Of a DNA stretch of 64,000 nt, positions 1 through 64,000 are shown in pieces. The position numbers and the translations under genes were made by a program. The notes under the pieces are model-generated. The model made no database searches, had not been told where the DNA came from, and saw nothing but the letters and a program-made list of their open reading frames with translations. Source of the stretch: Microvirga ossetica (GTDB lineage: Bacteria; Pseudomonadota; Alphaproteobacteria; Rhizobiales; Beijerinckiaceae); the NCBI RefSeq assembly GCF_002741015.1, contig NZ_CP016617.1:868001-932000 (forward strand), read 5' to 3'. Every line of letters starts with the position of its first letter. Position 1 is the first letter of the stretch.

Positions 1-1
1 G

Positions 2-784
2 GTCGCCGTCAACCCGAGCCAGCCTTGCAACGATTGCCGCTATTGCCGCTCCGGCCAGCACAACCAGTGCCTCAACATGCGGTTCATGGGCAGCGCCATG
101 CGGTTCCCACATGTCCAGGGCGGCTTTCGCGAACGCATCACGGTGGATGAGGGCCAGGCCATCCCGATTGCGCCGGCGATGACGATGTCGGAGGCCGCGA
201 TGGCCGAGCCGCTTGCGGTCTGTCTGCATGCTGCCCGCCAAGCGGGTTCGCTGCTGGGAGCAAAGGTTCTTGTGACCGGTTGCGGTCCGATCGGGACCCT
301 TGCCGTTGTGGCGGCGCGATATGCCGGCGCTTCAGAGATTGTTGCCACAGATGTGAGTTCCTACCCGCTGTCGATCGCAAGTCAGGTTGGAGCGACAAAG
401 ACAATCAACGTGGCCGAGGATCCGCAGGGACTGGCACCCTACACGCAAGAAAAGGGAACGTTCGATGTTCTCTTCGAGGCCTCCGGGAACGAAGCCGCTC
501 TCCGCGGTGCCCTCGACGCTCTCCGGCCTGGAGCGGTTATCGTGCAACTCGGCCTCGGCGGCGACATGAAGTTGCCCATCAACGTCATCGTGGCCAAGGA
601 GCTCCAAATACGGGGGACGTTCCGCTTCGACGAGGAGTTCCGGCTTGCCGTCGATCTCATGGGCAAGGGCCTCGTCGATGTGAAGCCCCTGCTCAGCCAA
701 ACTATTCCGTTCGAGCGCGCGGTGGATGCCTTCACTCTGGCGTCAGACCGCTCTCAGGCCATGAAGGTCCAACTCACGTTCTGA
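2..784 (+). CDS. idnD: L-idonate 5-dehydrogenase-like zinc alcohol dehydrogenase (5' end outside window)
   Basis: This is the C-terminal ~260 residues of a medium-chain, zinc-dependent dehydrogenase; the frame is open at the left edge. The first residues carry the structural-zinc cysteine cluster (CNDCRYCRSGQHNQC). A nucleotide-binding glycine motif (VTGCGPIG) follows near the middle. It is clearly paralogous to the broken gene at 47291-48326, which sits in an idonate/gluconate cluster, so oxidation of L-idonate to 5-ketogluconate is the inferred reaction. A TRAP transporter starts 85 bases downstream on the same strand, suggesting the importer brings in the sugar acid. Substrate assignment within this family is uncertain. 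Confidence 0.8.
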   Translation, partial: VAVNPSQPCNDCRYCRSGQHNQCLNMRFMGSAMRFPHVQGGFRERITVDEGQAIPIAPAMTMSEAAMAEPLAVCLHAARQAGSLLGAKVLVTGCGPIGTLAVVAARYAGASEIVATDVSSYPLSIASQVGATKTINVAEDPQGLAPYTQEKGTFDVLFEASGNEAALRGALDALRPGAVIVQLGLGGDMKLPINVIVAKELQIRGTFRFDEEFRLAVDLMGKGLVDVKPLLSQTIPFERAVDAFTLASDRSQAMKVQLTF

Positions 785-869
785 TCTACGGACCATAAGG
801 GTCTGCTGAAAGGTCGCCGCGAGCCACTGGCGCCGGACGACGATGATGAACCAACCGGGAGGATTTGCC

Positions 870-1892
870 ATGAAGACGACGATTAAGACTGGCTTATCAA
901 GCCTCATCGGCCTGAGTGTGGCCCTTGTCGCTGCCAATGCAGGGGCTGCCGAGATCAAACAGCGCACGATCAAGGTCAGCTACGGCACGGCCGCGGATCA
1001 CCCCTTTGGGCTTGGGGTGACCAAGTTTGCGGACCTCGTGGCCAAAAAATCCGATGGCAAGATCACAGTGCGAGGCTATCCCGCGGGTCAGCTGGGGGCT
1101 GAGGTCCCGTCGATCTCATCGGCTCAGGGCGGAGTTCTCGAAATGGCCGTGACATCGACCTCGGCCGTTGTCGGCACCGTGAAAGAGTTTGCCCTGTTTG
1201 ACTTTCCATATCTCTTTGCCACCGAGAAAGAGGCAGACGCAGTTCTGGATGGCGCGGTTGGAAAGCAGTTGCTTGATAAACTTCCGGCCAAGGGTCTGAC
1301 CGGCCTTTGCTATTGGGAGAGCGGCTTCCGCAACATCAGCAACAGCAGACACCCTGTGACCAAGCTTGAGGACATTCAAGGGCTGAAAGTTCGCACCATT
1401 CAGAACCCCGTGTTTCTCGACACAATCAACGCGCTCGGCGCGAATGCCGTGCCAATGCCGTTTACGGAACTTTACACGGCACTGGAGACCAAGGCGGTCG
1501 ATGGGCAGGAAGGGCCTTACACGACCATTCTGACAAGCAAGATCAATGAGGTTCAGAAGTATCTAAGCCCCACCCAGCACATTTACGGTGCCGTTGTCGT
1601 TCTCGTTGGCAAGAAATTCTGGGATCAGCTGAGCGGTGATGAAAAACAGATTCTGCAGGATTCGTGCGGAGAGGCTCGCGATTACGAGCGGGCGGTTAGT
1701 CGCGAAGCAAGTCCCGCATCGCTCGCCGAGCTGAAGACGAAGGGAATGGTATTCAACGAGATCCCGGCCGACGAGCTCGCGAAGATGCGCGAGAAGGTCA
1801 AACCCGTCGTCGATAAATACACGAAAGACGTTGGGGACGCGTTGGTCACTCAGGCTCATGCCGAGATCGAGAAGGTCAGGCAGCAAAAATAG
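870..1892 (+). CDS. dctP: TRAP transporter substrate-binding protein, DctP family
   Basis: Periplasmic binding protein of a tripartite ATP-independent importer. I chose the ATG at 870 because a GGGAGGA ribosome site lies just upstream and it gives a standard signal peptide (MKTTIKTG, hydrophobic core, cut near ANAGAAE), whereas the in-frame ATG at 843 adds nine residues before the basic region. The mature part has the usual DctP length (340 residues in all), and the stretch KVRTIQNPVF carries the arginine that in this family contacts the substrate carboxylate. It is followed by dctQ and dctM. With the upstream idonate dehydrogenase, a sugar acid is the likely cargo. Confidence 0.9.
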   Translation: MKTTIKTGLSSLIGLSVALVAANAGAAEIKQRTIKVSYGTAADHPFGLGVTKFADLVAKKSDGKITVRGYPAGQLGAEVPSISSAQGGVLEMAVTSTSAVVGTVKEFALFDFPYLFATEKEADAVLDGAVGKQLLDKLPAKGLTGLCYWESGFRNISNSRHPVTKLEDIQGLKVRTIQNPVFLDTINALGANAVPMPFTELYTALETKAVDGQEGPYTTILTSKINEVQKYLSPTQHIYGAVVVLVGKKFWDQLSGDEKQILQDSCGEARDYERAVSREASPASLAELKTKGMVFNEIPADELAKMREKVKPVVDKYTKDVGDALVTQAHAEIEKVRQQK

Positions 1893-2007
1893 GTGACCTA
1901 TCCTCCGGAATTGAACCTGACACGGAGCGAATGAGGCAACACTTTCAATCGATGTAACGCGTCCGCTCCAAAAACAACAATAAGGACGCCAGACACAGGA
2001 AACGCCG

Positions 2008-2613
2008 ATGCACATGATCGTGGAAGGCTACTTCAAGCTGCTAAAGATCCTGATTGCCCTTTTCCTGGCGATCATGGTCGTTCTCGTTTTCGGCAACGTG
2101 GTGCTGCGTTACGCCTTCAACTCCGGCATTACGGTCTCGGAGGAGGTCTCGCGCTGGCTCTTCGTCTGGCTGACCTTCCTGGGCGCCATCGTGGCCCTGC
2201 GCCAGCATGGCCATCTCGGTGTCGATGCCCTGGTCCGACGCCTGCCGAATGCGGGCAAGCGCGCCTGCCTGATCGTCACTCAGATCCTCATGCTCTACGC
2301 CACCTGGCTGCTGCTCCAGGGCAGCTGGGAGCAGACCATGATCAACTGGGATGTGGCAGCGCCGGCCTCCGGCCTCTCGACCGGCTGGTTCTATGGCGTC
2401 GGCATCGTCTTCGGCGTCTCGACCGGCCTGATCCTGATGGCCGATCTCTACCGCACGGTCAGTGGCAAGCTCTCGGACGAGGAGCTTGTCATGGTCAAGG
2501 AGTCGGAAGAGCAGGGAGAGTTTGAGGCGCTCCAGCATGAATTGGCCGAGCGCGACCGCCGCGAAAGCGCGCTCGCCACCCCCGCATCCACACCCGGGAA
2601 GGTGCAGTCATGA
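2008..2613 (+). CDS. dctQ: TRAP transporter small permease, DctQ family
   Basis: Small membrane subunit (201 residues) with four hydrophobic segments at about residues 12-35, 45-65, 85-110 and 125-150, and the EEVSRWLFVWLTFLGA stretch typical of DctQ. It pairs with DctM to form the sodium- or proton-driven membrane part. The C-terminal ~45 residues are charged (KESEEQGEFEA) and longer than in many relatives. The stop codon overlaps the start of dctM by four bases, so the two are translationally coupled. Confidence 0.9.
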   Translation: MHMIVEGYFKLLKILIALFLAIMVVLVFGNVVLRYAFNSGITVSEEVSRWLFVWLTFLGAIVALRQHGHLGVDALVRRLPNAGKRACLIVTQILMLYATWLLLQGSWEQTMINWDVAAPASGLSTGWFYGVGIVFGVSTGLILMADLYRTVSGKLSDEELVMVKESEEQGEFEALQHELAERDRRESALATPASTPGKVQS

Positions 2614-3890
2614 CCATTGCGATCTTCGTCGGCTCTCTTCTCGGCACCATGGCGATCGGAATGCCGATCGCCTACGCCCTGCTCCTCAGCGGCATCGCCC
2701 TGATGTACTACATGGACCTGTTCGACGCCCAGATCGTGGCGCAGAACATCATCAACGGCGCCGACAGCTTCCCCCTCCTGGCGGTGCCGTTCTTCATGCT
2801 GGCCGGCGAGATCATGAACACGGGCGGCCTGTCCAAGCGCATCGTGGACGTTGCCCTGGCGCTGGTGGGCCACGTGAAGGGCGGCCTCGGCTATGTGGCC
2901 ATTCTGGCCGCCTGCATTCTCTCGGCTTTGTCCGGCTCGGCCGTGGCCGATGCTGCGGCTCTCTCGGCTCTGCTCGTGCCCATGATGGTCAAAGCCGGCC
3001 ACAGCAAGTCGCTCTCCGGCGGGCTCATCGCCGCATCCGGCGTGATCGGGCCGGTGATCCCACCCAGCATCGGTTTTGTGGTGTTCGGTGTCGTGGGTGG
3101 TGTGTCGATCACCAAGCTGTTCCTGGCCGGCCTGGTGCCTGGGATTCTGCTCGGTCTCGGCTTGGCCTTCGCCTGGTGGTGGGAGGTGCGCAAGGAAACC
3201 ATCGTCAGCCCGCCGAAGAAGTCGGCAGGCGAAATCGGGCGCGCTCTACGCGAGGGTATCTGGGCTCTGATCCTGCCCTTCATCATCGTCTTCGGCCTGA
3301 AGTTCGGTGTCTTCACCCCGACCGAAGCGGCGGTGGTGGCGGCAGTCTACTCGCTGATCGTGGCGGTGTTCGTCTACCGCGAACTCAAGGTCTCGGAGCT
3401 GTTTGCCGTCTTCGTGACCTCGGCTCAGACAACCGCCGTCGTCATGCTGCTGGTGGCTGCAGCCCTGGTCTCGGCGTGGCTGATCACAGTATCGGAAATC
3501 GCCACCTCCGTGGTCGATTTGCTCGAGCCGTTCATGGGCAACCAGACGATGCTGCTGATTGCCATCATGGTGCTCGTGGTCATTGTCGGAACGGCCATGG
3601 ACATGACGCCGACGATCCTGATCCTGACGCCGATCCTGATGCCGGTGGTCAAGGCGGCTGGCATCGACCCGGTCTATTTCGGCGTGCTGTTCATCGTGAA
3701 CAACTCGATCGGCTTGATCACGCCGCCGGTCGGCACCGTGCTCAACGTCGTGGCCGGCGTGTCGAAGATCAGCATGGAAGACCTGATGAAGGGTGTCTGG
3801 CCTTTCCTGCTGGCACAGCTCGTCGTGCTGTTCCTCATGGTGCTGTTCCCACAGCTTGTCATGTGGCCCGCCAAATTGATCGGGGGTTGA
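2610..3890 (+). CDS. dctM: TRAP transporter large permease, DctM family
   Basis: Large transport subunit, 426 residues, the family's usual length, with about twelve hydrophobic segments. Recognisable signatures are the N-terminal GSLLGTMAIGMPIAYAL, the SGSAVADAAALSALLVP loop and the C-terminal NNSIGLITPPVGT loop, conserved in DctM/SiaM carriers. It starts at an ATGA overlap with dctQ and is the last gene of the operon. No further gene follows on this strand. Confidence 0.92.
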   Translation: MTIAIFVGSLLGTMAIGMPIAYALLLSGIALMYYMDLFDAQIVAQNIINGADSFPLLAVPFFMLAGEIMNTGGLSKRIVDVALALVGHVKGGLGYVAILAACILSALSGSAVADAAALSALLVPMMVKAGHSKSLSGGLIAASGVIGPVIPPSIGFVVFGVVGGVSITKLFLAGLVPGILLGLGLAFAWWWEVRKETIVSPPKKSAGEIGRALREGIWALILPFIIVFGLKFGVFTPTEAAVVAAVYSLIVAVFVYRELKVSELFAVFVTSAQTTAVVMLLVAAALVSAWLITVSEIATSVVDLLEPFMGNQTMLLIAIMVLVVIVGTAMDMTPTILILTPILMPVVKAAGIDPVYFGVLFIVNNSIGLITPPVGTVLNVVAGVSKISMEDLMKGVWPFLLAQLVVLFLMVLFPQLVMWPAKLIGG

Positions 3891-4756
3891 ATGGTTTTGT
3901 GGAGCAGCAGAGATCTTCTGAAAGATCGTACACTGCGGAAGCGGGAACTGCGGTGGCTATCAGATGATTTACTGCTGTGCCCCGGGGGCCCGTGCCGTGC
4001 CGCTTCTAGCGGCCGCTCAGATCTCAGCATCGCGGCATCACAGATGCTAGCCAACTAGCGCGGAACGTGATCGCCACGGGTACCCGTGCTCTCAAGGAGC
4101 GAACCGGGTATGGTAGCCCGCTCATCCCAGCCGGCGACGCTGGCAAGCCGGGATCTTTCGAGGATGGAAGGCGTGCTGCCCGCGGGCGGAGATCAATAGG
4201 ATTGTCTTCCATTATCCGAGAAGCGTAGCGTAGCGCTGACGACGGAGCGTGCGACGAGTCACCTCGGCTTCGTTAATCACCTTCAACATCTTGGTGGCAG
4301 AAAGCCAAAACGATCCAAGCAGCGAGTCTGCATAGGAAGCCTTCTGATCTTTAGGAAAGTAGTCTATACGGGTGTTCATGGTGGCCATAGATCCGTCATT
4401 CGAAGTGAGAACGTGACCTCAGGCGCTTCCTCTTATCGTTCTTACTGCAAAGATGGGTTGCGCTGTTGCTCGGTACCAGACGTGAGTCCGCATGGTTCGT
4501 TTGCACTCAATGCATGGCCGGAGTAGCGAATGCTTAATCTTATGCGCCAATTGCATATAATTTGGTCTGTGACGAGAATTGTCTCACCCCCGCAACCTGC
4601 GGGTCTCAATCGCAATCTCTCGAAATCGCCGCGCGGCTGAGATCTCGAATTCCGGTATGGCAAATCCGAGGCCGCAAGCGGCAGTAGGCTGGTGAGCGTC
4701 TTGAAGCTGGCCTGCCCGAGAGATGGTCCGTTCAAACCGACGGTACCGAGGCGACC
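3891..4756. other. Non-coding stretch, nothing recognised
   Basis: About 860 bases between dctM and an ISAs1 relic. Only short open frames with unnatural composition are present. I recognise no gene, RNA or repeat. The segment looks like decayed DNA at the edge of an insertion-sequence scar. Confidence 0.4.
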
Positions 4757-5190
4757 CTTTCGACGAAGCACATGGCCGCTTGGTTCGTCGACGGGTATTC
4801 GCCAGCACGAGGCGGCCAATCTTGAGACCCTAAGCGAATGGCCCAGCCTGCACACCGTTCTTGCCGTCGAGACGCTGCAGTACCAAAGGCGCTCCCAAGG
4901 TCGAAACCGAGATCCGCTCCTTCTTGTCGAGCTGTCGTGACGATCCAGCTGTGCTCAGTCGGGCCATCCGCAAGCACCGGGCTATTGAGAATGCGTTGCA
5001 CTGGGTGCTCGACGTCACCTTCCGGGAGGACGACAGCCGTGCGCGACCAGCGTGCCGCCCGCAATCTCGCGGTCTTGCGCAAGATCGCGATCAATCTCGT
5101 TGGGCGCGATCGTTCAACCAAGGCTAGTGGGCGCGCCAGACGGAAAAGGGCCGCCTGGGACAATGACTACATGGCCCAGCTCCTGGCGGG
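4757..5190 (+). pseudogene. ISAs1-family transposase, C-terminal relic
   Basis: Three frames must be joined to read a typical ISAs1 transposase end: a WPSLHTVLAVET-like piece near 4840, then KHRAIENALHWVLDVTFRE at 4970-5030, then NLAVLRKIAINLVGRDRSTKAS and AWDNDYMAQLL near 5060-5185. The IENxLHWVLDVxFxEDxSR block is diagnostic of this family. The N-terminal two thirds are missing and there are at least two frameshifts, so the copy is dead. Confidence 0.75.
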
Positions 5191-5244
5191 TTCGCTTGTC
5201 CGCCAGTCGGTCGAGTGCAGTAGCCATAGTGTTCGCCCCTGCCG

Positions 5245-5625
5245 TTAGTGGACCCTCTCCCCGCTCCAGCGATCACGCCCGGCCCAGTAGGGGCACAACG
5301 GACAGGTCGGTCCGTGGTAGTCAATTCCTTCTTCGTGCGGGCAGCCGATAATCCGGTCCACCATCGCAACCGAGCGCACGCCGAACCTGTCCATGTACGC
5401 CAAGACCTCCTCCGCAGCTTGGACGTCCTCGCGCACATCGCCCTGCTCGGCGAACCATTGCTTCAGCTCGACTGCCTCTTGGTTCTCAGCCAGCACGATG
5501 CCGACTGTCAGCTTGCTCGCCCGGCGGTTATCCGGCCCGTAGAAGGCGACCGTGGCCACCGGGAAGCCCCGAAACCCTTTCTTGGCCTTCTTGGTCAGTC
5601 GCTTGCGCGCCTGCTCCCGGAGCAT
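5245..5625 (-). CDS. Conserved hypothetical protein with C-terminal cysteine cluster
   Basis: A 126-residue protein that I know only as a hypothetical protein of rhizobial relatives. The N-terminus is basic (RKRLTKKAKKGFRGFP), the middle has a mixed alpha/beta look, and the end carries GCPHEEGIDY and CPLCPYW. These could form a metal site (C-x-H, C-x-x-C). The start ATG at 5625 is the only one that leaves the basic N-terminus intact. No operon partner is visible: the neighbours are an IS relic and an empty stretch. No function can be assigned. Confidence 0.65.
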   Translation of the reverse strand: MLREQARKRLTKKAKKGFRGFPVATVAFYGPDNRRASKLTVGIVLAENQEAVELKQWFAEQGDVREDVQAAEEVLAYMDRFGVRSVAMVDRIIGCPHEEGIDYHGPTCPLCPYWAGRDRWSGERVH

Positions 5626-6423
5626 GCTCCACCCGTTCGGTTGTCCGGCACTGCCCCACAGTTACACAGGTTGGCCTCGAGCCAAAGGTCCCGCGGATCA
5701 CGCCTCACAGGTTCGTGCGTTACCCCCACCGAACCGCTGAAGCTCATAGGAGGCTAGAAACTGGTTCAACGTGGTGTGGGCCGGGGGAGGAAGCATGGCT
5801 GGTAGGGCGTTAGTCGGGAGCAGGGCTTGCTGCATTGAGGCACTCTCGCTGGCGGCACGAGGTGCCAGTAAATGCCCTTATGGCCTCGCCCCATTCCAAA
5901 GCCACTGTGTGCAAAGCAGCGAGATATTGTGGCAAATGTACGGAAGACGTTAGCTCCCGAGGCCATGCCACCACCTGTGCTCATCGCAGTAAGTGGTGGA
6001 GCAGAAGGTAACCGTGATGGCCCGTTACGAAAACACCCCCCTACTGTAGTGGTCGTCCTGGTGCCTTTGCGCAGCGGCCTGTTGATGATCTGACGCGCCC
6101 TCCCCGGTCAGGGCCAAGGTAAGCTTACTCTCCCCGGTGGCTACCAGATGCCCGGCCAAACATGGCAGGAGCCTAACGCGCGTGGAGTGCTGGAAGGAAA
6201 CCGGTGTCGTCATCTCTCCTGAAGCGTTGCGGGTTGTGACGGTAGACACGCCAGATCGGCGGCAGAACCTACTCTTCTGCCAGAGCCCTCCCGTCGAACA
6301 CCAGGGTGCGTTCGTCCATGACGCCGAGGTTTCAGAAGTTCTCGTCATCCACGAGCCAACTGAAACAGTGTTCGCGCGGCACCCGCGTGTGGCACGAGAG
6401 TTCTTCGTGAACTCCGGTGTCGT
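5626..6423. other. Non-coding stretch, nothing recognised
   Basis: Roughly 800 bases between two minus-strand genes. The open frames are short and have no family resemblance, and no IS ends or RNA genes were recognised. It may hold decayed genes. Confidence 0.35.
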
Positions 6424-7104
6424 CTAACGGTTTGCCGTCGAGAATGGTGCAAGCTGATGTCCAAGAGCGACCCATGCCCTGCTGTTCGTGCCTTCACGTT
6501 TGATGAAAGCATAGCCTGTTCGCCGCCAGGGCAGAATGGCGTTTCTCTTGTTGTCGAGAATGAAATCACCACGGTCAGTGAGGACCATGAGCACAGCATG
6601 TCCCTGCCCCTGCTCGTCAACGACGGCTGCCATCCGCATGGCCCGATGGGGCAGGCCCGCCTGGACCAGCAGCCTCCGTTTCAGAAGTTGGATGTCCTCG
6701 CAGTCGCCAAGGCCATCATCAGGGAAGTCCCATCGGTCGAGAACGCCCCAATGATCCTGGTCTGTGACGGCCAGGATCAATGAGTTTACGCGCTCGTTCA
6801 CTTGTGTGAGGGCAGCCCACACCTGCGAGTTCATCGCAATCCGCGCAGGCTGCGAGAAATCGACACGACATTCATGAGGGTGGCTCCGGCAGAAATTGAT
6901 CCACGCTTGGGTCGGGCCTGCGGCTCCTACAACTTGAAATGAGCCAGTTGCTCGCGCCGGGAGAATGCTCTCGGCAGAGGCAGAGCTTACAAAGCCTGCA
7001 AGTGCCGCAAGCGCAATGCCAATCAGCGCCGTCTTCTGAGCACTTCGCTTGGTGCCGCCGCTCAGGTTGGGTCGGGTATAGAGGGCCTGATCAACATGAT
7101 CCAT
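6424..7104 (-). CDS. Transglutaminase-like cysteine proteinase, BTLCP family
   Basis: A 226-residue exported protein of the bacterial transglutaminase-like cysteine proteinase family (Pfam BTLCP, DUF920), common in Hyphomicrobiales. A hydrophobic signal segment spans residues 25-45. The expected catalytic triad is visible: Cys135 in GDCED, His169 in GQGHAVLM and Asp184 in FILDN. The start at 7104 has GGAG about seven bases upstream. The family has been linked to periplasmic or surface processing, but the substrate here is unknown. The gene is monocistronic as far as the sequence shows. Confidence 0.85.
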   Translation of the reverse strand: MDHVDQALYTRPNLSGGTKRSAQKTALIGIALAALAGFVSSASAESILPARATGSFQVVGAAGPTQAWINFCRSHPHECRVDFSQPARIAMNSQVWAALTQVNERVNSLILAVTDQDHWGVLDRWDFPDDGLGDCEDIQLLKRRLLVQAGLPHRAMRMAAVVDEQGQGHAVLMVLTDRGDFILDNKRNAILPWRRTGYAFIKREGTNSRAWVALGHQLAPFSTANR

Positions 7105-7309
7105 GGCAAGGCTCCAGTCACGGAGGCAATACGATGGGCAATCATGGTAAACAGGGTCTTAATGCAATCTATGAATGAGGCGCGACATCGCCGACGCCTC
7201 TTTGAATGGCAGTGTAGAGGGATAGCAAATGTAAACCCGGCGCTTGGCAGCACTGGGTTTAGCAGGCAGCACCTGAGGGGCTATGGTCGATCCATGTAAG
7301 GAGGGTGAC

Positions 7310-7852
7310 CTATGCAGCCTTCTTCGTGCGGCGGCCTTTAGCCGGTGCAGTCACTTCCTCGGATGTCGCAGCGGCCTTGGCGGCAGCGCGCTTCGGCTTG
7401 GCAGGAGTAACATCATTTGCAGCAGTTTCTACCCGAGCCGCACTCTTCTTGCGTTGCTGGCCGAGCCCCATCGTCTTGGCAAGCTCAGATCGTGCCTTGG
7501 CGTAGTTCGGCGCAACCATCGGGTAGTCCGCTGGCAGGTTCCACTTGGCGCGGTACCGCTCGGGGGTCATGTCATAGGTCGTGCGCAGATGGCGCTTGAG
7601 CGATTTGAACGACTTACCGTCCTCCAAGCAAATGATGGCATCCGGAGTGACGGACTTCCGCACTGAAACGGCAGGTACCAACTCAGCTTTTGGCTCTTCT
7701 TTCTGTCCCTGTGCGGTCTTCGTCAGGGCGGCATAGACGGAGTTGAGCAGCACCGGCAGGTCGGCGGCTTGTACGGAGTTGTTGCTGACATACGCCGAAA
7801 CAATGTCGGCACAGAGTTCGATGTAGTTCGGAGAGGTTGCGCTCTCGCTCAT
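7310..7852 (-). CDS. mucR: MucR/Ros-family transcriptional regulator
   Basis: A 180-residue zinc-finger regulator. The core at residues ~75-135 has the family hallmarks: [17 protein letters not shown], then [13 protein letters not shown] and [19 protein letters not shown] moved the start to the ATG at 7852 ([10 protein letters not shown]), which matches family N-termini and has AGGA upstream; a longer frame to 7975 is not needed. The C-terminal ~45 residues are rich in Lys and Ala ([12 protein letters not shown]), a histone-like tail seen in some members. MucR proteins act as global repressors of surface polysaccharide, motility and host-interaction genes in rhizobia. Confidence 0.93.
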
Positions 7853-8113
7853 GATATTCTTGTCCTCGGCTGCACTGGAACTGATTGGAAAGGTGGATAG
7901 AACAAGTCGATGTTCTACCAGGATCAGCAGGAACGCCTCGTGCAGCACAACAGATGCCCGTGATCTCGGCCTCACCTATGCCGCTTGCTTAACTTTGGCA
8001 AGATACTTCGTCGTCCGTGAAGAATGGTCGGCTGGGTTGTATTAGGCCCGTTGAGGCGATCGACCATACCCGACCAACAACATGGTGTGAGGTCGCGTCG
8101 GGCACCCGGTGTC

Positions 8114-8959
8114 CTATCCCTTCATTTTCGGCAGGCGTCCTGGAAGCTCCAGGTCCTCGAAGAAGTAGTAGATGCCCTGGTCCCTGACCATCATCTCGGC
8201 AAAAGCCCTGAAGAACACGCCGACGATCCTATCCATCTTGGCTGCATGGTTCTGGATGTCCTTGAGCTCGGTCCATAGCCGACCTGACGAGAAGTAGTCC
8301 CGCGACTCGGTCATGCCGAAGACCTTCTTCGCGGTCTTCCTCTTCTCTTCGTTCAGAACGGCACCATGGAACACGAGCCTATGCTCGAGGAGGTCCCGCT
8401 TGGCCACTGCGAGTCCCTTCGGGGCATCGACGAAGTCATAGTACATCCCGTAGCAGTTCAGCGAGGCCAGCTCTTCCCTGACCTCATCGGTCACATCCCT
8501 CCAGCCGCCGCCCTTTCGGGAAATCCGGTCGATGTCGGTGGGCAGGACCTTGTGCGGATCGCCGGGCAAGTCAAAGCCCATCTCCTTGAAGACGACCGCC
8601 ACGAGCTCGGAACAGAGATGCTTGTGCTTCCGACCCTTCCATTTGAAGCCGTAGTTGTACTGGTTCGCCGTGCATTGGACCACGGCCAGCTAGAATGATC
8701 CCCTCTTCGCGGTATCCAGTTCGAGCAACGTCTGAAGCGGCTCGTATCGGACGACACGGTAGTTTGCATCCGGCTCCATGACCTCGAAGAAGAGCGTCTC
8801 CTCGATCCCGTCCGGAAGGGCATGGGTGATCGTGTAGTTGCCGCAGAATATCGCAGCGTGGGTCGCTATAGGCAGCCGATCCGTGTGGAACACCCGCTGT
8901 CCAGCGAGGTTCATGGCGTTGCCCTTGCGGTCGTAGAACAGGATCACGTCGCCAAGCAT
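8114..8959 (-). pseudogene. Permuted papain-like (YiiX/NlpC-P60-type) hydrolase split by an in-frame amber codon
   Basis: Reading from the ATG at 8959 gives 89 residues (MLGDVILFYDRKG, THAAIFCGNYTITHA), then a TAG at 8690-8692, then another 191 residues in the same frame (QCTANQYNYGFKW, LCSELVAVVFKEMG). Permuted papain folds of this type need the N-terminal His of the xHAAIF motif and the later Cys of CSELVA. These fall on opposite sides of the TAG, so neither half should work alone. No other damage is visible, suggesting a recent nonsense mutation, a sequencing error or suppression. A stop in frame just upstream fixes 8959 as the start. Confidence 0.65.
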
Positions 8960-9046
8960 TTGCCGCCCCGCGGAACGAGAGCGGCTGGATCATATCCTTC
9001 CCGCCGCCTTTGCGCCAACTTGGAGCCATCGTCGCCTGTCCGGCCG

Positions 9047-10444
9047 TCAATGCGGGCCCCTCGGCGGATTGGCTATGGCCACACCCGTCATCTCCAAAGC
9101 GCGAGCGACGCGGAGACAAAGTTCCTCCCGCCATGGGGCTGCGATCAGTTGGACACCGATCGGGAGCTGTCCCGACCAGACAGGAACAGTGACTACCGGA
9201 AGGCCAACGCACGAGATCGGCTGGGTAAAAAGGCCAAGATTGGGACGAAGGGCGACCGTTTCACCGCGCAGGGGCAATGTCGTCTGACCGACGAGCGGTG
9301 CAGGACAAGGAGTTGCGGGCGCGATCACGAGATCCACGTCCTGGAACAAGTCCATCATCTTATCGTGGAACCACCGTCGAACGCGCTGCGCCTGGATAAG
9401 CCATGCCGCGGGCAAGAGAGCGCCCGCGAGGAACCGATCGCGTGTTTCGGGATCGAAATCCATCGCTCTCGTCTTGAGTCGATCGAGATGGAATGCCGCG
9501 CTTTCCCCGTTGGTGATCAGGAAGGCGGCGGCGCGGGCTTCCGCCGCGCCATCGACATCGACGGTTTCCTTCGCGCCGAGAGCCTGTGCGACCACGCGGA
9601 CCGCCCCCGCAGCCTCGTCCATTCCGGCAGTGTCAAAATGACCGCCGGCTATCACGACGCGCAATCCGTCGATCCCCTGGTCGAGCGTTGGCAGTGTCGG
9701 CTGTGATCGGGGGCAGTCGTGCGATGCCTCCGTGGCGTGAAGTCCCTGCAATACGTCATAGGTCAGTGCCAGATCGTGGGACGTCCGCGCCAGAGGGCCC
9801 AGATGATCGAGGCTGTCGCAGAAAGGAAAGGTACCCGTGCGAGGCAGGCGGCCGAAGGTCGGCTTAAGGCCGAATATCCCGCAGAGAGAGCTCGGCACCC
9901 TGATCGACCCATTCGTATCCGAACCGAGGGAGACCGGGGAAAGGCCCGCGGCAGTTGCCGCACCCGAGCCTGATGATGAGCCTCCGGCCATGTGGGACAG
10001 ATCATGGGGATTCCGACAGGCACCGTCGTGCGCGTTCTCGCCCGTGAAGTCGTAAGCGTACTCGCCCATGTTCAGGGCGCCGAGAAGCACGGCGCCCGCC
10101 TGGACCAGTCGCTCGACCAGTAGCGCGTCACGCAGCGCCGGACGCCGATCGCGATTTATCATCGAGCCAGCCCTCGTGGGGAGACCCTCGACATCGAACA
10201 GGTTCTTGACCGCAAACGGCACTCCGGCGAGAGGTCCGGGCACATTGCCTTCCGCAACGGCCCGGTCGATCTCCCGGGACTGGCTCAACGCCCGATCCGC
10301 AGTGACATCCGTGAAAGCATTGAGATCCGGGTTCAATCGCTCAATGCGTTCCAGGAACATGAGCGTTATGCTTTGCGACGTGACGGCACCCGATCGCACC
10401 AATTCGGCCATTCGATGAGCGGGAGTGAACGGATCGATCGTCAC
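9047..10444 (-). CDS. atzE: AtzE-family amidohydrolase (1-carboxybiuret hydrolase catalytic subunit)
   Basis: Amidase-signature enzyme of 465 residues. The Ser-cisSer-Lys machinery is visible: the lysine in FAVKNLFDVEG (~residue 78), the GGSSSGSGAATAAG glycine-serine loop and the nucleophile region DTNGSIRVPS. The paired small protein AtzG is encoded directly upstream with a 4-base ATGA overlap, the hallmark of the AtzE-AtzG complex, a GatA/GatC-like pair. In Pseudomonas sp. ADP this complex deaminates 1-carboxybiuret from cyanuric acid ring opening. It is the last gene of the minus-strand atz-like operon. Without AtzD in view, the natural substrate here is an inference. Confidence 0.85.
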   Translation of the reverse strand: MTIDPFTPAHRMAELVRSGAVTSQSITLMFLERIERLNPDLNAFTDVTADRALSQSREIDRAVAEGNVPGPLAGVPFAVKNLFDVEGLPTRAGSMINRDRRPALRDALLVERLVQAGAVLLGALNMGEYAYDFTGENAHDGACRNPHDLSHMAGGSSSGSGAATAAGLSPVSLGSDTNGSIRVPSSLCGIFGLKPTFGRLPRTGTFPFCDSLDHLGPLARTSHDLALTYDVLQGLHATEASHDCPRSQPTLPTLDQGIDGLRVVIAGGHFDTAGMDEAAGAVRVVAQALGAKETVDVDGAAEARAAAFLITNGESAAFHLDRLKTRAMDFDPETRDRFLAGALLPAAWLIQAQRVRRWFHDKMMDLFQDVDLVIAPATPCPAPLVGQTTLPLRGETVALRPNLGLFTQPISCVGLPVVTVPVWSGQLPIGVQLIAAPWREELCLRVARALEMTGVAIANPPRGPH

Positions 10445-10671
10445 GTCTGTTCTCTTCCGCTCATCCCGGGCAGGAAGACCGCCGGGACTTCGAAGGTATC
10501 GTCCGCAAGTGGCACGCCGTAGACCTTGTTCGCCATTGCCGTCGCCAAGCGAAAGAACCGGACGACACCGGGTCTCTCGACATCCGTGATCGACAACCCG
10601 ACCACGGATGCCAGGATTTCGACCTGGCGTTCGAAATCCTTCGGCATGGCTGCCTCATCCGTGAGATGCAT
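10441..10671 (-). CDS. atzG: AtzG-like small subunit (DUF4089)
   Basis: A 76-residue protein (74-80 is usual) resembling GatC-like AtzG: an N-terminal helix region (DFERQVEILASVVGLSI) and the conserved VVRFFRLATAMANKV and VPLADDTFEVPAVF stretches. In the known complex AtzG wraps and stabilises AtzE. It begins six bases after the permease stop and overlaps atzE by four bases. A second in-frame ATG at 10647 would give a slightly shorter form. Confidence 0.85.
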   Translation of the reverse strand: MHLTDEAAMPKDFERQVEILASVVGLSITDVERPGVVRFFRLATAMANKVYGVPLADDTFEVPAVFLPGMSGREQT

Positions 10672-10676
10672 GAGGC

Positions 10677-12272
10677 CTACTCCGCCGGTTCCAGTTCGGG
10701 CGTTGCAGGCGGGCGTTCGGTCGAGAGGACGAAGCTTGTCCGTCCAAGCGCAAACAGGAAGAGAGCCATGAGTCCGTATGCCACCACGAGCGTAGGCGTT
10801 ACTCCTAAGCCGTTGCCAACGCCGATCGACTCGCCATGCATGAGACCGAAGTAGGTAAGAACGGCAGCGGCAAGGGCAAACGCCGCTGCTTGGGCGAACT
10901 GGCGCTCGATGATGAACACGCAGATCGCGCCGAGGATCAATCCCGACAGGATCGCACCGCCGCCAAGGACCTCGAGTCCGTGGTAAAGGACACCGACGTT
11001 GCTAAGTTTATCAAGACCGACCTGTGAGGCGGATGTCCCGGCCGCGGTGAGCGTGCCATCGATGAGGGTCTTGGCCCAAGCTGCCAAATGTGGCGTCAGG
11101 GCCAATACGATGGCGGGGGCATGCGTCGCAGGCGTGGTCTGGAATGCCTGCGCTCCGATCAGCATGCCGATATACAGCAGGATTGGTGAAATCGCGACAA
11201 TGGGGATAATCGCCAGGAGAAGCGAAACGATCCCCAACCAGCACAACAGGAGTACCATCACGCCCGTTGCGGCCGAGTAGCCGATCCGGCCGCCCATCGA
11301 CTTCCAGCCTGGATGTCCGATATAGACTGCGTTGATGAACGGATTGCCAAGCAGGCATCCGATCAGGCTGACAACGCCATCGGCCGTAAGGACGCGGGTC
11401 GTCGGGAAGTGATCGCCGGCCGCCTCGGCACTCTCGACATTGTCCATGGCCTCCACGAGGTCATAAATCCCGAACGGGATGGCAGTGACCAATATGATGC
11501 CAAGGTATTGGAAACCCGAGAAAACGTGGTCGACGGCCGGAACCGGCAACGAGAAGCCGAAATTCGCGAAGGCCGAGACGACGTTCGAAAGCTTCATGTC
11601 GCCAATGCCGAGGCCGAAGGCGGAGGTGAGCCAGCTAATGACGATCCCGAACGCGACGGCGACCAGTCCCGCCGGGATCCCGCGTGGATAACGGACACCT
11701 CCGAGCCAGCTCACCAGGATGATCGCGAGGCAGACGAGGCCGATTGCCGGGGTCATGAAGATTTCCAGGGCCGGCCGCATCGAGATGAACGCAATGGAGA
11801 CCCCGGCGAGCGTGCCGAGCAGAGCCGCGCGGGGCGTTACCTTGCGGATGAAAGGAGCGATGAAGCCTCCGAGCATGAGAATGAAGCTCTGGAAGAACAC
11901 CCATACGAGTCCGGCCTCCCACCCCTTGATGGGATCGCCCGTCGCGGATGCGATCGGCAGCATGATGACGAAGGTAACGACGAACATGTGGGGCACGCTG
12001 ATGCCAGACGGCAGGGCGCACACGTCACTCCGCCCCGTTCTCTTGGCCAATGAATAGGCGAGCCACGCATAGTACGAGGTGGACAGAAACATCATGAGGC
12101 CGAGTGCAGGCAGAATTCGCCCGAATACGATATCACTCGGCATCTTGAGAACAAACTGGAGCAAACCTGTGAGGACCAGGAGATTGACGAGGATGTTCGT
12201 GCCGAAACCGAAGAATGCGTTCCAGTCACCTGGTGTCCAAAGGACAGGAGTATGATCGCTTGCTGCCTTCAT
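10677..12272 (-). CDS. NCS2-family (nucleobase-type) permease
   Basis: A 531-residue membrane protein with about 12-14 hydrophobic segments, related to NCS2/AzgA-like xanthine-uracil carriers. Typical pieces are the TM1 NILVNLLVLTGLLQ region, the TM3 short-motif region ALPSGISVPHMFV and the TM10-like GNPFINAVYIGHPGWKSMGG loop. It lies between the biuret hydrolase gene and atzG on the same strand, so cyanurate, biuret or another s-triazine or ureide is the likely cargo. That follows from context, not from residues I can read. Confidence 0.85.
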   Translation of the reverse strand: MKAASDHTPVLWTPGDWNAFFGFGTNILVNLLVLTGLLQFVLKMPSDIVFGRILPALGLMMFLSTSYYAWLAYSLAKRTGRSDVCALPSGISVPHMFVVTFVIMLPIASATGDPIKGWEAGLVWVFFQSFILMLGGFIAPFIRKVTPRAALLGTLAGVSIAFISMRPALEIFMTPAIGLVCLAIILVSWLGGVRYPRGIPAGLVAVAFGIVISWLTSAFGLGIGDMKLSNVVSAFANFGFSLPVPAVDHVFSGFQYLGIILVTAIPFGIYDLVEAMDNVESAEAAGDHFPTTRVLTADGVVSLIGCLLGNPFINAVYIGHPGWKSMGGRIGYSAATGVMVLLLCWLGIVSLLLAIIPIVAISPILLYIGMLIGAQAFQTTPATHAPAIVLALTPHLAAWAKTLIDGTLTAAGTSASQVGLDKLSNVGVLYHGLEVLGGGAILSGLILGAICVFIIERQFAQAAAFALAAAVLTYFGLMHGESIGVGNGLGVTPTLVVAYGLMALFLFALGRTSFVLSTERPPATPELEPAE

Positions 12273-12319
12273 AGCCGTCGCCTTTCCTAGGTTGCGAACG
12301 AACGCGGAGTCGGAAGTCG

Positions 12320-13000
12320 CTATTGGGGAGACATGACCCTCATGACGTCACGTGAAGTCGAGACCCAACCGAAAATCCCTCCTTGTGCCTCGATCATGGC
12401 GAGACCGACATCGTGGAAGCGCGGAAAATAGGACGCACAGCAGTCACCAAGAACGACGCAGCGGTAGCCACGATCGTTGGCTTCGCGCACGGTCGTATGA
12501 ACGCACACCTCCGTCGTCACGCCGCACACCAGCAGCGTCGAGATCGAGCGGTTACGCAGCATGAGGTCCAGATCCGTCTGATAGAACGCACCCTTCCCCG
12601 GCTTGTCGATGACCGGTTCATTCTGCAACGGGGCGAGATCAGCAATGATCTCATGTCCGGCCTCGCCGCGGACCAGGATGCGGCCCATCGGACCCGGCGC
12701 ACCGATGCGCACGCTCGGATCCCCGCGGTCCAACTTAGAAGCCGGCGCATCCGAAAGGTCCGGCCTGTGCCCCTCCCGCGTGTGGAAGACCGGCATCCCG
12801 ATGCCGCGTGCCGCTGCCAAAATGTCACGGCATGGGTCAATGGCAGCTCGAAGAAGTGACACATCGTTCCCCAGGCTTTCCCCGAAGCCACCTGGTTCGA
12901 GAAAGTCGCGCTGCATATCGATGATGAGGAGGGCAACACGATCCAATTCCACTTGGACCGGCCCGGGGCGCGCCTCGACTTTCAATGATCCTGCCTTCAT
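12320..13000 (-). CDS. biuH: Biuret amidohydrolase-like cysteine hydrolase (isochorismatase superfamily)
   Basis: 226 residues, closely resembling the Rhizobium biuret hydrolase BiuH. The catalytic triad of the superfamily is present: Asp in LLIIDMQRDF, Lys in IDKPGKGAF and Cys in GVTTEVCVHT. The HTREGHRPDLSD stretch and the REANDRGY motif are also shared with BiuH. It would convert biuret to allophanate and ammonia, feeding AtzF encoded just upstream in the operon. RutB-type ureidoacrylate hydrolase is the main alternative, but no rut genes are nearby. Confidence 0.85.
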   Translation of the reverse strand: MKAGSLKVEARPGPVQVELDRVALLIIDMQRDFLEPGGFGESLGNDVSLLRAAIDPCRDILAAARGIGMPVFHTREGHRPDLSDAPASKLDRGDPSVRIGAPGPMGRILVRGEAGHEIIADLAPLQNEPVIDKPGKGAFYQTDLDLMLRNRSISTLLVCGVTTEVCVHTTVREANDRGYRCVVLGDCCASYFPRFHDVGLAMIEAQGGIFGWVSTSRDVMRVMSPQ

Positions 13001-13217
13001 GTTGCATCACCATCATCGATCGGCGCCGGAGATCGTCTGTTCATTGGTCCTCTCCGTGCCGGCAGTCACCGTGCCATCCGACGGATCAGAACCGATCCGC
13101 CCTCATATCCGTTGCGAGGAGTGACACGACGTGGCCAATCGCCTGGTGGCCGCGCCGTGCGCGTTGCATGTACGCTTCAATCGAGGCTGTTATCGAGCGG
13201 CGAGGCAGGAGCAAGCC

Positions 13218-15032
13218 TCAACGCCCGAAAGTCTCCTGACGCATGAAAGCGCGCCAGCCACCGTATTTCGAAATGTCCTCGGCTCCATCGGTCGCCGCCG
13301 ATTCGACGATGAAGCCTTTCGGGGCGCTGCCGTCGGCCATCCGGATCGTGCCGATGGCGAGCGGGGACGGTATCCGCGCGACGAAGGATCCGAAGGCATC
13401 AGGCCTCAGCGCCCAAACTTCGGCCTCGATGGAATGCCCGTCACCGTCCGAAACACGAAGAAGTCCGGGACGCCGCGGGCCATCGCCTTGCAGTGCAAAG
13501 AACCGATACTCGGGACGGGTTTGACCTGTCCGAACGAAACGAGCACCTAACGACACGAGCTCCTTGTTCAGGGGAAAGCCCGAGAGATGGGCGCCGACGA
13601 CCGCAAGTTCGATCTTGTCGTCCGATGCGGTCTCCTCGGGTTCGGGAAAAGCTGGCATCGCTCGCGACGTCGCTCCGAGCAGGACCGCGGAAGCCGCATG
13701 GACCTTCAGGCCAAGCGACCCGATCAGAGCATCCCGTCCGGCTGTCGAAATGAGTGTGCATCCCGAGGGCAAACCGTCGTCCCGGAACTTCCCGGGAACG
13801 GCCAATGCGCACAGGTTGAGCAGGTTGACGAAGTTCGTGTACGTGCCGAACTCGGTATTGGGCGTGATCGGATCATGCTCCAGGTCGGCGATGGTTCGCG
13901 GTCGAGGGATGGTCGGCACCATGAGGACATCGATCTCGTGCCAGGTGTGCTCCGCTGCGCGCTGCGATGCGGCAAGCTTGTACATCCCCCTGAAAACGTC
14001 CGATGCGGAGAACCGGGACGCCTGCGCGATGATTGACCGCGTGACGGGGTAAATCGAGGCCGGATGCGCATCCATGAAGGAATCGATCGCCTGATAACGT
14101 TCGACGATCCAGGGTCCGTCATAGAGCAAGGCCGCCACGTCAAAAAGCGGGCGCAGATCGATTTCCCTGGTGCTGAACCCCATCCGCGCCAGGTTGGCGA
14201 CATTCGCATCGAAGGCCTGCTCCGCCAGCGCATCGCCTCCGAAGAACCTGCTGTCCTGATCCGGAACGCCGACAATCAGTCCGGGCGGTAGACTGCCGAG
14301 CATGCCGACATGGCCCTTTCTCGAGTACGGATCGTCCGGATCGTAACCTGCCATGACGCCGATCGCGGCATAGGCATCATCTACGGTAAGGGCGAAAACG
14401 GACACGCAGTCTATCGTGCGACAGGCAGGGAAGACACCTGTCGTCGACACGAGGCCAGGCGTGGGTTTGAGTCCGACGATGTTGTTGAGGGCTGCCGGGA
14501 CACGCCCGGATCCGGCGGTGTCCGTCCCGAGCGCAAGAGGCACGATCCCTGCGGCAACCGCGGTCGCGGATCCCGAACTCGAGCCGCCCGGCACGAGTTC
14601 GGCGCGAATGGCGTTCCTGGTGATGCCGTACGGGGACCGCACACCGACGAGGCCCGTTGCGAACTGGTCCATATTCGTCTTGCCGACAATTATGGCGCCT
14701 GCCGCGCGAAGTCGCGCCACGACCGTCGCGTCCCGCTCCGGCGTCCAGGCGAAATCGGGGCAGCCGACGGTCGTCGGAGTGCCAGCTACGTCTATGTTGT
14801 CCTTTATTGCAACCGGGATGCCGTAGAGCGGCGTCTCCTTCGAGCCGTGAAGCTCGATGTCACGTGCTTCATCGAGGACCTCGGCCATGGGGCGGAGCGT
14901 GATGAACATGGACGGGTCGTCGTGGGCGGCGATGCGTCGATAAACTTCCTCGATCTGTCGACTGGGAGTTGTCCGCCCATCGTGAAAGGCGCTTCGGTAA
15001 TCGGACAGCGTATGGATCCCGGCGTCATCCAT
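13218..15032 (-). CDS. atzF: Allophanate hydrolase
   Basis: 604 residues, the full-length two-domain AtzF/DUR2 type. The N-terminal amidase-signature domain (~1-440) has VAIKDNIDVAGTPT with the catalytic Lys, GGSSSGSATAVAAG and DTAGSGRVPAALNNIVGLKP. The C-terminal ~130 residues (from ELAVVGAHLSGFPLN) form the small second domain that completes allophanate breakdown to CO2 and two ammonia. The start overlaps the end of atzH by eight bases. It is the common end point for both the 1-carboxybiuret and the biuret branches. Confidence 0.92.
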   Translation of the reverse strand: MDDAGIHTLSDYRSAFHDGRTTPSRQIEEVYRRIAAHDDPSMFITLRPMAEVLDEARDIELHGSKETPLYGIPVAIKDNIDVAGTPTTVGCPDFAWTPERDATVVARLRAAGAIIVGKTNMDQFATGLVGVRSPYGITRNAIRAELVPGGSSSGSATAVAAGIVPLALGTDTAGSGRVPAALNNIVGLKPTPGLVSTTGVFPACRTIDCVSVFALTVDDAYAAIGVMAGYDPDDPYSRKGHVGMLGSLPPGLIVGVPDQDSRFFGGDALAEQAFDANVANLARMGFSTREIDLRPLFDVAALLYDGPWIVERYQAIDSFMDAHPASIYPVTRSIIAQASRFSASDVFRGMYKLAASQRAAEHTWHEIDVLMVPTIPRPRTIADLEHDPITPNTEFGTYTNFVNLLNLCALAVPGKFRDDGLPSGCTLISTAGRDALIGSLGLKVHAASAVLLGATSRAMPAFPEPEETASDDKIELAVVGAHLSGFPLNKELVSLGARFVRTGQTRPEYRFFALQGDGPRRPGLLRVSDGDGHSIEAEVWALRPDAFGSFVARIPSPLAIGTIRMADGSAPKGFIVESAATDGAEDISKYGGWRAFMRQETFGR

Positions 15033-15405
15033 CGATCAGGCTCACATGAGCGGCGACAATCCGCCAGCCGACAGGAAACCTCACCCACATCTGCATCTGC
15101 CGTCCGACCTTCCCTGGCGCCGAGTCCCGATGGAACAGCGTTGATGCCGTGGCAACGTCGTTCCCATAGGTCGTGATCATCGTGCGACTGAGGTGTCGCG
15201 CCAGTCCATTGGGAGAGCGGTTCCTTCTAAAGGAACGGATCTCCGATGCCCCATAGAGGTTCTCGGTATGCCCGTAGCGGATCGTGCGCCAATCGTCGTG
15301 AAACAGCGCATCCAATGTCTCGACATCGTTCGAGACAAGCGCATCCTCGTAGCGTCGGAAGGCCGCCTCAACCTCTGTTCTCACGCCGGGATTATCAAGT
15401 TCCAT
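15025..15405 (-). CDS. atzH: AtzH-like protein (DUF3225, NTF2/SnoaL-like fold)
   Basis: 126 residues from the ATG at 15405 (MELDNPGV), which has GAGG six to seven bases upstream; a longer frame to 15495 only adds untranslated leader. The sequence shows the cystatin-like hot-dog helix (EVEAAFRRYEDALVSND), LDALFHDD and the TLFHRD and GRQMQMWVRFP strands. In Pseudomonas sp. ADP, AtzH is reported to turn 1,3-dicarboxyurea into allophanate. It is the first gene of the minus-strand operon, divergent from the GntR regulator. Confidence 0.8.
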   Translation of the reverse strand: MELDNPGVRTEVEAAFRRYEDALVSNDVETLDALFHDDWRTIRYGHTENLYGASEIRSFRRNRSPNGLARHLSRTMITTYGNDVATASTLFHRDSAPGKVGRQMQMWVRFPVGWRIVAAHVSLIDG

Positions 15406-15492
15406 GCAATCCTCATGCATTGCATACAACGCAGCAATAATGCATATGAATGAGAGGAACTGTGTGCCTAAATTCCCGGTATTTTGCACAAA

Positions 15493-15508
15493 CATAGGGA
15501 TGCCTATG
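15493..15508. promoter_or_regulatory. Inverted repeat CATAGG-N4-CCTATG, candidate GntR operator
   Basis: A perfect 6-base inverted repeat with a 4-base spacer sits in the 160-base gap between the divergent atzH and gntR starts, about 60 bases before gntR. FCD-type GntR regulators commonly bind short palindromes in their own divergent promoter. Binding is inferred. Confidence 0.45.
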
Positions 15509-15565
15509 CTTACGTATTGAGCAGCATCCTGACGTTCGCTGCTTCATGATGCTTTGGACCATTGA

Positions 15566-16231
15566 ATGATCGACCTCGACGTACAAACCCATGCCGAACG
15601 CCTGGCCACGGAAATCGCCGATGCGATTCTTTCCGGTCGGATACCTCCAGGGACCCGCTTGGACGAGAAGTCGCTCGCAGAGCAATTTGGCGTTTCGCGC
15701 ACACCCGTCAGGGAGGCGCTGCGGCAGCTTGGAAATTCCGGACTGATCGACATCAGGCCGCATAAGGGAGCCGCCGTCACCAAGGTGACGCCGGCCAAAC
15801 TCGAGGAGATGTTCTGTGCGATGGCGGAAGTCGAAGCGACTTGTGCCCGTTTGGCTGCGATCAGCATGACCCCGATCGAGCGCCGACGGCTGGATGCGCT
15901 TCATCACAGCATGGGGGAGATGGTTCAGAACTCACTTGACGACAGGTACATCGAGGCGAATGTCGCGTTCCACGGCGCCGTTTATGCCGGCGCCCATAAT
16001 GGGATCATCCACGAGATCGCCCTGAATCTTCGCCGCCGGCTGTCTCCGTTCCGACGGGCACAGTTCCAAAAGGCGGGGCGACTGGCTCAGTCCCACGCCG
16101 AGCATGGCTTTGTGGTGCGAGCAATCCTGCATGCCGATGCGCCCGCGGCTCACGCTGCGATGTTGCACCATGTATCTCTCGTGGAACTCGCTTTTGATGA
16201 GCTTACGGTCCCGCGATTTAGGTCTGAATAG
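15566..16231 (+). CDS. GntR-family transcriptional regulator, FCD subfamily
   Basis: 221 residues: an N-terminal winged helix-turn-helix (residues ~10-75; GTRLDEKSLAEQFGVSRTPVREALRQL) and a C-terminal all-helical FCD ligand domain (~80-215) with the metal-ligand-type residues ANVAFH and HAEHGFVVRAI. It is divergent from atzH and therefore probably regulates the atzHF-biuH-permease-atzGE operon in response to a pathway intermediate. No other gene is close on its strand. Confidence 0.9.
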   Translation: MIDLDVQTHAERLATEIADAILSGRIPPGTRLDEKSLAEQFGVSRTPVREALRQLGNSGLIDIRPHKGAAVTKVTPAKLEEMFCAMAEVEATCARLAAISMTPIERRRLDALHHSMGEMVQNSLDDRYIEANVAFHGAVYAGAHNGIIHEIALNLRRRLSPFRRAQFQKAGRLAQSHAEHGFVVRAILHADAPAAHAAMLHHVSLVELAFDELTVPRFRSE

Positions 16232-16413
16232 GGCTTGCCTCGGAATGAAAGGTGATCCGTCCCGAAACACCGGAGATGGATGCCACATCCCTCAACGCTG
16301 TTCACTCGCCGTCTTCGAGAAATGCGCGAGCGTAAGGCGTTATCTTCTTGTTTCACTTGGGTTTTGGCTTCGGGCTTGGCTTCTGGGTCACGTCCGTCAA
16401 GGAGTGTAAATTC

Positions 16414-17726
16414 GGGTGTGGTTTGAGGTGGTCATTGGTCAGTACGCCTGTGGGGTGATTGCCAGAGTCTGCTGGTTGATCATCGGTGTTGCGAGCTCAG
16501 TCATCCCTTCGATCTGCATGTAGCGGTGCTGGAGCTGCCAGTCGTCATTGGCCTCCAGCAGCACCGCGCCGATCAGGCGCCTGATGCTGTCCTCGTTGGG
16601 GAAGATGCCCACCACATCGGCCCTGCGTTTGATCTCCTTGTTCAAGCGCTCCAAGGAGTTCGTGCTATGCAGCTTCGTCCGGTGCTGGGCCGGGAAGCTC
16701 ATGTAGGCCAGCACGTCATCCAGGCTGTCGTCGATGAAGACCTTGAGCTTGGGCCAGCGGTTGTGGAGTTGATCGGCAAACTGGGACAGGCTGGCCCGGG
16801 CTGCCGCCTGATCGGGCTGCTGGAAGGCCTGGCGCAGCCCAGCCGCCACCATGGTCTGGTGTGCCTTTGGCACATAAGCGAGCGCGTTCCGGGTCCAATG
16901 AACCCGGCACCTCTGCCAGGTGGCGCCCAGCACCCGACGGATCGCGGCCTTGAGGCCCTCATGCGCGTCCGAGATCACCAGCTTGATGCCCGTGAGCCCG
17001 CGTTTGACCAGATCGCGCAGGAAGTCGGTCCAGAAGATCTCCGCCTCGCTCGGACCGATGTGCAGCCCGACGATCTCGCGCCGGCCCTCGGTTGTGACCG
17101 CAACAGCCACTATGACGGCCACCGAGACGACGCGGCCACCTTCCCGCACTTTGAGGTACGTGGCATCGAGCCACAGATACGGCCACTCTCCCGTGAGCGG
17201 GCGCTGCAGGAAGCCCATCACCCGCTCGTCGATGTCCTTGCAGAGCTTGGACACGGAAGACTTCGAGATGCCGCTCAGGCCCATGGCCTGGACCAGATCA
17301 TCGACCCGGCGCGTGCTCACCCCGGCAATCCAGGCCTCCTGGATCACCGCCACGAGCGCCTTCTCGACTGTGCGCCGCGGCTCGAGGAAACCGGGGAAGT
17401 AGCTGCCGGTGCGCAGCTTGGGGATCTTGAGGTTCAGGGTGCCCAGGCGCGTGTCGAGCGCGCGCTCGCGATAGCCGTTGCGGTAGGTGGCCCGCTCGCC
17501 GCTGCGCTCGTAGCGCGCAGCTCCGATCACGCCCTCGACATCGGTCTCCATCAGGATCTGGAGCACGCTTTCGGCGACACTGCGCAGAAAGTCGCCGTCA
17601 TCGGCCTTCGCCATCAGCTCGGCCAGTGGTAGTCTGTCGTTGGTCATTGGGGTTCCTTCAGCTGGGGTGCAGTCGAGCAACTCCACCATAGCCGGCCCTC
17701 CCAATGACCACCTCATCCCAACACCC
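16414..17726. mobile_element. IS256-family insertion sequence with visible inverted ends
   Basis: The transposase gene is bracketed by near-perfect inverted repeats: 16414-16438 and the reverse complement of 17701-17726 share GAGGTGGTCATTGG and a GGGTGT start. Similarity continues weakly outward (GTAAATTC on the left, GGAAATTTG on the right), so the true ends may be some 10-25 bases further out. I could not identify a target duplication with confidence. Confidence 0.8.
16439..17647 (-). CDS. IS256-family transposase (Mutator-type)
   Basis: 402 residues from the ATG at 17647 (MTNDRLPLAEL); earlier in-frame starts lie in the IR. Characteristic pieces are ATYRNGYRER, PKLRTGSYFP, the catalytic Asp in YLWLDATYLKVR, a second Asp in VISDAHEGLKAAI, the CRVHWTRN motif and the catalytic Glu in HSTNSLERLNKEIKRR. 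All parts of the DDE domain are present, so the copy looks intact and potentially active. Confidence 0.93.
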   Translation of the reverse strand: MTNDRLPLAELMAKADDGDFLRSVAESVLQILMETDVEGVIGAARYERSGERATYRNGYRERALDTRLGTLNLKIPKLRTGSYFPGFLEPRRTVEKALVAVIQEAWIAGVSTRRVDDLVQAMGLSGISKSSVSKLCKDIDERVMGFLQRPLTGEWPYLWLDATYLKVREGGRVVSVAVIVAVAVTTEGRREIVGLHIGPSEAEIFWTDFLRDLVKRGLTGIKLVISDAHEGLKAAIRRVLGATWQRCRVHWTRNALAYVPKAHQTMVAAGLRQAFQQPDQAAARASLSQFADQLHNRWPKLKVFIDDSLDDVLAYMSFPAQHRTKLHSTNSLERLNKEIKRRADVVGIFPNEDSIRRLIGAVLLEANDDWQLQHRYMQIEGMTELATPMINQQTLAITPQAY

Positions 17727-17952
17727 GGCGCGTCAGCAAATTTCCACCACCAGCGCGGACTCTACCCTTCTGAGCGTAGGATGACGTGCTACTGCCGGGC
17801 GGGAAAAGGGCTAGCCGGGCTCCGGTGGAGGTCGCACCCCACGCTGGTCGAACAGGAGTTGCCACGCCCTGACGGCCCGACTGGACTGGGCCGGGAATCC
17901 GGTCCCGCTGTTCTGCTGCCAGAGCGTGGAGTTCGGCTGGTTGCATCGCTCG

Positions 17953-18158
17953 CCCCCTGGCGAAGTCCGCCATCAGGGCCGGGCGCTGTCGTCGAAGCCG
18001 ACGACGTCGAGCATCCATCCGTCGTCCGGGTTGGCGATGCTGAAGGACGTGGCGGTCATCCCGGCCACGATCATCTTCGCGTCGATCCTGGTCTCCTTAC
18101 GGTACTGCTTGAGCGCCTGGGATGGGTGGGTGCGGCCGGCATTCGTCTCGTTATCCGT
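17953..18158 (-). pseudogene. TROVE/Ro60-family protein, C-terminal remnant
   Basis: On the minus strand, a TDNETNAGRTHPSQALKQYR stretch continues into KMIVAGMTATSFSIANPDD, then MLDVVGFDDSARP. After a one-base shift comes ALMADFARG. This matches the VWA-like end of Ro60/TROVE RNA-binding proteins (human Ro60 has [20 protein letters not shown] and IVCGMTSNGFTIADPDD). Only about 70 residues remain, cut abruptly on the upstream side and next to the IS256 element. It is a relic of a Y-RNA-type RNP gene. Confidence 0.75.
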
Positions 18159-18327
18159 GTGGCGGCCAACGGCAGGATTCGCGGCCCGAAGCCGCCCGGA
18201 TCTGCCGGTGCTTGAGCCTTTCAGGCGCTGGCGGCCCCATGGATACAGCGAAACCGACCGAAAGAAGCCCAGAATGGCTGAATACAGCTTTCATCTTGGT
18301 GTCTGAGCCGTCATCGAGTCGCTTGTA

Positions 18328-18369
18328 TGTTTAGTAAGAATATGCATTACTGAACAAATCACTAAACAA
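18328..18369. promoter_or_regulatory. Repeated half-sites upstream of the ABC/DHA operon, candidate operator
   Basis: TGTTTAGT at 18328-18335 is the exact inverted copy of ACTAAACA at 18361-18368, with a 25-base AT-richer spacer. A direct near-copy, ACTGAACAA, sits at 18349-18357. The cluster lies ~145-185 bases before the binding-protein start and is the most AT-rich spot in the region, so it may be the operon's promoter/operator. Confidence 0.45.
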
Positions 18370-18512
18370 GCCGGACCACCGGCGGGGCCCTTCGGGGTCG
18401 GTGAGGAAACGCATGATCGAGACTTTCCCCCGCCGGACTTTCTGCGGCGGTCCGATGCCGCTATCGGCCCATCGGCCGGAGTGGTTTATCCAAACCGATC
18501 ACGGAGGGACGT

Positions 18513-19835
18513 ATGAAGACACTCACCATTGCAGGGAGTGCACTAGCGGCCTCGCTCGTTTGTGGAGCCGGCGCTGCGCAAGCACAGGGTAAGACCATCA
18601 CCTTGTGCTGGGCCGCTTGGGATCCGGCGAACGCCCTTGTGGAGCTCTCGAAGGACTTTACGGCGAAGTCTGGCGTGACCATGAAATTCGAGTTTGTGCC
18701 CTGGCCGAACTTCGCGGACCGCATGCTCAATGAGCTGAATTCCAAGGGCAAGCTGTGCGATCTCATCATCGGCGACTCGCAGTGGATCGGCGGCTCTGCC
18801 GAGAACAAGCACTACGTGAAGCTCAACGACTTCTTCGCCAAGGAAGGCATCAAGATGGATGACTTCCTGCCCGCCACCGTCTATGCCTACTCGACCTGGC
18901 CGAAGGGCTCGCCGAACTACTACGCGCTGCCCGCGATGGGCGACGCCCTCGGCTGGACGTACCGGAAGGATTGGTTCTCCCGTCCTGAGCTGCAGGCCGA
19001 GTTCAAGCAGAAATACAATCGCGACCTCGCTCCGCCGAAGACCTGGACCGAACTCAAGCAAGTCGCCGAATTCTTCCAGAACCGCCAGATCGACGGCAAG
19101 ACCGTGTATGGGGCAGCGATCTTCACCGAGCGCGGCTCGGAGGGCATCACCATGGGCGTCACGGCAGCGCTCTATGCCTGGGGCCTGCAGTACGACGATC
19201 CGAAGAAGCCCTACGCCATGGACGGTTTCACCAACTCCAAGGACGCGGTCGAGGCCCTCGAGTTCTACAAGTCGCTCTACAAATGCTGCACGCCGCCCGG
19301 CTACACCAACGCCTACATGCAGGAGGGTCTCGACGCCTTCAAGTCGGGACAGGTGGCGATGCAGATGAACTGGTTCGCCTTCTTCCCCGGGCTTTTGAAA
19401 GACGAAAAGGTGGGTGGCGACAAGATCGGCTTCTTCGTCAATCCGGCCCAGAAGGTCGAGGCCTCGACGCTCGGCGGGCAGGGCATCTCCATCGTCTCCT
19501 ACTCGCCGAACCAGGCGGAGGCGCTCGCTTACATCAAGTGGTTCGCGCAACCCGATGTCCAGAAGAAGTGGTGGTCGCTCGGCGGCTACGCAGTTCACAA
19601 GGCCGTCGTCGAGGGTCCGAACTTCACCAAGTCCGCCCCCTTTGCGGCCGATTTTCTGAAGGCCATGGGCGGCGTCAAGGACTTCTGGCAGGAGCCCGCA
19701 TACGCGCAACTCCTCCTCGACATGCAGAAGCGCGTGCATGACTACGTGGTCGCCGACAAGGGCACCGCAAAGGAGGCGCTCGATCTCCTCGTGAAGGATT
19801 GGGAGAAGTCCTTCACTGAGGAAGGCAAGATCTAA
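18513..19835 (+). CDS. Carbohydrate ABC transporter substrate-binding protein (family 1)
   Basis: 440-residue periplasmic binding protein. A signal peptide covers residues 1-25 (cut near AAQAQG) and a GGAGGG ribosome site precedes the ATG. The fold is that of family-1 solute-binding proteins (maltose/glycerol-3-phosphate type): VPWPNFADRMLNEL, LIIGDSQWIGG, WTYRKDW, and the late GGQGISIVSYSPNQAEALAYIKWF, the usual Gly-rich hinge. It opens an operon that ends with a dihydroxyacetone kinase, so the cargo is likely a polyol or sugar degraded to dihydroxyacetone. The exact ligand is unknown. Confidence 0.9.
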   Translation: MKTLTIAGSALAASLVCGAGAAQAQGKTITLCWAAWDPANALVELSKDFTAKSGVTMKFEFVPWPNFADRMLNELNSKGKLCDLIIGDSQWIGGSAENKHYVKLNDFFAKEGIKMDDFLPATVYAYSTWPKGSPNYYALPAMGDALGWTYRKDWFSRPELQAEFKQKYNRDLAPPKTWTELKQVAEFFQNRQIDGKTVYGAAIFTERGSEGITMGVTAALYAWGLQYDDPKKPYAMDGFTNSKDAVEALEFYKSLYKCCTPPGYTNAYMQEGLDAFKSGQVAMQMNWFAFFPGLLKDEKVGGDKIGFFVNPAQKVEASTLGGQGISIVSYSPNQAEALAYIKWFAQPDVQKKWWSLGGYAVHKAVVEGPNFTKSAPFAADFLKAMGGVKDFWQEPAYAQLLLDMQKRVHDYVVADKGTAKEALDLLVKDWEKSFTEEGKI

Positions 19836-19917
19836 CGCTACTCGATCATGCGGCACGAGACGAGCGCGCCCGCCTCGTGCCGCCGAAAGTTCCGACCGCA
19901 CCCGGATTGGCACTGCT

Positions 19918-20880
19918 ATGAACGTCGAAGCATCCCCGATGCGATTTGCCGAAAAGGCCGTCACCGTCGCGCCGGCCGCCCCGGCCCGGCGCCTGCGCAG
20001 TCTCTCGGACCGGACGATCGCCTGGCTCTTCATCGCGCCGACGATCGTCCTGCTTCTGGCCATCAACGTCTTCCCGTTGATCTGGACGGTCCGTCTCTCA
20101 TTCACGAACTACCGCGCCAACCGGACGAACGTGCCGCTGCGCGATGTCGGGCTGCAGCACTACAACGACATTCTGACGAACCCGGATGTATGGGCCGCCA
20201 TGCAGGTCACCGCGCGGTTCGTGATCGCCACGATCCTGATTCAGACAGTGCTTGGCTTTACCCTCGCCTGGCTTGTCGACAAGAAGTTCCGCGGCCACGG
20301 GCTATGGACCACGGTCATCCTCCTGCCGATGATGCTTTCGCCGGCGGTTGTCGGGAATTTCTGGACCTTCCTGTACCAGCCGCAGATCGGCCTGTTCAAT
20401 TACGTCGTGTCATTCTTCACCGGCATCCCGCCCTCCTCATTCCAGATGCTGGGCGACCTGACGCTTTCCCCGTGGGCCATCGTGCTTGTCGACACCTGGA
20501 TGTGGACGCCTTACGTGATGCTCATCTGCCTCGCGGGGCTGCGCTCCATCCCAGATTATATCTATGAGGCGGCTGAGGTCGACCGGGCGTCGAAATGGCG
20601 CCAGTTCTGGACGATCACGTTGCCGATGGCGGCGCCCTTCATCATGCTGGCGGTGCTGTTCCGCGCCATTGAGAACTTCAAAATGTTCGACATGGTCAAC
20701 CTTCTCACCGGCGGCGGGCCGGGTTCGACGACGGAGGTCGCCTCGATCACGCTGAAGCGCGAGGCGTTTGAGAAATGGCGCACTGGCTACTCCTCCGCCT
20801 TCGCGATCATTTTGTTCGTCACAGTCTTCGGCCTTGCCAACATCTACGTGAAAGCGCTCAACCGGTTGAAGCAGAGATGA
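19918..20880 (+). CDS. Sugar ABC transporter permease (MalF-like)
   Basis: 320 residues with six to seven transmembrane segments. The inner-membrane EAA loop that docks the ATPase is visible near residues 215-235 (YIYEAAEVDRASKWRQFWTITLP). The first segment (WLFIAPTIVLLLAINVFPLIWTV, residues 35-57) and the FTNY stretch are typical for the MalF-like subunit. It overlaps the next permease by four bases (ATGA). Confidence 0.93.
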   Translation: MNVEASPMRFAEKAVTVAPAAPARRLRSLSDRTIAWLFIAPTIVLLLAINVFPLIWTVRLSFTNYRANRTNVPLRDVGLQHYNDILTNPDVWAAMQVTARFVIATILIQTVLGFTLAWLVDKKFRGHGLWTTVILLPMMLSPAVVGNFWTFLYQPQIGLFNYVVSFFTGIPPSSFQMLGDLTLSPWAIVLVDTWMWTPYVMLICLAGLRSIPDYIYEAAEVDRASKWRQFWTITLPMAAPFIMLAVLFRAIENFKMFDMVNLLTGGGPGSTTEVASITLKREAFEKWRTGYSSAFAIILFVTVFGLANIYVKALNRLKQR

Positions 20881-21830
20881 GCGGCAACGTTACAGCCCAT
20901 TCAGTCGTCGAGCCGTCGTCGCTGACGAAGCGCATCGCGGGCATCCTGGTCGTCCTGTACGCGATCATCACCATGGTGCCGCTCGGCTGGATCGTTCTGA
21001 CGGGCTTCAAGTCGCCTCCAGACTCGATTTCATACCCGCCGAAGATCCTGTTCGATCCGACCCTCGAGGGCTATTGCAATCTCTTCACCACCCGCTCGCG
21101 CCAGACCGCCGAGTATCTGGCGAGCCTCCCGCCGCCGTCGGGGACATGCGAGTCGATCGCGCGCGCCCGGAATTTGGTGGTGGTGTCCGAATCGAAGTTC
21201 GTCCCGCGCTTCTGGAACTCCGTCGTCATCGCCTTCGGGTCGACCGCCCTCGCGGTGTTCCTCGGCACCCTCTCAGCCTACGGGTTCTCGCGCTTCCGGG
21301 TGCCGCTCAAGGACGACCTGCTGTTCTTCATCCTCTCGACCCGTATGATGCCGCCGATCGCGGTCGCGATCCCGATCTATCTCATGTACCGGGAACTCGG
21401 CCTGCAGGATACGAAGCTCGGCATGATCCTGCTCTATACGGCCGTCAACGTATCGTTGGCCGTCTGGCTGCTCAAAGGCTTCATTGACGAGATCCCGCGC
21501 GAGTACGAGGAAGCCGCGATGATCGACGGCTACTCGCGCCTGCAGGCCTTCCGCAAGGTGGTCCTGCCGCAGGCTGTGACCGGCATCGCAGCGACCGCGA
21601 TCTTTTGCCTGATCTTCGCGTGGAACGAGTATGCGTTCGCGGTGCTGCTCACCTCAGGCGAGGCGCAGACCGCGCCGCCCTTCATCCCGATCATCATCGG
21701 CGAAGGCGGACAGGACTGGCCAGCGGTGGCGGCCGGAACCACGCTCTTCCTCGTGCCGATCGTGATCTTCACCGTGCTGCTCCGCAAGCATCTCCTGCGT
21801 GGCATCACCTTCGGAGCGGTGCGCAAATGA
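20877..21830 (+). CDS. Sugar ABC transporter permease (MalG-like)
   Basis: 317 residues from the ATG at 20877, which overlaps the stop of the upstream permease. Six transmembrane segments; the EAA loop reads PREYEEAAMIDGYSRLQAF with KVVLPQA after it. It has a long periplasmic insert after TM1 with two cysteines (EGYCNLF, SGTCESI), somewhat longer than in typical MalG proteins. The stop overlaps the next small ORF by four bases. Confidence 0.92.
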   Translation: MSGNVTAHSVVEPSSLTKRIAGILVVLYAIITMVPLGWIVLTGFKSPPDSISYPPKILFDPTLEGYCNLFTTRSRQTAEYLASLPPPSGTCESIARARNLVVVSESKFVPRFWNSVVIAFGSTALAVFLGTLSAYGFSRFRVPLKDDLLFFILSTRMMPPIAVAIPIYLMYRELGLQDTKLGMILLYTAVNVSLAVWLLKGFIDEIPREYEEAAMIDGYSRLQAFRKVVLPQAVTGIAATAIFCLIFAWNEYAFAVLLTSGEAQTAPPFIPIIIGEGGQDWPAVAAGTTLFLVPIVIFTVLLRKHLLRGITFGAVRK

Positions 21831-22027
21831 TGCAGGAACCCGCCAGGACCTCGCAGCGCAAGCGCCTCTCCCCACGCGGGGTCGCCGAGGCTGCCGCGAG
21901 CATCGTCATCGCCCTCGGGGTCGTCATGCTGATGCAGCCCCTCTCGCTCACTCTATACGGCTGGTCCTTCCCGATGACGCTCGTCGGCACGGTGATGTTT
22001 CTCGTCGGTTCGAAGCTTCCGGAGTAA
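21827..22027 (+). CDS. Small two-segment membrane protein of the ABC operon
   Basis: 66 residues starting at an ATGA overlap with the permease and ending four bases before the next ATG. It has a basic N-terminus (RTSQRKRLSPRGVAEAA) and two hydrophobic segments: SIVIALGVVMLMQPL, and FPMTLVGTVMFLVGSKL at the end. Its tight packing between permease and ATPase genes argues for a real gene whose product may accompany the importer. I know of no assigned function. Confidence 0.7.
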   Translation: MMQEPARTSQRKRLSPRGVAEAAASIVIALGVVMLMQPLSLTLYGWSFPMTLVGTVMFLVGSKLPE

Positions 22028-22031
22028 GGTG

Positions 22032-23132
22032 ATGGCGACGATCGACGTCCGGGACCTCAACAAGACCTTCGGCGAGTTTATCGCGGTTCGAGACTCTTCG
22101 TTCACTGTGGATGATGGTCAATTCGTCTGCCTTCTCGGGCCGTCAGGTTGCGGCAAGACGACGACCCTGCGGATGATCGCTGGACTCGAACTCCCGACTT
22201 CGGGCTCGATCAACCTTGCCGGTGAGGATGTGACGTACAAACGGGCCTCGGAGCGCGACATTGCCTTCGTATTCCAGCTCTTCGCGCTCTATCCGCACAT
22301 GAACGTGCGCCGGAACATCGAGTATCCCTTGCACAACATCGGAATGCCGAAGGCCGACATCGCCAAGCGGGTCGCCGAAGCGGTCCGAATCCTGCGCATC
22401 GGCCACCTGCTCGATCGCTCCGTATCCGGCCTTTCCTCGGGTGACCGCCAGCGGGTGGCGCTCGGCCGCGCGATCGTGCGAGAGCCCGCGGCGTTCATGA
22501 TGGACGAGCCGCTCGGCGCGCTCGACGCGGAGTTCCGGCATCTCATGTGCGGCGAGCTTCGCACACTCCATGACCGGCTCAAGGCGACGACGGTCTATGT
22601 CACCCACGACCAGCTCGAGGCCATGTCGATGGCGGATCGCATCGCGGTGATGAACCAGGGCGTGATCGAGCAGTTCGGACCACCGCAGGAGATCTATGAC
22701 CGGCCGGCGACGCTGTTCGTCGCCGGCTTCATCGGCTCTCCGCCGATGAACTTCATCAACTTCGCGGGAGCGCTGGCCCGCGGCCAACGGGAGATTCGCG
22801 TCGGCGAGCGCAGCCAGCCGGTGCCGGAACTTCTGGAAGACCGGGCCGAGGGCGAGCATGTCCTCGGCGTCCGGCCGGAGCATGTCCGCATCTCGGACGA
22901 AGGATGGCTGCGCGGCGAGGTCTACGGGTCGGAATATCTCGGCACGACGCAGATCGTGACCATCCGGACGGCCCGCGGACGGATCCGCGCCAGGTTGCCC
23001 GCGGACTCGATCGTGCCGCGGGGCCGGCAGGTCGGCCTTACGCTGAATCCCGACAAACTCTCGATCTTCGACGGGGCCACGGGCCGGGCGATCCGCACGG
23101 CCCTGCACGAGGGAGGGCTGCTTCATGGCTAG
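22032..23132 (+). CDS. Sugar ABC transporter ATP-binding protein 1 (MalK/UgpC-like)
   Basis: 366 residues. Walker A is GPSGCGKTT (~residue 38), the Q-loop is FVFQLFALYPHM, Walker B is AAFMMDEPLGALD and the switch His is in VYVTHDQLEAM. A C-terminal TOBE/OB regulatory domain follows (~240-366; VLGVRPEHVRI). The signature reads LSSGDRQRVALGRA instead of the usual LSGGQQQR, an odd substitution at a contact residue for ATP. A second ATPase gene follows, so the importer is probably a heterodimeric ATPase type. Confidence 0.92.
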   Translation: MATIDVRDLNKTFGEFIAVRDSSFTVDDGQFVCLLGPSGCGKTTTLRMIAGLELPTSGSINLAGEDVTYKRASERDIAFVFQLFALYPHMNVRRNIEYPLHNIGMPKADIAKRVAEAVRILRIGHLLDRSVSGLSSGDRQRVALGRAIVREPAAFMMDEPLGALDAEFRHLMCGELRTLHDRLKATTVYVTHDQLEAMSMADRIAVMNQGVIEQFGPPQEIYDRPATLFVAGFIGSPPMNFINFAGALARGQREIRVGERSQPVPELLEDRAEGEHVLGVRPEHVRISDEGWLRGEVYGSEYLGTTQIVTIRTARGRIRARLPADSIVPRGRQVGLTLNPDKLSIFDGATGRAIRTALHEGGLLHG

Positions 23133-24153
23133 CGTCGAATTCGACCGGATCTCGAAGCGCTTCAAGGACGTGGAGGCCGTCGCCGACCTGTCGCTCACCA
23201 TTGCGGACGGAGAGTTCGTCGTCCTCCTCGGTCCGACCGGCGCCGGCAAAACGACAACCCTGCGCCTCGCTGCCGGTCTTGAACGCGCCGATGCCGGATC
23301 GATCCGGATTGGCGGAGTGGATCGAACGAGCGCCGATCCGGCGCTGCGCGACGTCGCCTTCGTGTTCCAGCAATACTCGCTCTATCCGCACCTGTCCGTT
23401 TACGACAATCTCGCTTTCCCGCTGCGCTCGCCCTTGTGTCGCATGGCTGAGGATGCGATCCGGGCGCGCGTGACGGAGATCGCCCGCCTTCTGGGTATCG
23501 ATGACAAACTGCAGAACCCGGCGACACGTCTCTCGGGCGGACAGATGCAGCGCGTCGCCATCGGTCGCGCGCTCGTGCGCCGGCCATCGGCCTACCTCAT
23601 GGACGAGCCTCTCTCGTCCCTTGACGCGAAGCTCCGGGCCGATCTGCGCCTCGAACTCGTCCGGATCCAGCAGGAGCTGGGCGCGACGATCCTCTATGTC
23701 ACTCACGATCAGATCGAGGCCATGACCATGGCCGACCGCATCGGCGTGATGGAGGCGGGACGGCTCGTCCAAGTCGGGACGCCCCGCGACATCTACGAAA
23801 ACCCGTCGACGACCCATGTGGCGACACGGCTCGGTCATCCGGTCGTGAACCTCATCCCGCGCGGTCTCATTCCGGACCTGCCCGCGCCGCCTCGAACTGT
23901 GCTGATCGGCGCGCGGACCGAGCATCTGCGCCTCAGCAAGGCGGGCGGGTCCGCGCAGGCATCAAACCTTGTCGGCGCGCTGTCATGGATCGAGCATCTG
24001 GGCGACCAGAACCATCTGCACCTGAAGGTCGGGGACATGGAGCTCGTGACCCTCGCCGAACCGGAGAGCGGGCTGAGCGTCGGTGACCGCGTCTCCGTGG
24101 AACTCGCACGCCCTCTGTTCTTCGATGATGCTGGCCAGCGAATTACGATATGA
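23125..24153 (+). CDS. Sugar ABC transporter ATP-binding protein 2 (MalK/UgpC-like)
   Basis: 342 residues overlapping the preceding gene by eight bases. It is canonical throughout: Walker A GPTGAGKTT, signature LSGGQMQRVAIGRAL, Walker B AYLMDEPLSSLDAKL, switch His in YVTHDQIEAMTM, and a C-terminal OB-type domain from residue ~240. Pairing of this normal ATPase with the degenerate-signature ATPase 1 is consistent with asymmetric sites. It ends in an ATGA overlap with dhaL. Confidence 0.93.
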   Translation: MASVEFDRISKRFKDVEAVADLSLTIADGEFVVLLGPTGAGKTTTLRLAAGLERADAGSIRIGGVDRTSADPALRDVAFVFQQYSLYPHLSVYDNLAFPLRSPLCRMAEDAIRARVTEIARLLGIDDKLQNPATRLSGGQMQRVAIGRALVRRPSAYLMDEPLSSLDAKLRADLRLELVRIQQELGATILYVTHDQIEAMTMADRIGVMEAGRLVQVGTPRDIYENPSTTHVATRLGHPVVNLIPRGLIPDLPAPPRTVLIGARTEHLRLSKAGGSAQASNLVGALSWIEHLGDQNHLHLKVGDMELVTLAEPESGLSVGDRVSVELARPLFFDDAGQRITI

Positions 24154-24788
24154 GGCACACCATGGAACCCGCCTTGCACACGAGCGAACGAGCCGAGTCC
24201 GACCTCACCCTTCGGGTCGTCCGCGCAGCCGCCGAGGCGGTGATCGGGCATGCGGACGAATTGACCGCCCTCGACCAGGCGATCGGCGACGGCGATCACG
24301 GGATCAACATGAAGCGCGGCCTTGAGGCTGTGCTGGCCGATCTCCCGCAACTGCAGGACAAGCCTCTCGGCGAGATGCTGAAGGCTATCGGCATGAAACT
24401 GGTCATGAAGGTCGGCGGGGCCTCCGGCCCGCTCTACGGCACGCTGGCGCTCGAACTCGGGAAGCATATGCCCGCGACTCCCTCGCGCGGCGACTTGGCG
24501 GCAGCCTTCGCTGCCGCCATCGAGGCCGTCAAGGCGCGAGGCAAGTCCGATCTGGCCCAGAAGACCATGCTTGACGTTCTCGCGCCCGTTCAGGCGAAGC
24601 TCGCCGAGGGCGCGGACCTGTGCGCCATCAAAGCCGAGGCGCTGCGCGCCGCCGAAGCGACAAGGCCGATACAGGCGCTCCGCGGCCGCGCCTCGTTCCT
24701 CGGCGAGCGCTCGATCGGCCATGTGGATCCGGGCGCGCGTTCGGCGGCTCTCTTCGTCGCGGCGATCTGCGACACACTGGAGGGGTGA
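24150..24788 (+). CDS. dhaL: Dihydroxyacetone kinase ADP-binding subunit DhaL
   Basis: 212 residues, the usual length. The ADP/Mg site is visible: TALDQAIGDGDHGINMKRG with its three aspartates, then KVGGASGPLYGT and RGRASFLGERSIGHVDPGA near the end. In PTS-type kinases DhaL carries a bound ADP that is re-phosphorylated by DhaM and passes phosphate to dihydroxyacetone on DhaK. It sits directly after the ABC ATPase gene with a 4-base overlap, linking import with phosphorylation. Confidence 0.95.
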   Translation: MRHTMEPALHTSERAESDLTLRVVRAAAEAVIGHADELTALDQAIGDGDHGINMKRGLEAVLADLPQLQDKPLGEMLKAIGMKLVMKVGGASGPLYGTLALELGKHMPATPSRGDLAAAFAAAIEAVKARGKSDLAQKTMLDVLAPVQAKLAEGADLCAIKAEALRAAEATRPIQALRGRASFLGERSIGHVDPGARSAALFVAAICDTLEG

Positions 24789-24791
24789 GGC

Positions 24792-25178
24792 ATGGCGAAT
24801 GTGGGCATCGTGATCGTCTCCCATTCGCCGAAGGTGGCGGAGGGCGCGTCCGAGATGGTCCGCCAGATGGTGGGCAACACCGTTCCGGTCGCCCATACGG
24901 GCGGCAATCTCGATGGAGGCCTGGGCACCTCTGTCGAGGGGATCATGGCTGCAATCGAACGTGCCTGGTCGCCGGCGGGCGTCGCCATTCTGGTCGATCT
25001 TGGTGGCGCCGAGACGAACAGCGAAATGGCGGTCGAGATGCTGCCGGAGAATCGGCGCGGCAAAGTTGTGGTATGCAACGCGCCCATCGTGGAAGGGGCT
25101 GTGATCGCCGCCGCGGAATCGTCGGGAGGCTCATCTCTCGAGACCGTCAAGCGCACCGCCGAGGAGTTGAGCCCGTGA
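24792..25178 (+). CDS. dhaM: DhaM-like PTS EIIA domain protein
   Basis: 128 residues comprising only the EIIA(Man)-like domain. The phosphorylatable His is in GIVIVSHSPKVAEG (residue ~11), and GGNLDGGLGTSVEGI and LVDLGGAETNSEMA are family landmarks. In E. coli, DhaM also carries HPr and EI-like domains in one chain; here those functions are encoded by the next two genes. It begins three bases after dhaL. Confidence 0.93.
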   Translation: MANVGIVIVSHSPKVAEGASEMVRQMVGNTVPVAHTGGNLDGGLGTSVEGIMAAIERAWSPAGVAILVDLGGAETNSEMAVEMLPENRRGKVVVCNAPIVEGAVIAAAESSGGSSLETVKRTAEELSP

Positions 25179-25194
25179 GGGTTGGAGTGACGAG

Positions 25195-25473
25195 ATGAAC
25201 AGGGCCTCGGCCAATATGATGCTGACGAACGCTGTCGGGCTCCATGCGCGCCCATCGGTGAAGCTCACCCAGCTCGCTAAGAGCTTCCGGGCGAATGTCG
25301 AGCTCGCGCTCGCTCCGGATGGTCCGTGGTCCGATGCGAAGAGCCCTGTACAGGTGATGCGGGTCAAGGCCGGGCGGGGCTCGGTTGTCCATGTGCGCGC
25401 CGAGGGCGAGGATGCGCAGGCCGCGGTCGCGGCCGTCGTCAATCTCGTCGAGCGCAAGTTCGACGAGGAGTGA
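25195..25473 (+). CDS. HPr-family phosphocarrier protein
   Basis: 92 residues. The active-site His lies in NAVGLHARPSVKLTQLAKSF (about residue 17). The regulatory-serine region of classical HPr is replaced by WSDAKSPVQVMRVKAGRGS, so HPr-kinase control is not obvious. It receives phosphate from the EI encoded next and gives it to the DhaM-type EIIA encoded just upstream. The gene gap on each side is under 20 bases. Confidence 0.92.
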   Translation: MNRASANMMLTNAVGLHARPSVKLTQLAKSFRANVELALAPDGPWSDAKSPVQVMRVKAGRGSVVHVRAEGEDAQAAVAAVVNLVERKFDEE

Positions 25474-25478
25474 CGACC

Positions 25479-27086
25479 ATGCCCGCCACCCGCCTCGTCG
25501 GTCGCCCCACCGCGCCGGGACTGGCGCGCGGGCCAGTCGCACTCCTCGATCGGGCCGGCGGCGAATGCCGGGTCACCGGCGACCCGGCATTCGAGGCAAG
25601 CGCCTTGCGCATGGCGATCCGGACCGCGATCGAGACGCTGAACCTTCTCGCCGCAGAGGCCGGCGACGCGGGCGCCGAGATTCTGGGTTTCCAGATCGCC
25701 ATGCTGGAGGACGACGCGCTGTCGGCCGATGCCTTCGCGGAGATTGCGGCCGGCATCCCGGCGGATCACGCCTGGCGCCGCGCCCTTGATCGGGAGATCG
25801 CGGGCTACACCGCCTCCGAGGATGAGTATTTCCGCGCCCGGGCGACCGATCTCGAGGATATGCGGGACCGGGTCCTCGACGCGCTGACGGGCGCCGGCAC
25901 CCGTACGATCCCGCCCGGGTCCGTTGTCTTCGCCGACAACGTGACGCCTTCCCGCTTCCTCGCCACCGACTGGACCGGAGGCGCCATCGTCCTCGCCGGC
26001 GGGAGCCCGACGAGCCATGTGGCCACCCTGGCGCGAGGGCGCGGCGTGCCGATGGTGGTCGGCGTGAGGATCTCCGCGGATGCGCTCGGATCAACCCCGT
26101 CCGAGGCGATCGTGGACGGCGCGACGGGCCTTGTCCTAATTGGCCCCGATGCGGCGGACCTGGAGGCGTTCCGATCGCTCGAGATGGCGGCGGCTGACAC
26201 CGTGGCCCGTCATGCCGCCTACCGTCTGAAGCCCGCGGTGACTGCAGACGGCACGCCGATCGCCGTTCAGGTCAACATCGCCGATCCGGCGGAACTCGAC
26301 GCGCTTGACCTCGCATCCTGCGACGGCATCGGGCTGGTGCGGACGGAACTCCTGTTCGGCGGCCGCGGGCTGCCCGACGAGGAGCATCAGGTCGCAATCT
26401 ACCGGCGCATCGTCGAATGGGCGTCCGGCAAGCCCGTCATCATCCGCACACTGGACGCGGGCGGCGACAAGCCGATCCCGGGTCTAACCGAGAACGGCGA
26501 AACGAACCCGTTCCTCGGCCTGCGCGGCGTTCGCCTCACTCTCAAACACCTGGATCTGTTCAGAACGCAACTTCGAGCGCTCGCCCGCGCGGCCGCCTAT
26601 GGGGGCATCGAGATCATGGTGCCGATGGTGACAGTCCGGGAGGAACTGTCCGCGTCCCGCGCACTTCTCGACGAGGCGGTGGCCTCGTTGTCTGCAGAAG
26701 GCCTGCCCCATCGACGGCCGCCGCTCGGCATGATGGTCGAGGTGCCTGCGGCCGCAATCGCGATCGATCTCTTCGACGCCGATTTCTTTTCCATCGGCTC
26801 GAACGATCTAACCCAATATGTCACGGCCGCGAGCCGCGACACCGCCTCCGTCGTGTCCCTCGCCGATCCCGCCCATCCGGCGGTGCTGCGCCTCATCGAA
26901 GAGGTCGCCGCTCACGGGGCGAGGAGCGGCCGCAAGGTGTCCCTCTGCGGGGATGCCGGGGCTGATCCCCGCATGCTGCCGCTGCTCCTGCGGCGCGGGC
27001 TGCGCACCGTCTCCGTCGCGCCGACCCTCGTGGCGACGACGAAGGCGGCGATCGCTGCCATCGACCTCCGGGACGGCGAGCGATGA
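25479..27086 (+). CDS. ptsI: PTS enzyme I (phosphoenolpyruvate-protein phosphotransferase)
   Basis: 535 residues from the ATG at 25479, five bases after the HPr stop. The phospho-His domain has GGSPTSHVATLARGRGVPMVVG. The PEP-binding TIM barrel has LVRTELLFGGRG, IIRTLDAGGDKPI, NPFLGLRGVRL, EIMVPMV, FFSIGSNDLTQY and the catalytic Cys in SLCGDAGADP. Its place in a DHA kinase operon suggests a dedicated phosphorelay, not a sugar-uptake PTS. It overlaps the next gene by four bases. Confidence 0.94.
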   Translation: MPATRLVGRPTAPGLARGPVALLDRAGGECRVTGDPAFEASALRMAIRTAIETLNLLAAEAGDAGAEILGFQIAMLEDDALSADAFAEIAAGIPADHAWRRALDREIAGYTASEDEYFRARATDLEDMRDRVLDALTGAGTRTIPPGSVVFADNVTPSRFLATDWTGGAIVLAGGSPTSHVATLARGRGVPMVVGVRISADALGSTPSEAIVDGATGLVLIGPDAADLEAFRSLEMAAADTVARHAAYRLKPAVTADGTPIAVQVNIADPAELDALDLASCDGIGLVRTELLFGGRGLPDEEHQVAIYRRIVEWASGKPVIIRTLDAGGDKPIPGLTENGETNPFLGLRGVRLTLKHLDLFRTQLRALARAAAYGGIEIMVPMVTVREELSASRALLDEAVASLSAEGLPHRRPPLGMMVEVPAAAIAIDLFDADFFSIGSNDLTQYVTAASRDTASVVSLADPAHPAVLRLIEEVAAHGARSGRKVSLCGDAGADPRMLPLLLRRGLRTVSVAPTLVATTKAAIAAIDLRDGER

Positions 27087-27520
27087 CGTCTCGCCCGGCC
27101 GACAAGGCGACGAAGACCGATGCAGTCGGCGCCTATAAGCAGATTCTGGCGGACCTGCTCGATCGCCGACCATCCGGGACGCGGCAACGCCTGGCCATTG
27201 CGCTCAACAAGAACCGCAGCTTCGTCTCGCAGATTACGAACCCGGTCTATCCGGTGCCGGTGCCGGTGCAGCACCTCTCGGTCATCTTCGAGGTCTGCCA
27301 CTTCTCGCCCGCGGAGCGGCAGGCCTTCCTGGACGCCTATCACGCCGCCCATCCGCGCCGCCTGGTGACGGCCGGGCACGGGCCGGCCACGCGGCGCATC
27401 ACCATCAATGTTCCCGACCTCGGCGACGCGAAACGCAATCGCGCCCTCGAAGACCTGATGGAAGAGATGGCCCGGCGCATCGCCCACATCATCCGCGCCT
27501 CAGAACGGAGGGAGCCATGA
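27083..27520 (+). CDS. Small HTH (XRE-like) protein embedded in the DHA kinase operon
   Basis: 145 residues overlapping ptsI upstream and dhaK downstream by four bases each. The N-terminal half has an XRE-like helix-turn-helix reading (RQRLAIALNKNRSFVSQITN, residues ~34-55), then VQHLSVIFEVCHFSPAERQAFLDAY, resembling regulators that count short repeats. The C-terminal ~50 residues are helical and charged (KRNRALEDLMEEMARRIAHI), possibly for dimerisation. It may be the operon's own regulator, sensing flux or phosphorelay state. I know no characterised homologue. Confidence 0.75.
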   Translation: MTSRPADKATKTDAVGAYKQILADLLDRRPSGTRQRLAIALNKNRSFVSQITNPVYPVPVPVQHLSVIFEVCHFSPAERQAFLDAYHAAHPRRLVTAGHGPATRRITINVPDLGDAKRNRALEDLMEEMARRIAHIIRASERREP

Positions 27521-28506
27521 AGAAGTTCGTCAACGATGTCGAGACGGTCCTGTCCGAAAGCCTCGACGGGTTCGCTGCCGCTCATGCGGACATCGTTGTC
27601 CTTGGGCCCGAGCGAAAGTTCGTCAGGCGCCGCTCCCTCACGCACGGCAAGGTTGCGCTGATCTCGGGCGGCGGATCGGGCCACGAGCCGCTTCATGCTG
27701 GCTTCGTCGGACTTGGGATGCTCGACGCGGCGTGCCCCGGCCAGGTATTCACCTCGCCGACACCGGACCAGATGGTGGAAGCCGCCGAGGCTGTCGACAC
27801 CGGCGCCGGATGCCTCTTCATCGTCAAGAACTATGAAGGCGACGTGATGAACTTCGAGATGGCCGTCGAGATGGCGGGCCGCAAGGTCCTGACAGTCGTC
27901 ACAGATGATGACGTCGCGGTCGAGAACTCCCTCTACACGACCGGCCGGCGGGGCGTCGCCGGCACCCTCGTCGTTGAGAAAATGGTCGGCGCAGCCGCCG
28001 AGGCAAAGGCAGGTCTCGCAGAGCTCCAGACGCTCGGACAGCAGGTCAATAGCCAAACCCGCTCGATGGGCGTTGCACTGACATCCTGCACCGTACCGGC
28101 GGCCGGAAAGCCGACTTTCGAGATTTCAGACGACGAGATGGAGTTTGGCGTCGGGATCCATGGCGAACCGGGTCGGCGCCGTGTGCGCCTCGAGAAGGCG
28201 GATCGGATTGCCGAGGACTTGATGGCGCCGATCCTGGCGGATCTTGCGATCAGACCGGGCACCCCGGTCCTTCTCCTCGTGAATGGCTTCGGCGGCACGC
28301 CCGCAATGGAGCTTTACCTGATGTTCGACAGCGCGAAGCGCCTCCTCGACAACGCCGGCGCAATCCTGGCTCGCTCGCTCGTCGGCCCCTATGTGACCTC
28401 GCTCGACATGGCCGGCTGTTCCCTCACGGTGACAGTGCTGGATGACGTCTTGATTCGGCTTTGGGATCAGCCAGTGCACACGGCCGCGTTGCGATGGGGC
28501 GCGTAA
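27517..28506 (+). CDS. dhaK: Dihydroxyacetone kinase substrate-binding subunit DhaK
   Basis: 329 residues, full length. The catalytic His that binds dihydroxyacetone covalently is in FGVGIHGEPGRRR (~residue 213). Other landmarks are KVALISGGGSGHEPLHAGFVG, CPGQVFTSPTPDQM, KNYEGDVMNF, and the late LVNGFGGTPAMELY. It would receive phosphate from DhaL-ADP and form dihydroxyacetone phosphate for glycolysis. It is the last gene of the operon. Confidence 0.95.
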   Translation: MKKFVNDVETVLSESLDGFAAAHADIVVLGPERKFVRRRSLTHGKVALISGGGSGHEPLHAGFVGLGMLDAACPGQVFTSPTPDQMVEAAEAVDTGAGCLFIVKNYEGDVMNFEMAVEMAGRKVLTVVTDDDVAVENSLYTTGRRGVAGTLVVEKMVGAAAEAKAGLAELQTLGQQVNSQTRSMGVALTSCTVPAAGKPTFEISDDEMEFGVGIHGEPGRRRVRLEKADRIAEDLMAPILADLAIRPGTPVLLLVNGFGGTPAMELYLMFDSAKRLLDNAGAILARSLVGPYVTSLDMAGCSLTVTVLDDVLIRLWDQPVHTAALRWGA

Positions 28507-28707
28507 CCTCGCCGTGATTTCCCTCGCCTTGGATGGTACCGTCAGCTTAACCAGAGGGTGACGGAATGCTGGGAAATGAGGATTGGAGCCGACCCGTCAT
28601 GCCCGCAACGCCAGCCATCGACTTTGTGCGCCATTCAGATGTGGCCCGCGTGACCGTGTTGCACGAATCGACCGAGGGATGGATTTCACCTGACCTCGCC
28701 TAATGTC

Positions 28708-29020
28708 AGGCGACTCGGATGGATTTCGGGCGCCCAAGCTCAAGCATGCGGTTCAAGGCATGGATGGCGATAGCCACCTCCGTCCTGCGACGCCGATCGT
28801 CCGCGAGTGCAAGGTGTCCCCGATCACTCGTTTCAGCCGGCTGATGGAGGCCTCCACCAAAGCCCGGCGAGTGTACCCGGATCTCTTCTGCCAGCCCATG
28901 CGTCCATGCTCGGCCATGCTGTGGAGATGCCGATCGCGCTGGGTCGGAGCATTCTCTGCCGTATCACTCGGCGCGGCAGTCGCTCGTGGTGGAACGATCA
29001 CTTGCGCGAGCGTGTTGCAC
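28708..29020 (-). pseudogene. IS5-family transposase, C-terminal relic
   Basis: The minus strand reads VIVPPRATAAPSDTAENAPT, then RDRHLHSMAEHGRMGWQK, SGYTRRALVEASISRLKRV, the usual end of IS5-type DDE transposases with the late catalytic Glu in ALVE. A frameshift follows, after which NRMLELGRPKSIRVA and a stop appear in another frame near 28710-28750. The catalytic Asp-containing parts are gone. Confidence 0.75.
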
Positions 29021-29257
29021 GGACCGGTGAGATCACGCAGACCGTCCTATGCCCCCGTTTAGCTGGACGATCATGCCGAAGGGCAGCATCAATATCTTGA
29101 GCTGGCAGCTCACGGATGACGGAGCATCGGGCATAGTCCCAAGAGTCCCGGACGACCCGCCGCATCCCGAGATTTCCATGCTCCCGCGGTTCGAGACGAT
29201 CCTCATGATGTACGGGGCGGACTCCACGACTAACCGTCGCCATCATGGGGGTTGGCA

Positions 29258-29283
29258 AAGAAAAGGCCCCGCTAGGGAGCCTG
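29258..29283 (-). terminator. Possible Rho-independent terminator on the minus strand
   Basis: Read on the minus strand, AGGCTCC and GGGGCCT at 29265-29283 can form a ~7-base-pair stem with a short loop, followed by TTTTCTTT. It faces away from 30295-32168 and is over 1 kb from that pair, so which transcript it would end is unclear. Confidence 0.4.
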
Positions 29284-29484
29284 AGTTTCAGGGAGGACCA
29301 ATGAACTCCCAGCCCATGGCCAGTGTCATCCCGGCACTTGGGCAGGTCAATTCACCAAGTCTTTCAGACTGTTAAGAGACAACGATCCTGTGCCTGAGCG
29401 TGCGGGAACGCACCGCCAACATGGTCGCCCAGTGTCATCCTCTCTGGGTCGTTAGTGCCTCATCCCTGGCTGGAGAGATGGACA

Positions 29485-29634
29485 ATGACCATGAGAGGCA
29501 GAGAGCTTTCCAACGAGACTTTACCTGATCTGGCCGATGTTGACCTTGCACCGCGCTCACCCGTTGCACTGTATCTGGTCGGAACTGTGGTGGTCATGAA
29601 TGTCTGTGCGACCGTGCTGTCGCTGATGGCTTGA
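29485..29634 (+). CDS. Small putative membrane protein
   Basis: A 49-residue open frame (MTMRGRELSNETLPDLADVD) with a single hydrophobic C-terminal segment (PVALYLVGTVVVMNVCATVL) and a GGAG about ten bases before the ATG. An acidic head and one membrane anchor are typical of small membrane proteins, but the surrounding DNA is full of relics, so it may also be a fragment. Function unknown. Confidence 0.4.
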   Translation: MTMRGRELSNETLPDLADVDLAPRSPVALYLVGTVVVMNVCATVLSLMA

Positions 29635-29681
29635 CCACCCTGATAGCGCTGCCTGAGCGCGCCTATCTCGCAGGGTCATCG

Positions 29682-29980
29682 ATGAGACAATTGCAGCTGG
29701 TGTGTGCTGCTATCGTCGTCATGGGCGTTGGCTCTGGCGCACTGGCCCAGAGCATCCTCTGACCTTGCGGATGGTCTGTCGTCAGGCCCGAGGGGTGGTT
29801 TCCGCCGAAGGTGTCATCGTCCTCAACACCAGCCCGATAACTTATGACCGTTATGTTGCTGCGGGTAGCTCATACGTTGTGGGTGAGGTCTTGGACCCTG
29901 CTTGGGTTCCAACAGCAGATACCCCGCAGTGCCCGATTGGGTATCGTTGTGTGCAACGCGCAAGGCCTTCGGGAAGTTGA
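29682..29980 (+). pseudogene. Small secreted hypothetical protein, frameshifted
   Basis: An ATG at 29682 gives a clean signal peptide (MRQLQLVCAAIVVMG... ALAQS) that stops at 29762. A frame shifted by one base continues directly (PLTLRMVCRQARGVVSAEG, ITYDRYVAAGS, TADTPQCPIGYRC). Small exported alphaproteobacterial proteins with this LRxxC...ARG...TYDR...DTPQC...GY.C pattern are familiar to me as hypothetical proteins. The two pieces therefore form one gene broken by a single-base indel near 29755. Confidence 0.6.
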
Positions 29981-30294
29981 GGGCGCTTCCGCAACTCGCG
30001 TCTGATCGACAATCCACAGGGCGAGCCTGCCGTTGAGGAAGGGTGTTCGTAATGATCCGCTTTCTGTGCAGCACGGAGAGATATCCGTGGCGAAGTACAT
30101 GTCCGTGACGGTGGCATCGTCGCCATTCGTCAGGATGATGTGGGGGCGGGCCTCATGCTTCTATCCACTGTCGGGATAAGGTAGGCGGGCATGGAGATGC
30201 CCTTGATGGGAACGTGCATCGGATCGATGAGAATGTGCGACACCAAGGAAACTCAATCAGATCACAGCATCTCAGGCGTTCGGGTCGTTCCGGT

Positions 30295-31242
30295 TCAGAG
30301 AGAGTACAGGTCAAGAGCCCCGCTGAAGCGGGTCCGATACTGGTCGAGGCGTCGCTCATCCTTCTCATCGGCGGCCCGCTCGATGAATGGGGCGTAGTTG
30401 ATGACGTTGATGGCCTTGAGGATCGGCGCCATCTTGCGGATCTCTGCCTCGCTCGACCCATATCCGCCCAGAAAGGCCTGCTTGGCATCAACCGATAGAT
30501 CGTGCAGCGACAAAGCCAGATCCCAATACGGCGCAATGTTGGAGGAGCAGAACTCCCAGTCAATCACGGCAGTGACCTCGCCCGCCTCATCGACCATGAC
30601 GTTCTTGAGCCGCATGTCACCGTGGTTGAGAACTGGATCGGCGTCCAGGTTCTCGATCCCACTCAAGGTCTCATGCAAACTTTTGAGCTGTGACTTCGAC
30701 AGCATCTTGTTGGCCGCAAGCACCTTGAGACGTTGCTCGACATTCAGCTCGCGCTTGAGATACTCGGCCCAAGTCTCCTTGCGTGAGAGCTGATTGTTCG
30801 ACCAGTCGAAGGTGTGCCCGAAGCCGCTGGTCGGAATGGTGTGGATCAGCGCCGTCAGGCGTCCCATTTCGCGCAGGATTGCCATCCGCTCCGGGTGGTG
30901 GGTTGCCTCGCTGCCCACGACCTTGCGCGACACCATATACGGAATCGGCACAGCATCGGCACCAACCTCAAGCACCTCGGGTACCGGCACGCCGACCTCC
31001 TGGGCGCGGGCGATCGCCCACTGCTCTTTCAGATACTCCTTGACCTTGGCTGGCTGTGGGTTCATCCGGACGATGAAGTCGCCGTCCCTGTGGTTGGCCT
31101 CGAAGACGAAGTTGCTGATGCCTCCACCCATCGGGCTGATGCGCTTGGGCTTGGACCCGAAATGATGGGTGATGATCGCCCGGGCCATGGCCCGGGCCTG
31201 ACGCTCATCGACACTCGGAGGCTCCGGCATGCCGTCGGTCAA
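30295..31242 (-). CDS. Aminoglycoside-phosphotransferase-like kinase (APH/choline kinase fold)
   Basis: 315 residues. The kinase-like core shows FVFEANHRDGDFIVRMNP (N-lobe), the Brenner motif VLNHGDMRLKNVMV with catalytic Asp, and the metal-binding VIDWEFCSSNIAPYWDLAL. The family phosphorylates small molecules such as choline, homoserine, sugars or antibiotics. Its start overlaps the stop of the HAD gene by four bases, so the pair likely acts in one pathway (phosphorylation and dephosphorylation of one metabolite). Resistance is not implied. Substrate unknown. Confidence 0.85.
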   Translation of the reverse strand: MTDGMPEPPSVDERQARAMARAIITHHFGSKPKRISPMGGGISNFVFEANHRDGDFIVRMNPQPAKVKEYLKEQWAIARAQEVGVPVPEVLEVGADAVPIPYMVSRKVVGSEATHHPERMAILREMGRLTALIHTIPTSGFGHTFDWSNNQLSRKETWAEYLKRELNVEQRLKVLAANKMLSKSQLKSLHETLSGIENLDADPVLNHGDMRLKNVMVDEAGEVTAVIDWEFCSSNIAPYWDLALSLHDLSVDAKQAFLGGYGSSEAEIRKMAPILKAINVINYAPFIERAADEKDERRLDQYRTRFSGALDLYSL

Positions 31243-32168
31243 AGCTGTGCTCGCCGTTGCAACTCGGCCAGCCGGAACAGCAGTGCCCCGAGCTCGAGCG
31301 AGTCCCTGACCTTTATCGTTGCCAGATGCCCCTTGTATTCCAGGGCGAGATCGCCGACCTGGACCGCAAGGCCAACCCCCCTCAGGAAACTGTCCATGGG
31401 TGTGTCGCCGGCCCCGACCGCGTGAGCGAGATCAATCCCGAGCAAGCTGGCAAGGGTCTGGGTGCCTGACAGCTTATCGACGCCTTTATGTGTGACGAAG
31501 TTCGAGCGCTTGGCGTGCTGGTACGCCATGAGCCGGTCCTCTTCGGCGTTGATCAGGAGAAGCATCATGCAGATGTCCTGCGCATGTAGGGTTTCTCCCA
31601 GCTCGGCGACGGACGTTGAAACAACCGCCGTGGCGCTGCGATACTTGGCCTGGATTGCCGCAATCCGTTCGGGCGCTGGTGTCCAGATCAACTCGCCCTG
31701 CGTCCAATCGCGGGGGTAATAGAACACGATCAGGTCATCGATGCCGTCACTGACCAGTCCCTGGATGCCAGTCAGGACCTCGTCGATTTCGGATGCCTCC
31801 AGCGGGAAGGCCTTGATCTCGTCGAAAGCAATCTCTCCTTCCCCCGTCTCATGGAGGTAGCCCATGAGGCTGCCGTTGAGAGAGATCAGCGGCAGCGGGG
31901 CGTTGGTAATGGCGTACCACTCCTGGCCGAAGGTGCGGATCACATTGAGCGGGAACCGCAGGGTGTTCAGGATCACCGGGCGGCCCAGGTCCCGCAGGTG
32001 TTTTAGGCCATGTGAGACTGCGTCAGGAATAACAACACGCCCCTCAAACTCGTGCACAGCCGTGCCATCGAGGTCAGTGATGACCGCGCCCTCACGGCCG
32101 AAACGTGAGCTCTCGACAAAGGTCCGCAAATCACCATCAATCGACACTTCGGAAGTCATGACGCCCAT
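31239..32168 (-). CDS. HAD-superfamily hydrolase
   Basis: 309 residues if it starts at the ATG at 32168; the ATG at 32159 is also possible, and no strong ribosome site decides. Motif I is AVITDLDGTAVHEFEG with the nucleophilic Asp, the motif II-like Asn/Thr is in PVILNTLRFPLN, a conserved Lys lies in FVTHKGVDK, and motif IV is AVGAGDTPMDSFL. The cap insertion and the late GDTPMD are like Cof-type sugar or polyol phosphatases. It is translationally coupled to the kinase-like gene downstream. Confidence 0.85.
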   Translation of the reverse strand: MGVMTSEVSIDGDLRTFVESSRFGREGAVITDLDGTAVHEFEGRVVIPDAVSHGLKHLRDLGRPVILNTLRFPLNVIRTFGQEWYAITNAPLPLISLNGSLMGYLHETGEGEIAFDEIKAFPLEASEIDEVLTGIQGLVSDGIDDLIVFYYPRDWTQGELIWTPAPERIAAIQAKYRSATAVVSTSVAELGETLHAQDICMMLLLINAEEDRLMAYQHAKRSNFVTHKGVDKLSGTQTLASLLGIDLAHAVGAGDTPMDSFLRGVGLAVQVGDLALEYKGHLATIKVRDSLELGALLFRLAELQRRAQL

Positions 32169-32498
32169 GATAGCCTGGTTGTGAATGGAAGCTGCGCCGG
32201 TCAACGTTCAAGTCGGCAATCCGTTCACCCGGCGCTCGACGGTGATCGGGACTGAGGCCATTCGCATCCCAAGCAAGAGCATTCGCGGCTTGGCTCATGA
32301 GGCATAGGCTATGGCCGATTTGTCCCATTCCGCGGCCGGCCTAATGGCGTGTGCTAGGTTAGGATCTTGAACAGGGGCGCACGCACGGTCTCTGGCTTTA
32401 CTCAGGATTGTTCCGCGCAAAAGCTCTTAGGGGAAATGGCCCGTCTTCTTTCGACAGATTCCCCTCTGGCCAAGACTGAGATCAGTACTGGACGCACA

Positions 32499-32741
32499 AT
32501 GAGCTCGGACGAGGGTGAACAATACCGCTCTCCAGAAGTTGCCCGGCTAGGGTGGGGCTTTATTGCCGGAGGCACCATGTTGAATGTTTGTTTTGGCACG
32601 CTCGCAGAAGCCGAGGATGCGGCGTGGTTCCTCACCAAGAAGACCCGCAGGAAATGGTGCGCCGTGCCGTTTCCGCAGGGCGGGCAAGGCAAATGGGCCA
32701 TCGAGGAGACGAAGCGGCCTTCGCTTTTAGTGGTGAAGTAG
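32499..32741 (+). CDS. Hypothetical protein
   Basis: 80 residues from the ATG at 32499 (MSSDEGEQYRSPEV), with a weak GGA upstream; longer in-frame starts exist at 32436 and earlier. The body has a plausible globular pattern (NVCFGTLAEAEDAAWFLTKK, RKWCAVPFPQ). No family is recognised and no partner gene is nearby. Confidence 0.45.
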   Translation: MSSDEGEQYRSPEVARLGWGFIAGGTMLNVCFGTLAEAEDAAWFLTKKTRRKWCAVPFPQGGQGKWAIEETKRPSLLVVK

Positions 32742-32811
32742 CTTTGTTACGGATGTCTCGCGCGTAGCGGCTGCGACGGTGATTGGGTCAGGTTGGAGGC
32801 GTTTCGGGAAC

Positions 32812-33096
32812 CTAAGGATCATGTCCCTCGTGGCGCGCGATTTCGTCCAGGACGAGCTGGCGATGCCTGCGCCACTTCTCAAGGAGAAGTTTATAGTTCT
32901 GAAGCAGTCTCTCGGCCTGCGTCGTGTCATGACCGTGTTCGGCCCTCCGCTCGATGGGGGCAATCTGCTCGACCACGAGCTTTTCGCCCGCGGCGATGTG
33001 AACATCTACCGTGGCGAGGTCCTCGCGGTCTTCCGAGCCCGGCTGACAGCGGTGCTGGAGCGCATGGCCGGAACATGGCGCTGGCGCCTGTTCCAT
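32812..33096 (-). CDS. Small helical (coiled-coil) hypothetical protein
   Basis: 94 residues from the ATG at 33096. From about residue 28 the sequence reads as a long amphipathic helix pair (LATVDVHIAAGEKLVVEQIA, HGHDTTQAERLLQNYKLLLE, RHRQLVLDEIA), a pattern I recognise from small rhizobial hypothetical proteins containing GHDTTQAE. The opposite strand also holds an open frame of similar length but without such conservation. Function unknown. Confidence 0.55.
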   Translation of the reverse strand: MEQAPAPCSGHALQHRCQPGSEDREDLATVDVHIAAGEKLVVEQIAPIERRAEHGHDTTQAERLLQNYKLLLEKWRRHRQLVLDEIARHEGHDP

Positions 33097-33180
33097 GGCT
33101 CGGAACCCGTCCCCGACCGTTGAGCGGCCGACCAGCTTGATGGCGGTCCCGACCACCCGGAAAGCTCCAGGAGCTTCCTC

Positions 33181-33399
33181 TCAGCCCGAGTAGTCGGTGT
33201 CGTCGTCGGCGGTTGCTCTCGGGTCCAGGTGCATCACCACGAAGAAGAGGCTCTTGTCGCGCTCGCTCTCGGAGAGGCGGATTGGGTGGATGGTCACAGG
33301 CTTCCAGCCACTCTTGGCCTCTTGATGGAGCCATTCGGCCAGCTCGGCGTCAGTAACCTCTCGGCGGAAGGCGGCATAACGGTCCATGGGGCACTCCAT
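33181..33399 (-). CDS. Small hypothetical protein
   Basis: 72 residues (MECPMDRYAAFRREVTDAEL... FFVVMHLDPRATADDDTDYSG). Composition is acidic and soluble. A second ATG four residues in (33387) is equally likely as start. No family recognised; the neighbours on both sides are also small or uncharacterised genes. Confidence 0.4.
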   Translation of the reverse strand: MECPMDRYAAFRREVTDAELAEWLHQEAKSGWKPVTIHPIRLSESERDKSLFFVVMHLDPRATADDDTDYSG

Positions 33400-33630
33400 A
33401 ACTGGGTCACACTTCGGCAGCCGCTATCGTCTCACATCGTCAGTCGTCATCTCCACAGGGTTTCTCGTGTGCGGGGCGGTCGGACACGCGATCGTACCCA
33501 GTTTAGGTAGATGACAGCCTCTCTTCGAATGTGCCGCCAGCCCGCCCGAACCCGCCGCCATTCCGCTTGCGTCAAACGCTCGGCGGATCCCGGTGCCGCT
33601 GAACACAGCTCCGAAAGGTCCGGATCGAGG

Positions 33631-34218
33631 TTAGACTGGCCCTCCCGGCCCTCTTGGGACATCGCGCCAGTAATCCCACAGCTCCTGCTCGCGTTTCCTG
33701 TCCGGCCAGAGCAGGTCATCCCCGTAGAAGGCAGGGGCACCTCGCACCTGCTCTTCGGTGATGTCGGTGCGATAGCCGTGAAACCCTGTGTCGTAGGTGA
33801 GCTTCTCCCACGGGACGGTGTGATGATGGACTCCGACACCCAGGAAGCCCCCGAATGTCACGTCGACGTAAATCACCCGGCCGCTCACCTTCTCGATCAA
33901 CAACCGCTTGATGGTGCCGATCCGGTGCCCCTGGGTATCGTACACCGCCGTGCCCTCGACACGGTCGCTTTCGATGACGGGCTTGGATGAGGCGTGCTGG
34001 GGAAGCGACCCCGAGAGATAGAAGCCGTTCTCCAGCACCCCGAACTCCACGACGGCTTCGTTGACGTCCAGGGGCCAGGGCTCATCGGGGGCGATCTGCC
34101 GCTCCAGGGTCCAAGGGCCATCCGTCGCCGGAAGTCCCGCCGCATCGTGATCGCCAGTGATGCCGCGCAGATCAGGAGCACTTGCCGAGTGGAACACGTA
34201 ATACGTGGTTCGTCTCAT
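33631..34218 (-). CDS. PRC-barrel domain protein
   Basis: 195 residues from the ATG at 34218, which has a strong GGGAGGGG site. A PRC-barrel-like segment is visible at residues ~90-150 (SDRVEGTAVYDTQGHRIGTI, RLLIEKVSGRVIYVDVTFGG, HHHTVPWEKLTYD). The first 80 residues are of unknown type and the end is polar (RKREQELWDYWRDVPRG). PRC-barrel proteins in these bacteria are mostly stress or envelope related; the role here is not known. Confidence 0.8.
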   Translation of the reverse strand: MRRTTYYVFHSASAPDLRGITGDHDAAGLPATDGPWTLERQIAPDEPWPLDVNEAVVEFGVLENGFYLSGSLPQHASSKPVIESDRVEGTAVYDTQGHRIGTIKRLLIEKVSGRVIYVDVTFGGFLGVGVHHHTVPWEKLTYDTGFHGYRTDITEEQVRGAPAFYGDDLLWPDRKREQELWDYWRDVPRGPGGPV

Positions 34219-34378
34219 GAGCCCCTCCCTTTCACCGGGATCGGCAACCTCTGTACATTCACTCATGATCAGCGTGAAAACGCAAAGACCGGTCGTTCAG
34301 GTCCGGTTCCGAGGACCAGAATGTGAACCCGAGCCAAGTGTGACCGAGCCTGTCACGGCTGGCACCTGCCAACGTCTG

Positions 34379-35584
34379 TTACTGCTGCATTGCCAGGCGG
34401 GCGGGCACGATCTGCTGGGCTCCCAAGATCACTGGCTGGGCGTGTCTGACGCTCGGCGTTGCGCCATCGACTGGGGCAGATGTCAACAGCGACGGCAACT
34501 CCTTCAGCCACATGAAGGGGCCGTCCAGCGGCGCGATGGCCACGAGCTGTTCTCCCGTGCCTGGAGGAGAGATGGCCTTCACCTCGTTAGCTGGGGATGG
34601 GCAGGTGCCTGTCCCAAGACAGGCCAGGCGTGTCGCACGCGCCGGCGTGATCACATGCTCCAGCCCGGCATAGGCCAGAGCCTCGGGACGGCTCACCTCA
34701 CCCAGCGACACGCCGCGGCGCCAGAGGGCAGTGAAGGATGGGTGCTGCCCGCCATCCACATAGGTGGTCCGGATGGCCGCCCTGCCCTCCTCCAGCAACA
34801 CCGCCATGTGATCCTCTTCCATGGCCCGGTAGGCCAGCACCCCTGCTTCGGTCTCCGGGCTCCTGGCCCGTCGGAATGCATATTGCCCCGCCGCGACGCC
34901 CACGACGGGTTCTTCCCGGGTCGCGTCGAAGCGATCCGAGCCCTCCTTGAGCTGGCGCCAGAATGCGATGTCCGGGTCCAGGCGGTGCCGGACGAGGTTT
35001 TCTGCGGTCATGCGAAACGGATAGGCTTGCAGCTGGATGGTTTTCTGGCCGCCTCTGAAGGCCTCCCGCATGAGGGCATAGATCTCAGACATGCCTGTGT
35101 CCGTCATGGCATAGCAACCGGCGGAGGAGCAGGTTCCGTGAACCATCAGGGCGGACCCGGTGGCCCCCTGAGCCCGGTCGTAGGCATTGGGAAACCCGGT
35201 GTCGAAGGAGAGATAGTGCTTGGAGTTCGGGTTCATCTGGGAGGCGCTGACGGCATAAAAGCCTTCCGGGGTCTGCCGGTCGCCCTCCTTCTGCTTGGGC
35301 CCAAGTTGGCCTGACCAGCGGCAGATAGGGAACGTCTTGAGGCGAATATACCGCCCGCTTGTGCTGCGCTTCCAGACTTCCAGCTCCGCTTCCTTCTTGT
35401 AGATGCGGATCAGCATCGGTTCTGCGGGAGAGGTGTTCTTCCCCCGCATCAGAGCCACCGTTGCTGGCGGGATAGGAGCTTCGTGCTTCAGATATCCCGA
35501 TGCAGCCTGCACGGCCTGACCCAGCAGGGCAGCGACCATGAGGGCCAGGACAGGCAGATGTGCACATCTGAGCATGGAGATCAT
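34379..35584 (-). CDS. L,D-transpeptidase-family protein (YafK-like)
   Basis: 401 residues with a signal peptide (LRCAHLPVLALMVAALLGQ, cut near VQAA). The YkuD/YafK catalytic motif is intact: ALMVHGTCSSAGCYAMTD (His and Cys at about residues 150-160). TPEGFYAVSASQMNP precedes it, as in YafK. The C-terminal ~200 residues are extra. Predicted role: crosslinking or lipoprotein anchoring on peptidoglycan in the periplasm. Starts at 35584 and 35575 are both possible. Confidence 0.85.
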   Translation of the reverse strand: MISMLRCAHLPVLALMVAALLGQAVQAASGYLKHEAPIPPATVALMRGKNTSPAEPMLIRIYKKEAELEVWKRSTSGRYIRLKTFPICRWSGQLGPKQKEGDRQTPEGFYAVSASQMNPNSKHYLSFDTGFPNAYDRAQGATGSALMVHGTCSSAGCYAMTDTGMSEIYALMREAFRGGQKTIQLQAYPFRMTAENLVRHRLDPDIAFWRQLKEGSDRFDATREEPVVGVAAGQYAFRRARSPETEAGVLAYRAMEEDHMAVLLEEGRAAIRTTYVDGGQHPSFTALWRRGVSLGEVSRPEALAYAGLEHVITPARATRLACLGTGTCPSPANEVKAISPPGTGEQLVAIAPLDGPFMWLKELPSLLTSAPVDGATPSVRHAQPVILGAQQIVPARLAMQQ

Positions 35585-35754
35585 GGGCGGCTTTCGGCTG
35601 CGGGAGCACAAAGGGCATCTATCACTTAAGCAGTAGGATGGATCAGCCATTCGCAGGCAATTGCGGCAACAAGTGGCTGGCTCTGGGCTCGGAGAGCCCG
35701 ATCGGGGACCAGGAGGATCCGAGGGGCGGCCCTCATGGAGGTGTCGCTTGGCCC

Positions 35755-36414
35755 TTAGCGGGACACAAACGCGGCCTGGCGGGACCGCTCCCAACGGATG
35801 GGCTTATACGCCTTGCCCCTCAGCTTCGCGTCGCCCCAGATCGTGTCGAGATATCCCGCATCGGCGAGAATGATGGCGTCCAGCCGGGCCGCACGGTTGA
35901 TGTCCACATTCGCCTTGCCGGTCCGGAGGCGCTCGTCATCCCTCTTGGACAACTTGGTCACGAATGTCACGACAACGCCGGGCGCGCCCTCGACCTCGTA
36001 CGCGTTGAACAGGGCAAGGCCATCTGGCCTCACCTCGATGAGGTGCTCCTTGAACGCGAACCCGTTGTTCTGGGTGTGGGTCCTGATGTCGGCGAGGGTG
36101 GTCTCGCCGAAGACGAAGCCTGGAAAATCGGCGGGCTTGCCGTGAGCGCCTCCGCCCCACTTCGTCTCCGCGTAGACAATTTTCTGCGTCCCCGGATCTG
36201 CGGCAACAGAAAGCCTATTTCCGTCGGGCAGCTTCCATCGCCGTTCCTCGTGCGGATCCACGCTCTTGGAAGGCAGCGGCCGTGCATCGAGTCTGGAGGC
36301 GGACGAGATCTCGTCGCCGACCTTGATCCCCGAAAGGGATTGCGCCTGGGCACTGGTGCCGAAAAGCACGCCCGCAGCGACCGCGGCGATGGCCTTGAGA
36401 TCAAGTCGTCGCAT
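35755..36414 (-). CDS. Secreted hypothetical protein
   Basis: 219 residues with a clear signal peptide (MRRLDLKAIAAVAAGVLFG, cut near SAQAQS). The mature part repeats short beta-rich elements (GIKVGDEISSASRLD, DGNRLSVAADPGTQKIVYAE, FGETTLADIRTHT), which suggests a small beta fold. I do not recognise the family. The next gene on this strand is the L,D-transpeptidase, ~170 bases away, so an envelope role is possible. Confidence 0.7.
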   Translation of the reverse strand: MRRLDLKAIAAVAAGVLFGTSAQAQSLSGIKVGDEISSASRLDARPLPSKSVDPHEERRWKLPDGNRLSVAADPGTQKIVYAETKWGGGAHGKPADFPGFVFGETTLADIRTHTQNNGFAFKEHLIEVRPDGLALFNAYEVEGAPGVVVTFVTKLSKRDDERLRTGKANVDINRAARLDAIILADAGYLDTIWGDAKLRGKAYKPIRWERSRQAAFVSR

Positions 36415-36778
36415 AATGCCCCCGATGCTTGATTTTGGCGGGAAAGTAGAGACTTGGCCGCTTGTGCGTCAACCCATGCGGGCCGCCAGGAGCATCCATG
36501 GGCCCGACGGTGTCGCATCCATGCAACACTGTCCTATGCCGCGCAGAGGCGTGCCGCCGGTTCTACCGCCTCAGGTTAGCCAGGAGGGGGAGGTTGATCC
36601 CTTCGACGTTGAGCGCCTCATAGGTTGGGCAAGGGACAGCTCGAGTTCGCTAGCGGCGCAGGCGCAGACTAGGTTCAGCGAGGCTTATGCGTTATGCTGA
36701 ACGTCGTGAGCGGGATTGCAAACCCAGCAGACTCCGCGTAATCTATATCTAGTAGGCGCTATCCATTCGAGGTCCGAT
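36415..36778. other. Gap, no gene supported
   Basis: About 360 bases between divergent genes. A 59-residue frame from 36521 has low-complexity composition and no recognised resemblance. The last ~70 bases (TA-rich, around 36740-36760) may hold the promoter of the ImmA-like gene. Confidence 0.35.
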
Positions 36779-37399
36779 ATGTTGCGGCATGTCACGGATG
36801 AAGAGATTGAGCAGCGCGTGAAGGTTCTCCGAAGGGAGCTCGGTCTGGAGAACCAGAACCGTCCCGACATGATGGCTGTGATCGAAAAGCTTACGACCAG
36901 CTTTCGGCACTTTGCTTATCAGCGGATACCAGACTCCGAGATGCCCAATGGAGAGGCGCAATGGGATGCCAAAATGGGCGTCCTACGGATGCGTGAGAGT
37001 GTCGTCGGCGCAGTTCAGAGGGGTGATCCAAGAGCCCGCATGACCATCGCCAATGAGATTGGGCACTTCGCAATGAAGCACTCTGGTATCGGCAACAGGA
37101 GCACCGCCCAAACGCCCGCTGGACTGCTCTTGTTAGAGACCCGGAAAGAGGAGAGTGAGGCAAGACGTTTTGCTGCGATGTTCCTGGCTCCCAATTATCT
37201 CCTCAGTTCGACAGATACCGTTGACGATATTGTTGGCCGATTTGGAATCAGCTTTGAGGCCGCAATGATCCGCAAGGGCGAGTTTGATGCGTTTCAGCGC
37301 CGCGCCTCCGGGCAGCGGCGCGAGCTACCGTCTGTCGTCGTAGATTACCTGAAGGATGCACAGAGACGGGGTGTGAAGCTGCGGACGGAACTGAATTAG
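36779..37399 (+). CDS. ImmA/IrrE-family metallopeptidase-like protein with altered zinc motif
   Basis: 206 residues from the ATG at 36779, which has GAGG seven bases upstream. The fold matches ImmA/IrrE peptidases (RMTIANEIGHFAMKHSG, then EESEARRFAAMFLAPNYLL and VGRFGISFEAAMIR). The family's HExxH zinc motif reads NEIGH: the first His is replaced by Asn. The downstream Glu (EEXEARRFA) is kept. This may abolish protease activity or leave an inactive regulator. The usual partner, an XRE-type repressor, is not found next to it. Confidence 0.8.
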   Translation: MLRHVTDEEIEQRVKVLRRELGLENQNRPDMMAVIEKLTTSFRHFAYQRIPDSEMPNGEAQWDAKMGVLRMRESVVGAVQRGDPRARMTIANEIGHFAMKHSGIGNRSTAQTPAGLLLLETRKEESEARRFAAMFLAPNYLLSSTDTVDDIVGRFGISFEAAMIRKGEFDAFQRRASGQRRELPSVVVDYLKDAQRRGVKLRTELN

Positions 37400-37420
37400 G
37401 AGAGGCCAAGCGCGGTCCGG

Positions 37421-37912
37421 TTATGGCGACGTACGAGGCAACTGGTCAGTGGCGCCCGATCGAGCATCAAAGCGATCAAGGATCTGCCTCAAGCCAATGT
37501 CCGAAACGAGGCTTGCTGCCTTCCTAGAGTTGAACCATTTCGTCTCCCGCTCGCCTTGTTCAAGCCAGCGGTCCTTCTGATGGTCCACATGAAGCGGAAA
37601 GACCTCGACGACACACTGTACTTCACGCCCATCCCCAATCTTCTTGCTGTACTCAAAGGACCCTATGGCCTCAGGATGGACCTCCCCGACCAAGCCTGCC
37701 TCCTCGAATGCTTCACGGGCGGCACTGTCGTGCGGATCGAGTCCTCGGATCGGCCAGCCTTTGGGGATCATCCAGCGCTTGCGCCCGCGTGTGGTCACGA
37801 GCATGACCATCAAAGCCCCATCCCGGCTCCAGCGAAATGGCAGAGCTCCGTACTGGACGTAGCATCCCTTCACCCGCTTCGGACCCCTTCTGAGAAAAGT
37901 TAGCCACCTCAC
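37421..37912 (-). CDS. Nudix hydrolase, DIPP-like
   Basis: 163 residues with a Nudix box in the order GLDPHDSAAREAFEEAGLVG (~57-76). The REAFEEAG core is intact, while the first Glu of the consensus GX5E is Ser. The flanking RKRWMIPKGW and DGREVQCVVEVFPLHVD are typical of the DIPP/diphosphoinositol-type group, which hydrolyses diadenosine or inositol polyphosphates and polyphosphate. The start is a GTG at 37912. It sits next to a CYTH-CHAD gene with a second Nudix gene on the far side. Confidence 0.85.
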   Translation of the reverse strand: MRWLTFLRRGPKRVKGCYVQYGALPFRWSRDGALMVMLVTTRGRKRWMIPKGWPIRGLDPHDSAAREAFEEAGLVGEVHPEAIGSFEYSKKIGDGREVQCVVEVFPLHVDHQKDRWLEQGERETKWFNSRKAASLVSDIGLRQILDRFDARSGATDQLPRTSP

Positions 37913-38117
37913 TGCAACTCACTGCTCCGTCTCTTATGGAACTACCCTGTAGAGCTTGCGTTCCGATTTCCAGTAATCGGAGGCTTTGAGGCCAATGAGG
38001 AAGGGATCCAACACTCCTTACGAGATCAAACTCAAGCTGTAAGTCGAACCTGAAGTGCCGAGCGACGTGCTGATGCATGTGAGTCTCGGCTATTAGGGCC
38101 GCTCCCGTGGGGAACGA

Positions 38118-39707
38118 TCAGTTCCAGAAGGGCTTTGCCTGTTTGAACGTTTTCCAGATGGCCTCTAACTCGGCGTCAGCCAGACTGGTGGCCCGCGCTT
38201 GCCACCCGAGAATGAACCCCGATGCCCGTTCGGCATCGGCATCGTGCGTCGTTGCCAGCCCGCTCAAAAACTGCTTCGCGGTAACGGCGTCGTTGTGGGC
38301 GCCGAGAAGATCTTGCAACGTCGAGATCGTGCGAAGATAGGCCTTCACGTTCTGCCGGCGGCCGAACAGCCCACGATAGAACTCAGCCCCATAGCGCAGG
38401 TTCTTTAGGACGATGCGCAGATCGTGGCGGGCCTCGTCGGACAATTCCATCAGTTTCTTGCCCCGCTTCAGCGCGCGGTTTCTCAGCCGGTCAAGGGTTT
38501 GCTGGGCGAAGTCCGCCGCCGGAGCGGTCAATTGGGCTAGTTCCGGACCAGTCAGGGCATTGCGCCAGGTGCGGCGGGCCAGGAGGCTTTGCACTTTCAG
38601 AACGAACAGCATCGTATCGCGATCCTCAAGCCGCACACGTGCGTCTTCGTAGGCAGCAATCCGGCGCTCCTCGATCGCGGCGAGCAACGTGGTGCAGTTC
38701 TCTGGCCGATCGGGGTGCTCCAGCGGCCCACCCTCAGCCGTTTCGCGAAAGACATCGCATTCGCGCGCCGGACCGAGCGCAGAGGCGATTCGCTTTGCCT
38801 CTCCCCGGAGGAAATCGAATTCTGAGCAAGGCAGAGCCCGCTTGAACATCGCGAGCGCGGCCCGCATGCGCCGCAGGGCAACCCGCATCTGATGAATGGC
38901 AACCGGATCCTGCGCTCCTCTGAGGGCATCCCAGTTGGCCACGAAGTGCCATAGCGTGTTCGAGATCACCGCCTGCACAGCGTCATCAAGCGTCGCCGCC
39001 GGTGCGAACTGGATCGGACCGGCCTTGACGGCGGCGGCCGTCTCTTCGGAGACGGCGCGGAAACCGCGCTCTCCCTTGCTGACGAAGTCGAGCTGCAGAG
39101 GCAATTCTTCGGCAAGGCTCATCGCCAGGTCATACAAAGCAGGCTCATCGCCCGATTTCAGCTCCAGTTCGATTTCGGTCAGTGGCACACTCCGCCCGGC
39201 GACGGCAATGACGCCTTCATCGAACGCCACTTCGATCTGGGACTGGCCTCGCTCGACCAGGATCGTCCGTCGCTTGATGGTTGTCTCAAACTGCGCGGCG
39301 AGAGGACGATCCTCCACAAGAGCGATCAGCTCGCGTGCTGTGCCCTCGTTGAACAGCGTAAGGTCGGGGTAAAGACTCGGCGAGTGGACCTCAACGTCCT
39401 TTCGGGAGAACGGACCGTCGTCCATCTGAGCCGCTTTGACACCGAGGGTTGGGCGCGCGCGGCCCTTTCTGCGAATGCGGAGGACGATCCCATTCTTCCG
39501 CAGATCTCCCGATACGGTGTCGAAATAGGTCGAGCGCACATTCTCGGTGCGGGGGACCGACACCGATGCCACAACCTGCGAGGCCTGGGCTCGCTTGAGA
39601 CCGTCGCGATCAGTTCTGAACTTGACCTCGATTTCCCGGCTGTCGGAATCGGCCGCAGCTGCATCAGGGGTGGGCATACTGGCGACAGCGCTTGCGGGCC
39701 TGGTCAT
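38118..39707 (-). CDS. CYTH-CHAD domain protein (triphosphatase-like)
   Basis: 529 residues. The N-terminal CYTH domain (~20-230) has the ExExK signature in SREIEVKFRTD plus alternating charged strands (VVLRIRRKGRARP, SQIEVAFDEGVIAV, EIELELKSGD). The C-terminal CHAD domain (~250-510) is all helical with conserved His and Arg/Lys residues (AIHQMRVALRRMRAALAMF, DLRIVLKNLRYGAEFY). CYTH domains cleave inorganic triphosphate and CHAD domains bind polyphosphate, so a polyphosphate role is likely. Confidence 0.92.
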   Translation of the reverse strand: MTRPASAVASMPTPDAAAADSDSREIEVKFRTDRDGLKRAQASQVVASVSVPRTENVRSTYFDTVSGDLRKNGIVLRIRRKGRARPTLGVKAAQMDDGPFSRKDVEVHSPSLYPDLTLFNEGTARELIALVEDRPLAAQFETTIKRRTILVERGQSQIEVAFDEGVIAVAGRSVPLTEIELELKSGDEPALYDLAMSLAEELPLQLDFVSKGERGFRAVSEETAAAVKAGPIQFAPAATLDDAVQAVISNTLWHFVANWDALRGAQDPVAIHQMRVALRRMRAALAMFKRALPCSEFDFLRGEAKRIASALGPARECDVFRETAEGGPLEHPDRPENCTTLLAAIEERRIAAYEDARVRLEDRDTMLFVLKVQSLLARRTWRNALTGPELAQLTAPAADFAQQTLDRLRNRALKRGKKLMELSDEARHDLRIVLKNLRYGAEFYRGLFGRRQNVKAYLRTISTLQDLLGAHNDAVTAKQFLSGLATTHDADAERASGFILGWQARATSLADAELEAIWKTFKQAKPFWN

Positions 39708-39846
39708 GGAAACATTCCGTCATCGACAGCGGTGTAACCGCCACACATCGACAGAAGATGTCAGGGCGGTCCTGTGTTTATTCAACATTAAGACTGTGCG
39801 AGCAAGCCTGTCATATGACTGTTACGGATTTGGGGTATGAGGCCTC

Positions 39847-40332
39847 ATGCGTGCTCGGGAACAGCAACTGCGTCAGGTCGGCGCGCTCCCACTGCTTGTT
39901 AACCAAGACGGCGGCGTTGAGGTGTACGTTGTGACCGCACGGGGCAGCGGACGCTGGATCATTCCCAAAGGCAACCTCATTCCTGGCCTCGCGCCGCACG
40001 AGGCGGCCGCCCAGGAGGCCCTGGAAGAGGCCGGCTTGGTTGGCATGGCCGAGCCGCATTGCATCGGAACATTCGAGTTCAGCCGCCGTCGCCGCGGCCG
40101 CGAGACGCACTGCCTCGTGGACGTCTATCCACTCACGGTCAAGCTTCAGCTGCGCAAATGGGCCGAGGCAAGTCAGCGTTCGGTGCTTCGGTGTACCCTC
40201 GAGACGGCTTTGTCGCTGGTGGATTCCTCAAGCCTTGCATTCCTGATCGAGCAGCATTTATCTCCGCACCTGCAATCCGAGCATCCAAGGCAGGCTCGCC
40301 AACCCAGTTTCACGTCGCTTCACGCCTGTTGA
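39847..40332 (+). CDS. Nudix hydrolase, DIPP-like (second copy)
   Basis: 161 residues divergently transcribed from the CYTH-CHAD gene. The Nudix box is GLAPHEAAAQEALEEAGLVG, with the first Glu present but the second region QEALEEAG in place of REALEEAG. The flanking RWIIPKGNLIPG and RETHCLVDVYPL match the other Nudix protein at 37421-37912. The two are about equal in length and probably related by old duplication. It ends 13 bases into a convergent gene. Confidence 0.85.
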   Translation: MRAREQQLRQVGALPLLVNQDGGVEVYVVTARGSGRWIIPKGNLIPGLAPHEAAAQEALEEAGLVGMAEPHCIGTFEFSRRRRGRETHCLVDVYPLTVKLQLRKWAEASQRSVLRCTLETALSLVDSSSLAFLIEQHLSPHLQSEHPRQARQPSFTSLHAC

Positions 40333-40631
40333 GGCGGCGGTAGATCCGCTGGTTTCGACCTGTTCTTCTTTGCGCGCGGATTGGATGCCTTGCCTCTGGT
40401 CTTGGCGGCTCCCCTCGCTGGCCAACCGATCCGCTTGAGTTCGTCAGCTTCTGCGTTGAGGGTCACCAGCCCCTTCTCAACCGTCTCCAGGAGCGACCGC
40501 AATGAGGTGTCCGGGTTTCTTTGATCCACAACCTGCTTAAGGCTGCGAGCGAACTTCTCGCCGCGCTGGATGGCCTTTGCCGTTTCCGCGTGAAGGGTCC
40601 GGAAGGTGTTACGGTCTGACTTTGTCGCCAT
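40320..40631 (-). CDS. Small basic hypothetical protein
   Basis: 103 residues from the ATG at 40631. The N-terminal 60 residues are helical (LHAETAKAIQRGEKFARSLK, SLLETVEKGLVTLNAEADEL); the last 35 are Lys/Arg/Pro rich (KTRGKASNPRAKKNRSKPAD). Its 3' end overlaps the second Nudix gene convergently. It may bind nucleic acid or polyphosphate given the basic tail, but this is a guess. Confidence 0.5.
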   Translation of the reverse strand: MATKSDRNTFRTLHAETAKAIQRGEKFARSLKQVVDQRNPDTSLRSLLETVEKGLVTLNAEADELKRIGWPARGAAKTRGKASNPRAKKNRSKPADLPPPQQA

Positions 40632-40891
40632 GATAGAATTCCATGTATGCCAACGGCTGAGAAACAAGCGAGGAAACTGCTGTCAACTGTCCGGTATGAG
40701 CCCGTTCGGTAAAGTCTTGCCTGTCTCCTGCATCGTTTTGGTGGAATTCCTGCTCGAGTGAGGATGAGAGCCAAGGCTTCGTCCCTCGCCCCGGGCGATG
40801 CGTCGGCTCAAGAGTATCATGGATTGCGGCCGTGTTACGGCGGATCATCATGTTGAGCGGCTGCTCGAAAGTCTGACGATTCGGCATTTGG

Positions 40892-41284
40892 ATCGCTTCA
40901 TGGCGCGGCCTGGTCGCCACGATGAGCATCGAGGCGTCGACCTCGACCGCCGTGCTGCTGGCTTATCTCAAGCAGGTGCTGGTGCCCAAACTCCGGCAGG
41001 TGAAGCCGGATGCGATCCTGGTGATGGACAACCTGCGCCCGCACCATGCAACCGAAGTCATTGAGCTTCTCGCCCAGGCCGGGATCGGGGTGTTGTACCT
41101 GCCGCGCTACTCGCCTGAGTTCAACCCGATCGAGCCCGCCTGGGCCAAGGTGAAAGAGCGGCTCAAGGCGAAAGCGCCTCGCACTCTTGAAGCTTTGGAA
41201 GCCGAACTCAAACCCGCCCTCGACACCATCACCGCAAGGGATGCCCGAGGCTGGATCAGGCATGCCGGCTATGCCCTACACTGA
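40892..41284 (+). pseudogene. IS630-family transposase, C-terminal half
   Basis: A continuous frame reads LVATMSIEASTST, YLKQVLVPKLRQVKPDAILV, then MDNLRPHH, YLPRYSPEFNPIEPAWAKVK, which is the usual second half of IS630 DDE transposases with catalytic Asp (MDN) and Glu (NPIE). The N-terminal HTH part and first catalytic Asp are missing upstream, so it is truncated. The remaining frame is undamaged. Confidence 0.8.
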
Positions 41285-41439
41285 TCCCAAAAGCGCTTTA
41301 ACATTCAGTCCTGTTCGCCGAAGCGTATCCCGAACATTTGGAATATCCAGCATGAATGATCGTTGTAATGAAGTACCATGCAGGCTAGCTCTGGTGCGTA
41401 GCAGATCTCCTGGGCGGTGACACTCGTAGGCGGAGAAGA

Positions 41440-41633
41440 TCAGAAGGCAGCCGAAATGTTCGCCGCTCAGCCTGATGGCCCGAGTTGAGCAAGACCGGCG
41501 TCGTGGGCTATTGCCCTTTCAGCTCCGGGGCTAGGTCGGTGCCGGTCATACCGGGCATGAGGTGATCGGTGAGGATGAAGTCCGGCACAAGCCCATCCTC
41601 GATCACCGCCAGCATGCGCCTCTCTATCGAGGC
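41440..41633 (-). pseudogene. Response-regulator receiver domain remnant
   Basis: The minus strand reads MLAVIEDGLVPDFILTDHLM, then PGMTGTDLAPELKGQ before a stop, then TTPVLLNSGHQAE in frame. This is the middle of a stand-alone CheY-like receiver with its phosphorylated Asp (TDHLMPGMTG). The 5' part ends exactly where the IS end begins near 41634-41639, so the gene was cut by that insertion and later gained a stop. Confidence 0.65.
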
Positions 41634-41638
41634 GTGTC

Positions 41639-43086
41639 AGAACTCGTTAGACAAGTCTCTGATTGTCCTCATTAGAGATGTCACCTCCGGGGAGTGACTG
41701 CTGAGAGCTCAACCCACCTTGAACAGGCTCTTGCCTTGGCCGCGCCGCCGCGGGGCGCTGTTGCTCCGGCTCATGTCGAGCTCCTTCTGCCGCTCGGCAA
41801 TGTAGGCCAGAACCGGACCCAGCCGCTTGTTCTCGACGACCGCCGCCTGATCCACCTGCTGGCGTCGGTCAAAGGGCCTGTAGGGCAGCTCCAGGCCCTT
41901 GTGCTTGATGGCAAAGCGCCCATCCGGATAGTCGTAGACGGTCACCCGCTGGCGGGCGAGGGACAGCGTGATCGCGTTCGGCTCGAGAATGAACAGCACC
42001 TGGTCGTACTGCAGGGTCAGATTGCGCGAGACCGTCCGCTCCTCCCGCCAGGCGAACACGTCATCCAGCTCATCGTCCTCGCTGAGCGGGCGATGCAGGT
42101 CCTTGTCGCTGTAGGGCGCCTTGGCAAAGCGGCGGTTGAAGTCCGCCATGAATGCCGGCAGGAAGGCATTGCCCGCCTCAAGGGTCGAGATCCCAGCCAG
42201 TCGCATCTCCTTGACCAGGCGGTCCTGCAAGGTGCCGTTGGCGCGCTCGACGCGGCCTTTGGCTTGGGGCGAGTTGGCGCAGATGATGTCGATGTTGAGC
42301 TGATGCAGCGCCCGCCCGAACTGGGTCATGCCGTCACCGCCCACCGCTCCTTTGCCGTTGACGCGGAAGACGGCATGCTTGTCGGAGTAGAACGCCACCG
42401 GCTTGCCGTAGGCCTCCAGGTACTCCCGGGTCGATCGGAAATAATCAAAGGTCGACTCGGTCTCGACGAACTTCAGGTGCATCAGCCGGCTGGTGGCATC
42501 GTCAATGTAGACCAGAAGCGTGCAGGGTGGGCCGCGATCCTCGAACCAGTAGTGCTCGGAGCCGTCGATCTGGACGAGTTCGCCGACGCAGTCGCGCCGA
42601 TAGCGCGGCTGGTGCACCCCTTTGAGCTTCTGCCGGCGCTCCTGCCAGAGACCCGCCGCGATCATCCAGCGCCGGATCGTCTCGACACCCAGATCGATGC
42701 CGTGCCGCTCGGCGAGCTTCTCGCAGGCGAGCGTCGGGCCGAAATCGGCATAGTTGGCTGTGATCAGCGCCAGCACCTCGGTCCGCAGCGCCGCTGGGTA
42801 GGAGCGGTTGCTGGGCTTGCCGCGCCGGCGCGACACCAAGGCCGTGGGACCACCGGTCTGATAGGCCTTGAGTAATCGGAACACTTGGCGCCGTGTGATC
42901 CGCAGCAGTTGGGCAGCTTCGCGCACCGTAATTCGCTCCGCCACGACGTCCCGCAGAATGTGAACCCGATCGATCTCCGGCCGGCTCATCCCGATCACCG
43001 TCATCAGACCCAATCTCCCCAGCACCATCACCCAGGGAGAGTGACATTTGTAACGGGGAGAGGAGTGACCTTTCTAACGGGGTTCT
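41639..43086. mobile_element. ISNCY-type insertion sequence with doubled end motifs
   Basis: The ends are inverted copies beginning AGAAC: left AGAACTCGTTAGACAAGTC at 41639, right the complement of GACCTTTCTAACGGGGTTCT ending at 43086. Just inside, a second copy follows on each side (CATTAGAGATGTCACCTCC at 41670; complement of GTGACATTTGTAACGGGGAG at 43041-43060). One complete transposase gene is inside. Confidence 0.75.
41709..43004 (-). CDS. ISNCY-family (rve-type DDE) transposase
   Basis: 431 residues from the ATG at 43004. Two N-terminal helix-turn-helix segments (VAERITVREAAQLLRITRRQ and following) precede an rve-type integrase core: Asp in LVQIDGSEHYWFED, a second Asp in FYSDKHAVF, and the Glu in SPQAKGRVERANGTLQDRLV. 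The C-terminal ~120 residues are the family's beta-rich tail (RVTVYDYPDGRFAI). The gene is intact and may be active. Confidence 0.85.
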   Translation of the reverse strand: MTVIGMSRPEIDRVHILRDVVAERITVREAAQLLRITRRQVFRLLKAYQTGGPTALVSRRRGKPSNRSYPAALRTEVLALITANYADFGPTLACEKLAERHGIDLGVETIRRWMIAAGLWQERRQKLKGVHQPRYRRDCVGELVQIDGSEHYWFEDRGPPCTLLVYIDDATSRLMHLKFVETESTFDYFRSTREYLEAYGKPVAFYSDKHAVFRVNGKGAVGGDGMTQFGRALHQLNIDIICANSPQAKGRVERANGTLQDRLVKEMRLAGISTLEAGNAFLPAFMADFNRRFAKAPYSDKDLHRPLSEDDELDDVFAWREERTVSRNLTLQYDQVLFILEPNAITLSLARQRVTVYDYPDGRFAIKHKGLELPYRPFDRRQQVDQAAVVENKRLGPVLAYIAERQKELDMSRSNSAPRRRGQGKSLFKVG

Positions 43087-43131
43087 ACAAGGCGAATTCG
43101 TTGAACATTTTTTATGGAACTTAAAAGTGTG

Positions 43132-43146
43132 TTAGCCTTGGGCTAA
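43132..43146. repeat. Short perfect palindrome TTAGCC-TTG-GGCTAA
   Basis: Six-base arms around a 3-base spacer lie five bases beyond the stop of the MBL-fold gene on its downstream side. It could be a weak terminator hairpin for that gene (no clear T-run) or a protein site. Meaning uncertain. Confidence 0.35.
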
Positions 43147-43150
43147 TGCA

Positions 43151-44215
43151 TTATGCTCTTGCGATGGCGGTTCGGGTCATTTCTTCACGCGCCTCCGTCC
43201 AAACCAGTTCACCGCGATGAAGCATGGCGTTGACGTGAGCGTGAGTCTCGCTGAAGGCGAAGCTCAGTTGATGAGGATCAAGCGGGCGTGTGAAGAGCAC
43301 GGGAACCAAGTCGGCAACGGAGTGAGGCCTGATGCGACAGGCCTTCGCGACCCGAGCGCAGCGTTCCTCATGATGGTCCACTAGCTCCTGGCAGCGCACA
43401 TGCAGACCACGGAACGGCAGCTGGTGACCAGGAAGAACAAGTGCGTCGGCAGGAATCCGGTTCGTGATCATGTTCAGCGAGCGCAGGTAAAGACCGAGCG
43501 GGTCGCCGTCAGGATCGACTTCCCAAACGCTGATGTTGGGCGTGATTTTGGCGAGGACCTGGTCTGCTGGAAGAAAAATGTTGTCACTGGCACAGTACAG
43601 CATGAGCTGGTCGGGCGCATGGCCATCACCAAAGAGCACCTCGAACTCGCGACCGCCGATCAATAGAACCTGTTCTGCAACAACGCGTGTGAAGGTCGGC
43701 GGAAGGGGCGTCACCATCCGGAGATAGGCCTGGCCCCGGGTGGCAACGAGATCAGCTGTCTCAGGAGCCATGCCGTGGCCCAGGTAAAAATCGCGATAGG
43801 GCTTTGCTTCCTTCGCTTCCGGGCTGAGCGAGATGTTGAGGCAGCCGAGATAGCTGCTGAGGCTCGTCAGCAAAGGCAGGTTGAACTGCTCGCACAACCA
43901 GCCTGCAAGGCCGATATGATCGGGATGAAAGTGGGTGATAATCAGGCGCGTCAGCCGCCGTCCGGCAAGTGGCCCAGCAAGGAGCGCCTGCCAAGTTGAC
44001 CGGGTCGGATCATCTGCGATCCCAGTATCGAGTACCGCCCATCCGTCGCCGTCTTCGATGAGATAGATGTTGACGTGGTCGAGACGGAATGGGAGCAGGA
44101 TTCGGGTCCAAAGGATTCCCGGCGCGACTTCCCGCACTTGACCGATCTCAGGGGGCTCCGCAAACGGCAAAGTCAGGCCGAGTTCGGCGGAGAGCGGGGT
44201 TGAACTCTTAAGCAC
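43151..44215 (-). CDS. MBL-fold metallo-hydrolase
   Basis: 354 residues. The zinc-binding motif is intact: LIITHFHPDHIGLAG (HxHxDH, ~96), then His in FGDGHAPDQLMLY and the later GHQLPFRGLH. The Asp bridging residue is in FLPADQVLAKITP. The C-terminal ~100 residues form an extra domain seen in MBL hydrolases linked to acyl or lactone substrates (glyoxalase II- or lactonase-like group). It is separated from pntB by ~36 bases on the same strand, so it may be co-transcribed, but the physiological substrate is unknown. Confidence 0.85.
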   Translation of the reverse strand: MLKSSTPLSAELGLTLPFAEPPEIGQVREVAPGILWTRILLPFRLDHVNIYLIEDGDGWAVLDTGIADDPTRSTWQALLAGPLAGRRLTRLIITHFHPDHIGLAGWLCEQFNLPLLTSLSSYLGCLNISLSPEAKEAKPYRDFYLGHGMAPETADLVATRGQAYLRMVTPLPPTFTRVVAEQVLLIGGREFEVLFGDGHAPDQLMLYCASDNIFLPADQVLAKITPNISVWEVDPDGDPLGLYLRSLNMITNRIPADALVLPGHQLPFRGLHVRCQELVDHHEERCARVAKACRIRPHSVADLVPVLFTRPLDPHQLSFAFSETHAHVNAMLHRGELVWTEAREEMTRTAIARA

Positions 44216-44251
44216 CAGTTCTCAAGCTCCAGTCACTAAAGGATCATTAAT

Positions 44252-45682
44252 TCAGATGGCCTGCACGAGCAGATCGATGCTGGCTTTGGCATCGCCATAG
44301 AACATGCGGGTGTTGTCCTTGTAGAACAGCGGGTTCTCGATGCCGGAATAGCCGGTCCCCTGCCCTCGTTTCGACACGAACACCTGCTTGGCCTTCCACA
44401 CCTCCAGCACCGGCATGCCGGCGATCGGGCTGTTCGGATCCTCCTGGGCGGCCGGGTTGACGATGTCGTTCGAGCCGATGACGATCACCACGTCCGTCTC
44501 GGCAAAGTCCTCGTTGATCTCGTCCATCTCGAGCACGATGTCGTACGGCACCTTGGCTTCGGCCAAGAGCACGTTCATGTGTCCCGGCAGGCGGCCGGCC
44601 ACCGGATGGATGGCAAAGCGCACCTCTTTGCCCTTGGCGCGCAACCGCCGCGTCAGCTCCGAGACCGATTGCTGCGCCTGCGCCACCGCCATGCCGTAGC
44701 CCGGCACGATCACCACGCTGTCGGCCTCGTCCAGGGCGGTGGTCACCCCATCGGCATCGATGGCGATCTGCTCGCCGGCGATCGCCATCACCGGACCCGT
44801 CGTCGCACCGAAGCCCCCTAAGATCACGCTGATGAAGCTGCGGTTCATCGCCTTGCACATGATGTAGCTCAGGATCGCACCGGAGGAACCGACCAGGGCA
44901 CCCGTCACGATCAGGAGGTCGTTGCCGAGCGTGAACCCGATCGCTGCCGCCGCCCAGCCCGAGTACGAGTTGAGCATGGACACCACCACCGGCATGTCGG
45001 CGCCGCCGATGCCCATGATCAGGTGATAGCCGATGAAGAATGCCAGCAGCGTCATCGCCACCAGCGTCCAGATGCCAGCGCCCTGCACATACAGCACCAG
45101 CAGGACGAGCGACAGCAGCGCCGCGCCGGCATTGAGCCCATGCCCGCCCGGCAGCTTTTTGGCCTTGCCGTCGAGCTTGCCGGCCAGCTTGCCGAAGGCA
45201 ATCACCGAGCCGGTGAACGTCACCGCCCCGATGAACACGCCGAGGAACACCTCGACCTTCAGGATCGCGATCTCCACCCCGGTCTTGTGCGCCAGCACCC
45301 CGGCAAAGCCGGTGAGCGCATGCCGCGCCGACTCGTCGAGCGCCAGAACCCGCCCGAGCTCGAGGTCGGCGTTGAAGCCGATGAGCACGGCGGCGAGACC
45401 GACGAAGGAATGCAGCGCCGCCACCAGCTGTGGCATCTCGGTCATCGCGACCTTCTTGGCCACATACCAGCCGATGCCAGAGCCGATCACCAGCATGGCG
45501 GCAATCACCGCGTAGTTGCCCACGCCCGGGCCGAACACGGTCGCACCCACGGCGAGCGCCATGCCGGCAATACCGTACCAGACGGCCCGCTTCGCGCTCT
45601 CCTGGCCCGAGAGGCCGCCGAGAGAGAGGATGAACAGGATAGCGGCCGCCACATAGGCGGCGGAGACAAGACCAAAGCTCAT
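44252..45682 (-). CDS. pntB: NAD(P) transhydrogenase subunit beta
   Basis: 476 residues: an N-terminal membrane part with about nine hydrophobic segments ([20 protein letters not shown]) and a C-terminal NADP(H)-binding domain III (~300-476). Domain III has [15 protein letters not shown] (Rossmann loop), [20 protein letters not shown] and [17 protein letters not shown]. With PntA it couples proton flow to hydride transfer from NADH to NADP+. It lies ten bases after pntA. Confidence 0.96.
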
Positions 45683-45692
45683 CGGACGATCC

Positions 45693-47264
45693 TCACGACT
45701 TCTGGAACATGGCCAGCATCCGGCGTGTCACCAGGAAGCCGCCGACGATGTTGATGGTGGCGATCAGGAAAGAGAGCGAGGCCAGGGCCGCCACCAGCCA
45801 GTGGCCGGAGCCGACCTGCAGCAGGGCGCCGAGCACCACGATGCCCGAGATGGCGTTGGTGATCGCCATCAGCGGCGTGTGCAGCGAGTGGCTGACGCTC
45901 CAGATCACCTGGAAGCCGACAAAGCAGGCTAAGGCAAACACGATGAAGTGGGCCATGAAGCTCGCCGGCGCATAGGCGCCGACCAGCGCGATCAGCAGGC
46001 CACCGGCGACGAGCAGTCCGACCTGGCTGCGGGTCTGCGCCTTGAAGGCCGCCGCCTCCCCTGCCCGCCTCTCCTCCGCGGTGAGTTCCTTGGACTTGTC
46101 CTTCGGCTTGGCGGCCGCGATCGCCGGCACCTTCAGCGGCGGTGGCGGATAGGTGACCGCACCTTGGTGCGTGACCGTGGCGCCGCGGATGACGTCGTCG
46201 TCCATGTTGTGGTGGATGACACCGTCCTTGTTCGGCGTCAGGTCGGTCAGCATGTGACGGATGTTGTTACTGTAGAGGGTGGAGGCCTGGGCGGCCATGC
46301 GGCTCGGGAAGTCGGTGATGCCGACGACGGTGACGCCGTTCTCCGTCACGATCGTCTGGTCCGGCACGGTCAGGTCGCAATTGCCGCCGCGCTCGGCCGC
46401 CAGATCGACGATCACCGAGCCGGGCTTCATGGCCTGCACCATGTCGGCCGTCCACAGCTTCGGCGCCGGTCGGCCGGGAATGAGCGCGGTGGTGATGACG
46501 ATGTCGATCTCCGGCGCGAGTTCGCGGAACTTTTCCAGCTGCCTCTCGCGGAACGCTGGGCTCGAGGGCGCGGCATAGCCGCCGGTGGCGGCGCCGTCTT
46601 GCGCCTCCTCGAAGGCGAGGAAGACGAACTGCGCCCCCATCGACTCGATCTGCTCGGCCACCTCAGGGCGCACGTCAAAGGCATAGGTGATGGCGCCGAG
46701 CGAGGTCGCCGTGCCGATGGCGGCCAGTCCGGCGACGCCGGCTCCCACGACCAGCACTTTGGCGGGCGGCACCTTGCCGGCGGCCGTGACCTGGCCGGTG
46801 AAGAAGCGGCCGAAGGCGTTGCCGGCCTCGATCACGGCGCGGTAGCCGGCGATGTTCGCCATGGACGAGAGCGCGTCCATCTTCTGGGCACGCGAGATAC
46901 GCGGCACCATGTCCATGGCCACGACGGTAGCGCCTCGTGTCCTTGCCAGCTCCAGAAGGCTGGAGTTCTGAGCCGGCCAGAAGAACGATATCAGTGTCTG
47001 CCCCTGGCGTAGGCGTTGCACCTCGTCCTCAATCGGTGGACGCACTTTCGTGACCACGTCCGTTGCAGCGTAGAGGGCGGCTGCATCCGGCACGACGCTC
47101 ACCCCGGCAGCGGCATAGGCCGCATCCGAGATCCCAGCAGCAGTTCCGGCCCCCGCCTCGATAAAGCATGTATGGCCCAGCTTCTGCAGCGCCACGGCCG
47201 AGTCCGGCGTCATCGCAACGCGTGCTTCACCTGGAAAAGCTTCCTTCAGTGCCCCGATCTTCAT
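45693..47264 (-). CDS. pntA: NAD(P) transhydrogenase subunit alpha
   Basis: 523 residues: domain I (NAD-binding, ~1-380) with [20 protein letters not shown] and [20 protein letters not shown], fused to a domain II membrane part (~410-523). It is therefore the single-chain form, unlike the split PntAA/PntAB of many alphaproteobacteria. It stands after the idonate dehydrogenase gene in the same direction, so the module might balance NADH/NADPH for sugar-acid oxidation and reduction. Confidence 0.95.
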
Positions 47265-47290
47265 GGTCGATGTCCTGCTCTGGTGTCGTG

Positions 47291-48326
47291 TCAGGTGAAG
47301 CTCAGATGGATCTTCATCGACCGGTTGCGATCGCCGGCAGCCTCGAAGGCCGCCACCGCATCGGCGATTGGAAAGGTCCCGCTCATCAGAGGCTTGAGAT
47401 CCACCCGCCGCGCGTTGATCAGGTCGACCGCGAGCGCGAACTCCTCGTGGAAGCGGAACGTCCCCTTCATCTCGATCTCCTTGGCCACCACCAGGTTCTG
47501 CGGGATCGATACATCGCCTCCAAGCCCGAGCTGCACCAGCACGGAGCGGGGCTTAAAGTACCTCCAGGCCGGAGCGCACGGCGCTCTCATTGCCCGAGGC
47601 CTCGAAGTGGACATCGAAGTAGCCTTTGTTGGCCGAATAAGCCGAGAGCGCTGTTGGGTCACTCGCCACATTGATCGTCCGGTCGGCGCCGACAGCCCGC
47701 GCCTTCTCGAGCACGGCATCCATGACGTCCGTGGCGACGATCTCCCGCGCCCCATGCGCCCGAGCAGCGATGATCGCGAGAGCCCCGATTGGGCCGCAGC
47801 CCGTCACCAGAACCCGCTTGCCCAGAAGCGATCCGGCCCGGTTGACCGCATGCAGCGTCACCGCCAGCGGCTCGGCGAACGCCGCCTCGTTGATCGAGAC
47901 GTCCTCGGACACCTTGTGGCATTGCCATTGCTCGGCCACCAGGCTCTGCCGGAATGCGCCCTGGATGTGCGGCATCGGCATGGCGCTGCCATAAAAGCGC
48001 ATGTTCAGGCACTGGTTCTGCTGACCCTTGAGGCAATACTCGCATTGCTGGCAGGGCCGGCTCGGCGAGACCGCCACCCGGTCTCCGATGGCAAGACCCG
48101 AGAGGCCCTCACCAAGGGACCGGATGGTGCCGGCCACCTCATGGCCGAGAATCATCGGCTCGCGCACGCGCACCGTGCCGAAGCCGCCGTGATGGTAGTA
48201 GTGAAGATCAGAGCCACAGATGCCGCCTGCCTCGATGGCGACTTCGACCTGTCCCGGCCCGGGAGCCTCCGGCTCGCGTTCCTCGATGCGCAGGTCCTTG
48301 GCGGCATGAATGACAACGGCTTTCAT
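47291..48326 (-). pseudogene. idnD: L-idonate 5-dehydrogenase, single frameshift
   Basis: From the ATG at 48326 the frame codes for the zinc dehydrogenase N-terminus (KAVVIHAAKDLRIEEREP, CQQCEYCLKGQQNQC, VTGCGPIGALAIIAARAHG) and reads into a stop near 47553. The other frame continues at once ([20 protein letters not shown]... to 47291). A single extra T in the ACTTTAAG near 47556 explains both. Without it the gene would be complete and about 345 residues. Pseudogene or sequencing error cannot be told apart here. Confidence 0.8.
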
Positions 48327-48336
48327 GGGGCAATCC

Positions 48337-49278
48337 TCAGATGACGGGCGTCAGTAGGGGCTGACGGGCAAAATGCGCTGCCAGGTTGTCGCGCACCAGC
48401 TTGCCCATCGCCTGCCGGGTTTCCACGGTTCCGGACGCGTGATGCGGCTGGAGAATGACATTCTCGAGCGTCAGGAAGCGCTCATCGATGTTCGGCTCGT
48501 TCCAGAATACATCAAGGCCTGCGCCTTTGATGACGTTGCGCTCGAGCGCGTCGAGCAGGGCTGCCTCATCGACGGTTGATCCGCGCGAGATGTTGATCAG
48601 AATGCCGTCGCCTCCCAGCGCCTGCAGGACATCGGCGTTGATGACGCCTTGCGTGCTGGCGCCCCCGGCCAGGGTCACAATGAGGAACTCGGACTGCCCG
48701 GCCAGAGCGATCAGATTGGGCACGAAGGTATACGGCAGATCATCTCGCCGGTTGATATCGAAATAGGCGATCGGACAATCGAAGGCAGCCAGACGCTTGG
48801 CGACCTCGACGCCAATGCGGCCCATGCCGACGATGCCAACTCTCTTGCCATGAACCCGGGTGACGAGATGCATGTTGGCGTTGCACCAGTGCCCGTCCCG
48901 CACATACCGATCCGCCCGCGGGATCTGGCGGGCTACCGCCAGGAGTAGCCCAACACCGATGTCGGCCACGTCAGCAGTCAGGACGTTGGGCGTGTTGGTG
49001 ACCCGGATCCCATTTGCCTTGGCGTGTGAGAGGTCGATGGCATCAGTCCCAACACCGTAGCAGGAGACAATCTCGAGCCCTGGTAGGGCTTTCATAAGCT
49101 CAGCTGACGCGCCGATCTCACCGCGTGTCGCAATGGCGCGAACGTTGCCACCCACTTCGCTCAGAAAGGCCGCCCGGTCAGCAGCCTCCCAGAGCCTGTG
49201 AACCTTGTAGTTGCTTTCCAGGTCCTCAAGGTCCCAGGCCGGGTACGGACCCATCATCAGGATCTCGGGCTTGGTCAT
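48337..49278 (-). CDS. D-isomer-specific 2-hydroxyacid dehydrogenase
   Basis: 313 residues, GhrB/hydroxypyruvate-reductase type. NAD(P) motif: GKRVGIVGMGRIGVEVAKRL. Catalytic triad: Arg in LINISRGSTVDE, Glu in GLDVFWNEPN, His in LQPHHASGTVETR. Ten bases before idnD in the transcription order and 123 bases after idnO. In sugar-acid clusters such enzymes reduce 2-ketogluconate or glyoxylate-type acids. Confidence 0.9.
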   Translation of the reverse strand: MTKPEILMMGPYPAWDLEDLESNYKVHRLWEAADRAAFLSEVGGNVRAIATRGEIGASAELMKALPGLEIVSCYGVGTDAIDLSHAKANGIRVTNTPNVLTADVADIGVGLLLAVARQIPRADRYVRDGHWCNANMHLVTRVHGKRVGIVGMGRIGVEVAKRLAAFDCPIAYFDINRRDDLPYTFVPNLIALAGQSEFLIVTLAGGASTQGVINADVLQALGGDGILINISRGSTVDEAALLDALERNVIKGAGLDVFWNEPNIDERFLTLENVILQPHHASGTVETRQAMGKLVRDNLAAHFARQPLLTPVI

Positions 49279-49401
49279 TGTGATCGTCCTCCCATGTCAG
49301 CTATTGGCGGAGTTGCGGCGTGCTCCGTGGGCTGCCGCAATCGTTAATCGGACGGGGAACTGCCGCCCGTCATGACGGTGAGCGTGGGGCAGCGACCTGC
49401 C

Positions 49402-50166
49402 TCAAAGGCAAGTCGTGATGCCGCCGTCGACGTAGAGCGTATGGCCGTTCACGAACGAGGATGCCGCGCTCGATAGGAAGACAGCCGCGCCTACCAATTC
49501 CTCGACATTGCCCCACCGGGCGGCCGGCGTGCGCTTCTCCAGCCAGCCCGAGAACTCCGCGCTGTCGACGAGGGCTTGGTTAAGCGGGGTTTTGAAGTAC
49601 CCGGGCGCAATGGCATTGATCTGTAGGCCGTGCTTGGCCCAGTCCGCACACATCCCCCGGGTCAGGTTCTTCACCGCCCCCTTGGTGGCCGTGTAGGGAG
49701 CGATCCCGGGCCGGGCGAGTTCGCTCTGCACCGAGGCGATGTTGATGATCTTGCCACGCCCACGGGCGATCATGCGCCGGGCGACCGCCTGTCCGACATA
49801 GAACACGCTGGAGATGTTGGTGGTCAGCAGTTGCTCCCAGCGGTCGGCGGGGAAGTCCTCCAGGGGCGTGCGGAACTGCATTCCCGCATTGTTGATCAGG
49901 ATGTCGATTGGGCCCTCACCTTCGATAGCCTCAATCCCGTTCCGGACAGCTTCTGCCGAGGTCACGTCGAAGATGGCCGTCGAGACCTTGTGTCCTTTCG
50001 CCAATAATTCGGCTGAGGCCACCTCAATCTTGCCGGGGTCGCGTCCATTGAGGATGACGGCGGCACCGTGCTCGGCCAAGCCTTGGGCCAGAGCGAGCCC
50101 GATCCCTTGAGACGAGCCTGTAACGAGGGCACGTTTGCCCTTAAGAGAAAACAGCGGATAGTCCAT
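49402..50166 (-). CDS. idnO: Gluconate 5-dehydrogenase-like SDR
   Basis: 254 residues, SDR fold: ALVTGSSQGIGLALAQGL (nucleotide motif), NNAGMQFRTPLEDF, active-site Ser-Tyr-Lys in IASVQSELARPGIAPYTATKGA. The ending (AAVFLSSAASSFVNGHTLYV, DGG) is as in IdnO/KduD. Predicted reaction is 5-ketogluconate to D-gluconate, the next step after idonate dehydrogenase. It is the first gene of the minus-strand module idnO - hydroxyacid dehydrogenase - idnD - pntA - pntB. Confidence 0.88.
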   Translation of the reverse strand: MDYPLFSLKGKRALVTGSSQGIGLALAQGLAEHGAAVILNGRDPGKIEVASAELLAKGHKVSTAIFDVTSAEAVRNGIEAIEGEGPIDILINNAGMQFRTPLEDFPADRWEQLLTTNISSVFYVGQAVARRMIARGRGKIINIASVQSELARPGIAPYTATKGAVKNLTRGMCADWAKHGLQINAIAPGYFKTPLNQALVDSAEFSGWLEKRTPAARWGNVEELVGAAVFLSSAASSFVNGHTLYVDGGITTCL

Positions 50167-50322
50167 GATGACCTTGTCGACTCCAGCTATGCGCGAGGGT
50201 CTCTAAAGAATGTTTCATTGCTTGTCTCGACCATGCGAAAGATCGAATGTTTCGCGACGTTACGTTCAGAACGGTGGTTCCACAAAGACAAGTATGGTCT
50301 GCATCCATAGCCTTTTCTTATG

Positions 50323-50334
50323 ACAAGCGCTTGT
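50323..50334. promoter_or_regulatory. Perfect 12-base palindrome ACAAGCGCTTGT, candidate LacI-type operator
   Basis: It has a central CG and full symmetry, as in LacI/GalR-family operators, and lies ~157 bases before the idnO start. GntR/IdnR of the LacI family control such genes in other bacteria. No regulator gene is next to it, so control in trans is assumed. Confidence 0.45.
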
Positions 50335-51016
50335 GCAATGGTGGGAGGAAAGGCATACGCATTCGGATCCGGGAATACTTGGCTACACAGCCAAGTCGTT
50401 GCTATCGATGTAAAGAGACATGCCCGGTAACACTTCAGGTCAAACCCACACGGGAGGGGCTAATCAGGTCCGGCGGGGATCCTGATTATGGCCGCACCTC
50501 GAACGACACTAGCCCGCTCACGGTCTACAGGTCCTTTTCCGAACACGTTTCAAGGTGGCTGACCGAGGTTGCTTGTGTCGAGGTCAACGGCACCAAGGTT
50601 GGTCGCTCGACCAGGTTCTGCTGAACTCACTAAGAAATCTGCAATGGTCGAGCGGAGAAATGGGAAAAGGACCTCCGGTATAATGAAGTTAGCGCGAAGG
50701 CAGAGGCGAACCCTAGGCCTACAGACGTTTTAACCCGTTGCGCGAGTGCCATGTTCATTGGCGTTTGGGTAGATGAAGACAACCTCTTACGCCCAGGCAT
50801 CCTCGCGCATGCCCGGCGGCCGGTTCCTCTCGCCACCTCGATTACCTGTCGGTGATGTTTGGGCTGAGTCACGTATGGGCTTACTGCCAGACGCACCCGA
50901 TTACAGAGATTTCTACCTCGCGACTTGGCGGCCAGCGGGATTGCTCACCGCAGCCACCAAGTCACATTAATTCTGACCGTGTAGGTTGCTTTCATGATCC
51001 AGCTAAAGCGTCGCAA
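50335..51016. other. Gap with one possible gene fragment
   Basis: About 680 bases between the two minus-strand operons. The plus strand at 50811-50968 reads MPGGRFLSPPRLP followed by MGLLPDAPDYRDFYL, loosely like the N-terminus of C1-type (papain) peptidases, and then stops. I see no other gene or repeat. Confidence 0.3.
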
Positions 51017-51859
51017 TCAAGGGATAGGGTCGAACTTCAACTCGGACAGGGGAGTCACCTTATCGGTTCGGGTCATTTTGAATTCCGTGTTCGGCCCGAG
51101 CCACTTATCCCAAGCTGCGTTGATTTCGCCAGCCTCATCCATTGCCTTAAGCGTTTCGTTGACCTTTGCCAGGAGTGCCGGCTCGTCCTTCTTCATGCCA
51201 ATACCTGTTGGCTGCAACACCATAGGCTCTGGAATCATCTTCAGCTCGACACCTCGCGACTTCGACTCATTGACGAGCTTCGTGATCGTCATGGTGTTCG
51301 CGACCATGCCGAGTGCCTTGTTCTGCTGAACCGCCATGAATGCCGAGCCCGTATCCTGGAAGGTCAGCGGCTCGGAGCCGTTCATCTTGATGGCAAGCTC
51401 GGAAGTCGAACCTTTCGTTGAAGCGAGCCGCTTGCCCTTGAAATCTGCCTTCGAGGTTGCTGGGTCACTCGCCTTTACGGCCAACATTTCCTTGGCAACA
51501 TAGTAGGGATCACTGTACTGGATCTGCTCGGCCCGGCTCAGGGTGTAGGCGAGATTTGCAATCGTCAGGTCGACACGACCAAGCTTCACCTCCGGCACTC
51601 GTGCTTCGACGGACAGCGGTGTGATTTTCGCCTCGACGCCCCATCGCTTCGCGATCCCTTTGCACAGATCGACATCGAAGCCGACCAGCTCGCGGGTCTT
51701 CGGATCCGGAGCGGAGAAGGGTGGCACGTCAGCGTATGTACCGCAGCGAAGCTCCTTGCGCGCCATGATGTCTGCAAGCTGGTCGGCCTTCGCGGGTGCC
51801 GCAACCGCAATACCGAGCGCTGTCACAGCGAGGCCGATTTTCAACGAGTTTATCGACAT
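51017..51859 (-). CDS. Polar amino-acid ABC transporter substrate-binding protein (family 3)
   Basis: 280 residues with a signal peptide (LKIGLAVTALGIAVAAPAKA). The family-3 binding fold shows LRCGTYADVPPFSAPD, ELVGFDVDLCKGIAKRWG (the conserved GFDVDL) and GRVDLTIANLAYTLSRAE. Typical Arg/Asp ligand contacts for an alpha-amino acid are not resolvable by eye. It is the last gene of the large pxp/acc operon; its cargo is probably the substrate of the PxpABC-like enzymes. Confidence 0.9.
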   Translation of the reverse strand: MSINSLKIGLAVTALGIAVAAPAKADQLADIMARKELRCGTYADVPPFSAPDPKTRELVGFDVDLCKGIAKRWGVEAKITPLSVEARVPEVKLGRVDLTIANLAYTLSRAEQIQYSDPYYVAKEMLAVKASDPATSKADFKGKRLASTKGSTSELAIKMNGSEPLTFQDTGSAFMAVQQNKALGMVANTMTITKLVNESKSRGVELKMIPEPMVLQPTGIGMKKDEPALLAKVNETLKAMDEAGEINAAWDKWLGPNTEFKMTRTDKVTPLSELKFDPIP

Positions 51860-51896
51860 GGTCTATCTCCTCTGGTTATCTTTTTGAATTAAGGTT

Positions 51897-52628
51897 TCAG
51901 TGGCGCAGGTCAGAAAGGAAACGCTGCGCCCGAGGGTGCTGCGGCCGAGAGAAAAAGCTCTCCGGATCAGCCTCCTCAAGGATGCGGCCGCCGTCCATGA
52001 ACCAGACACGATCCGCAACTTCTCGTGCAAAACCCATCTCGTGAGTAACGCACATCATGGTCATTCCGTCTGCCGCCAGAGCCTTCATCACGGCGAGGAC
52101 CTCGCCAACCATCTCAGGGTCGAGGGCACTCGTCGGCTCGTCGAACAGCATCGCCGGAGGCTCCATGGCGAGCGCCCGAGCGATCGCAACTCGTTGCTGC
52201 TGACCGCCGGACAACTGACCCGGATACGAGCCGGCCTTCGCCGCCAAGCCTACGCGATCAAGGAGTTGCAATGCCTTCTCTCGGGCCACTTCCCGCTTTA
52301 GGCCGTTGACCGTCACCGGCGACAGGGTGACATTTTCAAGCGCCGAGAGGTGCGGAAAGAGGTTGAAACTTTGGAATACAAAGCCGATGCGGCTGCGGAG
52401 ATGATTGAGCTCCTTACTACGCATCTTGGCATGGACGTCTTGGCCATCAAAGAGGATTGAACCCGATTCGATCTCCTCAAGCCTGTTAACAGTCCGGATC
52501 AACGTCGACTTTCCGGATCCAGATGGTCCACACACCACGACGACCTCGCTTCGTGCCACGTCGGCATTGACATCAACGAGTGCTTGAAAGGATCCATAAT
52601 TCTTGTTGACGTTCGAGAAGCGGATCAT
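51897..52628 (-). CDS. Polar amino-acid ABC transporter ATP-binding protein
   Basis: 243 residues from the ATG at 52628, chosen because GGGAGG sits seven bases before it and the protein then begins [12 protein letters not shown] like its relatives. A longer start at 52664 overlaps the upstream permease stop by four bases. Walker A is [13 protein letters not shown], the signature [17 protein letters not shown], Walker [16 protein letters not shown] and the switch His is in [14 protein letters not shown]. It belongs to the GlnQ-type group. Confidence 0.93.
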
Positions 52629-52660
52629 CGGTGGGCCTCCCGCAGGCGGATGATTGATGG

Positions 52661-53416
52661 TCATGGCTCGGCCGTAAGTGTTTGGGGCTGTAATTCGACG
52701 GGTAATTTACCGCTCGACGTCCCAGCGCGTTTGCGCGCAATTCGCCGCTCCAAAACAGTCGCAGCATAGGACAGAGTCCAACAGACGAGGTAGTATATGA
52801 GTGCCAGGATGAAGAAGACTTCAAACGGCTTCGTTAGAAGCTGATTGTTGATTTGGTTGGCCGCAAACGTGAGCTCCGGAACGTTGATCACGTACCCTAA
52901 AGTCGTCTCCTTGATCGTCGAGACGAACTGGCTCAGGATGCTCGGCATCATGTTGTAGAGAGCTTGCGGGAGGATAATGTACCACATGGCTCCAAGGTAG
53001 CTGTGGCCGAGCGCGCGCGCAGCATCCATTTGACCACGGCCAAGAGCCATAATCCCGGCTCGCACGACTTCACTTAGGAACGCTGCCTCATAGATGACCA
53101 GGGTTACGAGCATCGTCACGAACCCAGGTATGTTCGCGCCGATGAGCACCGGGACCATGAAATAGACCCAGAGGATCAGCATCAGCAGAGGCACGCCCCG
53201 CGCGATGTAAACAAGGGCAGTCGACGGCCAGAGCAGGAACGGCGAGCGAGACATTCGGGCGAGAGCGAGCAAGACGCTGAGGGGGAATGCAAGGCCAATG
53301 CTCAGTACCGACAGAATAAGGGTCGCCGCGAACCCACCGAGTGGGCCATTGGGATACTGCCCGATCAGAAGGAGAAGCCAGTTATCCTGAATGATAGAGA
53401 GGATGTCCCACAGCAT
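52661..53416 (-). CDS. Polar amino-acid ABC transporter permease 2
   Basis: 251 residues with five to six membrane segments. The hallmark HisM/GlnP loop reads [20 protein letters not shown] followed by [20 protein letters not shown]. The start at 53416 is four bases before the stop of the other permease gene. It works with the second permease as a heterodimer. Confidence 0.92.
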
Positions 53417-53419
53417 TGG

Positions 53420-54121
53420 TCAGCGCTCCCCCTTCAGCACTGCCTGGCGGCTCAGTGCTGCCCCGGCAGACATGATCAACAGGGAGCAAATCAGGTATGC
53501 AATGGTCGCAATCAGGTAGACCTCGAAGGTTCTGAAGCTCTGGTTCTCGACTTCCTTGACGGCGTGCGTAAGCTCAGCGACCCCGATCGCCATCGCAAGG
53601 CTGCTGTTCTTGAACAGAGAGACGCTATGATTGATAAGCGCGGGCAAGGCGTTGCGAAAAGCTTGCGGCATAAGCACGTAGCGCATCGTACCAAAGAAGC
53701 TGTGGCCGAGCGCGCGGGCAGCCTCGGACTGTCCAGCCGGGACGGAGCGAATGCCGGAGCGCAGATCCTCGCTGAAGTAAGCGGCTTGGCAAAGCCCCAG
53801 CGCGATGACGGCGAAGATGGCCTCCGCGCCATGATCGGAAAGCCAGTATTGTAGAGCCTCGGGCAGTACGCTTGAGATACCGAAGTACCACAGCATGAGC
53901 TGCACCAGGGTCGGAACATTGCGGTGATAAGACACGTAGGCTGCGACAGCTCGACCAGCGAGGCGGCTTGGAGAGAGCCGAATGATCAGCAGCAGGATGG
54001 CGAGAGTCATGGCAAGAAGCCACGACCCGGCAGCAATCACGAAGGTCATCTCTAACCCGTGAAGGAGCAGTCGCCCAAAGTCCGGGTTCATGAGGATCGC
54101 AGTGAGATCGAACCCGGTCAT
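53420..54121 (-). CDS. Polar amino-acid ABC transporter permease 1
   Basis: 233 residues of the HisM/GlnP type. The conserved cytoplasmic loop reads QAAYFSEDLRSGIRSVPAGQ then [21 protein letters not shown]-terminal LLLHGLEMTFVIAAGSWLL marks the first segment. It starts five bases after the SDR stop, so SDR and importer form one transcript. Confidence 0.92.
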   Translation of the reverse strand: MTGFDLTAILMNPDFGRLLLHGLEMTFVIAAGSWLLAMTLAILLLIIRLSPSRLAGRAVAAYVSYHRNVPTLVQLMLWYFGISSVLPEALQYWLSDHGAEAIFAVIALGLCQAAYFSEDLRSGIRSVPAGQSEAARALGHSFFGTMRYVLMPQAFRNALPALINHSVSLFKNSSLAMAIGVAELTHAVKEVENQSFRTFEVYLIATIAYLICSLLIMSAGAALSRQAVLKGER

Positions 54122-54126
54122 TGCAG

Positions 54127-54897
54127 CTAACCCGCCGTCGCTTGTCGGTCGTCTTTTGTCGCGGGACGAGCCGTCTGGAGGCCACCGAGTACCTGGAGAG
54201 TTGGAGTGATCTCCATGTGACCAACATTCATGGATACGGGCGCCGCAACGGCGAAGGCGATTGCCTCAGCAATGTCAGCCGCCTCCGGCAGTTCAAAGCC
54301 TTCGATGAAGCGCTCCCGGATCTCGGGGGTGTCCCCATGAACATGCGCAAAGATGTCGGTGGCCACGCGCCCGGGACAGATCTCTGTGACGCGAACCCGG
54401 TGTCCGAAGGCGTCAATGCGCAGCTGGCGGGACAGCATGCTGACCGCGGCTTTGGTCGCATGGTAGGTCGAGTTCCCGCCGAAATTGTAGGCTCCGGCGA
54501 TCGACGAGATATTGATGACATGACCGCGATCCCGCGCCACCATGCCGGGAACGATGAGCCGGCAGAGATGGAGCACGGCCCGTGTGTTCACATCGACGAG
54601 CAGGTCGATGTCCTCGGGATCCGCCTCAAGGAACTTCTTGGGACGGTCGACGCCCGCATTGTTGACCAGAATGTCGAACTGAACCGCCTCTGCGAGACTT
54701 GCGAGCTTTTCGCGATCCGACACATCGATGACATGCGCGATGCATCCGGTTCTTTCCGCAAGGCGTTCCAGCGGCTCTCGACTGCGGGCGATCGCGTGAA
54801 CCTCCAAGCCTTCGCGGCGGAACCGCTCGACCACGGCGGCGCCAATCCCTGAAGAAGCGCCAGTCACGAGAGCTGTCTTGTAGTCAGAGAAGGGCAT
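54127..54897 (-). CDS. SDR-family oxidoreductase
   Basis: 256 residues: ALVTGASSGIGAAVVERF (glycine motif), DILVNNAGVDRPKKFLE, active-site Ser-Tyr-Lys in ISSIAGAYNFGGNSTYHATK. It resembles serine/3-hydroxyacid dehydrogenases (YdfG type), which act on beta-hydroxy acids. Located between pxpA and the amino-acid importer in the same direction, it may oxidise or reduce a side-chain hydroxyl of the imported compound. Substrate unknown. Confidence 0.85.
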   Translation of the reverse strand: MPFSDYKTALVTGASSGIGAAVVERFRREGLEVHAIARSREPLERLAERTGCIAHVIDVSDREKLASLAEAVQFDILVNNAGVDRPKKFLEADPEDIDLLVDVNTRAVLHLCRLIVPGMVARDRGHVINISSIAGAYNFGGNSTYHATKAAVSMLSRQLRIDAFGHRVRVTEICPGRVATDIFAHVHGDTPEIRERFIEGFELPEAADIAEAIAFAVAAPVSMNVGHMEITPTLQVLGGLQTARPATKDDRQATAG

Positions 54898-54970
54898 GAG
54901 TGTCCTCGCTGGTTGATAGAGCTTAGGAGAAGTTAGCCAGCAGATGCCAAGACCGTTTGTGTTTGTGGCG

Positions 54971-54985
54971 ATAAGCTGTTCTTAT
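54971..54985. promoter_or_regulatory. ATAAG-N5-CTTAT palindrome before the SDR-importer genes (Nac-type site)
   Basis: Perfect inverted repeat, extended by one more paired base each side (GATAAG...CTTATC, 54970-54986). It also fits the ATA-N9-TAT pattern known for Nac, a LysR regulator. It lies 73 bases before the SDR start, in the only gap (109 bases) inside the operon, suggesting a second promoter. Confidence 0.6.
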
Positions 54986-55005
54986 CTTGTGGCGTCTGAG
55001 CCCGG

Positions 55006-55770
55006 CTACGCCATCTGGGATACAGGCACCACCTTCCCACCAGCCTGCTCGATTTCCATACGGATCTTACGAGCGAGCGATAAGGCGCCAGGCGTATCCC
55101 CATGCAGCAGGATGCTGTGAGGACCCATCGGCAGGTCTTCTCCCTCATACGTTGTAACAGTCCTCTGCTGTAGAACTTGTCGCACCCGTTCCAGAACCTT
55201 GGCCTCGTCATGAATGACCGAGTTCGGCAGCCGGCGCGGAACGAGAAGACCTGACTTGTCATAGGCCCGGTCTGCGAGAAAGGTGGTCGCGACACGCAGT
55301 CCGCAGGACGTCGCCGCGTCCTCAATAGCCCGGCTCGTTGAGGAAACGATGATCAGCTCAGGATTGAAGCGTGCGACCGCGGCCACAAGAGGTGCTGCGA
55401 CGGCGGGATCTGCGGCCGCCATGTTCCCGAGGGCACCATGGAAGCTCATGTGGGTCATTCTGTGCCCCACCACGCGCGCGATCCCCTCAAGCGCTCCAAG
55501 CTGATAAATCACCATTGCAGCCAACTCGTCCGAGTCGATCTGCATCGGCCGTCGTCCGAACCCCTGCTTGTCGGGAAAGCCGACATGCGCACCGATATCG
55601 ACCCCGCGTTCCAGGGCTGCCTTGACGGTTTTCTCCATGATCAGGGGATCGCCCGCATGAAAACCGCAGGCGAGGTTCGCCGACGACAGCACATCCAACA
55701 GGGCATCGTCGTCACCGATGCGCCACTGGCCGTAGCCTTCAGCAAGGTCTGCATTGAGATCGATTTGCAT
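55006..55770 (-). CDS. pxpA: 5-oxoprolinase subunit A (LamB/YcsF family)
   Basis: 254 residues. Family landmarks are IDLNADLAEGYGQW, SSANLACGFHAGDPLIMEKT, GAHVGFPDKQGFGRR and HMSFHGALGN (usually KPHGALYN), with EGEDLPMGPHSILLHGDTPG at the end. In E. coli PxpA acts with PxpB and PxpC to open 5-oxoproline with ATP. Here it shares an operon with biotin carboxylase genes, which suggests a carboxylation-dependent route. It is 12 bases downstream of the carrier-like gene. Confidence 0.92.
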   Translation of the reverse strand: MQIDLNADLAEGYGQWRIGDDDALLDVLSSANLACGFHAGDPLIMEKTVKAALERGVDIGAHVGFPDKQGFGRRPMQIDSDELAAMVIYQLGALEGIARVVGHRMTHMSFHGALGNMAAADPAVAAPLVAAVARFNPELIIVSSTSRAIEDAATSCGLRVATTFLADRAYDKSGLLVPRRLPNSVIHDEAKVLERVRQVLQQRTVTTYEGEDLPMGPHSILLHGDTPGALSLARKIRMEIEQAGGKVVPVSQMA

Positions 55771-55782
55771 AGGTTGGCTCCC

Positions 55783-56196
55783 CTAGGGCTTCAGTGCGAC
55801 GAGCGGATCGCCATAGCCGACGAGCGAGCGGTCTGGCGCAATGATCGAGGCCACAATCCCGTCGCGCGGAGAGAGGACGGGGAGGAGAATGGGTCCGACC
55901 TGTAGAAGCCCCAGCGGCTGACCGGCCGCCACGGGCTCGTTCGGCTCTACCAGCGCCGCCTCTTGGACAGGGTGAGCATGCAGGAAAAGCCCCACACTTG
56001 GCGATACGGCAACATCAGGTTGGCCTCTTGCCGGAACGGCTGCATCCCGCACAGAGCCCGCCGCCCCAACTCGCCTGCTTCTAGCCTTAACACTGCGCCT
56101 CAGGCAGATGCGATAATCCGGGCCTGTCAGCTCGTATGTCGTAATCCCCGCTTCGGAGATCCAGGCTGCAATTTGTGGAATGTCTGAGATCTTCAT
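55783..56196 (-). CDS. Biotin carboxyl carrier-like protein lacking the biotinylation motif
   Basis: 137 residues from the ATG at 56196, which overlaps the pxpC stop by four bases. The N-terminus (ISDIPQIAAWISEAGITTYE) and GPDYRICLRR match the first part of AccB. A lipoyl/biotinyl-like domain follows (VGLFLHAHPVQEAALVEPNE, PVAAGQPLGLLQVG, LPVLSPRDGIVASI, SLVGYGDPLVAL). The place where EAMKM should be reads QVGPILLP, with no lysine, so it cannot be biotinylated in the usual way. A canonical AccB is encoded in the same operon, so this copy probably has a structural or regulatory role. Confidence 0.8.
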   Translation of the reverse strand: MKISDIPQIAAWISEAGITTYELTGPDYRICLRRSVKARSRRVGAAGSVRDAAVPARGQPDVAVSPSVGLFLHAHPVQEAALVEPNEPVAAGQPLGLLQVGPILLPVLSPRDGIVASIIAPDRSLVGYGDPLVALKP

Positions 56197-57185
56197 GAGC
56201 TCGCTCTCCGGGCTCCCGCAAGATCGAGACACCGCGCTACGTCGGACAGCCATTGAGAGACTTCGTCGAGGGCGTGCAGTGCCCCATCCCAGTCTGTCTC
56301 GATGAAGCGGATGGAACTGCCAATCGGGGCCTGCCCGAGCCGCCAGAGATCCGCCTCTATGACAGTTCCGATCTTTGGATACCCTCCAGAGGGCTGGGCA
56401 TCGCACATCTGCACGATCGGCTGGCCGCCATGTGGCACCTGAATGACTCCGGGAACGATGCCATGCGAGCGCAGCTCTAGGGGAGCAACGGGCTCAAGGA
56501 CAGGGCCGGACAGGCGATATCCGTAGCGGTCGCTCTGAGGCGTCACCTTCCACGGCTTCAGCCACAGATCGCTCTGGGACTCCGGTTTGAAGCAGTGGTA
56601 TTCGGCGGCCGGCAGAACCCGGACCGCCGGCAGGCCATCCACCATCAGCGGCAAAGCGAATGACGGCGGCACAATACTGGTTCCGTCCGACGCGCGGCGT
56701 GCGCCGTTGGGCTGGCCGAAAGGCAGCTTGTCTCCCTGCTGCAGCGCCCTCCCCTCAAGACCGCCGATCGCTCCGCGCAACTGCGTGGACCGGGATCCTA
56801 GGACGATGGGAACGTCGATGCCGCCTGCCACGCAGACGTAAGCACGAGATCCCCGCCAACGGGCAGATCTCGTCAGCCCAAGGCGCAGCACCGAGCCGGC
56901 TTTCGCTTGGATGCTCGACCAGGGAAGGATGGCTTTGCCATCAATCGATGCCTCGCACGTTGCACCGGTCAATGCGATCTTGGCTTCACAATCAAACCGA
57001 GTTTCGAAGGGAAAGACCTGAATCTCGATCGCAGCAGCATCCTCACTGTTGCCGAGCAGTAGGTTGCCGCAGGCGAGTGCAAGCCCGTCCATCGCGCCGG
57101 CGGTGCCGACACCCCATTTCAAAGCACCGAAGCGTCCGCGATCCTGTATGGTCGTGAGCGCGCTCTTGGATCGAATCTCCATCAT
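56193..57185 (-). CDS. pxpC: 5-oxoprolinase subunit C (biotin-dependent carboxyltransferase-like)
   Basis: 330 residues of the KipA/allophanate-hydrolase-subunit-2 type. Landmarks are TTIQDRGRFGALKWGVGTAG at the N-terminus, AMDGLALACGNLLLGN, EIQVFPFETRF, PESQSDLWLKPWKVTPQSDR, and GGYPKIGTVIEADLWRLGQ near the end. These correspond to half of the carboxyltransferase domain of urea carboxylase. It overlaps pxpB by four bases and pairs with it as the usual PxpB-PxpC complex. Confidence 0.92.
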   Translation of the reverse strand: MMEIRSKSALTTIQDRGRFGALKWGVGTAGAMDGLALACGNLLLGNSEDAAAIEIQVFPFETRFDCEAKIALTGATCEASIDGKAILPWSSIQAKAGSVLRLGLTRSARWRGSRAYVCVAGGIDVPIVLGSRSTQLRGAIGGLEGRALQQGDKLPFGQPNGARRASDGTSIVPPSFALPLMVDGLPAVRVLPAAEYHCFKPESQSDLWLKPWKVTPQSDRYGYRLSGPVLEPVAPLELRSHGIVPGVIQVPHGGQPIVQMCDAQPSGGYPKIGTVIEADLWRLGQAPIGSSIRFIETDWDGALHALDEVSQWLSDVARCLDLAGARRASS

Positions 57186-57841
57186 CGGACCACCTCGACG
57201 ATGCGGAACCGAATACTGTCGCCTGGCTGCAGCAGGATGGGTGGATCGCGGGTCGCGTCAAAGAACGTCGTTGATGTCGTGCCAATCGTATTCCAGCCAC
57301 TGGGACCGGCCGAGGCCGATACGCCAGTCTGGGATCCTCCGATCGAGACCGCGCCACCCGGAAGCTTCAGCACCGGCACCTTCCTGCGGGGTGTGGCGAT
57401 GCGTGCGTCCATCCCGCCAAGATAGCAGTAGCCTGGATGGCTTCCGATCGCGTAAACGGGATAGAGCGGACTGGCATGAATCTCGGCAATTTCGTGCGAG
57501 CACAAGCCAGTATGGGCGACGACATCCGCCATGTGCGGCCCCCCTTCCCCGCCATAGACAACTGGCAGCTCAATCGTGCGCCCCTGTAGGATCATTGGTG
57601 TCGCTGCGTCCCAGGCGGAGTGCAGACGTGTCTCGAGCGGCGCAAGCGACCGCGGCGGCACCGAGAAGCTCACGAGGAGGTTGTTGACGCCTGGTACGGC
57701 TTCGCTCACTTCCGGCCAAGTATCCACCTCACGGGCAAGCGACCAAATCCGCCGTTGCGTCGTCAGGCTGGTCTCGCCCGGTGCTTCGAAGAGAAGCGCT
57801 CTGGTACCCAGCAGGCTGATCTGGGGCTCCTTCACCATCAT
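57182..57841 (-). CDS. pxpB: 5-oxoprolinase subunit B (KipI-like)
   Basis: 219 residues of the KipI/allophanate-hydrolase-subunit-1 type. Landmarks are [12 protein letters not shown] (N-terminus), [53 protein letters not shown] and [20 protein letters not shown]. Its start overlaps the accC stop and its stop overlaps the pxpC start (four bases each), so biotin carboxylase, PxpB and PxpC are translationally coupled. Confidence 0.93.
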
Positions 57842-59190
57842 GCGGAGGCCTCGGCTTTCAGCAATTGCTCAAGATAATGGATATCGAACCCGCCCTCGAT
57901 GAAGCCTGGCTCGTCCACAATCCTTCTGTGCAAGGCAAGGTTCGTGGCGACACCCTCGACCCTCATCTCGGACAGCGCCACCTTCAACCGCGCCATCGCC
58001 TCGTGCCGGGTCTGTCCATGAACAATGAGCTTGGCGATCATCGAGTCGTAGTAGGGCGGTACGGCCGCTCCCGCGGCGATGTGACTGTCGACTCGCACGC
58101 CAGGCCCACCCGGAACGTCGAACCGTGTGATCTGCCCCGGGGATGGTGCGAAGGTGGTGGGATCTTCGGCGTTGATCCGGCATTCGAAAGCGTGACCGTG
58201 GCAGCCTATATCGGCTTGGCTAAGGGTGAGGGCCTCGCCGCGTGCAACCCGGATGCCTTCGGCCACGATATCGATTCCGGTGGTCGCTTCAGTCACTGGA
58301 TGCTCGACCTGCACCCGCGTATTCATCTCGATGAAGAAGAATTCCTCTTGCTCGACCAGGAACTCGAAGGTGCCGACGCCCTGATAGCCGATCCGCCGGC
58401 AGGCCTCGACACAGCGCTCGCCGATCCTCGCGACGAGGTCGACTGGCAGACCCGGAGCCGGGGCTTCCTCCAAGACCTTCTGGTGGCGGCGCTGGAGCGA
58501 GCAATCGCGGCTGCCGAGCCAGAGTGCCGTACCATAGGCATCGGCCAACACCTGGATCTCGACGTGGCGCGGATGCTCGAGAAACTTTTCGGCATAGATC
58601 TCCGGATTGCCGAAGGCGCGGCGCGCTTCCTCGCGAACAAGCGCAAACGCATCGGCAAGCTCCGAACGGGCCCGGACAACGCGCATGCCGCGACCGCCTC
58701 CTCCGCCTGCCGCCTTGAGGATCAACGGAAGGCCGATCTCACCGGCGACCGATTGCAAAGCCTCCAGGTCGTCGGGCAGGGCTCCCTCTGAGCCGGGCAC
58801 GCACGGCACGTTTGCCTCGCGCATGGCACGCTTGGCTGCAACCTTGTCGCCCATGGTGCGAATGCATGCCGGGCTCGGCCCGATGAATGTCAGACCCGAT
58901 CGGGCGACGTCGTCGGCAAAGGCGGCATTCTCGGACAGAAACCCGTATCCGGGATGAATGGCCTGTGCGCCCGTCACCTCCGCAGCAAGCAAAATCGCGG
59001 CACCATCGAGATAGCTCTTCCCTGCCGGAGCGGGGCCGATACACACGGCGGTATCGGCGTATTTCACGTGGGGGGCATCTCGATCGGCCTGCGAATAGAC
59101 GGCGACCGTCCGCAATCCAAGCGTTCGGCAGGCCCGCTGGATCCGAAGGGCAATTTCGCCGCGATTGGCTATGAGAACAGTGTCGAACAT
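57838..59190 (-). CDS. accC: Biotin carboxylase
   Basis: 450 residues, ATP-grasp enzyme. [19 protein letters not shown] opens the protein, the glycine-rich ATP loop is [14 protein letters not shown], and the catalytic motif [17 protein letters not shown] is intact. It ends with [20 protein letters not shown]. It carboxylates the biotin on AccB using ATP and bicarbonate. Its coupling to pxpB, and the lack of acetyl-CoA carboxyltransferase genes, suggest the carboxyl acceptor is an amide or lactam, not acetyl-CoA. Confidence 0.93.
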
Positions 59191-59196
59191 TGGCGC

Positions 59197-59661
59197 TCAG
59201 ACGATCCGCAGGAGGGGCTGGCCAGCTACGACTTCGTCGCCGGTCGTGACGAACACAGCCTCGATCACGCCATCCCGTTCAGCCGTAACAGGATTGAACA
59301 TTTTCATAGCTTCAACAGTACAGACAGTGGTGCCAGTCGTGACTGCCTGGCCCACGGTCACGAAGGGCGGCGCATCCGGCGAAGGGCCCAAATAGACAAT
59401 CCCGGACAAGGGGGCGGTGACATCGTTCGTGGAGGCTGCGGATTTGACGGACGCCGGGGGCTCGCGACGAGAGGAGTCCGGGCGAGTGTGCGTCACAGTC
59501 GGTGTTGACGCTGCCCCACTGGTTAAGGGCGCGGACCCCAAGGTCCCCGTCTCGCGCGTCAGTCGCAGAGTCCAGCCATCCTTGCTGACCTCCACTTCAG
59601 CAAGGTCGGATGCGCTCATCGCATCGATTAGTGCTTTGATCTCGTCGAGTGTCATGAGCAT
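59197..59661 (-). CDS. accB: Biotin carboxyl carrier protein
   Basis: 154 residues. The C-terminal biotinyl domain (~80-154) has TVEAMKMFNPVTAERDGVIE with the biotinyl Lys in EAMKM, preceded by APLSGIVYLGPSPDAPPFV. The middle is a Thr/Ser/Pro-rich linker. Starts at 59661 and 59655 are both possible. Six bases separate it from accC. It is the first gene of the operon and the counterpart of the motif-less copy at 55783-56196. Confidence 0.92.
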   Translation of the reverse strand: MLMTLDEIKALIDAMSASDLAEVEVSKDGWTLRLTRETGTLGSAPLTSGAASTPTVTHTRPDSSRREPPASVKSAASTNDVTAPLSGIVYLGPSPDAPPFVTVGQAVTTGTTVCTVEAMKMFNPVTAERDGVIEAVFVTTGDEVVAGQPLLRIV

Positions 59662-59746
59662 CACCGGTCCGTCACCGTGACGGGCCTATGTTCCTGACGC
59701 TAGCAGCCGCCCAAAAGGGAGGCCAAGACAGATTGTCTCTGTGCCC

Positions 59747-59761
59747 ATAAGAGCAGCTTAT
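59747..59761. promoter_or_regulatory. ATAAG-N5-CTTAT palindrome before accB (Nac-type site)
   Basis: Perfect 15-base inverted repeat (ATAAGAGCAGCTTAT) overlapping the last codon of lysR and lying ~85 bases upstream of the accB start. Same arms as the site at 54971. It fits ATA-N9-TAT. Confidence 0.6.
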
Positions 59762-60699
59762 GCTCTCTTGAGGACGCCTTCCTCTTGAGATGAGAGCATA
59801 TTACCGGGCAGTTCCCGAACAAGTTCCAGCAGAATTTGCCTGATCGCGGCGGCTGGCTCGGACAGCGGAAGGTGGTCCGATTGGCACAGTGCCAAGGGCA
59901 CCTCAATGGCGGGATCAACAATCCGCGCATGCCACGCCGATGTGGACTCCACGACCTGTTTCGCCATCGAGCCGGGCAGGACCGTCACGCCCATTCCTGC
60001 CGCAATCACGGAAGCCAGTGTGCTCGCCGACTCGATCTCGGCGACGACGCGAGGGACAAGCCCAATGCCGGCGCACGCCGCGTCCACGACTTTGCGGACC
60101 ACGTTATACGGGCGAGGCAGGAAGAGATCCATTTCGCCGATCCGTTCGAGAGGCACGGGATCCAACGGAGCCGGGATGCTGCTGGGACCCACCAAGTAGA
60201 GGCTTTCGCGCAAGAGGGGCTGGAACGTGAGCCCGTGCACCGACTGCCCCCCGCCGTACAGCACGGCGAGATCCATTCTGCCGTTCATCACGAGTTCCGA
60301 GAGCGTGGTCCCATAGGTCTCGTTGAGGTAGAGCACGACCCCCGGATGACGGCTTCTTGTGGCAACCAGCAGAGGCATGGCAAGGCCAGCAGCGGCAGTG
60401 CCCGGTGCAAGGCCAACGGAAACGGCGCCGGAAATACCCTCTCCGGCGGCCCTCATGTCAACCCGCGCCTGATCGCATTGCCGAAGAATGAGCTGAGCGT
60501 GGCGATACAGGACCTTGCCTGCCTCCGTCGGCGTCACGCCCCGCGGCGTGCGAACCAGGAGCTGTTGGCGGACTTCGGACTCAAGCGTTGCCAATTGCTG
60601 GCTCAAAGCGGGCTGAGCCACGTGAAGGATATCTGCCGCCTGTGTCAGATTGCCGATATCGACAATCTTCACGAAGTACTGGAGGCGTTTGAGGTTCAT
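59758..60699 (-). CDS. LysR-family regulator, Nac-like
   Basis: 313 residues from the ATG at 60699 (MNLKRLQYFVKIVDIGNLTQ). The N-terminal HTH (AADILHVAQPALSQQLATLE) and QLLVRTPRGVTPTEAGKVLY match the Nac/CynR-like branch of nitrogen-responsive LysR proteins. The C-terminal effector domain has AVLYGGGQSVHGL and VIAAGMGVTVLPGS. It precedes accB on the same strand and is divergent from the RraA-like gene. It probably binds the ATAAG-type palindromes at 60757, 59747 and 54971. Confidence 0.92.
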   Translation of the reverse strand: MNLKRLQYFVKIVDIGNLTQAADILHVAQPALSQQLATLESEVRQQLLVRTPRGVTPTEAGKVLYRHAQLILRQCDQARVDMRAAGEGISGAVSVGLAPGTAAAGLAMPLLVATRSRHPGVVLYLNETYGTTLSELVMNGRMDLAVLYGGGQSVHGLTFQPLLRESLYLVGPSSIPAPLDPVPLERIGEMDLFLPRPYNVVRKVVDAACAGIGLVPRVVAEIESASTLASVIAAGMGVTVLPGSMAKQVVESTSAWHARIVDPAIEVPLALCQSDHLPLSEPAAAIRQILLELVRELPGNMLSSQEEGVLKRA

Positions 60700-60756
60700 G
60701 ATCCGATCACTGCTCCCGGCACCGGACATGAGCAGGGCTCCTCCCACTCGCGAGCC

Positions 60757-60771
60757 ATAAGATTTTCCTAT
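60757..60771. promoter_or_regulatory. ATAAG-N5-CCTAT near-palindrome in the divergent lysR/RraA gap (Nac-type site)
   Basis: ATAAGATTTTCCTAT, nine of ten arm bases as in the other two sites and again ATA-N9-TAT. It lies 58 bases before the lysR start and 84 before the RraA-like start. Confidence 0.5.
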
Positions 60772-60854
60772 GTTGGCAGACTGAACTTGTCTTGGCTAGT
60801 CGCCAGGTGCCCCGTTAGCTGTCAGGGATCAATCTGAGATCCATGAGCTGAACA

Positions 60855-61520
60855 ATGACAACTAGCATTAGGAAATACCCTTCGGCTCCGTCAGCCGATC
60901 CTGAGATCATCGCAACTTTGAAACAAATCCCGGTCGCTCTCCTCAGTGACCAGCTGCAGCGCAACCGGGGCAGTACCGGGCTCCAACCTTATCATCACCC
61001 TGCTCCGCTGGCAGGCACAGCTGTCACAGTGCGCACCCGCGCCGGCGATAACCTCGCCATTCTTCGCGCTTTCGAAATCGTCAGGCCGGGCGATGTGCTG
61101 GTGATCGATGCCGATGGCGATGTCGCTAATGCGCTCGTCGGCGGGATCATGACCTTCTATGCTGCAAGTGCAGGGGTCGCCGGGATGGTCCTTGATGGTG
61201 CGATCCGCGACGTCGCTGAGATCCGGGAGCGTCCTTTCCCAGTCTATGCCCGAGGCGTCAATCATCGGGGTCCTTACAAGGACGGCCCTGGCGCGATCAA
61301 CGTCCCGGTGTCTGTGGGCGGAATGGCTGTATGCCCCGGCGACATCGTCGTTGGCGATCAGGATGGACTGGTCGTGCTCTCTCGCGATGAGGCGCCGACC
61401 GTGATCGAGAAGGCTCTCCTTCAGAAGCAGAAGGAGGAAGAAACCATGCAGGCGATCCGAGAAGGCAGATGGGACCGCTCGTTTGTCAACGCGCTGGAAG
61501 CGCGTAGCATCAACTTGTAG
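60855..61520 (+). CDS. RraA-like (dimethylmenaquinone methyltransferase/HMG aldolase family) protein
   Basis: 221 residues. The class II-type RraA/aldolase fold shows LSDQLQRNRGSTGLQPYHHP, AGTAVTVRTRAGDNLAIL, VIDADGDVANALVGGIMTFY, GMVLDGAIRDVAEIRERPFP with the key Arg and Asp, and VCPGDIVVGDQDGLVVLSRD. The group includes 4-hydroxy-4-methyl-2-oxoglutarate aldolase and RNase E inhibitors; the enzyme role is more likely in this metabolic setting. It diverges from lysR. Confidence 0.88.
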   Translation: MTTSIRKYPSAPSADPEIIATLKQIPVALLSDQLQRNRGSTGLQPYHHPAPLAGTAVTVRTRAGDNLAILRAFEIVRPGDVLVIDADGDVANALVGGIMTFYAASAGVAGMVLDGAIRDVAEIRERPFPVYARGVNHRGPYKDGPGAINVPVSVGGMAVCPGDIVVGDQDGLVVLSRDEAPTVIEKALLQKQKEEETMQAIREGRWDRSFVNALEARSINL

Positions 61521-61903
61521 CCGTTGACGTCGCTCGCAGCGGATAACGCCAAAGCAGCAGTGTGAGTCCAAAGCGAGATGGAACGACCATCCAGCCGTTG
61601 ACCTCAGAGCCGAGGCTCTAGCTCACCTCGTTGCTGACGCAGTGAAGCATTCGACGAGGATAGAACGAGCGGGATTTAGGAGTAAGTCATGCCTCTTGAC
61701 TGGGGAGTTCACTCACTGGATCGACCGTTCGTTGGAGCTGCGGGCCGCGCACCAGCTGCACAGTTGGGTGTATCGGTGCAGCAGATAGCAAATTCAGGTC
61801 TTAGGTCGACGGCTATCCGCTAGCCGAATTTACTTCGATAGAGATGTCTGCCCGGCGCAGACCACTCTGGAGATTTGGCAGAATAATCGCAGGGATCATG
61901 ATA
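61521..61903. other. Gap before the aminotransferase gene, no gene supported
   Basis: About 380 bases on the plus strand between the RraA-like gene and the aminotransferase. I see no open frame with coding character and no clear operator. The end of the gap has AGGGA nine bases before the ATG at 61904. Confidence 0.35.
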
Positions 61904-63106
61904 ATGCTTCAACTCGCAGATCGGCTAAAAGCTGTGAAGGTTTCGGCATCTGCCGCGATGACGGACCAAGCACGTGAGCTTCGTGCTCAAGGTGTTCAGA
62001 TCATCAGTCTATCATCAGGAGAGCCTGATTTCCCGACACCGCAGCATGCGATTGAGGCCGCCCATCAGGCCGCACTAGCGGGAGACACCAAATACCCTGC
62101 GCAACCTGGCACCGCAGCTTTGAGGGCCGCCGTTCAGCGCAAGTTCAAGCGCGAAAACAACTTGGACTATGCGCTTGATGAGATCCTGGTCGCCAATGGG
62201 GGCAAGCAAATTATCTTCAACGCACTTCTCGCGACGTGCAACCCGGGGGATGAAGTTGTTATCCCTGCGCCCGGTTGGATCACGTATGCTGATATCGCAC
62301 TTTTTGCCGAAGCGACGCCCGTTGCTGTGCCTTGCCCCGAGAACAATCATTTCAAGCTTCGCGCTGATGATCTGGATGCTGCGATTACGCCAAACACCAA
62401 GTGGCTCATTCTAAACTTCCCTAACAACCCGACTGGTGCAGCATGCACTCGCTCTGAAATGCGAGAAATTGCCGACGTAATGTTGAAGCATCCTGAGGTA
62501 TGGATCCTGACCGACGACATCTACGAGCACCTTACCTATGACGGTTTCGAGTTCTGCACGATCGCCGAGGTCGAGCCGAAGCTTAAGGATCGCGTGCTGA
62601 CCGTGAACGGGGCCTCGAAGGCCTATGCGATGACTGGCTGGCGCGTCGGTTACTGCGGCGGTCCGAAGGAGCTGATCGCAGCAATGAACAATGTCCATGG
62701 GCAGGCCACAGGCGGGATCTGCACCTTGAGTCAGGCCGCAGCGGTTGCGGTGCTTGAGGGTCCTCAGGATTTTCTGAAGGAGCGCGCGGATGTCTACCGC
62801 GATAGGCGTGACCTGGTCGTCAGGCTCCTCAACGAAATTCCTGGCATCAACTGTCATACGCCGGAAGGAGCATTCTACGTATTTCCAAATATCGCTGGAT
62901 GCATCGGAAAAATGACTGAACGGGGCCGGCGTATTGAGTCTGACGCCGACTTCGTCTCGGCACTCTTGGAAGAGCAGCACGTTGCCACAGTGCAGGGTAG
63001 CGCATATGGGATGAGCCCCTACTTCAGGATTTCTTATGCTACGGATACAGAAACATTGAAGGAAGGATGCCGACGCATCTCACGCTTCTGCGAAGCATTA
63101 CGGTAA
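61904..63106 (+). CDS. Class I/II aminotransferase, aspartate aminotransferase type
   Basis: 400 residues from the ATG at 61904, favoured by the AGGGA at the right spacing; an ATG at 61898 is too close to it. Family landmarks: SLSSGEPDFPTPQHAIEAAH, LILNFPNNPTGAACTRSEM, WILTDDIYEHLTYDGFEF, the PLP lysine in VNGASKAYAMTGWRVGY and the substrate-binding Arg in YFRISYATD. It could accept the amino acid released by the pxp/acc operon, but this is inferred from position only. Confidence 0.9.
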   Translation: MLQLADRLKAVKVSASAAMTDQARELRAQGVQIISLSSGEPDFPTPQHAIEAAHQAALAGDTKYPAQPGTAALRAAVQRKFKRENNLDYALDEILVANGGKQIIFNALLATCNPGDEVVIPAPGWITYADIALFAEATPVAVPCPENNHFKLRADDLDAAITPNTKWLILNFPNNPTGAACTRSEMREIADVMLKHPEVWILTDDIYEHLTYDGFEFCTIAEVEPKLKDRVLTVNGASKAYAMTGWRVGYCGGPKELIAAMNNVHGQATGGICTLSQAAAVAVLEGPQDFLKERADVYRDRRDLVVRLLNEIPGINCHTPEGAFYVFPNIAGCIGKMTERGRRIESDADFVSALLEEQHVATVQGSAYGMSPYFRISYATDTETLKEGCRRISRFCEALR

Positions 63107-63216
63107 ACTGGGTGGCTACTCGGACTCAATGGCTTCTTCTATTCTATGCCTTGGTTGCGACCCCGGCTGTTCGGTGGGCCATAGAAATGATGGGAGGCCT
63201 ATGGGAGCCCTTGTCG

Positions 63217-63480
63217 TCATCCCGGGGAACCCACGTCCAAGCCACCAGATGCCTGCCAGCGGCGTCCGCAGCGGGCATTGCGCAAGCATGAAACATTTAC
63301 CACATCGATGAAGATGTGCTTCGAGCTTTCTGGTTTGATATCGAACCAGTTCGGGTCATCGAAGGTGCCCGCGTACAAACCGCAGACTTCGGCGAATCTC
63401 TCGAAAGTCATGTAGAGCTTCGTCCCGTATGCGGTACAGAAGTGAATGCGGACGATTTTGCCGCTACCCCCGGAACAGTG
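63217..63480 (-). pseudogene. GFA-domain (CENP-V type) protein, broken fragment
   Basis: The minus strand reads HCSGGSGKIVRIHFCTAYGT, then KLYMTFERFAEVCGLYAGTF and DDPNWFDIKPESSKHIFIDV. This resembles the second half of glutathione-dependent formaldehyde-activating-type proteins (C-x-x-C, GT, AGTFDDP, KHIF). The first Cys-rich part is missing because upstream codons run into stops. Confidence 0.55.
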
Positions 63481-63730
63481 ATCATAGACGGCTGGGAACC
63501 TTTTGTGACCTGAAGATCAGCCTCACGGAAGATTGGCTCAGACATGACGGTGCCGCTAGGAGCATATCAATCTCACGGGCACGTACGCCTGGGGCGAGCA
63601 GCCTGTGCTCGTGGACGGTTTCCGGCCCTTGCGGCTGCCCAAGCCTCTGGCACGTGCCGCATAGCCGCCCATACCACAAAATAACGCAGCCCTGCACCAG
63701 ATTCCCTGTCCGATCTACCTTAGCGCTCAA

Positions 63731-63877
63731 TCAGGAACACATCTTGCGCTGCCCCCGGTTCCACGGATAATCAGGCATGCCAGGATGGACCGCCTGGACG
63801 GAGATCCCTGTGCCCAGAAGCGCCCTGGCGATCAAAAGACCGGGTGCGAGAGTGTGCCTGAGAAACCGGATTGCCAT
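63731..63877 (-). CDS. Small secreted hypothetical protein
   Basis: 48 residues. The ATG at 63877 has AAGGGG seven bases upstream, and the peptide begins with a signal-like segment (MAIRFLRHTLAPGLLIARAL) followed by HPGMPDYPWNRGQRKMCS. The mature part is tiny. A PDYPW-type start is common in short exported proteins of this order, so it may be a truncated copy. Confidence 0.4.
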   Translation of the reverse strand: MAIRFLRHTLAPGLLIARALLGTGISVQAVHPGMPDYPWNRGQRKMCS

Positions 63878-63913
63878 TGCCGCCCCTTCCGATCACGTAT
63901 CGGTCTTCTGACT

Positions 63914-64000
63914 ATGTCACGGATCGAGCAGGACTTTATCCAGGCAATGAGGTCAGTCGACGCCGCTGACCAGACCGACCGAGCCAAACTGCCGATAGAG
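63914..64000 (+). CDS. Start of an unidentified gene (3' end outside window)
   Basis: From the ATG at 63914 the frame is open to the edge (MSRIEQDFIQAMRSVDAADQ and nine more residues). It is helical and polar, but too short to classify. Confidence 0.3.
   Translation, partial: MSRIEQDFIQAMRSVDAADQTDRAKLPIE

Follow-up and report, generated by a model that had tools for sequence, protein, structure and literature searches.

The locus studied here raises the question of why homologs of the 5-oxoprolinase subunits PxpA, PxpB, and PxpC are encoded together with a biotin carboxylase (BC) and a biotin carboxyl carrier protein (BCCP), and on which substrate such a set would act. The window, that is, the whole stretch of 64,000 nucleotides that was analyzed, covers positions 868,001 to 932,000 of contig NZ_CP016617.1 (C2) of Microvirga ossetica. 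A first-pass annotation of positions 51017..61520 had described a single-strand operon with accB, accC, pxpB, pxpC, a carrier-like gene, pxpA, an SDR gene, and four importer genes. An ORF check of the window placed all of them on the minus strand at the positions below, and matches to Pfam, NCBIfam, and TIGRFAM profiles confirmed the family identities of all named genes. The features are listed with accB' and accC' as the cluster copies and pseudo-BCCP as the carrier-like protein.

48337..49278, minus strand: glyoxylate-reductase-like 2-hydroxyacid dehydrogenase gene (PF02826; NF009714 208 bits, below the cut-off of 455)
51017..51859, minus strand: importer binding protein gene, Asn replacing the amino-group Asp (PF00497)
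51897..52664, minus strand: importer ATPase gene (PF00005)
52661..53416, minus strand: importer permease 2 gene (PF00528)
53420..54121, minus strand: importer permease 1 gene (PF00528)
54127..54897, minus strand: SDR oxidoreductase gene (PF00106)
55006..55770, minus strand: pxpA, LamB/YcsF-type hydrolase subunit carrying Ser109 and Thr163 (PF03746, NF003814)
55783..56196, minus strand: pseudo-BCCP gene, AccB-like, biotinyl Lys absent (start ATG at 56196; 137 aa)
56193..57185, minus strand: pxpC, carboxyltransferase-like subdomains A and B (PF02626, TIGR00724)
57182..57841, minus strand: pxpB, carboxyltransferase-like subdomains C and D (PF02682, TIGR00370)
57838..59190, minus strand: accC', biotin carboxylase, in a clade of its own in the tree (TIGR00514 668 bits, cut-off 626.5)
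59197..59664, minus strand: accB', biotin carboxyl carrier protein with an EAMK motif (PF00364; Lys at the biotinyl column)
59758..60747, minus strand: NAC-type LysR regulator gene upstream of accB' (NF008410 NAC 457 bits, cut-off 309)
60855..61520, plus strand: divergent RraA-like gene (PF03737, NF004850), of the family of 4-hydroxy-2-oxo acid aldolases
61844..63106, plus strand: aspartate-transaminase-like aminotransferase gene, just beyond the range first annotated (PF00155; NF004769 530.5 bits, below the cut-off of 617)

The 4-base overlaps reported for accC-pxpB (57838-57841), pxpB-pxpC (57182-57185), and pxpC and the carrier gene (56193-56196) are exact. PxpA (NF003814) and PxpB (TIGR00370) score above their cut-offs, AccB' falls slightly below that of TIGR00531 (110.9 vs 115.2 bits), and PxpC reaches 293.6 bits with the 5-oxoprolinase equivalog NF045499, whose cut-off is 500. 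The regulator ORF has its probable start inside, at residue 17. The NAC-type LysR gene, the divergent RraA-like gene, the adjoining aminotransferase gene, and the loss of the biotinyl Lys in the carrier are observations beyond the first-pass annotation. The 2-hydroxyacid dehydrogenase is a possible late-step partner, weakly linked to the cluster. Promoter and terminator scans of the window gave no excess over shuffled sequence, Rfam gave no match at gathering scores, and no tRNA was found in the window. Both the accBC and the pxpABC genes of the cluster are second copies in the M. ossetica genome.

The arrangement was compared across 80 loci, the best of at least 573 confirmed relatives; 59 of these are well flanked and were picked as the closest PxpC relatives, and the partner frequencies are valid for close relatives only. 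Recurrence of the order accB-accC-pxpB-pxpC-carrier-pxpA had been proposed as a check, and the order is kept in 45 of the 59 well-flanked loci of other genomes among the matches listed; therefore, the operon arrangement is beyond chance. The layout is mostly accompanied by the SDR, the importer, the aminotransferase, and the NAC-type regulator. Conserved order and partners span alpha-, beta-, and gammaproteobacteria and also occur on named plasmids. Among the matches listed, the SDR gene is present in 58/59 loci (median identity 76.5%, among the best-conserved cluster genes), the aminotransferase gene in 57/59, the LysR gene in 56/59, each permease gene in 54/59, the importer ATPase gene in 54/59 at an identity of at least 60%, the RraA-like gene in 38/59 (35 at an identity of at least 55%), and a 2-hydroxyacid dehydrogenase homolog in 25/59; the figures given for all of these genes but the dehydrogenase stood up to a recheck with identity thresholds. 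ORFs were taken from stop to stop, overlapping frames gave a few odd gene orders, and the carrier frame of L142 is doubtful. The gene map omits L070 (Bosea, pxpBC without adjacent acc genes) and the second pxp set of M. ossetica itself, and the stand-alone set has two genes entered twice (L029/L056 and L035/L062, identical).

Cluster-type AccC' proteins form one clade (SH-aLRT 98; short tree search, no bootstrap), separate from the housekeeping AccC sampled. The earlier remark that no acetyl-CoA carboxyltransferase genes are nearby was borne out, as a profile search of the genome found no PF01039 (Carboxyl_trans) gene in the window or on contig C2; the five genome matches are all on C1 and C4. 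Because AccC' has its own clade, another accBC is present in the genome, and no PF01039 gene is nearby, the assignment of the cluster accBC to the pxp system is supported; the tree placement of AccC' and the absence of PF01039 genes nearby led us to set fatty-acid synthesis aside as their role. Neither hallmark of an acetyl-CoA carboxylase was found, namely an AccA/AccD partner nearby (PF01039 search of contig C2) or an AccC grouping with housekeeping AccC. The biotinyl Lys is aligned in 90/90 AccB rows (81 of the cluster type and 9 of a second type described below). In a partial text on G. diazotrophicus, a second accC homolog did not compensate in an AccC mutant (PMC7676354).

An alternative is that PxpABC opens plain or substituted 5-oxoproline with ATP alone, while accBC' serve another carboxylation or pathway under the same signal. 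The accBC' genes are indeed missing from four of the 59 loci among the matches listed (L134, L141, L148, and L150), whose genomes have only AccC outside the AccC' clade, and a shorter locus, L144, has accB' without accC'. Hydrolysis of ATP by PxpBC has been reported (PMC8453981), and 5-oxoproline is its presumed phosphorylation target, with biotin unmentioned in the portions of the papers available (PMC8453981, PMC13274462), and PxpB carries an Arg discussed below, as in E. coli. The accBC-pxp linkage itself is already in print: the six-gene pxpB operon of S. aureus (accB, accC, pxpA, pxpC) likewise unites pxpABC and accBC, compared here by its description, and its authors read it as fatty-acid and amino-acid genes, the available text making no mention of a pseudo-BCCP (PMC11315280). 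On the other side, the cluster contains no further carboxyltransferase gene that recurs among loci, none of PF01039 lies nearby, the AccC' clade stands apart and moves together with the cluster genes, and accC accompanies pxp genes in several separate lineages. We regard ATP-only opening as possible but doubtful.

The first-pass annotation had likened the set to a urea-amidolyase-type enzyme split into subunits. The set shares BC and BCCP components, together with a homologous carboxyltransferase in two parts, with urea carboxylase and urea amidolyase (K. lactis, Oleomonas). The catalytic residue does not follow this likeness: the PxpB column of K. lactis Lys1605, the catalytic Lys of urea carboxylase, holds Arg in 93/93 cluster-type rows and also in E. 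coli PxpB (a column located by counting along the alignment, since the printed alignment ended just before Lys1605), and accBC are absent in the four of 59 loci named above among the matches listed. The urea carboxylase profile TIGR02712 matches the separate genes piecewise at 30 to 492 bits, far under its cut-off of 1303.85. It is very improbable that urea or a different open-chain amide is carboxylated by AccC', AccB', and PxpBC for completion by a hydrolase, as the cluster has a LamB-type hydrolase instead of an allophanate hydrolase and an amino-acid-type importer alongside; with the missing Lys, these set the split urea amidolyase aside. On the side of the urea reading, a related case may be the mumTLUHC nutrient operon of A. 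baumannii, where a biotin carboxylase adjoins an allophanate-hydrolase homolog and mumC is needed for growth on urea nitrogen; by its description it is likely akin to our cluster, although the partial text reads it as urea use and manganese import with an NRAMP-family transporter (PMC5050338). The window also contains an allophanate hydrolase gene 41 kb off, which was rejected as a partner; it is grouped with a biuret amidohydrolase-like gene. A second accBC-linked type (L044-L053) likewise combines pxpA, accB, accC, PxpB-like, and PxpC genes but differs in that its PxpB retains the urea-carboxylase Lys in 10/10, its PxpC and AccC form separate clades, and no pseudo-BCCP was found in it.

PxpA, PxpB, and PxpC are encoded together as in the prokaryotic 5-oxoprolinases of E. 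coli, B. subtilis, and C. glutamicum, from which the cluster differs in its dedicated accBC and pseudo-BCCP, in the PxpC score, and at four sites, PxpA 109 and 163 and PxpB 134 and 157, where it departs from all other rows filled. The window proteins have Ser109/Thr163 in PxpA and Ser134/Val157 in PxpB, and the E. coli type has Lys109/Glu163 and Phe134/Arg157. Ser109 occurs in 87/90 cluster-type PxpA rows (Lys in every other row filled) and Ser134 in 92/93 PxpB rows (Phe in every other row filled), and Arg157 is mostly replaced. As judged from the alignments, these near-fixed substitutions, new here, fall at positions that the other sampled relatives keep unchanged; the phylum sample comprised 29 of the 30 best-scoring loci among 135 matching genomes and was not drawn at random. 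PxpC position 221 seemed clade-specific but lies within a pattern used to fetch the loci and was not counted; Gln259, just beyond a pattern, was given little weight. Because of the near-fixed changes and a second pxpA and pxpBC set with ordinary residues in the same genome, a substrate other than plain 5-oxoproline is probable, in agreement with the first-pass annotation. Its argument from the biotin coupling is weakened by L231, where accBC lie beside an ordinary-looking PxpABC, and by the S. aureus operon as described in the partial text (PMC11315280). L231 and the homology of all three subunits to 5-oxoprolinase would suit a plain 5-oxoproline substrate, with the altered residues and biotin machinery merely tuning the same reaction. 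We consider this quite unlikely given the four altered sites and the ordinary second set; moreover, glutamate as product would need no private aminotransferase or RraA-like genes.

The carrier-like protein has Lys at the biotinyl site in 0/88 aligned homologs and is, by this alignment, unable to hold biotin. Its predicted fold is that of BCCP (TM 0.91-0.94 by target vs E. coli BCCP), and a lysine-free biotinyl carrier in this gene set is new here. Carrier and AccB rows were separated by best match, so that a biotinylatable carrier could hide among the AccB rows; no locus in the gene map has two AccB rows. Pseudo-BCCP might be a decaying accB' duplicate without function, having lost the biotinylation site and being, with accB', the fastest-changing of the genes compared. 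This is hardly credible for a protein found in 57/59 loci among the matches listed, in three classes, with a recurrent motif of its own in the alignment, a dN/dS of 0.18 vs M. terrae, and a start codon overlapping the pxpC stop. In eight loci with altered order, the gene still adjoins accC'. The plant BADC proteins, BCCP-like but missing the AMKL motif, act with BC and BCCP (PMC11926652, partial text), and pseudo-BCCP likewise combines a predicted biotinyl-domain fold with the absence of the biotinylation Lys, whereas it is bacterial and operon-encoded, with PxpBC replacing the acetyl-CoA carboxyltransferase. We liken it to BADC in its working and do not identify it as a BADC; it is co-encoded with accBC' and may act as a subunit without catalysis of its own, holding or capping the complex of AccB' and AccC'.

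The importer binding protein, as aligned, lacks the usual amino-group Asp, which is new here: Arg is found in 73/73 rows and Asn replaces Asp in 73/73. As a control, 15 binding proteins out of the genome's 23 further matches were aligned; Asp is lost in 9 of these 15 and replaced by Asn in none. The NAC-type regulator suggests use of the imported compound as a nitrogen source.

We propose, at slightly less than even confidence, that the cluster is a putative catabolic system that opens a lactam carboxylic acid, which is probably a substituted 5-oxoproline, and is driven by ATP, bicarbonate, and biotin, with downstream steps. From the residues of its binding protein, the importer would take up the ring compound via its carboxylate, a free amino group being unnecessary. 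AccC' would carboxylate the biotin of AccB' at the expense of ATP and bicarbonate, and the carboxyltransferase-like PxpB-PxpC pair would hand the carboxyl, or activation, to the lactam. By its family chemistry, PxpA would hydrolyze the ring to an amino acid, which the adjoining aminotransferase may transaminate. Where the RraA-like gene is present, a 4-hydroxy-2-oxo acid-type aldolase cleavage could follow, and the SDR and, in some loci, the hydroxyacid dehydrogenase may process the fragments. This logic of transamination and then aldol cleavage leads to a first-guess substrate, 4-hydroxylated 5-oxoproline giving a 4-hydroxyglutamate, which is itself unlikely to be exactly right. Several observations speak against the proposed pathway: the four of 59 loci without accBC' among the matches listed, two of which (L148 and L150) keep the pseudo-BCCP; the Arg at the Lys1605 column; the frequent Asp loss in other binding proteins of the genome; the shift of importer type in some loci; and the absence of the RraA-like gene from 21/59 loci among the matches listed. 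A broader idea, which we hold to be improbable, takes biotin-dependent carboxyl transfer as the basic activity of PxpBC, so that lactams would be opened through carboxylation by way of AccBC and then hydrolysis by PxpA. Some lineages would use a private accBC, bound to this task by a bacterial, BADC-like carrier lacking biotin, and others would borrow housekeeping AccBC; under this idea, even 5-oxoprolinases that stand alone would be covert biotin enzymes.

Two literature candidates were not used: a transcriptome of B. pyrrocinia P10 with peanut root exudate, where pxpA changes by a log2 of 1.02 and its identity with the acc-linked copy is unproven in the partial text (PMC10061817), and a sugarcane apoplast paper, unrelated in the part available (PMC6294378).

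Public records label the cluster genes as acetyl-CoA carboxylase and 5-oxoprolinase subunits, and our reading would correct these automatic labels. A 2011 survey of biotin-dependent carboxylases, in the text available, left open whether split urea-carboxylase-type carboxyltransferase genes work with biotin carboxylases encoded elsewhere (PMC3199775). The cluster, with a dedicated BC/BCCP pair, a carboxyltransferase-like pair, and a hydrolase, makes this question directly testable, and natural loci with and without accBC', together with two clades differing at the catalytic residue, aid the same question. Assembly by BADC was called unique to the plant enzyme in a 2025 paper (PMC11926652, partial text); if bacteria possess a conserved BCCP without biotin, a BADC-type assembly device would reach beyond plants.

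The operon and its neighbors comprise the following genes.

59197-59664, minus strand: accB (accB'), biotin carrier
57838-59190, minus strand: accC (accC'), biotin carboxylase
57182-57841, minus strand: pxpB
56193-57185, minus strand: pxpC
55783-56196, minus strand: carrier-like gene (pseudo-BCCP)
55006-55770, minus strand: pxpA
54127-54897, minus strand: SDR
minus strand: importer (two permeases, ATPase, binding protein)
minus strand, upstream of the operon: NAC-type LysR gene
divergent from the operon: RraA-like gene
divergent, slightly beyond the range of the first-pass annotation: aminotransferase

The gene set that the first-pass annotation had placed on one strand was found there as described, and its three 4-base overlaps along accC-pxpB-pxpC-carrier are exact. 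It had also seen no acetyl-CoA carboxyltransferase genes nearby; all five PF01039 matches of the genome are on other contigs, and the operon accBC therefore has no adjoining gene of the acetyl-CoA carboxyltransferase beta type. The genome, 9.63 Mb in 6 contigs, contains a further pxpA at C1:3809045 (C1, another contig), an additional pxpB-pxpC pair at another place on C1, and an additional accB-accC pair from C1:380898 onward. The operon pxpABC is thus not the sole set, and both accBC and pxpABC of the operon are second copies. A gene resembling zinc alcohol dehydrogenase/L-idonate 5-dehydrogenase (47291-48326, minus strand) is split over two reading frames, reflecting either a pseudogene or a sequencing error; Microvirga terrae has an intact single gene at the matching place.

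Named genomes were scanned with ten PxpC proteins, and the best 80 of at least 573 confirmed relatives were from alpha-, beta-, and gammaproteobacteria, including Microvirga, Methylobacterium, Bradyrhizobium, Variovorax, Paraburkholderia, Pseudomonas, Erwinia, Marinomonas, and acetic acid bacteria. Partners were counted in the 59 loci whose pxpC is flanked by 8 kb or more on both sides. The accBC-pxpBC-carrier-pxpA order, whose recurrence the first-pass annotation had suggested searching for, is present in its plain form in 45 of the 59. Individually, pxpA is found in 59, SDR in 58, the carrier and the aminotransferase in 57 each, a LysR gene in 56, accC in 55, each importer gene in 54, accB in 53, an RraA-like gene in 38 (35 at ≥55% identity), and a gene for a 2-hydroxyacid dehydrogenase in 25. 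Conservation is highest for SDR and the ATPase (median identity 76.5% each). M. terrae, whose plasmid pR24_1 has the same gene order as the window operon, and Microvirga sp. VF16 are the nearest named relatives, by which the genome is Microvirga-like. Large plasmids carry cluster relatives in several rhizobia and M. terrae; the set or its variants are located on annotated plasmids of Microvirga, Bradyrhizobium, Burkholderia, Allorhizobium, Sinorhizobium, Mesorhizobium, and Terrarubrum, and a Bosea plasmid has pxpBC without adjoining acc genes. Two Bradyrhizobium loci (L071 and L147) have one pxpA flanked by two different pxpB-pxpC pairs, beside one accBC-pseudo-BCCP set.

The window also contains Mutator-family and ISNCY-family transposases (16439-17716 and 41709-43028) and a biuret/cyanurate-type gene set (9047-16231).

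9047-10444: AtzE amidohydrolase
10677-12272: multipass permease-like ORF with no family match
12320-13000: biuret amidohydrolase-like gene, score below the cut-off
13218-15032: allophanate hydrolase
15566-16231, plus strand: GntR-like regulator (by eye)

A short tree search on 55 biotin carboxylases, run without bootstrap, places AccC' of the window's type in a single clade (SH-aLRT 98) separate from the sampled housekeeping AccC. L159, labelled as housekeeping yet placed within this clade, is accC' of locus L125 itself. AccC of a second accBC-linked architecture, pxpA-accB-accC-pxpB-pxpC with other ABC genes (L044-L053, other alphaproteobacterial genomes), forms another clade (SH-aLRT 100).

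The carrier-like protein can be aligned to AccB over its whole length, with LQVGPILLPV at the place of VEAMKMFNPV in the adjoining AccB. The biotinyl-lysine column has Lys in 0 of 88 carrier-like rows from the window and 100 mapped loci (one of them, L142, a doubtful frame) and in 90 of 90 AccB rows (81 of the window's type and 9 of the second type). When 5.8 billion proteins were searched with a profile, 66 clusters came up: 55 without the biotinyl Lys, 10 of BCCPs that have it and score much more weakly, and one fragment missing that column. The AlphaFold2 model has a mean pLDDT of 79.7 (C-terminal domain blocks 88-95, linker disordered), and Foldseek matches it best to biotinyl domains of E. 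coli BCCP (TM 0.91-0.94 by target). Between the window and M. terrae, accC', pxpA, pxpB, and pxpC have dN/dS values of 0.05-0.08, compared with 0.18 for the carrier gene and 0.24 for accB'. Eight loci with altered order that keep accC' (L066-L069, L125, L151, L152, and L155) still have the carrier adjoining it. Plant BADC shares this pattern of a BCCP-like protein without the biotinylation motif (AMKL in plants), a likeness and not a claim of descent; the available part of one account terms BADC unique to the plant enzyme and describes it as glue or cap for BC-BCCP, or as an inhibitor according to earlier work (PMC11926652). No publication on a biotinless BCCP in bacteria was found among the matches listed, in a literature coverage lacking most subscription journals.

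The following observations count against the working scheme proposed below. Four of the 59 well-flanked loci, L134 and L141 (MAGs) and L148 and L150 (Erwinia), have no accBC' but retain the rest of the cluster, including the clade-specific residues of PxpA and PxpB, and the AccC found in their genomes fall outside the AccC' clade. Either housekeeping AccBC is borrowed or the reaction does not require biotin. The carrier retained in L148 and L150 is not readily explained by a BADC-like role and counts against it. A shorter locus, L144, has accB' and no accC'. As available in part, published accounts of PxpBC describe ATP hydrolysis or 5-oxoproline phosphorylation, with biotin unmentioned (PMC8453981, PMC13274462).

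In the PxpC tree, the window's type falls into a single group with support 90 (35 rows, one change), and the second type (10 loci) into a separate group with support 99. The first-pass annotation had likened the set to a urea-amidolyase-type enzyme divided into subunits. Carboxyl transfer in K. lactis urea amidolyase most likely uses Lys1605 as its general base (PMC5770610). Its column, placed by counting along an alignment printed to just before it, is that of the TTKYNP Lys of bacterial urea carboxylase. This column has Lys in the urea carboxylases (3/3) and the second type (10/10), and Arg in E. coli PxpB, in 15 of 17 stand-alone PxpB (two genes counted twice), and in 93 of 93 rows of the window's type. 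The urea-carboxylase mechanism is therefore unsupported for the window's type. It is plausible, judging from this column, for the second type, which may be the stronger candidate for a true split lactam carboxylase.

The window's type departs at four positions where all other filled rows agree. PxpA 109 is Ser in 87 of 90 rows (exceptions include Asn in L043 and Gly in L067) and Lys in the other sets (9 rows of the second type, 11 stand-alone rows, and 23 rows of a phylum sample made up of 29 of the 30 best-scoring loci from 135 genomes with a match); PxpA 163 is mostly Thr replacing Glu. PxpB 134 is Ser in 92 of 93 rows and Phe in 10, 17, and 27 rows of the respective other sets, and PxpB 157 is Val in 77 of 93, Arg in 2, and Arg in all rows of the other sets. 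Mesorhizobium L068 is exceptional in retaining Lys109, Glu163, and Arg157. These changes point to a different substrate or different active-site chemistry. L231 (3397-9714), from the same phylum, encodes accB-accC-pxpB-pxpC-pxpA, followed by a transporter that resembles NRAMP by eye and a BCCP-like gene whose AMKM motif is replaced by DVLSKLM. Its PxpA and PxpB residues are ordinary, so the residue changes can be separated from the biotin linkage; this, too, counts against the scheme. Another accC-pxp arrangement is that of L233 (3768-8946), where accC, a long PxpC-matching frame (perhaps PxpB and PxpC fused), and pxpA follow one another.

Amino-acid binding proteins bind the alpha-amino group with one Asp and the carboxylate with one Arg, and both are present in E. 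coli GlnH, HisJ, and ArgT. In binding proteins of the window's type, the Arg is kept (73/73) and Asn replaces the Asp (73/73). Among 15 of the 23 other family-3 binding-protein matches in the same genome, taken as a control, 6 have Asp, 9 another residue, and none Asn; loss of the Asp is thus not rare, and the fixed Asn replacement is peculiar to the window's type. A lactam acid, or another ligand that offers a carboxylate and lacks a free amino group, would fit this pattern without being proved by it.

Linkage of accBC and pxp genes is already in print: the S. aureus report, as far as available, describes a six-gene operon whose accBC are taken as fatty-acid genes (PMC11315280). Excerpts of other papers describe a cluster that combines a PxpA-like gene with genes for biotin-dependent carboxylases (FArhodopsin, PMC10308929), and an operon of A. 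baumannii that joins a biotin carboxylase to an allophanate-hydrolase homologue, is interpreted as urea carboxylation, and contains a carboxylase gene required for growth on urea (PMC5050338). The latter looks like a relative of the window operon and as such counts against the scheme below. For the proteobacterial cluster itself, the matches listed included no publication, most subscription journals being outside the coverage.

We propose a working scheme for which the gene set, its conservation, the dedicated AccC', the lysine loss, and the residue changes are the firm part. The importer would take up a lactam acid, AccC'/AccB' and PxpBC would activate it in an ATP- and bicarbonate-dependent manner, and PxpA would open the ring, with the pseudo-BCCP as a putative assembly factor. 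The product would then be transaminated and, in loci with RraA, undergo aldol cleavage. The hydroxyproline route runs via 4-hydroxyglutamate and 4-hydroxy-2-oxoglutarate. Its aldolase step yields pyruvate and glyoxylate (PMC3188589). Since the aminotransferase, the RraA-type aldolase, and the glyoxylate-reductase-like gene recall this route, our guess, which we rate as rather unlikely, is that the substrate may be a 4-hydroxylated 5-oxoproline.
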